A DNA stretch of 32,846 bases from assembly GCA_018224645.1 (NCBI GenBank), contig JAGTVG010000365.1, positions 1 to 32,846 of the forward strand, read 5' to 3'. Both the position numbers and the translations under genes were made by a program. This document shows positions 1-32,846 of this stretch, one piece after another; position 1 is the first letter of the stretch; each line of letters starts with the position of its first letter. Below the pieces are notes generated by a model. It saw nothing but the letters and a program-made list of their open reading frames with translations, was not told the origin of the DNA and made no database searches. Source of the stretch: Cyclobacteriaceae bacterium. GTDB taxonomy: Bacteria; Bacteroidota; Bacteroidia; Cytophagales; Cyclobacteriaceae.

Positions 1-312
1 CACCTGCCAAACCATCCTAATCCCTGGAAACTCCCGTATTTCTACCGAACCCTATTTGCTGTACCTGAGACTGACTCAGGATGTAATTTTTAACTGGTGT
101 TCAAAGGCATCGATTACCGTGCAGTCGTCTGGCGGACATCAGATTGCCGATTCCACCGAAATGGCTGTAAATGAGGGGATGTGGGTTGTTGGCGTTGATG
201 TGATTCCTGCGGTAACGGGTAGTAGTTCCATGAACACCTGAAAGATGTTAATCCTGAAATACCGGTTTTATGTGCCGGATCTTATCATCCCGGTATTGCA
301 CGAATGGTATAA
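1..312 (+). pseudogene. Remnant of a GH2-type beta-glycosidase (sugar-binding domain), frameshifted, truncated at window edge
   Basis: No intact ORF covers this stretch, but conceptual translation recovers one recognisable protein across two frames. Frame 1 from base 1 gives a run containing NPWKLPYFYRTLF, hits TAA at 91-93, then continues with LVFKGIDYRAVVW up to base 132. About five bases appear to be missing there, and frame 2 carries on with GHQIADSTEMA and GMWVVGVDVIPAVTG to TGA at 239-241. The order 'PYFYR... F-G-I-D-Y-R-A-V-V-W-(L-N)-G... V-x-P' is the signature of the galactose-binding-like N-terminal domain of GH2 enzymes (beta-mannosidase / exo-beta-glucosaminidase type). Frame 1 from about 226 to 312 (LKDVNPEIPVLCAGSYHPG) also looks coding, but I could not place it in the family. 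The GH2 assignment is from motif memory. The in-frame stop and the deletion are seen directly. The rest of the gene lies left of the window or is lost. Confidence 0.6.
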
Positions 313-428
313 AACCAATAACTTGATGGCCGGTACATACAAAACCCATACATGATTCATTTTTGTAATTCCTGAGAAAAAACTGATAATGTCAATAATT
401 CCCATTTTCATTTACAAACAGTAATAGA

Positions 429-3338
429 ATGAAATCCATACTGATTTTTTTAATCCTGACCATTGGTCTTTTCAGCATTGGCGGTGACCGGCAGCCCCTG
501 ATGGCGGATTTTGAAAATTCCGCCGCATACCGATGGCTGAATAAGAAGGTGCTGGACCGCAGGTTACTGGACGACATGGAAAATCTGGATAACTGGATAA
601 CCTTCACAAGCGGTGCCCAGCAGGTGGTGGATGCACGGGTGGATGCCCAGGCTACGGAAGCCAGACAACATCTTACGAAAATGGTCCTCACCCGGGAAAA
701 ATCACGGGATGGAGGTCAATCCCTCCGCATGCGTATGCCCACTAAATTGCACATACCCGGTCCCCGCAGCGGGAGAGGATGGGGTACAACAGGGGTAAGA
801 AGACTTTTTAACCGGGAAGACTGGACAGGATCGAACCGTATCTCAATATGGATCTATCCGGACTGTCCCGGATTTTTTGTAAACTGGATTGAACTCCGCC
901 TTTTTAATGAGGGAAATGAAAAATTACCGGCACTTTTCGGCCAGGAAGGGGAAACCTCTCTCATGCTGAGGAATCATGAATGGAACCATGTGGTATGGGA
1001 AATCAGCAATGTGGCCCGCGATCAGGTAACAAGCCTGGAAATATCCTATTATATGGCGGGAAATGAGCCGGAAGCAACGGATACGGCAACCTTTTTTCTG
1101 GATCAGCTGGAACTACAGAAAGTAGAACCGGATCATATCGAAGGCTGGGATGTATGGCCCGGAAGGATCTCGTATGCTCATACTGGTTATCAATCCGGTG
1201 CTGTCAAAACCGCAATCGCGAATGGATTGAATGCAGACGAATTTCATGTGATCCATCAGGGAACGGGTGAAACAGTATTGTCCAAAAACCTGGAAACTGT
1301 GAGTTCCAATCTGGGGGATTACCAGGTCATGGATTTCACAGAAATCCGGCAGCCGGGGACCTATATGCTCGAATCAGGGGATATCCGGACAGAACCATTC
1401 CGGATCGATCCCAATGTATGGAGGGAAACCATATTCAAAGCCTTGAATTTTTTCTATATGGAACGGTGCGGAACCGCCATTCCCGGTGTGCACCGGGTTT
1501 GTCACCGTGACTGGAGATGCCTCCATGAAGACAGGCAAATCGTCATTAACGGTGGCTGGCACGATGCCGGTGATCTTACCCAGGGACTCGGTAATACGAG
1601 TGAAGCTGTCTATGCCATGTTCAGTCTCGCGGAACGCCTGCATATCAGGAAGGAGGATCCGGAACTTTATGAACGACTGCTTGAAGAGGGTCAATGGGGA
1701 CTCGACTGGATCTTGAAGACCAGCTTCCGGGATGGTTACAGAAATGGTGGTTCAGTAAGCACGAGAAGAACGAATGGCATCATTGGTGATTTTGATGACG
1801 TTATCTCCAAGGCACGTAATTCCCCGATGGATCATTTTATGGCTTCCGCGGCCGAGGCCATAGGCAGCCGGGTGTTACAGGAACATGATCCGCAGCTGGC
1901 TTCACTTGCCCTAAAAATGGCCATTGAAGACTGGCAATTTGGTGTGGATGGCATCAAAACCATGGATATGAACAGCTCCGGGTCGATATTCCGGGGAAAT
2001 TTTGACTCCGATAATGTGGTCCATGAGGTGCCTGCAGCTGGAACAGTGGCCTCCCTGGAATTGTGGAAAGCGACGGGTGAAATCAGATTTGTTGAAAAAG
2101 TTATTGAATGGGCCGAAATGATCGTTAATTCCCAACAGAAAGTGAAACCTGACTGGGACATCCCATTAAATGGATTCTTCTACACAGGCCCCGATAAGGA
2201 ACGCATATTGCACTATGTCCACAAGGGAAGGGAACATGCACCCATACAGGCGCTCAGCCTGCTTTGCGATGCTTTCCCTGACCATCCTCACTGGATGAAA
2301 TGGTATGCTGCAATCACCCTGCACGCCAGGTATCTTCAGACCATTGCAGGCTATACCGGCCCCTATGGTGTTTTCCCCGCTTCCATCTACCGCGACGAGG
2401 AATACCAGGCGGCGCCGGAAAGCAGACAGGAATCATTCCGGAAACAGGTTTTAGCGGGAATCCCATTGGGAAAGGGTCATTATCTCAGGCTTTTTCCTGT
2501 ATGGATGGATTACCGCGGACATTTCGGCACCATCCTCTCACAGGCACAGGCCAATGCCTGGGCGGCTCATCTGAGAAATGATCTTCCTTCCATCAGATAT
2601 TCCCAGCACCAGCTGGAATGGGTGATTGGCCGCAATCCCTTTTCACAAAGCACCATGTGGGGGGAAGGGTATGATTTTCCTCCCCTGTATTCAGTCATGT
2701 CCGGCGATATGGTAGGCGGACTGCCTGTCGGTATCCAGACACGGGGTGAAAATGATGTTCCCTACTGGCCTGTTCAGAATTCCTGGACATATAAGGAGAT
2801 CTGGGTTTACCCCGTGATACGGTGGATCGGGTTGATGCGGGACCTTGCAGGTCCGGCACTTGTGGAGGGGAGTGCGGAAAAATTGGTAGAATTTGTCGAC
2901 ATTTCATCAGGACAAAAAATTGTCATCCAGCCTGATCAGGCGTCCGGCAGGTTCAGGGCTATGATCCCGGAAGGACGTTACAGCATTATAAGCGGCAATG
3001 AATCCACAAACCGGAATTTTCTTCCGGGAGGAATCTATGACCTGGTTCTTAAACCTGGCCGGGTAATGGATTTCGATCTAAAAGCCGATGTCAATGAAAA
3101 GAAAGATATCAGGATCCGGGTAAGCGGCAGCGGCAGCGGGGATCATTTTCTGGACATCCGCGTTGAAAACCTGAACATCAAGGGGACCCATAAGGCATTA
3201 AACCTCAATACTTCGAACCCGTTCGTGTTTGAATGGCGGGGAAAGATTTTAAACCCGGAAATGCCATGGGTTGCGGTTGTTATTCCTGATGGCAATCTCG
3301 CGTACAAGAAAGAGCTCATGGAGTATAATCTGAAATGA
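429..3338 (+). CDS. Secreted glycoside hydrolase family 9-type enzyme with N-terminal beta-sandwich module
   Basis: Probable endo- or exo-acting beta-glucanase, exported to periplasm or surface. The 969-aa protein starts with a signal peptide (MKSILIFLILTIGLFSIG). Residues about 35-240 form a CBM/CIA30-like beta-sandwich (DDMENLDNW, GGQSLRMRM, RISIWIYPD, FFLDQLEL). An Ig-like CelD_N domain follows at about 250-330 (HTGYQSGAVKTAIA), then the (alpha/alpha)6 GH9 domain at about 330-815. The GH9 hallmark NGGWHDAGD places the catalytic Asp pair at D379/D382. RNPFSQS near residue 735 matches the family's late GRNP motif, and E790 in TYKEIWV is the likely general acid (inferred). Residues about 820-969 are an extra C-terminal region: a carboxypeptidase-regulatory-like segment and a final beta-sandwich. 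The last part resembles the end of the second GH9 protein at 22380-25076. First gene of the plus-strand block; substrate not determinable. Confidence 0.85.
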   Translation: MKSILIFLILTIGLFSIGGDRQPLMADFENSAAYRWLNKKVLDRRLLDDMENLDNWITFTSGAQQVVDARVDAQATEARQHLTKMVLTREKSRDGGQSLRMRMPTKLHIPGPRSGRGWGTTGVRRLFNREDWTGSNRISIWIYPDCPGFFVNWIELRLFNEGNEKLPALFGQEGETSLMLRNHEWNHVVWEISNVARDQVTSLEISYYMAGNEPEATDTATFFLDQLELQKVEPDHIEGWDVWPGRISYAHTGYQSGAVKTAIANGLNADEFHVIHQGTGETVLSKNLETVSSNLGDYQVMDFTEIRQPGTYMLESGDIRTEPFRIDPNVWRETIFKALNFFYMERCGTAIPGVHRVCHRDWRCLHEDRQIVINGGWHDAGDLTQGLGNTSEAVYAMFSLAERLHIRKEDPELYERLLEEGQWGLDWILKTSFRDGYRNGGSVSTRRTNGIIGDFDDVISKARNSPMDHFMASAAEAIGSRVLQEHDPQLASLALKMAIEDWQFGVDGIKTMDMNSSGSIFRGNFDSDNVVHEVPAAGTVASLELWKATGEIRFVEKVIEWAEMIVNSQQKVKPDWDIPLNGFFYTGPDKERILHYVHKGREHAPIQALSLLCDAFPDHPHWMKWYAAITLHARYLQTIAGYTGPYGVFPASIYRDEEYQAAPESRQESFRKQVLAGIPLGKGHYLRLFPVWMDYRGHFGTILSQAQANAWAAHLRNDLPSIRYSQHQLEWVIGRNPFSQSTMWGEGYDFPPLYSVMSGDMVGGLPVGIQTRGENDVPYWPVQNSWTYKEIWVYPVIRWIGLMRDLAGPALVEGSAEKLVEFVDISSGQKIVIQPDQASGRFRAMIPEGRYSIISGNESTNRNFLPGGIYDLVLKPGRVMDFDLKADVNEKKDIRIRVSGSGSGDHFLDIRVENLNIKGTHKALNLNTSNPFVFEWRGKILNPEMPWVAVVIPDGNLAYKKELMEYNLK

Positions 3339-3574
3339 CTTCCTGATGAATTAACCCGAAAAATCGCTCGGAGGGCCGTTCCGCTTTCATCGGGTATCAC
3401 GTATCTTATTGAAAATGATTAATATACATCCAGTTAGTATTCTATTTTAATAATAACTTATGTTATCACTCCATAAAACTTTACTTTTTTAACAAAATTT
3501 TAAGTCAAGTTTTTTAAATGTCTCTGTAAACATATTTATCTGTTCTATCCATTTAAATTAATGATATGCATTTA
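3339..3574. other. AT-rich intergenic region between GH9 and DUF6259-like genes
   Basis: No coding signal on either strand. The start of the stretch has a loose inverted pair (ACCCGA ... TCGGGT, about 3353-3394) around a CGCTCGGAG core. That core resembles the centre of the hairpins at 26301-26351 and 27576-27611, but pairing here is poor, so no terminator is claimed. The rest is AT-rich leader sequence ending in the candidate promoter at 3552-3582. Confidence 0.4.
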
Positions 3575-3582
3575 TATATTTG
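3552..3582 (+). promoter_or_regulatory. Candidate Bacteroidota-type promoter for the DUF6259-like gene
   Basis: TATATTTG at 3575-3582 matches the Bacteroidota -7 box TAnnTTTG exactly. TTTA at 3552-3555, with a 19-bp spacer, is one mismatch from the -33 TTTG. Transcription would start near 3590, downstream of the ATG at 3566, which favours the in-frame ATG at 3632 as the real start of the next gene. Box positions are seen; promoter function is inferred. Confidence 0.45.
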
Positions 3583-3631
3583 TTTGCAGCCTTGTGCTGC
3601 GGTAGGAATAATCGGGGTTATACTGCCTTAT

Positions 3632-5929
3632 ATGTTCAGACTTCATATTTTAAGACTTCATAAATCTCTCCTTTTCCCTGTACTCCTTGGACTGGTGATT
3701 TTCTCATGGTCAGGCTGCCGGTATGGCCAGGTTGAAGAAAACCTGTACCTGGATAATCAGAAAATAAGGCTTGGATTTGACCGGAGGAATGGTGCACTGA
3801 TCGAAATGAAAGACCTCGTTAATTCCATTGATTACCTGGAGACAGACTCTATGACGGATCCGCCCTGGGAGATAAGCTTCCTGCAGGATGGTACGATCAG
3901 CAATCTGGATCCTTCCTCACCGTTTCTTTTTTCCTTTTCTCATCCTGACGGGAAAAACCTGGTCCTCAATTGGGAAAATTTTGCCGGCCAGGACAATAAA
4001 AAATTACGGGTAACGGTTTCTGTTTCCCTGGAAAAAAGCCGGCCATTATCCTCCTGGAAAATATCGGTGGAGGGTATCGAAGGTGATCAGGTGCATCAGG
4101 TTGTTTTCCCAAAAATCAGAGGCTTGAAGGATCAGGGAGATCAGGGGGAAGAGAAGCTCGCGGTGCCGTTCTGGATGGGACAGGAAATCCGGGATCCGAG
4201 GAAACATCTATCCTCCATCCAGAACAGGGAAAAAAAATTTGAATGGGATTATCCCGGGCAACTCTCGATGCAATGTTTATACCTTTATAATGAGGAAAGA
4301 TCCGGCTTTTATGCAGCCTGCAATGACAGCCTGGCTTACCGGAAAAGCTTTACAGTCTCACTGGATACATTAAACCGGTTGACCTGGCAGATGAACAACT
4401 ATCCTCCGCCGGATTCAACAATACAGTCCTATTCCACCCCTTATGAAGCGATAATCGGGTCATTTGAAGGAGATTGGATCACGGCCGCAGTGCTGTATCG
4501 TGACTGGGCTTCCAGACAGCAATGGTGTTCGGAAGACAGGATCAGCCCCGGCTGGCTTGACAGTACGGCTTTATGGGTGTGGAACAGGGGTAATTCTGAT
4601 CTTGTGCTGAACCCTGCCCTGGACCTGCAACAACGGCTTGGCCTGCCTGTCAATGTATTCTGGCACTGGTGGCATGACTGCGCCTATGATGTGGGATTCC
4701 CCGAATATTTTCCTCCCAGGGAAGGAAGGGATCCATTTATATCCGCAGTTTCCGGTGCCCGTGAAAAGGGCATTCAGGCGATTGTTTATATGAATGTATT
4801 GCAATGGGGAACCTCCACGAAAAGCTGGACTGAAGAAAATGCTTCAACCCATGCCGTGAAAAACATCGATGGGTCATTGAGATCACATGTTTATAATATT
4901 TTTACGGGTAAATCCCTGACCAATATGTGCATTGCCACACCGTTCTGGAAGGATAAATACGCCTCCCTGGCCCGGAAAGCCATTCAGGAATACGGACTCA
5001 GCGGTATATATATGGACCAGGCCTGCCTCTCCAGGATGTGTTATGACAATAAGCATGGTCATGCTATTGGCGGAGGAAATTACTGGGTGGATCATTTCGG
5101 ACGGCTTACCGGAATGATCCGCCAGGAATTACCGGAGAAGGAACGGCCGGTGCTGGCGGGTGAAGGCGGTGGTGAATCCTGGATCCCTTATCTGGATGCT
5201 TTTCTGACATTACAGGTAAGCAAGGAAAGATATGCCGGACCGGGAGACTGGGAAACCATTCCAATGTTCCAGGCAGTATATCATCCGTATGCAGTATCCT
5301 ATGGCAATTATTCCTCCCTGCTTACCCCGCCGTATGATGAACGCTGGCCTGAGGAATTTGCACCTGAAGGACCCCTTAAACTCCTGGATGAATCTTTTAA
5401 TTTACAATTCCTGATGGAGCAGGCAAGATCCTTTGTCTGGGGCATGCAGCCAGCCATTGCCAACTACAGGTCATTTCTGGCATCGGAAAGAAAGGAGGAA
5501 ATCGATTATATGATCAGGCTGGCCAGGGTCCGTTATAGAGGATTGAAGTATCTCTTATATGGAAAATTTTTACGTTCACCGGCCATGGAAATCCCTGAGA
5601 AGGAAATGAATATTTCCCGGTTGTCCATCTATGCCGGCCGGGGGCAGGATAATGTTACCTCATTCACCGGTAAGTACCCCCAGGTATATACCGGTACCTG
5701 GCAATCGGATGATAAAAACATCGCTATTGCCATCGCAAGCATCAGTGCCGATCCATTTCCTGTCAGATTCAGTTTTTCAGCCGGCGATTATGATCTTCCT
5801 GATACAGGAAATATTTATCTGACGGACGTTGATGGGAAAGGATTTTTAAATTCCTATCGGAACGGAAAAATCGATGTGAATTTTTCGCTTCCGCCAAAAG
5901 GTTTGGCCATCGTGGAAATCACCCCATAA
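3632..5929 (+). CDS. DUF6259-like lipoprotein, probable TIM-barrel glycosidase
   Basis: Predicted surface or periplasmic lipoprotein of 765 aa. The chosen ATG gives a clean lipoprotein signal ending in the lipobox WSGC (Cys29); an upstream in-frame ATG at 3566 lies ahead of the likely transcription start. Residues about 35-290 are a beta-rich region similar to mutarotase-type sandwiches that precede GH barrels. The middle (about 300-600) reads as a (beta/alpha)8 barrel: WVWNRGN, VFWHWWHDCAYD, AIVYMNVLQWG, GIYMDQAC and LAGEGGGESW. D462 (MDQAC) and E511 (AGEGGGE) are the best catalytic candidates, at strand ends where clan GH-D/A-like barrels carry theirs (inferred). Residues about 640-765 form a C-terminal beta-domain. 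I recall this architecture as DUF6259, common in Bacteroidota PULs and of unsettled specificity. It lies between the GH9 and susCD genes on the same strand, consistent with glycan breakdown. Confidence 0.7.
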   Translation: MFRLHILRLHKSLLFPVLLGLVIFSWSGCRYGQVEENLYLDNQKIRLGFDRRNGALIEMKDLVNSIDYLETDSMTDPPWEISFLQDGTISNLDPSSPFLFSFSHPDGKNLVLNWENFAGQDNKKLRVTVSVSLEKSRPLSSWKISVEGIEGDQVHQVVFPKIRGLKDQGDQGEEKLAVPFWMGQEIRDPRKHLSSIQNREKKFEWDYPGQLSMQCLYLYNEERSGFYAACNDSLAYRKSFTVSLDTLNRLTWQMNNYPPPDSTIQSYSTPYEAIIGSFEGDWITAAVLYRDWASRQQWCSEDRISPGWLDSTALWVWNRGNSDLVLNPALDLQQRLGLPVNVFWHWWHDCAYDVGFPEYFPPREGRDPFISAVSGAREKGIQAIVYMNVLQWGTSTKSWTEENASTHAVKNIDGSLRSHVYNIFTGKSLTNMCIATPFWKDKYASLARKAIQEYGLSGIYMDQACLSRMCYDNKHGHAIGGGNYWVDHFGRLTGMIRQELPEKERPVLAGEGGGESWIPYLDAFLTLQVSKERYAGPGDWETIPMFQAVYHPYAVSYGNYSSLLTPPYDERWPEEFAPEGPLKLLDESFNLQFLMEQARSFVWGMQPAIANYRSFLASERKEEIDYMIRLARVRYRGLKYLLYGKFLRSPAMEIPEKEMNISRLSIYAGRGQDNVTSFTGKYPQVYTGTWQSDDKNIAIAIASISADPFPVRFSFSAGDYDLPDTGNIYLTDVDGKGFLNSYRNGKIDVNFSLPPKGLAIVEITP

Positions 5930-6288
5930 TAGGAACATATAACAATATTATTCCAGCCGCAAATCAATAATGTTTCCTCTCCGGGTTACGTACGGGCGAA
6001 TTTTTCCCGGTATAGTCCTGAAAAAATCCTTGACGTGAACTGTTGAAATAAAGGGACCGGGAACCATAACTAATTTTAAAATCATTTGCAAAATCAAATT
6101 GAAATTCCTACTTTGAATATTACTCTTTTAAAAATCCGGATATAATATCGCTTATAATAATAGATTACTATAAAAACACAGGGATATTGAAAATTATTCG
6201 AGGCTTAACAGATCAATTCTTTCCTTGTCTTTTCTAGTTGTTTAACTTAAATAATTTCAGCTACTATTTGCAACCTTAATTCACTATC
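5930..6288. other. Intergenic leader ahead of the susC-like gene
   Basis: This 359-bp gap has no coding signal. It is AT-rich toward its right end. A near-consensus Bacteroidota promoter lies at 6085-6115. A second weak box (CTACTATTTG at 6261-6270) sits about 20 bases before the start codon. The long spacing before susC is usual for PULs, where the transporter leads its own transcript. Confidence 0.4.
6085..6115 (+). promoter_or_regulatory. Candidate promoter for the susC/susD-like operon
   Basis: TTTG at 6085-6088 and TA-C-TTTG at 6109-6115 are separated by 20 bp. This is close to the Bacteroidota -33/-7 pattern, but with one base missing between TA and TTTG. It would leave a 5' leader of roughly 165 bases. 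No operator-like inverted repeat was seen beside it. Confidence 0.3.
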
Positions 6289-9200
6289 ATGAAATGCAAA
6301 CATTTACAATCTGACAGAGTAAATGCAAAATCCCGGAGATTAAGTTTTCTGACCTTTGTATTTGCCCTGTCTTTCACGAGTATCCTGGCGCAGGAAATAA
6401 CTGTCACAGGAACGGTTACTGATCAACAGGACGGTGCACGTCTACCTGGGGTTAACATCCTGATAGAAGGCACATTATCCGGAACTACCACCAATGCAGA
6501 AGGAACTTATACAATTATAGTCCCTGGCCCGGAGGCAGTTCTGAGTTTTACCTATGTGGGATACAATTCCATAGAAGAAGTGGTCGGGAACAGGTCGGTA
6601 ATCGATGTTGCGATGACGCAGGATATCACACAGCTTTCGGAAGTTGTGGTCACCTCCCTGGGTATTGAGCGGGAAAAAAAGCAGATCAGTTATGCTGCCC
6701 AGAACGTGAGTGCGGATGAACTGGCTGAAGCCAGGGAATCAAATGTAATTAATTCCCTGTCCGGAAAAGTAGCCGGATTGGATGTTGTCAGATCAAGTGC
6801 AGGGGTCGGCTCTGCCTCGCGGGTCGTTCTCCGGGGTAACAGGTCTATTGCAGGCAACAACCAGCCATTGTATATAGTAGATGGCGTTCCGATCAGTAAT
6901 TTTTCATGGGGTACACCCAACAGTGAGAATGGAGGTGTACAGCAGGGCGACGGCATTGGCAATATCAACCCGGACGACATTGCAACGGTTACCGTTTTGA
7001 AAGGGCCTAACGCAACCGCATTATACGGTTCAAGGGCGAACAATGGTGCCATCGTAATCACCACAAAACAGGGTGTGGCAAGAACGGGTATCGGTGTTGA
7101 ATTCAACACTAACTGGTCGATGGATAAAGCCCTGGTCCTTACTGAATTCCAGAATGTATATGGCCAGGGAAACGGCGGAACCTATATTAAAAACAGCGAG
7201 GAAGGATGGGGCCCGGAGATGGAAGGACAGATGGTCGAACACTGGTCTCCCGATCCGAATTGGGCAGGACCGGCTGAATATGCCTACCTCCCCCATGATA
7301 ATTTCAATGACTTTTTCCGGTCAGGTTATAATATTGCCAACACCCTGACGCTGACAGGCGGGGATGACCAGGTGAGAGGCTTATTTTCTTTCACCAACAC
7401 GATCACGGAGGGCATTGTACCCACCAATGGACTTGAAAGAAATAATTTTAACCTGCGTTTCGACGGAAATCTTTCGGATAAATTTTCCTTCGACGCAAAA
7501 GTAACTTATTTCACCCAGACTGTAAATAACAGACTGTCCACCGGCGATGATTTCAACAATCCCATGAGAGCAATCTACAGGCAACCCAGCAACATATCCC
7601 TGGAAGATGCCGAAAATTTTGAATATTTTGACAATGCCGGAATACGCCTTCAGAATTACTGGAACCCGGGAACCAACGGGGGTGAAAACATCTACTGGAT
7701 GTTGAACAGGACCATCCGTGAGGAAAAAAGAGACCGCGTCATCGCCATGGGATCTCTAAAGTACCAGTTTACGGATCATCTTAGCTTAATGGTGCGGACT
7801 TCCCTGGACCAGATTTATGACGTATGGTCCTACAAACAGTATTACAATACTTTTACCATTGCCGATGCCGGAAACCTCAACCTGGATAACAGGAATTCCC
7901 TGGAAACCAATAACGATTTTATATTGAATTATAGAAATATGTGGGGCGGTGATACCTGGTCGCTGACAGCCTCTGTGGGTGGGAACATGTTGTATCAGAA
8001 ATTCGAATCGCTTAATACCAGAACGAACAGGCTTCTAAAGCCCAACCTGTTTGTGATCACGAATACAAGCCAGATCCTTGCCAACCAGGGTGGGTCAGAA
8101 AAAAAGATCCATTCACTTTATGGATTTGCGACCCTTGGCTTTAAAAGCTTTCTGTTTTTAAATGCTACGGCAAGAAATGACTGGTCTTCAACCCTGCCAA
8201 AGGAAAGCTGGTCTTATTTCTATCCGTCAGTTGGCCTGACCTGGGTCATTTCCGACATGCTGAATACACTTCCCCGTTTTCTGTCCGTTGCCCAGATACG
8301 GGCCAATTATGCTGAGGTGGGAAACGATACGGATCCTTACAGGCTTGACAAAACTTATGGTTTTGGTGCCGGTGGCGTCCTGGGTTATGCTTCGAGAAGC
8401 GGTACTTTGCCTGAAGAAAATCTCAAGCCCGAGCGGACCAAATCAACTGAACTGGGATTTTTGCTTAATTTTTTCAACAACCGGCTGGGATTTGATTTTA
8501 CCTGGTACAAATCAAACACAATCAACCAGTTACTGTCTATTCCCTTGCCTCCACCATCCGGATACACGGCTAAATTCATTAATGCAGGCAATGTGCAGAA
8601 CAAGGGGATTGAACTCACCTTAAATGCAACTCCGGTCATTGCAGGTGATTTCCGCTGGGACCTTGCCTTCAATTATGCACAGAATGAAAGTATGGTTGTT
8701 GAACTGACGGATGAACTCGATGAATACACCATCCGCGGCCGCAGCTGGATGACCACGATCAAAGTGGTCGAGGGAGAACCGTATGGACAGATCTTTACCA
8801 GAGGATTTGAAAGGAATGAGGATGGAAGGATATTGATCAATAGCCTCGGTCTGCCTGTTACCAGTCCTGGACAAACCATCCCGATGGGTAATTACAATCC
8901 GGACTGGATGGGAGGACTGTCCAACAGTTTCAGCTTTAAGGGGATCGAACTGAGCGTACTGCTCGATATGCGGATGGGTGGCGAAGTCTTCTCCTTTACG
9001 GAAGCCAACCTTACATTCGATGGTTATTCCGAAGCCACTCTCAATGGAAGAGATGGATTTGTGGTCGATGGGGTAATTGAATTATTGGATGATGAGGGAA
9101 ATGTAACCGGCTATGAAGAAAACACCATCGAAACTACGGCAGAAGCTTACTGGCATGCCCTGGGAGGAAGAAATACGCCCATTGGAGAACCCTACCGCTA

Positions 9201-9438
9201 TGATGCTTCCTATGTGCGGGTACGGGAAGTATTGCTGGGATATACCTGGAATGTCAGATCAACTATATTTCAAAGCATCGGACTTTCACTATACGGTAGA
9301 AATCTGGGATTCCTGCATAACGCTTCGGAGATTATTGATCCGAACATGTCTGTTGGTACAGGCAACGTACAGGGTTTAGAGGGATTTGCCGTACCCAGTT
9401 CAAGAACCTATGGTTTTAATGCAAGGTTCAGATTTTAA
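6289..9438 (+). CDS. SusC/RagA-like TonB-dependent outer-membrane transporter
   Basis: Imports oligosaccharides across the outer membrane using TonB energy, with the SusD-like protein as its lid. The 1049-aa length is typical of SusC homologues. A signal peptide ends near A34 (SILAQ). A carboxypeptidase-regulatory-like domain follows at about 37-115 (VTGTVTDQQDG, GTTTNAEGTY, YVGYNSIEE). The SusC-type linker with TonB-box-like EVVVTSLGIEREKKQ is next. The plug domain at about 130-260 carries the family signatures VVLRGNRSI, PLYIVDGVPI, LKGPNATALYGSRA and GAIVITTKQG. The remainder is a beta-barrel ending in the aromatic terminus FNARFRF. Only a few bases separate its stop from the susD-like gene, so they are almost certainly co-transcribed. 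The substrate cannot be read from the sequence; the neighbouring GH9, GH5 and DUF6259 genes suggest a plant- or algal-type beta-glycan. Confidence 0.95.
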   Translation: MKCKHLQSDRVNAKSRRLSFLTFVFALSFTSILAQEITVTGTVTDQQDGARLPGVNILIEGTLSGTTTNAEGTYTIIVPGPEAVLSFTYVGYNSIEEVVGNRSVIDVAMTQDITQLSEVVVTSLGIEREKKQISYAAQNVSADELAEARESNVINSLSGKVAGLDVVRSSAGVGSASRVVLRGNRSIAGNNQPLYIVDGVPISNFSWGTPNSENGGVQQGDGIGNINPDDIATVTVLKGPNATALYGSRANNGAIVITTKQGVARTGIGVEFNTNWSMDKALVLTEFQNVYGQGNGGTYIKNSEEGWGPEMEGQMVEHWSPDPNWAGPAEYAYLPHDNFNDFFRSGYNIANTLTLTGGDDQVRGLFSFTNTITEGIVPTNGLERNNFNLRFDGNLSDKFSFDAKVTYFTQTVNNRLSTGDDFNNPMRAIYRQPSNISLEDAENFEYFDNAGIRLQNYWNPGTNGGENIYWMLNRTIREEKRDRVIAMGSLKYQFTDHLSLMVRTSLDQIYDVWSYKQYYNTFTIADAGNLNLDNRNSLETNNDFILNYRNMWGGDTWSLTASVGGNMLYQKFESLNTRTNRLLKPNLFVITNTSQILANQGGSEKKIHSLYGFATLGFKSFLFLNATARNDWSSTLPKESWSYFYPSVGLTWVISDMLNTLPRFLSVAQIRANYAEVGNDTDPYRLDKTYGFGAGGVLGYASRSGTLPEENLKPERTKSTELGFLLNFFNNRLGFDFTWYKSNTINQLLSIPLPPPSGYTAKFINAGNVQNKGIELTLNATPVIAGDFRWDLAFNYAQNESMVVELTDELDEYTIRGRSWMTTIKVVEGEPYGQIFTRGFERNEDGRILINSLGLPVTSPGQTIPMGNYNPDWMGGLSNSFSFKGIELSVLLDMRMGGEVFSFTEANLTFDGYSEATLNGRDGFVVDGVIELLDDEGNVTGYEENTIETTAEAYWHALGGRNTPIGEPYRYDASYVRVREVLLGYTWNVRSTIFQSIGLSLYGRNLGFLHNASEIIDPNMSVGTGNVQGLEGFAVPSSRTYGFNARFRF

Positions 9439-9463
9439 TTAATTGGCTAAAGATTATAAATTC

Positions 9464-11011
9464 ATGATCATGAAAATAAAAATAACATCAAAATTTGTTT
9501 TGGCCGGTATGTTGATGGCATTCCTTATCTCCAGCTGTACTGATGATTTCGAGGAAATAAATACCAATGACCGGGTGCTGACTGAACTGGATGCCGCCAC
9601 ATTGGGTAACATGTATGGACGTCTCCAGTATATAGGTTTTTATATGGATTATCACCAGATCTCGCAGAACCTGTTCGCAGATCATTATTGCCAGTATTTT
9701 GCCAATACCCAGAACGCATTCAGTTCTGACAGGTATGTCCTGGTGGGAGGTTGGCTGAATGGAGCATGGAATGCTTTCTACAGTAATATTCCAAATAACC
9801 TGGGCGAGATTCTGGTTGCGACGGATCCTGCTGTTAACCCGGGATTTGAAACTTTACATGCGCTGGCTCAGATCTGGCGTGTAATCGTTTATGAACGTAT
9901 TGCGAATTACTGGGGACCTATTCCTTATTCCCAGGTAAATAATGCCGAACCAAATGTACCGTACGACAGTGAACGCGACATTTACCTGAGTTTCTTCAAG
10001 ACGCTGGATGATGCCCTGGCCATTTTGAACGCAAATCAAGGCGGAAATGCCTTTGGAGCAAATGATCAGATCTATGGGGGCGACATCGACAAATGGATCA
10101 TTTTTGCAAACACGTTGAGACTCCGGATTGCGATGAGGATATCCAACGTGGAGCAAACCATTGCACAGACCGAAGCTGAGAAAGCAGTTACAGCTGGCGT
10201 AATGACGAGCAATGACGATGATGCCATTTTCCAGACAACTGCCAATTCACCGCATAATATGCCCAGGATGGTACCCTGGAATGAATTCCGTATGAGTGCT
10301 GCCATGGAAAGTGTACTGAAAGGGTATGAAGATCCACGGATGGAAGAGTTTTTCTCTCCGGCAGTTACAGATGGAGAATACAGGGGTTTGCGCAACGGAT
10401 ACGAAATCGTTGACCTTGCCAAGCCGGAATTGTTCTATGACAATCTATCCAGGTTAGGACCCAGATGGATCCCTGTTGATGTGCAGAGTACGCTTCCATG
10501 GGAAATCATGCTTTCACCTGAAGCGTATTTCCTGCGGGCAGAAGGCGCCTTGAGGGGCTGGGCTATGGGTGGATCTGCCGAAGAACTCTACAATCTGGGC
10601 ATAGAAAAAAGTATGATATACTGGGGCATAACAGATCCATCCGCTATTGCCGCTTATCAGCAGAGTACAAATGTGCCCATCGCAACCCACGATGCACCGG
10701 TGCCGCTTTCAACAATTCCGGTAAAATATGATCCTGCCGTAGCACTCGAACAGATCATGACACAGAAATGGCTTGGATTGTATCCGGATGGATGGGAAGC
10801 CTGGGCCGAGGTACGCCGCACCGATCTGCCCAGGATGTATCCGAGAATGGCTTCTGAAAATCCGGATGTAGCCCCTGATGAAATGATGCGCAGGGTACAG
10901 TTTGTCAGCGGTGAATATGAAACCAATTCGGAAGCAGTACAGGATGCCTTACAGAAATTAGGAGGACCCGATAAAGGATCCACACGGCTTTGGTGGAATC
11001 CTGCCAATTGA
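9464..11011 (+). CDS. SusD-like (SusD/RagB, SusD-like_2 type) glycan-binding lipoprotein
   Basis: Surface lipoprotein that captures glycan and closes the SusC channel. The ORF extends upstream only to a TTG at 9443; the ATGs at 9464 and 9470 are better starts, and from 9464 the lipobox is LISSC with Cys25 (515 aa). After the Cys comes DDFEEINTND, typical of SusD proteins. The helical TPR-type fold is indicated by IWRVIVYERIANYWGPIPY, DKWIIFANTLRLRIAMRI and the C-terminal QKWLGLYPDGWEAWAEVRRT, all marks of the SusD-like_2 subfamily (PF12771) as I remember it. It directly follows the susC-like gene and is followed by a strong hairpin, so the transport pair forms a two-gene transcription unit. 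Ligand-contact residues cannot be identified without a structure. Confidence 0.93.
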   Translation: MIMKIKITSKFVLAGMLMAFLISSCTDDFEEINTNDRVLTELDAATLGNMYGRLQYIGFYMDYHQISQNLFADHYCQYFANTQNAFSSDRYVLVGGWLNGAWNAFYSNIPNNLGEILVATDPAVNPGFETLHALAQIWRVIVYERIANYWGPIPYSQVNNAEPNVPYDSERDIYLSFFKTLDDALAILNANQGGNAFGANDQIYGGDIDKWIIFANTLRLRIAMRISNVEQTIAQTEAEKAVTAGVMTSNDDDAIFQTTANSPHNMPRMVPWNEFRMSAAMESVLKGYEDPRMEEFFSPAVTDGEYRGLRNGYEIVDLAKPELFYDNLSRLGPRWIPVDVQSTLPWEIMLSPEAYFLRAEGALRGWAMGGSAEELYNLGIEKSMIYWGITDPSAIAAYQQSTNVPIATHDAPVPLSTIPVKYDPAVALEQIMTQKWLGLYPDGWEAWAEVRRTDLPRMYPRMASENPDVAPDEMMRRVQFVSGEYETNSEAVQDALQKLGGPDKGSTRLWWNPAN

Positions 11012-11036
11012 AATGATATTACCTTTTACAGTAAGA

Positions 11037-11068
11037 AAAAAAGACAGGCGTAAATGCCTGTCTTTTTT
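11037..11068. terminator. Rho-independent terminator after the susCD-like pair
   Basis: Perfect 13-bp stem: AAAAAAGACAGGC (11037-11049) pairs with GCCTGTCTTTTTT (11056-11068) around the six-base loop GTAAAT. A T-run follows on the plus strand and an A-run precedes it, so it could work both ways. It lies 25 bases after the susD-like stop and ends that transcript. Confidence 0.9.
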
Positions 11069-11149
11069 AATTTTTAATAAATTGAATCTATTATAAGGGC
11101 AATTATTACTTTTTTAGATCAGGCGGATATTGAAATGCCATGCAACCGG

Positions 11150-14100
11150 ATGAAAAAAGGTCTTTTATATCGCGTTATAATTCTGAGTTTCAGCTTAATC
11201 TTTATTTCCTGCTGTAAACAGAAAGACGAACTTTTTACGCTGATTTCGAATGAACGGACCGGTATAAAATTCAGGAATGTCATTGAGGAAACCGAAAATT
11301 TCAATCACCTGCATTACAGCTATTTATATAATGGAGCAGGAGTATCCATTGGCGATATCAACAATGATGGATTATCTGACATTTATTTTACCGGCAATCT
11401 GGCTGCTTCCCGCCTCTACCTGAACAAGGGAAATTTTAAATTTGAAGACATCACCGCAAAGGCCGGAGTTTCCGCCCGGGAAACATGGAATAACGGGGCG
11501 AATATGGCTGATATCAATGGAGATGGATTCCTCGACATTTATGTCTGCAGTTCGACAGACGGAAGACCTGAATACAGAAAAAACTTGTTGTTTATCAATA
11601 ACGGCGATCTGACTTTTTCAGAGAAAGCCGGGGAGTATGGTATCGATGATGCTGCCTATTCCACACACAGCGCATTTTTTGATTATGACAAGGATGGTGA
11701 CCTGGATCTGTTCACGCTCAATCATTCTGTGGATAGCTATGCCATGTTTAACGAGCGATCGGCCGGTTATAAACATGAACCGAGTGCCAGATACGGACAT
11801 AAACTCTTCAGGAATGACGGGGCTTTCTTTACAGAGGTAACCAGGGAAGCAGGCATCATCTCCAATGTCATCAATTTCGGACTTGGAATTGCGGTAGCGG
11901 ATTTTAACAATGATCGCTGGCCCGATATTTATATCTGCAACGATTATTATGAACAGGATTATCTGTTTATTAATCAGAAAGACGGGACCTTTTCAGAACA
12001 ACTGGAAGAATATTTCAGCCATGTATCCTTTTCTTCGATGGGCTGTGATGCCGCGGATATCAACAATGATGGCTATATTGATCTTTTTACCCTCGATATG
12101 CTTCCGGAAGATAATATTGAACAAAAACTTGTGGAAGGGCCGCATAATTATGAAAAATTCAAATTGCTTGAAACGAGAGGTTTTTATCATCAAACAACCC
12201 GGAATATGCTGCAATTGAACAATCATGGGAAGTATTTTACGGAGATTGGTCAGTATGCCGGGGTGTTCAGCACCAATTGGAGCTGGTCGCCCCTGCTGTT
12301 CGATTATGACAATGATGGATTGAAGGACATTTTTATAACCAATGGATATGGCAAGAACAATACCCATATGGACGTAATAATGATGCTTGTTGAAGACGCC
12401 GTGGTACAGCAAAGGGGAGGACAAGGTATGAATGATATAGATTTTGTCAACCAGGTTCCCCCTACCATATTAAAGAATTACATGTTCAGAAATAATGGAG
12501 ACCTCACATTTTCCGATGTTAAGGATCAATGGGGATTCGATAAAAAAACGCTTTCAAACGGGGCAGCTTACGGCGATCTGGACAATGACGGTGATATGGA
12601 CCTGGTGATCAGTAACGTCAACGATTACGCTTTTGTCTATAGAAACAATTCGGACAAAATTACAGGAAACCATTACCTGAAAATAAAACTGATTGGAAGT
12701 GGTTTCAATACAGGCGGAATCGGGGCGCGGATCGATATCACCTGCAAGGACCGGGTTTATACACAGGAATTTATGCCGTCACGGGGATATATGTCGTCCA
12801 TGGATCATGCGATCATCTTTGGATTGGGTAGCGCTACCCATGTAGATACACTCAGGATCATCTGGCCTGACTTACGTGTGCAGGAAATCACCAACATTGA
12901 AGCCGGCCAGGTGATTACCCTTAAAAATGAAAATGCTTATCAAAAAGAGCTTCAGGACCCATCACCACATGATCAGATTTTCAGGGCGTTGCATGGAGAT
13001 ACACTGGGTAACTTTAAACATCAGGAAAATGATTACAACGATTTCAGGGACCAGCCGTTACTTCCCTATCTGCTCTCTACACAGGGACCATTCCTGGCAA
13101 AAGGAGATGTGGATAACGATGGACACGAAGATATTTTTATAGGTGGATCAAAAGGTTTTCCTGGAAAATTATACATCCATGATGGTAACGGCAGTTTTGA
13201 ACAACAGGAAATGACATGTTTTGAAAAGGATGCAACATGTGAGGATCTTGGTGCACGCTTCATTGATGTGGACATGGATAAGGATCTTGATCTTTATGTG
13301 GTCAGTGGAGGTAATGAATTTACAATTTCTTCTTCTAACCTGCAGGACCGTTTGTATCTCAATGATGGCAAGGGATCATTTTCAAAAGCCGAAAATCATC
13401 TGCCTGAAATGATATCAAGCGGATCCTGTGTTAAATCCGCCGATATGGATAATGATGGGGATCCCGACCTGTTTATCGGCGGAAGACTGACTCCTGGTTT
13501 ATATCCCATAGCCCCAAGAAGCTATCTTTTGGAGAATGATGGAAAAGGGCATTTCAGGGATGTGACCAAAATTAAAAATGAGGGCCTGGAATATCCGGGA
13601 ATGGTAACCGATGCAATCTGGGCCGATATCAACGGTGATGGTTTCCCGGATCTCATACTGGTGGGTGAATGGATGCCTGTGAGGATATTCCTGAATACAG
13701 GTTCAGAATTTCATGAGATCATGGATCAGAAATTGATGGAAAATTCATTCGGATGGTGGAACAGGATCGTTTCCGCTGATTTTGACCAGGATGGAGATCC
13801 TGATTTTGTTCTTGGAAATTTTGGATTGAATTCTGAGCTTAGCGCGTCAGTCGGCGAACCTGTCCGCATCTATGCCCAAGATTTCGACAATGATGGATCA
13901 CTTGATGCCGTGATAGGCCATTATAACAATGGTAAAAATTATCCGATCTATTCAAAGGATGATCTGGCCGCTAAGATAAATGGTATACATGATAAATATC
14001 CTGATTATAAATCCTATGCGGATCAAACAATTTCTGATATTTTTTCAGAAGAAGCCCTTCAGAAAGCCCTGGAATTGAAAGCCACCAATTTCAGCAGCAG

Positions 14101-14467
14101 TTACCTTGAAAATAAGGGCAACAATCAGTTTGAACTTACTTCGTTACCCATGCAGGCACAATTATCTCCGGTTTATGGAATTCAGACAGGAGATTTCAAT
14201 CAGGATGGTCATCTGGATCTGATACTTGCTGGTAATTTTTATGGTTTCAGGATCAAATTTGGACATTATGATGCCAATAAGGGATTACTTCTTTTGGGAG
14301 ACAGGCATGGTAATTTTAAGGAAGTTCCTAATCATGTGAGCGGATTATTACTTGATGGGGAAGTGCGTGACATAAAAATGATTAATTTGTCCCCAGATAA
14401 GGATATGTTGATTTTTTTACTTAATAATGATCATGCTCAGTTTTATGAATTCAATCATATCAAGTAG
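11150..14467 (+). CDS. Large FG-GAP/VCBS-repeat lipoprotein with ASPIC/UnbV domain (CRTAC1-like)
   Basis: Predicted surface lipoprotein of 1105 aa; biochemical role unknown. The ATG at 11150 gives a compact signal peptide with lipobox FISC (Cys21); an in-frame ATG at 11135 is possible. I count 14 calcium-loop motifs of the D-x-[DN]-x-D-G-x-x-D type (for example DINNDGLSD, DYDKDGDLD, DFNQDGHLD; two have the G or spacing altered), spread over two beta-propeller-like blocks. Between them, at about 520-590, is an ASPIC/UnbV domain (GGIGARI, FMPSRGYMSS, IIWPDLRVQEI). This architecture is frequent near susCD genes in Bacteroidota, where a carbohydrate- or protein-binding role is usually assumed. 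It follows the susCD terminator and precedes the 257-aa lipoprotein by six bases, so those two are probably an operon and may act together. Confidence 0.85.
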   Translation: MKKGLLYRVIILSFSLIFISCCKQKDELFTLISNERTGIKFRNVIEETENFNHLHYSYLYNGAGVSIGDINNDGLSDIYFTGNLAASRLYLNKGNFKFEDITAKAGVSARETWNNGANMADINGDGFLDIYVCSSTDGRPEYRKNLLFINNGDLTFSEKAGEYGIDDAAYSTHSAFFDYDKDGDLDLFTLNHSVDSYAMFNERSAGYKHEPSARYGHKLFRNDGAFFTEVTREAGIISNVINFGLGIAVADFNNDRWPDIYICNDYYEQDYLFINQKDGTFSEQLEEYFSHVSFSSMGCDAADINNDGYIDLFTLDMLPEDNIEQKLVEGPHNYEKFKLLETRGFYHQTTRNMLQLNNHGKYFTEIGQYAGVFSTNWSWSPLLFDYDNDGLKDIFITNGYGKNNTHMDVIMMLVEDAVVQQRGGQGMNDIDFVNQVPPTILKNYMFRNNGDLTFSDVKDQWGFDKKTLSNGAAYGDLDNDGDMDLVISNVNDYAFVYRNNSDKITGNHYLKIKLIGSGFNTGGIGARIDITCKDRVYTQEFMPSRGYMSSMDHAIIFGLGSATHVDTLRIIWPDLRVQEITNIEAGQVITLKNENAYQKELQDPSPHDQIFRALHGDTLGNFKHQENDYNDFRDQPLLPYLLSTQGPFLAKGDVDNDGHEDIFIGGSKGFPGKLYIHDGNGSFEQQEMTCFEKDATCEDLGARFIDVDMDKDLDLYVVSGGNEFTISSSNLQDRLYLNDGKGSFSKAENHLPEMISSGSCVKSADMDNDGDPDLFIGGRLTPGLYPIAPRSYLLENDGKGHFRDVTKIKNEGLEYPGMVTDAIWADINGDGFPDLILVGEWMPVRIFLNTGSEFHEIMDQKLMENSFGWWNRIVSADFDQDGDPDFVLGNFGLNSELSASVGEPVRIYAQDFDNDGSLDAVIGHYNNGKNYPIYSKDDLAAKINGIHDKYPDYKSYADQTISDIFSEEALQKALELKATNFSSSYLENKGNNQFELTSLPMQAQLSPVYGIQTGDFNQDGHLDLILAGNFYGFRIKFGHYDANKGLLLLGDRHGNFKEVPNHVSGLLLDGEVRDIKMINLSPDKDMLIFLLNNDHAQFYEFNHIK

Positions 14468-14473
14468 TTTAAA

Positions 14474-15247
14474 ATGCAGAAATACCACATTTTTTTATTC
14501 ACAGTTCTTCTGATACTATGTTCATGTAAAAAATCCCCGGAAAGGGATCTTTCTCTCAGCGTGGAGGAATACAAAAAACTTGGCATGGCGGATCCGACGA
14601 GAACCTGGAAACATGAGGATTACCGGCAGGCGTATGTCGTTTTATCCCAACTGAGATCAGATCGGCCGGGTGCGCTGCCCAGGAAAGGGAGTAATAAATC
14701 AGGAAAGTATTTTGATCGATTGATCAGCATGGACAATATTTCATTTCTCAAGGATGATGCAATGCCCTTAATGGAAAAAGCAATGCAAATACAATCCTAT
14801 ATACTGATTCAAAGTGATCTGACTGGTATATATACCAATGAAAATAGCCAGGATCAATTTTATAACCGGGAATTGATTGAATTGTATCTGTTCGGGCTTT
14901 CCATCATGGAGCAAATGCTGCAGCTTTCGCAAAAAATAAATGAATCTGATGAGGAGGAAGTTATCCGGATGCAGACAGGATTACCAACCCTGCGATTCAC
15001 ATACCTGACTCAGGTGGCATTTATTCTTGAAAAACAGAAAAATTCTTCAACCTACCTTACAAAAGACCTGGAAAGGCTTACAGACAGCCTATACAATTCA
15101 GTGGTGAAAAACAGGATATGGATGGAAGCTTCCACACGGGCCAATCTGGAAAAACAAATGCTGGTCGTCATGGATTCAGTATCATCAAAACATGTCAGAA
15201 ATAAATATGAGAACCTGATAGAAATATTATCGAAAGATCCTTCCTGA
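14474..15247 (+). CDS. Hypothetical helical lipoprotein, partner of the VCBS/ASPIC protein
   Basis: Not recognised by name. The 257-aa protein has a short lipoprotein signal (MQKYHIFLFTVLLILCSC) with possible lipid-bearing Cys at 16 or 18. The rest is soluble and predominantly helical, with alternating hydrophobic positions and no repeats or catalytic motifs that I can identify. Segments such as ELIELYLFGLSIMEQMLQL and YLTKDLERLTDSLYNSV look amphipathic. The ATG lies six bases after the stop of the FG-GAP/ASPIC gene, so co-translation is likely. Similar small lipoproteins following VCBS proteins are familiar in Bacteroidota, which suggests a conserved two-gene module (from memory, not checked). 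Last gene of the plus-strand block. Confidence 0.7.
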   Translation: MQKYHIFLFTVLLILCSCKKSPERDLSLSVEEYKKLGMADPTRTWKHEDYRQAYVVLSQLRSDRPGALPRKGSNKSGKYFDRLISMDNISFLKDDAMPLMEKAMQIQSYILIQSDLTGIYTNENSQDQFYNRELIELYLFGLSIMEQMLQLSQKINESDEEEVIRMQTGLPTLRFTYLTQVAFILEKQKNSSTYLTKDLERLTDSLYNSVVKNRIWMEASTRANLEKQMLVVMDSVSSKHVRNKYENLIEILSKDPS

Positions 15248-15470
15248 ACTTTTCTGAATATTTCCGTAATTTTTCAATGAAAACTTCATAGCGAAAACAA
15301 CCTGGTTTTATTTCAGCCGGGTCTTCATGCATGGCGCTTCGCACCACAAAATCATATCCCCAACGAATTATCATTAAAATCCATCCAAAATTTAGAATTG
15401 ACCTTTTATGCTCAATTTCCCTGACAAAGATTGAAGGATTAAACACTGAGTGATATGCGGCATTGATCCC
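15248..15470. other. Non-coding spacer between converging gene blocks
   Basis: This spacer separates the plus-strand block from the convergent alpha/beta hydrolase gene. A minus-strand open frame (ATG at 15446, running into the upstream gene to 15195) could encode 83 aa, but it has no recognisable motif and overlaps the end of the lipoprotein gene, so it is not called. No clear terminator hairpin was found. Confidence 0.35.
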
Positions 15471-15605
15471 CGGTTACCCAGTTACCCGGTTGTCCGATTC
15501 CCGACGATCCGGCCATGGGCGGGAGGTCGTGTATTCTCGAGCCCCGACATTGTCAGGCGCCTCGGGATCCCCAATTCCCCGGATAACCCGATTACCCGGT
15601 TGCCC
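15471..15605. repeat. Two-cluster intergenic repeat of GTTACCC-type units
   Basis: Two arrays of degenerate 7-8 base units flank a core of about 65 bp. The left array (15471-15501) reads GGTTACCC, AGTTACCC, GGTTGTCC, GATTCCC. The right array (15570-15605) reads AATTCCCC, GATAACCC, GATTACCC, GGTTGCCC. An identical 11-mer TTACCCGGTTG occurs at 15482-15492 and 15592-15602. The core is GC-rich and contains the palindrome AGGCGCCT. The repeat runs to the stop codon of the alpha/beta hydrolase gene. It looks like a dispersed intergenic element; its function is unknown. Confidence 0.6.
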
Positions 15606-15607
15606 TC

Positions 15608-16867
15608 CTATTTCAGCCACCTGTCGAACCACTCGAAAGCATCCTTCTGCATCGCGGCATCAAATTTATGGTCGCCCGTATAAAAACGGCCCTGGTAATG
15701 ATCCGCCGCGCCAGCCTTCGCAAAGGTCTCCTGTAAAATTTTATCGGCCTTTACCATTTCAGGGAGCGTATATAATCCATCCTGGCTGTTATTCATCGTC
15801 ATGGTGGGAAGGGGAACACGTAAACCCAGGATCTCCGGAAAATCGAGGTATTTTGGCAAAAGCGGTGTATAAGTCATCCAGGTATGGGTATAGGCTTTGT
15901 TCAGGAGAAAATCCGACCAGGTAGACATGAAGCCGACACAAACGGCACACCTGACCCGGTGATCTGTTCCGCCAAGGTAAACGGTGCGTAACCCGCCGCC
16001 GGAAAGTCCGGCACATCCGATCCGTTCACTGTTTACCTCCTTCCGGGCGGCCAATATCCCGAGTGCCTGCCGGTCTTCCGCCAGATAAACCCCCGGCCAG
16101 GTGGTGCCCGCACAGAACAGTGATTTCGCCATGATGTGCTCGTGTTCTCCGGACCATTGGTTATATATTTCAATGTTTTCATGTGCCTCAGGGTTCCTGT
16201 CGGATCTGCCACGGGTTGAACTGCCTCCCCAGGTAATCTCAGCCATATCTTCAAACCGGACACGCCGGCTGCCAAAGGTGAAAGTATCGTGGACGAGGAC
16301 CACATAACCCCGCCTGGCAACCTCATTGGCCCAGGCATTGCCCTCATAATACTGTTGCTGATGGTGTTCCATCATGGGATGCATCTGATTGGAAGTCCTG
16401 GTGATCTTTCGTTTGCCAAAATATTTATTGCCGCCATGGTCATGCAGTCCCAGGATGCCCGGTAAGGGCCCTCCGGCATTCGCTGGTTTGAGCAATATGG
16501 CTTCAGTCCTGTGACCGTATGGCAATTGCCAGCTGAGTTCCTCAATTTCCAGTCCATCATATTCATATTTTTTGTCCACGGTAACCGCAGGTGTATTCCC
16601 TGTCTCCGGTGAAGATATCAATTCCCTGGTTTTATCCAGGGCCATCTTTCGCCATGATTCCAGATTTTCCCAGCCGCCTTTCCGGTATGAGAGGGACGGC
16701 GGATCGGTTACAAGCTGGTCAGCCCATGGCCCGTAAATGCCGATGATGCTTTTACCCTTTTCATCGATGAGGGGTTTCTTTTTGGGCATCCCTTGCATAT
16801 ATTCCGGAAAAATGGACATGCTGCCAAGGACAGCCGTGGATTTTAAAAATTTCCTTCTGGAGCTCAT
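15608..16867 (-). CDS. Tat-type exported alpha/beta hydrolase (acetyl-xylan-esterase/dienelactone-hydrolase-like)
   Basis: Probable esterase acting in the periplasm, perhaps removing ester substituents from glycans. The 419-aa protein begins MSSRRKFLKSTAVLGSMS, a twin-arginine-type leader common in Bacteroidota enzymes. The alpha/beta hydrolase fold is clear: LHDHGG near 141-146 (oxyanion-hole region), GYVVLVHD near 187-194, the nucleophile elbow GLSGG with Ser289, DGLYTLPE supplying Asp363, and TGDHKF supplying His400. The set Ser-Asp-His in the right order gives a full triad, so an active enzyme is expected. Its length and long N-terminal cap fit the Abhydrolase_7 group as I recall it. It is the last of the minus-strand genes and 229 bp separate it from the upstream 622-aa gene, so it may have its own promoter. 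Confidence 0.82.
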   Translation of the reverse strand: MSSRRKFLKSTAVLGSMSIFPEYMQGMPKKKPLIDEKGKSIIGIYGPWADQLVTDPPSLSYRKGGWENLESWRKMALDKTRELISSPETGNTPAVTVDKKYEYDGLEIEELSWQLPYGHRTEAILLKPANAGGPLPGILGLHDHGGNKYFGKRKITRTSNQMHPMMEHHQQQYYEGNAWANEVARRGYVVLVHDTFTFGSRRVRFEDMAEITWGGSSTRGRSDRNPEAHENIEIYNQWSGEHEHIMAKSLFCAGTTWPGVYLAEDRQALGILAARKEVNSERIGCAGLSGGGLRTVYLGGTDHRVRCAVCVGFMSTWSDFLLNKAYTHTWMTYTPLLPKYLDFPEILGLRVPLPTMTMNNSQDGLYTLPEMVKADKILQETFAKAGAADHYQGRFYTGDHKFDAAMQKDAFEWFDRWLK

Positions 16868-17096
16868 GATTTTGTTCGTTTGTTTTAATTAATTATCTAA
16901 TCCATAACCCGGAATGACGGCATGGATCCTGGTTTGAAGACCTCGGCTCATCAATTGAAATATAATTTCTTTAACCAATAGAAATCTCCCGAGGGGGTTC
17001 CTGATCTGAAAATCTTCAGGGTCCTCCATTGGTATGATCCTGAGCGGGAACGTACAGATCGCCCCCCACCTTCGTGCTTCGAGCTTCACGTTTTTC
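16868..17096. other. Intergenic region with CGAAG-rich repeat-like sequence
   Basis: No gene was seen. On the minus strand, right after the 622-aa gene's stop, the bases around 17070-17092 read as CGTGAAGCTCGAAGCACGAA, a CGAAG-type mini-repeat. At about 16911-16926 the plus strand has CGGAATGACGGCATGG, similar to one arm of the hairpins at 26301-26351 and 27576-27611 but without its partner. The stretch just ahead of the hydrolase start is AT-rich and may hold its promoter. Confidence 0.35.
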
Positions 17097-18965
17097 CTAT
17101 TCCTTCCCATGCTTGCCTGTCTCCCGTTCCTCCCATCCGCTTCTGCCCTCGTCCATGAATATTTCAACCACCGTTTTAGAAACCCTGTCATCCACTTCCT
17201 CAACCAGCTGAACACGCAACGGATGGGTCAGGCGTCGCTGCCATTCAAGCACCGGTGCATAGGGTTCGTTTCCCTGAGCAATTTCATAAATAAGATAAGC
17301 CCATTTTTCTGAAAATACACTGCCCTTCAATGCGGGAACTACCTGCTGCATATTGGACGATAAAAAAGGATGGGAAAGGCCGCGTGCCCAGTAGATCCAG
17401 GGTCCGCCGGTAATATAAAAAAATGGGTTCAACAGACGTGTTCTTGATTCAATGCCTGCATTCGCATAACCCAGCTGTATTCCGGCGAAACCTATTCCCG
17501 TCTCTTCGTTGAAGAATGTGATCCATGGAACATCGGCTTCCATTTTTATATCCGTCAGGTCCGGCATGGTACTGACATTGTATGTGATGATTGAATCCCT
17601 TACGATATCATACCACGATGCATGGGTCATCAGTTCGCGTTTGAACACGATCTCGGCATTCCTCATGGCCAGGCAATTCACGGTTTCATTGATCCGCATG
17701 CAGGTGGAGCTGATAAAATAGGGCATTCCCGGATAAAACTCATACCTCACCGAAGCATCCACCTCGGGCACTCCCCTCAGATGATCCCACATTTCATTGG
17801 TGGCAATGACAGGTCCGGCCACCGAATTGATATTAGCCGGAGGTTTCCAGTCTGCGGTGTGGGTCCATGCCCTGGGCGGTACATAGATCCCCGGATTCCA
17901 GTGAATGGCCCCATTGGTTTCCATCCGGTGGAACAAGGGCTCACCGGGTTTACTTTTCAGAACAATCTGGTCGAGGTGTCCCGATTCGGGATGCAACACA
18001 ACAGAGATCTGATTATTTTCAATGAGCATTCCGGGACGCTCTCCCTGTACCCTCAGGTCGGTCTGATACGTTTTGGCCATTGCATCTTCATTGCCATAGT
18101 AGATTAAAAATACACGGCTTGATTTCGCCGGGACGCTGGCCAGAAAGGCAACCCGGGAAGTGACGGTCGGCATCCACAAGGGTACCTCCCTCGTGGGGTC
18201 CCCACTTTCATCAGGGGCTAGATCATCCTCCTCCAGGAATTTCTGAATGTCATATACCTGGGATGCAACCTCCTCCAGTGCGTGTGTCCCGGGGTTTACA
18301 GCAACCACGCGGATCTCGCGGGTCAGATGCAGCGCTTCATCGGGATAAAAAGCGAGGAGTACTTCCACGGGTTCGTCAGTCCGGTTGATCCCGGCTGTTT
18401 CACTGACTACCACCGATTTATACTTTGGCCATGCCTCATCAAAGACTTCGGCTCCCGAAGGTGCGGTCACTTTTCTTTCCGCGGCTATAATGATATCATC
18501 ATTCGAAGCATGGACCGACTTCTTCATCCGGACAGACAACTTTACCGTATAGGTTTGACCCGGCTGCCATTTCACCCATCCGATCACATGCGGATTTTTA
18601 TAATGGGTACCATCCTGCGACATGCTGTATCCTGAGGGTGGACGCTCGGAAAGCGGTGGTTTGCTCAGATTTTCCACCTCATCTTCCCGGCGGAGTTCAG
18701 TAGCCCGGAGTACTTTACCATCTACGGCTGCTTCCACTTCGATGATCGAAGATTCCGGCAATTCCAGTTCTGCCTTAAAGTGATAAAAAGGGATCCCCGG
18801 AGCGGGGTATCCGAGTTCAATTTCCCTGATGTGCAATTCCCCGCCACCCCTTGTCCTTTGCGCTTCAAGGGAATGATTTACGAACAGTGAAATTACAAGG
18901 ATCAGGCTCATGCATGATGTTGTTCCTGATCCGTTTCCCATAATCCTGGATATAAAATTTGCCAT
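17097..18965 (-). CDS. Exported protein of unknown function with mutarotase-like beta-sandwich
   Basis: Not recognised. The 622-aa protein has a signal peptide (hydrophobic LILVISLFV, cleavage near LEAQ); ATGs at 18941 or 18911 are also possible starts. Residues about 40-180 look like Ig-like beta-strands (FYHFKAELELPESSIIEVEA, YTVKLSVRMKK). At about 270-285, PAKSSRVFLIYYGN resembles the end of a beta-sandwich found before large carbohydrate-active domains. From about 300, the pattern LIENNQISVVLHPESGHLDQI followed by VRYEFYPGMPYFISS and NAEIVFKRELM resembles the galactose-mutarotase-like super-sandwich present in many polysaccharide lyases and GH families. Aromatic residues are abundant (WNPG, WTHTADWKPP, GGPWIYWARG). 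The tail (GRSGWEERETGKHGKE) is low in complexity. It follows the 886-aa gene by 59 bp and probably shares its transcript. A carbohydrate role is inferred. Confidence 0.65.
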   Translation of the reverse strand: MANFISRIMGNGSGTTSCMSLILVISLFVNHSLEAQRTRGGGELHIREIELGYPAPGIPFYHFKAELELPESSIIEVEAAVDGKVLRATELRREDEVENLSKPPLSERPPSGYSMSQDGTHYKNPHVIGWVKWQPGQTYTVKLSVRMKKSVHASNDDIIIAAERKVTAPSGAEVFDEAWPKYKSVVVSETAGINRTDEPVEVLLAFYPDEALHLTREIRVVAVNPGTHALEEVASQVYDIQKFLEEDDLAPDESGDPTREVPLWMPTVTSRVAFLASVPAKSSRVFLIYYGNEDAMAKTYQTDLRVQGERPGMLIENNQISVVLHPESGHLDQIVLKSKPGEPLFHRMETNGAIHWNPGIYVPPRAWTHTADWKPPANINSVAGPVIATNEMWDHLRGVPEVDASVRYEFYPGMPYFISSTCMRINETVNCLAMRNAEIVFKRELMTHASWYDIVRDSIITYNVSTMPDLTDIKMEADVPWITFFNEETGIGFAGIQLGYANAGIESRTRLLNPFFYITGGPWIYWARGLSHPFLSSNMQQVVPALKGSVFSEKWAYLIYEIAQGNEPYAPVLEWQRRLTHPLRVQLVEEVDDRVSKTVVEIFMDEGRSGWEERETGKHGKE

Positions 18966-19024
18966 TGATGATATCTTTTATTTTGCCGAATCTGATTCAG
19001 TAAATTGATTTTCTGTATTAATAT

Positions 19025-21685
19025 TTATCTTGTTGAAATAAGATTCCTGTCCCTTAACGCATTTACACCATTTTCCCAGGGTCCGCCGGCTCCCCAGATA
19101 TAATAGGAAAAATACATGGTACTTTTCTGATAAATGGGCGTCCAGGGCTGGAATTCAGCATAATAATGGTGTGCATCATTATTCACCGGGTGATTCATCC
19201 ACATATGGAGGAACAAAGGCTGGGTCACAGGAAATGCGCCCACGAAAGTGATGTCTTCCATGGTGTCATAACCGGCATTCCATCCTTCCTTCATATGAAA
19301 TACCCGCCCATAATACCTTTCCGGTTTCATCCTGTATTCGGACAAACCATCCAGCTCTGGTATGATAAATACATCCTCCGTCCAATGCCGGTTGCCGAGC
19401 TCCAGGATGGGCTGGGGCCCAAGTACATTGGCTTCCGGATTCTTAAAGGTCAGGGCAAACCGTACCTCCAGTAAAGGGGAATTCCCATACAATGTGAATG
19501 TTTTCTCCAGCCGGTTACCAAAATAATCGGCTGCCATTTTTACCCTTACGAAATCGCCTTCCTTTCGTACAATTTCTGCATCATAAACCTTATGGGTTTC
19601 CATGCTCCCCTGCCCCAGGAAATCTTCAAATCCTCCATAGGGATAATATCCCCGTTTTCTGAATTCCCGCCTGTCGTCCACGGCTTTTTCCGGCCAGAGC
19701 TTAAACAATACATTGTCATTCCGGGATTTTACAATGTATTCAATCACCCTGGCGCCTGTGGCCAGCAGGGTCACCTGCACACTGTCATTTTCCATACGGT
19801 ATTCCATAACCCCATCACTGTTCAGGTCAACTTCATATACGTATGGCCTTCCCGAAGCTTTCCCAACCCCCAGTTGACCACTTTGTGTTACCCCGAGGGC
19901 GGATACATTCACCTGGTAATTGCCTGCGGGTAATTTGATGTCAAATGCCATATTTTTGTAAGTACCGACTGGAGCCGAACAGGTTTGCCTGTTTTTTAAT
20001 ATCACTTTGCCCTGCTTGTTCATATCAAGGACTTCCAGTTGTACGGGGAAAGGTTCTCCGGATGAAAAATTATGGATGGTGACCGGATAGGTCATCTGGG
20101 AAGCATGATCATAAAGCAGTTGATGAACCGATACGACAGGAGGAAGGTCCAGCATGGTCAGTGTACTTTTTTTCGAGGTTTCCCATTGATAATGAACGGC
20201 AATGGGATTGGTTCCGTCCATGGCATCAGCAGACGGTTTGATGGGGTATGATAATGTTTTTGAACTGTTTGCCGGCAATATCAATTCGAAGGACAAACCG
20301 GCATCCATGCTGAGTTCAGGGGACAAAACAATTTCCAGTTTTCCTTTCAGGGGATGCTGATAGAAATTGGTAATGGTCAGGTTCATCTGATAATTATCCA
20401 TTTCCGCTTCCAGGCTTACTTTATCCCCGAAATACTCCTCGAGATAGGCCCGGTCCAACAGCAACATTTCAAGTGTATTCCGATACAAGGCGGGCCCCAT
20501 CATTTTTCCCATTTCCAGAACGGCCACTTCCCTTCGGCTGAGAATAGCTTCCCACATGGTATCATTGGTTAACCGGTCCCCTTTATTCAGGAAAAGCACC
20601 ATGCAGTTGGACGCATCTCTGTCAAGTTGACCTGTTGAGGAAACAAATGGCACCTCCTCCTGATCAATCTGTTCCTTATTGCCTTCCCCGGCCAGATAAC
20701 CGTGGTATTGAAACGGATCAGCCAGGGTGTCGAAAACATCCCTGAAAATATAGCCGCCCTTGCTATGGGCATAATCGATCCATGATTCTTTTGTGAACAA
20801 ACTCTGTACCTGCAATCCTTCGTAATCCCTGCAACCGTAAATGGGCGAAAAACCAACATCCGAAACTATGGGAAGATTTACCCTCGTCAGCCAGTCCTTC
20901 AATTCATCCTTTGCCAGGAAATCCATATATCCATCGAATACAAACCATGTATTCCCTTCATTCATGCCTTTGCCCATCACTTCCAGGGGATGACCGGCGG
21001 TACAGGTGACACTTTTCAAAAGGGTCTTCACGCCGAACCACCCACGGTGGAGGTCATATTTATTCACCACATCGATTGTATTCTCGATGAGGAGTTGCAC
21101 TTTCTCAATTGCCTCCCTGTTTTCAGCGGATATAACAAAGATCCTCCGTCCCTCATTTTCCAGGTAGAATGCATCTACCGCACTGTAATCTACGGCAAAT
21201 AGCTGGTGACTCTTAAGTTTTTCATTCCCGGATAGATCGTCCGGATATTTTTCCATAAGTACTTTCCCGGCATCTGAGACCGGGTCAAGGAGAACCAGTA
21301 CATTATTTTCTTTTATCCGATCTTCCAGTTCCTGAATGGTGGGTTGATCCAGCATTTCATACGGTTCAGAAAGGAGCCCGGCTATAAATCCTTCCTGCAT
21401 CTTCAGTCCCGGAACGCCCATATCGTCTGCAAGATCCCTTTTGCTCTGCGCAATGGTCATTGGGATATTGGAATTCGCCATCTTAAAAAGATTTCCATAA
21501 CGTATCCATTCCCGGTAAATGTCGTGCCAGTAGTTGGTGTATCCGTTGAACTGAAAATTGTTATGGATCGTATTTTCCATGATCCGGGATGGTGCCTGAG
21601 TCCTGAAATCGGCTAACCTCTGTGCGGATAAAAAATTTACGGATATGGATGCTGTTAAAAAAATGATAAAAAATAATGTTTTCAT
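19025..21685 (-). CDS. Large exported protein of unknown function, multi-domain with mutarotase-like C-terminus
   Basis: Not recognised. The 886-aa reading starts at the ATG at 21685, giving a classical signal peptide MKTLFFIIFLTASISVNFLSAQ; an ATG seven codons upstream (21706) adds a poor N-terminus. Residues about 25-430 contain alternating strand/helix segments (NNVLVLLDPVSDAGKVLM, RRIFVISAENREAIEKVQLL, NTWFVFDGYMDF, MVLFLNKGDRL) that look like a globular alpha/beta or TIM-like domain. About 440-630 holds two Ig-like beta-domains (LEIVLSPELSMDAG, YQVNVSALG). About 640-886 has the same style of super-sandwich as the next gene (EYRMENDSVQVTLLATGARV, KTFTLYGNSPLLEVRFALTF). The end is rich in Trp/Tyr (YFSYYIWGAGGPWENG). 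Paired with the 622-aa gene 59 bp downstream. I infer a carbohydrate-processing or binding role. Confidence 0.65.
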   Translation of the reverse strand: MKTLFFIIFLTASISVNFLSAQRLADFRTQAPSRIMENTIHNNFQFNGYTNYWHDIYREWIRYGNLFKMANSNIPMTIAQSKRDLADDMGVPGLKMQEGFIAGLLSEPYEMLDQPTIQELEDRIKENNVLVLLDPVSDAGKVLMEKYPDDLSGNEKLKSHQLFAVDYSAVDAFYLENEGRRIFVISAENREAIEKVQLLIENTIDVVNKYDLHRGWFGVKTLLKSVTCTAGHPLEVMGKGMNEGNTWFVFDGYMDFLAKDELKDWLTRVNLPIVSDVGFSPIYGCRDYEGLQVQSLFTKESWIDYAHSKGGYIFRDVFDTLADPFQYHGYLAGEGNKEQIDQEEVPFVSSTGQLDRDASNCMVLFLNKGDRLTNDTMWEAILSRREVAVLEMGKMMGPALYRNTLEMLLLDRAYLEEYFGDKVSLEAEMDNYQMNLTITNFYQHPLKGKLEIVLSPELSMDAGLSFELILPANSSKTLSYPIKPSADAMDGTNPIAVHYQWETSKKSTLTMLDLPPVVSVHQLLYDHASQMTYPVTIHNFSSGEPFPVQLEVLDMNKQGKVILKNRQTCSAPVGTYKNMAFDIKLPAGNYQVNVSALGVTQSGQLGVGKASGRPYVYEVDLNSDGVMEYRMENDSVQVTLLATGARVIEYIVKSRNDNVLFKLWPEKAVDDRREFRKRGYYPYGGFEDFLGQGSMETHKVYDAEIVRKEGDFVRVKMAADYFGNRLEKTFTLYGNSPLLEVRFALTFKNPEANVLGPQPILELGNRHWTEDVFIIPELDGLSEYRMKPERYYGRVFHMKEGWNAGYDTMEDITFVGAFPVTQPLFLHMWMNHPVNNDAHHYYAEFQPWTPIYQKSTMYFSYYIWGAGGPWENGVNALRDRNLISTR

Positions 21686-21733
21686 AATGATGTTTTCTAT
21701 CAACATTTTGTACGCTTCAATTTAAGGATTTTT

Positions 21734-21868
21734 ATGGAACATTACAGTAAATATTTTGATGATGCTTATTCACTTCATTTTGAATATGAAAGGAATCTTA
21801 TAAAGACGCCTTTTTATCTCATGGTTTCGGTTACGATTTTGAGTATTCTGCTAAATTTTACGGATCTG
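21734..21868 (+). other. Possible 5' fragment of a membrane-protein gene cut by a repeat
   Basis: An open frame starting at ATG 21734 encodes MEHYSKYFDDAYSLHFEYER, then a hydrophobic helix (FYLMVSVTILSILLNF). The pattern, an acidic helix followed by a membrane helix, looks more protein-like than a chance ORF. The frame then runs straight into the intergenic repeat at 21869-21968, where its translation becomes repeat-derived. It may be the remaining start of a truncated gene, or simply leader DNA. Confidence 0.25.
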
Positions 21869-21968
21869 GTTTCACGCAATACGCGCCAAGTTTTACGCAA
21901 GGCACGCAATGGAAAATTAAAAAGGCCTTTGCGAACACTGCACCTTCATGGCGGCTTTTGCGAGAAAA
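21869..21968. repeat. Degenerate ACGCAA-type intergenic repeat
   Basis: The plus strand shows ACGCAA three times (near 21874, 21895 and 21904) and then TTTGCG in the opposite sense (near 21929 and 21957), ending in GCGAGAAAAA. This is the form of the widespread Bacteroidota/Chlorobi intergenic element made of ACGCAAAG-like units facing TTTGCG units, here much degraded (recognition from memory). It abuts a decayed coding fragment on one side and a truncated ORF on the other. Confidence 0.5.
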
Positions 21969-21971
21969 ATT

Positions 21972-22379
21972 TTTTGGGTGTGGCAATGACCGGATTTTCC
22001 AGTTCATGAGAGATTGGGGCCAGGGAATCCTGTTTTTCTACATTTCCAATCCGGTATACCGGGGATCTGCCTTCAATCGTCAGGTAATCAGACCAATGCA
22101 CCGGCTGTATGAGGGCGGAACTCATCTGGTCAATATTTTTTACGGAAACACTGAAACCTGTAACCCAGGATCCATACCATTCCCTGATATCCTGATTTTC
22201 AGGTTAATCTGTTCCCTGATGAAAAAGTCCTTTTTTATAGTCGATAAATCAACAGAAATTTTTTCACGGGCCTGAAGATTTTCCGTGTCGGATCCCTCAC
22301 CATTTTTTCCTGGTTCATAAAGATACCCGGAAAAACCCAGTTTTTGCTCAGCATTTCTGACAAACCTTTTCCCGAAGGA
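21972..22379 (-). pseudogene. Decayed coding fragment downstream of the second GH9 gene
   Basis: Reading the minus strand directly after the GH9 stop (TGA at 22380-22382), the same frame stays open for about 79 codons (from SFGKRFVRNAEQKLGF through KISVDLSTIKKDFF and NLKIRISGNGMDPGL) to a TAA near 22142. At that point a shifted frame continues with VSVSVKNIDQMSSALIQPVH, DYLTIEGRSPVYRIG and ISHELENPVI until the repeat at about 21970. The two parts read as one beta-rich protein broken by a frameshift and lacking a start codon. The style resembles macroglobulin-like (MG2) secreted proteins of Bacteroidota, but this is a weak impression. It is either the remnant of a separate gene or a former C-terminal extension of the GH9 protein. 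Confidence 0.5.
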
Positions 22380-25076
22380 TCACAAAGTCAGGTCCACTGC
22401 CGAGCCTATCACCTCCGTCCTCAGGCCGGGATCATTGTCCAGCATAATCACCACGACATAGGGCATATCCGGATCAATTATCTTTAGTTTAAACTGCACT
22501 TCCCCCGGACCATTACCGGAAAGATCTGCCGATTTTACATCCTCATCAGCCGCAGCATTGAAGGTTCGCAAAAGTACTTCATGCTTGCCTTTCCCATTAA
22601 GGGTAACCAGAACCGTCACTTCCTGACCCGACCGTTCGGATCCTGCCCGGAACTGTATCTCTTCCTCATCCTTCTCCGCAACGGCAGACGGCTCAGCGAA
22701 GGAAGTATAGACCGACAACGCACCCAGGAAACGGTTAACTGGTTCGACCCAGATTTCCTTGTGGGTGGCATTGTTGGTGGCCGACCAGTACGGTTGGTCA
22801 CCGGACAGGCAATCCATGCCTACCGGAAGGGAGCCGACAATATTTTTCAGGCAGTAGGCAAAATGCGGGGCAAAATCATAGCCCAAGCCATACATCAGGC
22901 TTTGCCCGAACGGATTGGCCCCAAGCACCCATTCCATCTGTTTCTGAACAAGCCCGATCCCATCCGCGTCATTCCGCAGCCGGGCAGCTTCGGCCAGTGC
23001 CCATGCACTTGACATCTGAATATTTGTATTCCCATGGAAAAGGTTGTCCCGGTAAATCGGGAATGTCCGGAGTACATATTCCTCGTTCAGTTTTGTACTT
23101 TCCTCAAATTGCCTCATCATATCCGTCCGCCGGTCTTCTTCCTTCACGGAGAGGATCTCAGATCTTTTCCATACCGAATTGGGCAGATGTCCGTAAGGCT
23201 CAGCGATCCTGCTGCCCCGTTTCATGAAGAATTCACTGTGCAGTGCGGCGGCACTATACCATTGCATCCAGTCTTCATGACCAGGAAATTCCCGGCAAAG
23301 CATGGTCAGGGCAATCAGCGGGGCTTCTTCGAAAGCGGCATGGTGATTGTGGATTACATGGTTTCGTTCCGTACTGGTATAGAAATAACCTGTGATGGGT
23401 ATGCCGTCCACAAATCGCTGTTCCTGGCACTGGATTAATAGCCGGCCGAAACGGATGGCCTGATCAATGTATTTCTCATCCCCAGTCATCCGGCTCAGCT
23501 GGATCGAGGATGTAGCCCCCCAGGCGGCCTCGCGGTAATCAGCGCGGTCCCGGGAATTCATCGAATCGACAGCTGCCTGCCAGTCCTCCAGGGAAGCAAT
23601 GCGTGACTGTTCAGCAAGTTCCGGATGAGAATTTTTCAGCATAACGGCAGCCTGGCACTGAACAGCCGCTGTGAGGAAGTTTTCCCAGGGAATGTTCCGT
23701 GCGGGAGAAACCACATCATCGATGGTCCCCACTTCATTATCGGTATAGATCCGCATGACACTGAAGCTCATATGATATCCATCCCCGAAACGGGTCTTCA
23801 GGAGATACTGCAATCCCCAGGCGATTTCCTCCCGTATCCGTCCGGCCAATTCCGCCTGAATCCCTGCCTGCTCCAGATTTTCCAGGTTCAGCATCATGGC
23901 ATAGGCAGACATAGCGGTCCGCCAGGAACCCTGGGATAGATCACCTGCATCATGCCAGCCACCATTGATGATCTTTTTTGTTTCGCCATAAAATCCCTGC
24001 CAGTCCTTGTGACATTCCAGGTGAATTCCAGGCACAGCATATCCGCAACGCTGACAGAAGAAAAAATTAACCGCTTTAAACAGTGGCTGAACCCAGACCT
24101 GGTCCTCAATCGGGAAAGGATTGGATTCAAGGTTACCGGTCCGCAGACGGAATTCACCGGTTCCTTCATAACCTGAAAAATCAAGCATCCGGAACATACC
24201 CTGCTCATTCCGGACAACCTGTACCTCGCCATTAAAGACCGCATTCCCGTCCCTGCCGATCAACTGGAAACTTCCCCCTGCACCCTCACCCACCATGGCT
24301 ATTTTCTGCTCTGACGGGCGGTAACCCGCATGGTTGAAGGCAAATTTTTCGGGTGCCACCTCCCATCCTTCGTACTGGTCACCGTCCACGAGCTGGATCT
24401 CGAGCTGGTCAATATCGTAAGTGACAATGCCCTCTTCTTCCGGGTGATGGCCTGTAAGCATCTGGTTGATCCTGAAAGCAGTGACCTTATCCCGTTTCAA
24501 ATGGTGTATCTCGTACATGACATGGTTCCACTGGCCTGGCTTCAGGTCATGAACGAAATGTGATTTACCGGGATAGGCAGCGTTATATATGGAACCTTCA
24601 CAGTCAAATGAAAGATAAATACAATAGGTGGGCATATCGGCAGGATGAACATATATCCAGAAAGAGATCCGGTTGAAGTCCGACCAGTTCTGTGGTTCTT
24701 TGAATGGAAGTTCCACGAATGACCGGCCGCCCTGGGTTCCATTGAAGGAATCCCATTCACTTCGGTTCTGCCGGTAATGCTCTTCATCGCGAAGGGAAGT
24801 ACGGAAACGCAGGGATTGACCGCCATCCCGTGCCCTGTCGGTGATATAACTCATTTCCCCGATGCCGGTCACCTGCCAGCCGGCAGGCTGTTCCATGTCA
24901 TCAATCAGACGGGTCTGATGAACAGTTTTTTTCTCCCAGGCTGACATCAGAGCATTTGCCTCAGGGACATCAAGCGGAAATGCTGCCAGAGCAACCTCCT
25001 TTTGAGTTTCTTTAACCGGGGAGGAGCATGAGAAAACAAGGATCATGCTCAGGATATAAAGGATAAAATTCTTCAT
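22380..25076 (-). CDS. Glycoside hydrolase family 9-type lipoprotein (second GH9)
   Basis: Probable surface beta-glucanase of 898 aa. The signal ends in a lipobox (LVFSC, Cys17). Its domain order matches the GH9 protein at 429-3338: a CBM/CIA30-like beta-sandwich at about 50-235 (DDMEQPAGW, GGQSLRFRT, RISFWIYVH, YDIDQLEIQ), an Ig-like CelD_N domain (NHAGYRPSEQKIAM) and the (alpha/alpha)6 GH9 domain. NGGWHDAGDLSQG carries the catalytic Asp pair D376/D379, ANPFGQS is the late family motif, and E774 in THKEIWV is the likely general acid. Its C-terminal region lacks the regulatory-like insert seen in the first protein but ends similarly (IIDPDMPYVVVIML against ILNPEMPWVAVVIP). The two are clearly paralogues yet well diverged. 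Just upstream is the 20-bp hairpin at 25119-25161. An in-frame open stretch follows its stop codon. Confidence 0.87.
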   Translation of the reverse strand: MKNFILYILSMILVFSCSSPVKETQKEVALAAFPLDVPEANALMSAWEKKTVHQTRLIDDMEQPAGWQVTGIGEMSYITDRARDGGQSLRFRTSLRDEEHYRQNRSEWDSFNGTQGGRSFVELPFKEPQNWSDFNRISFWIYVHPADMPTYCIYLSFDCEGSIYNAAYPGKSHFVHDLKPGQWNHVMYEIHHLKRDKVTAFRINQMLTGHHPEEEGIVTYDIDQLEIQLVDGDQYEGWEVAPEKFAFNHAGYRPSEQKIAMVGEGAGGSFQLIGRDGNAVFNGEVQVVRNEQGMFRMLDFSGYEGTGEFRLRTGNLESNPFPIEDQVWVQPLFKAVNFFFCQRCGYAVPGIHLECHKDWQGFYGETKKIINGGWHDAGDLSQGSWRTAMSAYAMMLNLENLEQAGIQAELAGRIREEIAWGLQYLLKTRFGDGYHMSFSVMRIYTDNEVGTIDDVVSPARNIPWENFLTAAVQCQAAVMLKNSHPELAEQSRIASLEDWQAAVDSMNSRDRADYREAAWGATSSIQLSRMTGDEKYIDQAIRFGRLLIQCQEQRFVDGIPITGYFYTSTERNHVIHNHHAAFEEAPLIALTMLCREFPGHEDWMQWYSAAALHSEFFMKRGSRIAEPYGHLPNSVWKRSEILSVKEEDRRTDMMRQFEESTKLNEEYVLRTFPIYRDNLFHGNTNIQMSSAWALAEAARLRNDADGIGLVQKQMEWVLGANPFGQSLMYGLGYDFAPHFAYCLKNIVGSLPVGMDCLSGDQPYWSATNNATHKEIWVEPVNRFLGALSVYTSFAEPSAVAEKDEEEIQFRAGSERSGQEVTVLVTLNGKGKHEVLLRTFNAAADEDVKSADLSGNGPGEVQFKLKIIDPDMPYVVVIMLDNDPGLRTEVIGSAVDLTL

Positions 25077-25118
25077 GATAAAAAATGTTGTAAGTTAAAA
25101 AATGATTGTATTTAACGA

Positions 25119-25161
25119 AAAATAGAGATGACATCCCTCAAAGGGATGTCATCTCTATTTT
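25119..25161. terminator. Perfect 20-bp hairpin between GH5 and GH9 genes
   Basis: The arm at 25119-25138 pairs without mismatch with 25142-25161 around a three-base loop (CAA). The stem core is GAGATGACATCCCT and both ends are A/T-rich, so on the minus strand a T-run follows. It lies four bases past the GH5 stop, as expected for a terminator of the GH5 transcript, and upstream of the GH9 start. Confidence 0.85.
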
Positions 25162-25165
25162 CTTT

Positions 25166-26260
25166 CTAAGGTGGCAGAATCGCATCCTTCCGGTGGTTGA
25201 TCCACCTCCTGTTTTCCTGGTCAAAAACACCCATATTTGACCCCATCAGATCCCACATGGACCAGCTCATCCCATGCTTTTTCATCTGCTCCACCACAAA
25301 TGTCAGCCATTTTACGGCCGATTCCTGATCGGCCTCATGGATCACGCCGAATTCACCAAGGAACAGCGGCCGGTTATGTTTTTCCCCCCAATCGGCCGCT
25401 TTTTGAAAATCGTCTTCAACAGCCTTTTTTTCTTCCGGTGTTCCCCTCCAGGTCACACCGGTGGGATTCCCGCTGACTCCCTGGTGCGTGAATTTATGGG
25501 GACTGTAATAATGAACCTCCACAATGATGTTACGGTCCTTTTCGGGCAGTTTCAACTCCTCAAGGGCACTGAAGCCGTTCCAATTGCCCGGGCCGATGAC
25601 CAGGGTCCGGTCCGGATTGGACTCCCTGACGATCCGGTATGCATCCAGCATGAGGTAATTCCAGAGATATGGTGTCAGGTTGTTATTGGGTTCATTCAGC
25701 AAACCAAAATACACGTTATCAGGAAAATCTTTATAATGTTCGGCCATCTGCACCCAGGATGCGAGAAACATCTCCCTCAAACCCATGGGGTCTGCTCCCA
25801 TCACCCGGTACTGGTGGTTGTCGATGATCACGGCAAAGCCCCTGTCAAGTGCTTCCATAACGGTCCAGTCAAGCCTTTCAAAAAAAACACCGGAGATCTG
25901 ATAAGGAGGCTTCACGGCAAGAAGCAGATCAACGCCATATCCATGGGCTTCATTCCTGGTAAGGGCATACTGCTGATCCCTGTTCATATGCAGGAAAGGC
26001 CGGGTATTGATGCGGATCCCGGTCAGACCGGCTTCCTTCATGATATCCATCTCTTTTCTTTCCCAATCCTTGTCCCAGTTTTCCCATTTATAAAGGATGT
26101 TACCGATATTCCCTCCCCTGCCAAGCTGTTCATTCTGCCTGAAGGCATGCATCGGATCAGTGACCTGGCCTGTAGAAATATTGATGAAGATGGTCAGGAT
26201 CATCAGACTGGCAGTTACATACAAGAAAGCTTTTGTTATTATTTTTTTACCTGGTTTCAT
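25166..26260 (-). CDS. Glycoside hydrolase family 5 (cellulase-type) exported enzyme
   Basis: Hydrolyses beta-linked glycans, most likely a beta-1,4-glucan or mannan; exported. The 364-aa protein has a signal peptide (FLYVTASLMILTIFINISTG). The TIM barrel shows the GH5 landmarks: GLTGIRINTRPFLHM (Arg on strand 2), VIIDNHQYR, FGLLNEPNNN with the acid/base Glu190, VEVHYYSPHKFTHQG with the conserved His-x-Tyr, and LFLGEFGVI with the nucleophile Glu303. WSMWDL supplies the conserved Trp near the end. All catalytic positions are present and the length is normal for a single-domain GH5, with no attached CBM. Hairpins flank it on both sides (25119-25161 and 26301-26351), so it may be transcribed alone. 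Subfamily and exact substrate cannot be decided here. Confidence 0.92.
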   Translation of the reverse strand: MKPGKKIITKAFLYVTASLMILTIFINISTGQVTDPMHAFRQNEQLGRGGNIGNILYKWENWDKDWERKEMDIMKEAGLTGIRINTRPFLHMNRDQQYALTRNEAHGYGVDLLLAVKPPYQISGVFFERLDWTVMEALDRGFAVIIDNHQYRVMGADPMGLREMFLASWVQMAEHYKDFPDNVYFGLLNEPNNNLTPYLWNYLMLDAYRIVRESNPDRTLVIGPGNWNGFSALEELKLPEKDRNIIVEVHYYSPHKFTHQGVSGNPTGVTWRGTPEEKKAVEDDFQKAADWGEKHNRPLFLGEFGVIHEADQESAVKWLTFVVEQMKKHGMSWSMWDLMGSNMGVFDQENRRWINHRKDAILPP

Positions 26261-26300
26261 GGGTATTTATTTTCTGTATACATGGGTAAATCGATTTCAA

Positions 26301-26351
26301 AAATCTGATTTTCACGCCATCACTCGGAGTGATGGCATGAAAATCAGATTT
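26301..26351. terminator. Long hairpin with GCCATCACT-CGG-AGTGATGGC core
   Basis: The 24-base arms at 26301-26324 and 26328-26351 pair with one mismatch around a CGG loop. It begins two bases past the stop codon of the toroid gene (26354) and separates it from the GH5 gene, so a terminator role on the minus strand is likely. The same nine-base core recurs at 27576-27611 and 28587-28607. Confidence 0.85.
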
Positions 26352-26353
26352 GA

Positions 26354-27391
26354 TCATATGCATGAATATGTTTTATCCGGGTCCATGGCATGCCCCCAGC
26401 CCAGGATCTCTTCATTCTCCAGGGATGGAATCACTTTCAGGAAACCTGATTCCACGAGCCCTCCCACCTGGAAGTAAACCGCATCGACATCAGAATGCGT
26501 TTCATCCGGAAAATGGGCAAATCCGCCATCGGGTTTGCGGCATGTAAGGATCCAGTCCGTTGCCTTTTTAAAAGCCTTCTTCACCCCAGGATCTTTTTGG
26601 TCGGCCAGCTGGCGGAGAATGAACAGGGCATCGAAACAGGCATGAACATCCCAATCCGGCTCATGGAGATGCCACGATCCGTTTTCCTGCTGGTCACGGA
26701 GCACCCGGCTGATCATAACTTCCGCTTTTGGTGTTGGCTCCCCGGCCAGCCGGAAATAATGGGCGGCATGAAATGTGGCCGCTACATGATCCTGAAGATA
26801 TCCGTCATCCTGCTGTTCCCCGATAATGTATCCCCGCATCTTTTTATTAATGTTTTCCGGCATCTTCTCCCCGAGTGCACAGAAAAACAGCGGGAAAAAA
26901 CTGGTTGTATACAGGGGTAATTCCGTAAACTCCTTGCTGTCAAAAAAATAATCGATCACGGGCATCGGATCGTACTTCGGTCTCTCATCCATAAGCCGTA
27001 AGGCAACCACACTTTGAACCGTATTATATAGCCTGGCGAGCGGGGCTTGCATATCCATGCTCCCCGTAGGAGCATAAAAAGCCCCATCAGGCTGCTGGCA
27101 GGATATAAAAAACTCCCTGGTCTCATCGGGATAGCGAAGTTCCCATCCAAAGGTCCTGCTGAGAATGGTGGCATAGGTGGGTGCGGCAATCCCCGATAAA
27201 CCGGTATCAGATTTCCCCGGATAGGCAGGATCAATACCGGGCCGGAAAGATCCATCCGGGTTGGCCACCTTGTGCAAAAAATCCTGCACGCCTTTCAATA
27301 CTTCAGGATTGTTTCTGAAACCCGGATAAAACCCAAATGAGAGGCCACCCGCGCACATTAATGTGTGTATGATGAAATTCCTTCGTTCCAT
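26354..27391 (-). CDS. Alpha/alpha-toroid (prenyltransferase/squalene-oxidase-repeat-like) exported protein
   Basis: Function unknown; the fold is an alpha/alpha barrel. From the ATG at 27391 the protein has 345 aa and starts MERRNFIIHTLMCAGGLSFG, a Tat-like leader; an ATG 15 codons upstream (27436) would hide it. Repeated helix pairs are joined by QW-like motifs: NPDGSFRPG, QQPDGAFYAP, QQDDGYLQDH, QQENGSWHLHEPDWD and RKPDGGFAHFPDETHSDVDAVYF. These are the hallmark of the squalene/oxidosqualene-cyclase and prenyltransferase toroid superfamily (Prenyltrans repeats). The DXDD motif of cyclases is absent; VHACFDAL and SDVDAVYF are the nearest acidic clusters. Export and placement next to GH5 and GH9 genes make a terpenoid role unlikely and suggest glycan binding or cleavage by an alpha/alpha toroid (inference). 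Hairpin directly after its stop. Confidence 0.72.
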   Translation of the reverse strand: MERRNFIIHTLMCAGGLSFGFYPGFRNNPEVLKGVQDFLHKVANPDGSFRPGIDPAYPGKSDTGLSGIAAPTYATILSRTFGWELRYPDETREFFISCQQPDGAFYAPTGSMDMQAPLARLYNTVQSVVALRLMDERPKYDPMPVIDYFFDSKEFTELPLYTTSFFPLFFCALGEKMPENINKKMRGYIIGEQQDDGYLQDHVAATFHAAHYFRLAGEPTPKAEVMISRVLRDQQENGSWHLHEPDWDVHACFDALFILRQLADQKDPGVKKAFKKATDWILTCRKPDGGFAHFPDETHSDVDAVYFQVGGLVESGFLKVIPSLENEEILGWGHAMDPDKTYSCI

Positions 27392-27436
27392 ATGTTTATT
27401 TTTAAATTTTGTATAGTTATTCCTCCCGGATTGCAT

Positions 27437-27575
27437 TATACAATTTAAAACTGCTTAAGGATTATCCATGAATTTTTATCATATTTTTGCTCTTGGATCG
27501 AAAAAATACCCTGGATATCTTTTCATATGAGGAAATTTAGTGATAAATATCTGTTCACGTCATCAATTAAGCATC
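27437..27575. other. AT-rich leader region upstream of the toroid gene
   Basis: No gene was seen. Near 27427-27470 the minus strand has TTTTAAATTGTATAATG, which could be part of a promoter for the toroid gene, although it does not match the TAnnTTTG box. The hairpin that follows the nitrilase gene closes the region on the right. Confidence 0.3.
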
Positions 27576-27611
27576 ATACTTATGCCTCGCTCGGAGTGAT
27601 GGCATGAGTAT
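27576..27611 (-). terminator. Imperfect hairpin of the GCCATCACT family after the nitrilase gene
   Basis: Paired segments ATACT/AGTAT, ATGCC/GGCAT and CGCT/AGTG surround a CGG loop, with small bulges. The right arm contains AGTGATGGCATGA, identical to that in 26301-26351. It lies about ten bases past the stop at 27622, suited to terminating the nitrilase transcript, although the T-run after it is weak. Confidence 0.65.
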
Positions 27612-27621
27612 ACGATGTTTT

Positions 27622-28554
27622 TTAGTGTCCCCTCCTTTCGGAGGACCGGGCATCCTCAATGGTTTCCCCGCTGTTTAACTTGCCATTGATCGCATCTTCA
27701 CGGAAGGGTAAACTGGCGTCATAATACTTCCTGTTAATGTCAACATCGGAAATCAGCATTCCTGGTGTATTAACCGGAAGTTTATTTTGTATGAGCCCAT
27801 CGGGGGTAATAAAATGGCACGGCCAACTTTCAGCAACTGAAGAATTTGTCAGTGACATGTAGAAATAATTGGTGGCCGCCCTGGCCTGGGCGGTGACCGG
27901 CATGACCAGGGGATGAATGCTGTCCTTTCCCTGCCGGGCATTGTGAAAGGACTGGAAGATCACATCCGTTCCTCTTTCCCTGTATTCCCGGTATAATTCC
28001 GGGAATCGCACATCATAACAGATCAGTAATCCGCAATTGACCCCATTCAGGATGAAATTCACAAAATGATCCCCCGGTGAAAAAAAATCCAGGTCTCCTG
28101 TGGTGCAGAACCGTTTATCATACCGGTCAATGATTTTCCCTTCCGAATCAATCACATATAGACTGTTATGAGGTTTATTCGAACCGTTGAGGGGGTGTAG
28201 GGATCCAAGGATCACCCAGATCCCCAATTCCTCCGACAGGGCCCGTACTGAATCGGTCGCTTGCCTTAGCGCCTGCCAATCGAAATTTTCAAGCGATTCC
28301 ATGTCGGTTCCCGGGTATCCTGTAAGGGCGCATTCCGGAAAATGTATGATATCTGCCTGTTTCAGGTTGGCTTCGATCATCTGTTCCCTGATCCAGTTAA
28401 GGTTAGCGCCGATATCAGAGGATACAGGAAACTGGCAGGATGCGATTCTGATTGTACCTTTTTCCGGATCCTGTGCCAATGCAGCCGGCCGGATCAGGAC
28501 CGAATAGACAAAAATGATAAGGACGGTGACAGAAAGATATCTAACAGGTCTCAT
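27622..28554 (-). CDS. Exported carbon-nitrogen hydrolase (nitrilase superfamily)
   Basis: Hydrolyses a C-N bond, probably an amide; the substrate is unknown. The 310-aa protein has the complete catalytic set of the family: Glu74 in HFPECALTGYPG, Lys147 in DRYDKRF and Cys179 in LLICYDVRFPE, in the usual order and spacing. The rest of the fold is recognisable (IRIASCQFPVSSD, WVILGSLHPL, HNSLYVIDSEGKII). Unlike most members it starts with an N-terminal signal peptide (LIIFVYSVLIRPAALAQ), so it should act in the periplasm or be membrane-linked. It lies between the DoxX-barrel fusion and the toroid gene on the same strand and has related hairpins on both sides. Plain soluble nitrilase-family amidases are the main alternative reading if the leader is not real. 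Confidence 0.87.
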   Translation of the reverse strand: MRPVRYLSVTVLIIFVYSVLIRPAALAQDPEKGTIRIASCQFPVSSDIGANLNWIREQMIEANLKQADIIHFPECALTGYPGTDMESLENFDWQALRQATDSVRALSEELGIWVILGSLHPLNGSNKPHNSLYVIDSEGKIIDRYDKRFCTTGDLDFFSPGDHFVNFILNGVNCGLLICYDVRFPELYREYRERGTDVIFQSFHNARQGKDSIHPLVMPVTAQARAATNYFYMSLTNSSVAESWPCHFITPDGLIQNKLPVNTPGMLISDVDINRKYYDASLPFREDAINGKLNSGETIEDARSSERRGH

Positions 28555-28586
28555 TGGATTATCTCATTAACACCCGGGACATCCAT

Positions 28587-28607
28587 GCCATCACTCGTAG
28601 TGAGGGC
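28587..28607 (-). terminator. Short hairpin of the GCCATCACT family after the DoxX fusion gene
   Basis: GCCATCACT (28587-28595) faces AGTGAGGGC (28599-28607) around CGT, with one mismatch in the stem. It lies 12 bases past the stop at 28619, in the 64-bp gap before the nitrilase gene. It shares its core with the two hairpins at lower coordinates. There is no T-run, so termination is less certain than the repeat relationship. Confidence 0.55.
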
Positions 28608-28618
28608 AGGAATACCCA

Positions 28619-30190
28619 TCATGCATACCATTGCCGTTCCCTTTTAAAACCATTATTCAGCAGCGAATAAACGATATTGGCATTGGGGATTACCTGGAAA
28701 TCGAACATCCCTACACAGATGAAGTCAGCCCCGCTCTCAAAAGCATGTCTGAATCCTTCTTCCGGATCGATTGCACCTGCGGCAAGCACCTTATAAGCGA
28801 TCCAGGGCACATTGGAATTCCTGAAAAAAGCTGACACTTCATCAGCCGAAGGACACCAGAGATTATCATGGTATTGGTTGCGGTCAAGGCTGCTGTCATC
28901 GATATCGTGCATGTATTCCTTCCGGTTCTCGAACGGATGAGCGGACCAGTACCGGTCATGATGAAAGGTCTTCATGAAAAAGTCAACCTCTATGCCATGA
29001 TTCATGCAGGCCATGGGAACCTGAATGGCATGTCCTGCCGTACCGGCGATCAGGCCCTGACTTCTGATATATTCCACTGGTCCGGCAAGTTGTTCGAGCC
29101 TGTTTTCCGCTACCAGCCTGTCGGCAATACCGCCCATGACAAAGGCCCCGACAGCACCTTCATCGATCGCCATCTTTACATTGGTATAATCCTCTTCAAT
29201 GGGATATGTCTGGGCAAGCCATTTGATTTTCCCACCTCTTTTCCGGTATTTATTAAGGATCCGTATGGTTTGTTCATCCGTGCGCATGATGGTTGTGTTT
29301 ATACCGCAAGCCTCATACAACCACAGCGTCTCGATCACTTTTTCATCGGTGAAGTAGTTCTTAATCATGTTCGAAACATAGATCAGATCGCGTGCATGGG
29401 CAAAACCGGCCACCAGGTTCCCGCCAGGGATGATACGGCTCATTTCAACGTGTTTGATTTTTCCCGAAGGAACTTTTCCCTTCAGATCCCTCATGTCCCT
29501 GCTTTTTGCACTCAGAACAGTGGCTGTCGTTGTGGCATCCACAGTAACCATGTTTTTTTCCTCAAAACTCAGCCAGCCATATTTCCGTGCCATGCCAAAA
29601 AGGGCAAAACCCAGCACAGGAATGGATGCAATGTCCTTGATCAGTTCTCTCCGGGAATTTTTAAATTCCGGCGGGACATGTTTGTTTTCTTGCTTCGGGA
29701 ATAACTTTTCTTGCCGGTGTTCGATCACCTGTTTAACCAGCCTGTCGATCCCCCAGATATACCTCCTGTCCTGGAATAAAATTAACAGCAGTATACCTGC
29801 TTCGATCAGGTTGAGGTTTAGAAAGAACCGGGACCCGGCAAAAGGCAGGCTGGCCTCGATGAACGGAGGATTTGCAATATAATACAAGAGGAGAAGACCG
29901 ATACCTGTAATACTGGCTACCCTGGTGAACATCCCGAGAAAAAGCCCCAGGCCGATCAGAATCAATCCCCAGATATTTAAAATATCGACAATGGTCAACC
30001 AGGACGGATGCGCGATGATCCAGTGAAAAAATCCCGATAAGAGCCATTTGGATTCCATCAGGTAGGCATAACTCGACCAGTTTTCCATCGCCGTTTTTGA
30101 TACACCTTCATATAGAAAATGCCAGCCGATCATTATCCGTAAAACATTCAAAACGATTCCAGGCGGAAGTATCGGATTTTCAGCTTTCAT
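28619..30190 (-). CDS. DoxX-like membrane domain fused to an exported (beta/alpha)-barrel-like domain
   Basis: Integral membrane fusion protein of unknown function. The open frame reaches a TTG at 30208, but the first ATG is at 30190, giving 523 aa (numbering from that ATG). Residues about 8-150 form a DoxX-type four-helix membrane domain (VLRIMIGWHFLYEGVSK, LIGLGLFLGMFTR, GIGLLLLYYIANPP, LIEAGILLLILFQDRR). Residues 178-204 carry NSRRELIKDIASIPVLGFAL, a twin-arginine-like segment with a hydrophobic stretch, which may mark the start of a translocated domain. Residues about 240-523 look like a TIM-barrel enzyme domain (EMSRIIPGGNLVAGFAHARD, GINTTIMRTDEQTI, GAVGAFVMGG, AGTAGHAIQVP, AAGAIDPEEGFRHAFESGAD). 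The AGAIDPEEG and ESGADFICVG segments suggest a phosphate- or sugar-binding C-terminal strand pair. Catalytic residues are not assigned. Confidence 0.68.
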   Translation of the reverse strand: MKAENPILPPGIVLNVLRIMIGWHFLYEGVSKTAMENWSSYAYLMESKWLLSGFFHWIIAHPSWLTIVDILNIWGLILIGLGLFLGMFTRVASITGIGLLLLYYIANPPFIEASLPFAGSRFFLNLNLIEAGILLLILFQDRRYIWGIDRLVKQVIEHRQEKLFPKQENKHVPPEFKNSRRELIKDIASIPVLGFALFGMARKYGWLSFEEKNMVTVDATTTATVLSAKSRDMRDLKGKVPSGKIKHVEMSRIIPGGNLVAGFAHARDLIYVSNMIKNYFTDEKVIETLWLYEACGINTTIMRTDEQTIRILNKYRKRGGKIKWLAQTYPIEEDYTNVKMAIDEGAVGAFVMGGIADRLVAENRLEQLAGPVEYIRSQGLIAGTAGHAIQVPMACMNHGIEVDFFMKTFHHDRYWSAHPFENRKEYMHDIDDSSLDRNQYHDNLWCPSADEVSAFFRNSNVPWIAYKVLAAGAIDPEEGFRHAFESGADFICVGMFDFQVIPNANIVYSLLNNGFKRERQWYA

Positions 30191-30407
30191 GGTAAAAAAG
30201 TTTTTCAACGTTAAAAAATTGTCCTGAATTCCTCAGGATTTCAGCACGACAAGTTACATATCTTTGGCGGAAATACCTAGGAGGTAATTAATTAGTCAGC
30301 CTTCATTTTCATATGAATGATTGCCTGAGCCAGAAATTAAGTCAAAAAAATTACAACCTTTTTAACTGAACCTGAATCCTTTGATTTGTACATCCACCGG
30401 ATTAGTC
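30191..30407. promoter_or_regulatory. Divergent intergenic region with candidate promoter for the small lipoprotein gene
   Basis: The plus strand has TATCTTTG at 30259-30266, an exact match to the Bacteroidota -7 box; the -33 box is not clear. It would give a leader of about 135 bases for the gene at 30408. Between it and the DoxX fusion gene is a small inverted repeat, TCCTGA-ATTCC-TCAGGA (30222-30238), which could be an operator or chance. No promoter was identified for the minus-strand gene. Confidence 0.35.
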
Positions 30408-30932
30408 ATGAAAACAAGAATGGCCATCATGATCCTGTACATTTTTCAGTTTATTTCATGTGATGGTGAAAAAAATGATAAGATGTATCCCATCGGTGCA
30501 GGATTTGAGATATATGATACCGTCAATCCATATTCATATAATTTAGAATCAGATTACAGCATAGTTAATTTTGATACCGTTCAATTAAAACAAATTCCCA
30601 TACTTAAATATGAAGATTTAATAAAATATGATACTTCCGCGCATAAATTGACCATTGACGTATCCCATAATTCATTAAAAATTGATAATGCAGGAGTGAA
30701 CGGCAGAATGTTTGTCGTAACCCTTGATAATCAACCGGTTTACTGCGGTTTTAAATGGCCGGTTATCTCCTCCGTTCCCTGCCATTGGATTTATATTGAG
30801 GAACCATACGAGGAATTAGACGGATTACTTGATTCAGAAATTGTAATAAGTTTTAGTACAGAAAATTATCCAGATCCACGCCTGGACAAAAGGATAATAG
30901 ACAGATTGACAGCTGACGGAAAAATAGAATGA
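30408..30932 (+). CDS. Hypothetical small lipoprotein
   Basis: Not recognised. The open frame extends upstream to a TTG at 30381, but the ATG at 30408 gives a proper lipoprotein signal, MKTRMAIMILYIFQFISC, with Cys18 (174 aa in all). The mature part is beta-rich and acidic, with pairs of strands such as KLTIDVSHNSLKIDN, RMFVVTLDNQPVYCGF and SEIVISFSTENYP. WPVISSVPCHWIYIEEPYEE includes two further Cys (PVYC, VPCHW) that might form a disulphide. Its DNA looks more AT-rich than the flanking genes, which may mean separate acquisition. It is the only plus-strand gene in the right half and converges with the amidohydrolase gene 17 bases away, with no evident terminator between them. Confidence 0.65.
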   Translation: MKTRMAIMILYIFQFISCDGEKNDKMYPIGAGFEIYDTVNPYSYNLESDYSIVNFDTVQLKQIPILKYEDLIKYDTSAHKLTIDVSHNSLKIDNAGVNGRMFVVTLDNQPVYCGFKWPVISSVPCHWIYIEEPYEELDGLLDSEIVISFSTENYPDPRLDKRIIDRLTADGKIE

Positions 30933-30949
30933 GGCAGTTACAACCGAAT

Positions 30950-31738
30950 TTATAACATACCCAGCATCCTTTTTGCATTTCCTGAACGCATGAGTTCCTT
31001 ATCTTCCTCGCTGGCTTCATCAGTACGCAGGGATTCAATGCGCAGAAGGCCGGTCAGATAATCCAGGATCGGGGAATGGGTTCCGAAGGCGAATTTATTT
31101 TTCCCAAAGATCCCTATTAATTCCCCGAAGGCATTCATCGACCTGCCTGAAGTATCGAATAAAACATCCGCACTACGGATCAATTCCGTTTCTTCCTCAT
31201 TCAACCGGGTACTGTTAGCCACATTAAGGATAAGATACTTCGCATCCGGAACCTCCCGGATGATTGGTACAATATCTTCAAGATCCCACTCCCGTTCGAG
31301 GTCCATCCAGGAACGCTGCCGGCTGTCAACAATACGGGTTGAAAATGCCACCGGAATATCATTCTCCCGCGCCATGTTTACAAGCTCGATACACGAAGGA
31401 TTGGTCAGATCATAATCATGATAAAGCGGATACAGCCTGATGCCGCGCATGCCCATCGTGTGAACACAGGTATCGAAATCGCCCTTCCAGCCTGCATAAA
31501 TGGGATTGATGATGGCGAAGGGAATAAAACGGTCGCGAAACCTCTGATCTGAGCTTATTTCGGCATACAATTCCTCATTTGCAGATTGCGTGTTTTTATA
31601 AAAAATCCCGTTCAGGTTGCTCACGATTGAAAGACCGACCCCGAATTTATCCATCCGTTCCAGGAGGGAGGAACAATGGTTGTAATGCAACTGTTTGAAG
31701 GGCCAATGACCGACGTATGCATTGATATCAACCAACAT
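30950..31738 (-). CDS. Amidohydrolase-2-like protein lacking the metal-binding HxH
   Basis: TIM-barrel protein of 262 aa related to the amidohydrolase-2 (PF04909) family, probably cytoplasmic because no signal is present. It starts MLVDINAYVGHWPF, where active family members have D-x-H-x-H, and near the end has FAFGTHSPILDY where they have the metal-ligand Asp in FGSD. Both substitutions are visible and suggest altered or lost metal binding. Other features are conserved: RFIPFAIINPIYAGW, MGMRGIRLYPLYHDYDL, IPVAFSTRIVDSR and VLFDTSG. Its start overlaps the end of the upstream amidohydrolase gene by 11 bases, a sign of translational coupling, so it is probably a partner or regulatory subunit, or an enzyme with different chemistry. 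Confidence 0.75.
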   Translation of the reverse strand: MLVDINAYVGHWPFKQLHYNHCSSLLERMDKFGVGLSIVSNLNGIFYKNTQSANEELYAEISSDQRFRDRFIPFAIINPIYAGWKGDFDTCVHTMGMRGIRLYPLYHDYDLTNPSCIELVNMARENDIPVAFSTRIVDSRQRSWMDLEREWDLEDIVPIIREVPDAKYLILNVANSTRLNEEETELIRSADVLFDTSGRSMNAFGELIGIFGKNKFAFGTHSPILDYLTGLLRIESLRTDEASEEDKELMRSGNAKRMLGML

Positions 31739-32669
31739 GATGTCCCCCTTTCTTTAGAATATTATTATAATTTTCAAAGAAGATCTTTTTCTTCTGGGAT
31801 TCGGTGAGATTGGCGCACAGGATCTTCCCGACACCCTGGTAATAAGAGCCGTCCGAACCATAAAAAAGCCTGTCCTCCCCGAGCTGCCTGACCGCAAAAT
31901 CGATCATATTCTCTTCGTTGTTACTGCCGGAGGTATCCACATAAATATTCCGATGATCTTTAAACAGTTTACATTCATATTCCCAGTCGGCTCCGCCCCC
32001 GATATGTGCGAATTGGAACATTCCCTCCGGATACCGTTTGGCTGCATCCACAAAATCTTCCGGGATCGATGTATTGGGTGCCATCCCTGCATCATATTTC
32101 ATCCGGTAACCTCCCACACCGAGCTGGCAGAACCCATGCATCAGCATGATCATGTTCAGGCCGATGAATTTTTCGATGATGGGGAAATACAGGGGATCAT
32201 TGATCGTCACCTGGGTATAAGCCTTGTAACCGGCCATTCCTTCACCGGCACACCGGCCGATCTCTTCCAGGGATTCCTTCTGATAGACAGGATTGAGGGT
32301 CATAAACCCGATGATCCTGTCCGGGAACTGTTTCATTGCCTGGAGGACCAGGTTATTGGATCTTTTCACCTCTTCGTGATCCTCAGGTTCATTCCCTGAA
32401 AAGTTGGTAATGGGCCTTGATACGCATAATTTATCAATTCCCAGCCGGTCGGCGAAATCGATCTGTTTTTCGAAATCGTCCGGATCAAAATCCACATGGG
32501 CATGGGCATCGATTTTACGGTATTTTTTAACTTCATCCATGATGCCATAGGATGAATGTTCAATCTTTTTCCCGGAAGAACATCCGGCGAGATTGGCGGA
32601 GGCAAATATTCCCACCGTCGATAGCGCGCTGTGCCTGATAAATTTCCTGCGATTGATTTTCTGTCTCAT
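31728..32669 (-). CDS. Exported amidohydrolase-2-family metal-dependent hydrolase
   Basis: Probable metal-dependent hydrolase or decarboxylase, anchored outside the cytoplasm. From the ATG at 32669 the 313-aa protein starts MRQKINRRKFIRHSALSTVG, a twin-arginine leader, and then has a lipobox (NLAGC, Cys30). An ATG five codons earlier (32684) is possible. The barrel has the metal site KIDAHAHVDF (His56, His58), the amidohydrolase-2 pattern IIGFMTLNPVYQ, MIMLMHGFCQ, FQFAHIGGGADWEY (third metal His) and YVDTSGSNNEENMIDFAV, and ends with LFYGSDGSYYQG (Asp). All expected ligands are present, in contrast to its partner downstream. The ATG at 32684 is six bases after the stop of an upstream gene, so the three genes form an operon. 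The substrate is unknown. Confidence 0.85.
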   Translation of the reverse strand: MRQKINRRKFIRHSALSTVGIFASANLAGCSSGKKIEHSSYGIMDEVKKYRKIDAHAHVDFDPDDFEKQIDFADRLGIDKLCVSRPITNFSGNEPEDHEEVKRSNNLVLQAMKQFPDRIIGFMTLNPVYQKESLEEIGRCAGEGMAGYKAYTQVTINDPLYFPIIEKFIGLNMIMLMHGFCQLGVGGYRMKYDAGMAPNTSIPEDFVDAAKRYPEGMFQFAHIGGGADWEYECKLFKDHRNIYVDTSGSNNEENMIDFAVRQLGEDRLFYGSDGSYYQGVGKILCANLTESQKKKIFFENYNNILKKGGHHVG

Positions 32670-32690
32670 AATGTACCTATTCATGTTAAG

Positions 32691-32846
32691 TCATTGCTGA
32701 CCATTCCGGTTAAATCTTCTTAAAAATTCCGCTGCTTTCTGGTCCCTTTCCCGCTGGTAATCACTTTCCGTACCGGCATATTTCAGAAATGAGGCCAGCA
32801 GGGAAGCCTCTTCCATGGTGATCGGTTTGTTTTTATAGGCCTTCTG
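32691..32846 (-). CDS. 3' end of an upstream gene, truncated by the window edge
   Basis: The minus strand stays open from the window edge to TGA at 32691-32693, encoding 51 C-terminal residues (beginning QKAYKNKPITMEEASLLASF and including DYQRERDQKAAEFLRRFN). The stop lies six bases ahead of the upstream possible start of the amidohydrolase gene, so they are one operon. The KPITMEEASLLASFLKYA segment is faintly like the last helix of some cytochrome-c-type domains, but this is too short to name. Confidence 0.6.
   Translation of the reverse strand, partial: QKAYKNKPITMEEASLLASFLKYAGTESDYQRERDQKAAEFLRRFNRNGQQ

Follow-up and report, generated by a model that had tools for sequence, protein, structure and literature searches.

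P893 and P622, two exported protein families encoded side by side in Bacteroidota and possibly acting together on glycans

The closest described relatives of the proteins considered here are known enzyme and module families. The galactose-mutarotase-type supersandwich is the fold of galactose mutarotases and YeaD-like proteins, and it also serves noncatalytic modules, such as the periplasmic domain of YidC. GH38 enzymes combine an alpha/beta catalytic part with a beta-sandwich half, and the PL26 exo-rhamnogalacturonan lyases carry a helical (alpha/alpha) toroid as well as a beta part. Two further families come into the comparison, namely AmyA-gluTrfs_C (PF09095), the C-terminal sandwich of GH57 glucanotransferases, and DUF4861 (PF16153), for which we know of no function. 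Polysaccharide utilization loci also hold many conserved proteins that have so far been given no function. Here, we describe two adjacent genes, encoding the proteins P893 and P622, in a 32,846-nucleotide stretch of Cyclobacteriaceae DNA (the window); the pair stays constant from genome to genome while the hydrolases beside it change.

Both genes lie on the reverse strand, 59 bp apart. P622 (17097 to 18965) encodes an exported, nearly all-beta protein of 622 residues, as judged from the open reading frame list, the alignment, and AlphaFold, and P893 (19025 to 21685) encodes an exported protein of four parts. The initial annotation had reported two consecutive exported reading frames with this spacing, and their places, the 59 bp, and the signal peptides were all confirmed. 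It had also given the larger protein 886 residues; an ATG at 21706 would give 893, but the second ATG, at 21685, is the likelier start because a canonical signal peptide (MKTLFFIIFLTASISVNFLSAQ) begins there. The signal peptides of the two proteins are cleavable, with AQ-type sites, and are not of the lipoprotein type, as is also the case in many homologs; judging from these sequences, P893 and P622 are probably periplasmic or secreted proteins rather than lipoproteins. Both reading frames are intact and conserved, with mean column identities of 60% for P893 (67 homologs) and 70% for P622 (36 homologs), and we therefore take them to be real genes. The description of the proteins as rich in aromatics did not hold: F, W, and Y make up 12.0% and 9.5% of their residues, which is ordinary against the 9 to 13% of other proteins in the window.

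As had been proposed, neither protein falls into a recognized family. Searches with single sequences and with profiles against Pfam, NCBIfam, and PDB sequences returned nothing significant, and the CAZy families with a solved member, which the PDB profile search covered, gave no match to either protein. Literature searches found no paper on P893 or P622, and no confident match to a characterized noncarbohydrate family arose. A tblastn search of plasmids with P622 gave no match, and a viral fold library yielded only low-TM, tail-fiber-like Ig matches. The idea that the two genes are a simple duplication was rejected, as profile comparison found no homology between them.

The AlphaFold model of P893 (pLDDT 89.7, pTM 0.88) begins with an alpha/beta domain at residues ~35 to 430 (20417 to 21604, reverse strand), mostly at a pLDDT of >90, which agrees with the initial view of the N-terminal 400 residues as a separate domain. 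This domain has no Pfam or PDB sequence relative, and none of the best 50 matches listed for the whole chain in Foldseek clearly belongs to it. Within it, E105, which follows a strand, is invariant, and D283, R322, D335, and D348 are nearly so. A GH57 or GH38 catalytic barrel was rejected as its identity (hhalign at most ~0.5%; no Pfam match). Two Ig-like domains follow at residues ~431 to 618 (19853 to 20416, reverse strand), which are all beta in the AlphaFold model and have Foldseek matches to Ig-bearing proteins, such as beta-galactosidases and complement C3.

The remainder of the chain, residues ~619 to 893 (19028 to 19852, reverse strand), is modeled mostly at a pLDDT of 75 to 97 and shows the supersandwich fold. 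On the strength of this model, we assign it as a probable galactose-mutarotase-type sandwich, which has its fold in common with GalM, YeaD-like proteins, and the periplasmic domain of YidC (3k25, 1jov, 3dcd, 4bze, and 3bs6; TMt 0.54 to 0.61). In contrast to these proteins, P893 has no Pfam sequence match, bears a signature of its own (RxxxxYPYGGFEDFLGQ), and places alpha/beta and Ig-like domains ahead of the sandwich. Membership in the galactose mutarotase enzyme family was rejected, since the Aldose_epim profile went unmatched in a Pfam search of 67 members. AmyA-gluTrfs_C gave weak matches at the start of the sandwich in 54 of the 67 members (best E 6.7e-4; in the window protein, the match spans ~40 residues and lies below the Pfam cutoff), whereas hhalign of P893 against GH57 proteins gave nothing. 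DUF5107 was rejected as a relative of the C terminus (hhalign 1.5%, P 0.03), and so was DUF4838/GH67N as a relative of P893, by profile comparison. Conservation across the 67 proteins peaks in the sandwich, with a mean column identity of 77% versus 56% in the N-terminal domain; positions conserved in ≥97% of homologs number 88 of 275 in the former and 47 of 401 in the latter. The motif R683...YPYGGFEDFLGQ-S-E-H705 (19592 to 19660, reverse strand) is invariant or nearly so in the 67 homologs and is a candidate ligand-binding or active cleft.

The P622 model is also nearly all beta, with a low-to-moderate confidence (pLDDT 72.2) and disagreement among the five models. It comprises N-terminal beta domains at residues ~36 to 304 (18054 to 18860, reverse strand; moderate AlphaFold confidence) and a C-terminal supersandwich at residues ~305 to 590 (17196 to 18053, reverse strand), delimited by Foldseek matches to GH38 and PL26 and by hhalign matches to GH38. 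AlphaFold and Foldseek accordingly bear out, within the confidence of that model, the earlier suggestion that both proteins end in mutarotase-like sandwiches. The three best Foldseek matches of P622 are GH38 alpha-mannosidases (E 1.9e-11, TMq 0.40), and PL26 (5xq3 and related structures) matches over ~535 columns (E 1.9e-9); because the query is all beta, these matches must lie in the beta parts of GH38 and PL26. When the P622 profile is extended with distant relatives, hhalign pairs residues ~268 to 491 with Bacteroidota GH38 proteins (probability 93.9; E 1.6e-7 for one comparison), while the profile without the distant Aminicenantes relatives reaches only 8%. Among seven control profiles, DUF4861 scored 34.6, and the remaining six scored at most 0.8.

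By fold and profile, then, P622 aligns with the C-terminal half of GH38 (PF07748 plus flanking beta domains; 3lvt, 5kbp, and 2wyh); Foldseek and hhalign find this relation, and the Pfam model itself does not. The GH38 catalytic domain (PF01074), which bears the metal site, has no Pfam match at E of ≤1 in the window protein. We conclude that P622 is a free-standing protein related to the beta-sandwich half of GH38; lacking the catalytic domain, it is not a GH38 enzyme. Unlike GH38, it has neither the catalytic barrel nor the helical domain, and its invariant HWNP...WxHxxDW is its own; unlike PL26, its model has no helical toroid, and no sequence match to PL26 was found. The relation to GH38 suggests that one half of an established glycosidase architecture can exist as a protein by itself. 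DUF4861 matched 1 of 36 P622 homologs weakly (E 0.023) and the extended profile at 34.6% (E 4e-4), and P622 was rejected as a member, given that these matches fall below the Pfam threshold and that DUF4861 differs in size (~400 residues). The P622 signature, H355-W-N-P...W367-x-H369-x-x-D372-W373 (17847 to 17903, reverse strand), is a candidate active or binding site that is kept in Aminicenantes relatives at ~30% identity.

Those distant relatives, found by profile search, often occur as two tandem paralogs, and most keep R435-N-E438, W481, Y525, and R528 in addition to the H355-W-N-P, W367, H369, D372, and W373 positions. In one Aminicenantes genome (G313; L128:4089-12374), two tandem paralogs sit with a GH106 rhamnosidase and an FGGY sugar kinase, and a PfkB (KDG-type) kinase and a KDPG aldolase lie beyond the rhamnosidase. 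This is a possible rhamnose/uronate catabolic cluster, in which the GH106, the aldolase, and the kinases point to glycans that contain rhamnose or uronate. Beside other distant relatives lie a sodium:solute symporter and more kinases of the FGGY type. For the substrate of P622 itself, rhamnosidase and hexuronate-catabolism genes near its distant relatives offer a hint only. Another relative (L132:3688-4959), next to an abhydrolase/AXE1-like gene, has a degraded signature (HMWAP, with no WxHxxDW) and is possibly a noncatalytic offshoot. In one Aminicenantes genome, a 1,274-residue frame takes in a distant P622 and resembles a fusion, which was rejected; the region is 72% GC, and the frame is an open-frame artifact.

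How regularly do the two genes travel together? A scan of genome contigs found 76 loci encoding P893 homologs; the survey was anchored on P893, and P622 without P893 is undersampled in it. The P893 homologs come from many Bacteroidota families (best segments 43 to 81% identical) and from Aminicenantes/Acidobacteriota (43 to 53% over long matches), and the 36 P622 homologs share 63 to 73% identity with the P622 of the window. Of the 65 Bacteroidota loci with room downstream, 52 have P622 as the next gene after P893, in the same orientation, so that the pairing, first noted in the window, is conserved in other genomes. The median gap is ~20 bp and the spacing is usually ≤60 bp, often with an overlap or a few bases, and the pair is probably cotranscribed. 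Among genomes with no adjacent pair, five further ones have P622 elsewhere. The divergences of P893 and P622 are correlated (Mantel r 0.70 versus a maximum of 0.15 in 999 permutations), in a comparison where phylogeny was not controlled and to which host ancestry contributes. P893 is commonly single copy per genome, and tandem copies occur in about nine loci; at L009:9935-21668, one P622 comes after three P893 copies in tandem, which share ~60% identity with the P893 of the window. Across 297 genomes sampled evenly over the phylum, the window's own genome was the only one with a close homolog of either protein, and the pair is therefore rare and accessory; the other genomes sampled from the window's family are without it.

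The genes around the pair vary. SusC-like genes occur in 26 of the 76 loci, and the gene just upstream of P893 encodes SusD in 10, most with the order SusC-SusD-P893-P622. CBM9-like genes are found in 15 of the 76 loci, 13 times directly after P622. Genes for DUF4838/GH67N, GH29, GH92, GH78, DUF5107, and GFO/IDH/MocA proteins appear in 5 to 9 loci each, GH2 is also among the neighbors, and GH95, GH106, GH20, GH116, and GH3 lie near P893 in single or few loci. The glycoside hydrolases are so heterogeneous that no single substrate emerges. Within the window, Pfam identifies two GH9 genes and one GH5 gene, as first annotated; the esterase reported with them is of the AXE1/abhydrolase type at an E of ~1e-3 to 4e-3 only. 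The GH9 and GH5 genes were rejected as functional partners, since relatives of them occur in 0 of the 76 loci, and the cellulase-like neighborhood of the window is therefore local. A co-occurrence of the pair with susCD and GH9 had been suggested as a point to check, and the survey supports it for susCD and not for GH9. Separately, a conserved protein of ~990 residues with no Pfam match lies near a GH78 gene in four loci (L011, L021, L030, and L062; e.g., L062:18202-21186).

In total, we give slightly better than an even chance to a reading in which P893 and P622 are two new exported families that form an adjacent, coinherited pair and act jointly on glycans in the Bacteroidota periplasm. In this model, the glycan material would often be brought in by a SusC/SusD pair, and each sandwich would bear a sugar-binding, probably catalytic, cleft: in P893, around GGFEDFLGQ...H705, and in P622, around HWNP...WxHxxDW together with R435/N436/E438 and Y525/R528. 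The two proteins would act on one oligosaccharide, either in sequence or as a complex, and the reaction could be hydrolysis, elimination, or epimerization. Both proteins have invariant polar and aromatic residues of the kind common at sugar sites, and these clusters support an active site, although homology assigns no role to any one residue. Also weighing against this reading are the use of the mutarotase-type fold by noncatalytic modules, the heterogeneity of the neighboring hydrolases, the limited confidence of the P622 model, and the Aminicenantes genomes in which P893 is unlinked to any close P622 and, in several cases, lies outside sugar loci. The original proposal that the two are candidates for undescribed carbohydrate-active proteins gains from the predicted folds and the pairing, and a carbohydrate activity of the pair would be consistent with both. 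The candidate active-site residues are clear, which makes the pair a tractable target for the discovery of a novel enzymatic activity or of a shared glycan-handling step.

Could the pair instead handle glycans without cleaving them? In an alternative that we regard as unlikely but of real weight, both proteins are exported glycan-binding or chaperone-like accessories that hold oligosaccharides for variable neighboring hydrolases. Such a role would suit a constant pair among differing hydrolases, the frequent placing of a CBM9-like gene next after it, the absence of a known catalytic motif from either protein, and the place of the nonenzymatic YidC domain among the best Foldseek matches to the P893 sandwich. 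However, the mean identity of that sandwich is far above what is usual for binding modules, the H, D, E, and R residues of P622 are kept down to ~30% identity in a manner typical of active sites, and P893 contains a large unassigned alpha/beta domain.

Joint action on glycans by P893 and P622 can also be cast in a stricter form, which we consider improbable: the two would be an obligate two-subunit carbohydrate-active enzyme, in which a GH38-like half has split off with its own active-site signature and is partnered by an alpha/beta-Ig-mutarotase protein. If so, two new CAZy families would be found in one module, spread across Bacteroidota. A related alternative, slightly more doubtful, locates catalysis at the N terminus of P893, in its alpha/beta domain, with P622 supplying a GH38-C-like beta half in trans as in a split glycosidase. 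The resemblance of P622 to only the beta-sandwich half of GH38, the conserved E105, D283, R322, D335, and D348 of the 400-residue P893 domain, and the adjacency of genes that usually occur one each all fit this proposal; against it, P893 has a sandwich of its own, profile comparison does not relate its N-terminal domain to GH38 or GH57, and Aminicenantes P893 occurs without a close P622. Least probable is a noncarbohydrate or cell envelope role (e.g., peptide or glycolipid handling) with sugar loci incidental, which the diverse contexts, including transglutaminase-like, peptidase, or housekeeping genes adjoining the pair in some loci, and the often single P893 copy per genome would allow, but which the SusC-like, CBM9-like, and glycoside hydrolase neighbors and the sugar-enzyme folds predicted for both proteins argue against.

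The rest of the window holds several features in their own right. The GH9 proteins, at 429 to 3338 and 22380 to 25076 on opposite strands, each have ~240 N-terminal residues with no assignment, followed by the CelD_N Ig domain. Positions 26354 to 27436 (reverse strand), which lie between the genes for GH5 and the CN-hydrolase, encode a 360-residue protein with a prenyltransferase/squalene-cyclase-type alpha/alpha toroid (Pfam 1.4e-12, over part of the model), which may be a toroid-type glycan enzyme and has no relative in the 76 loci. Finally, a forward-strand cassette at 6289 to 15247 encodes SusC, SusD, an FG-GAP/ASPIC protein, and a 257-residue orphan, and it recurs in part beside P893 at three of the surveyed loci (L005, L026, and L069).
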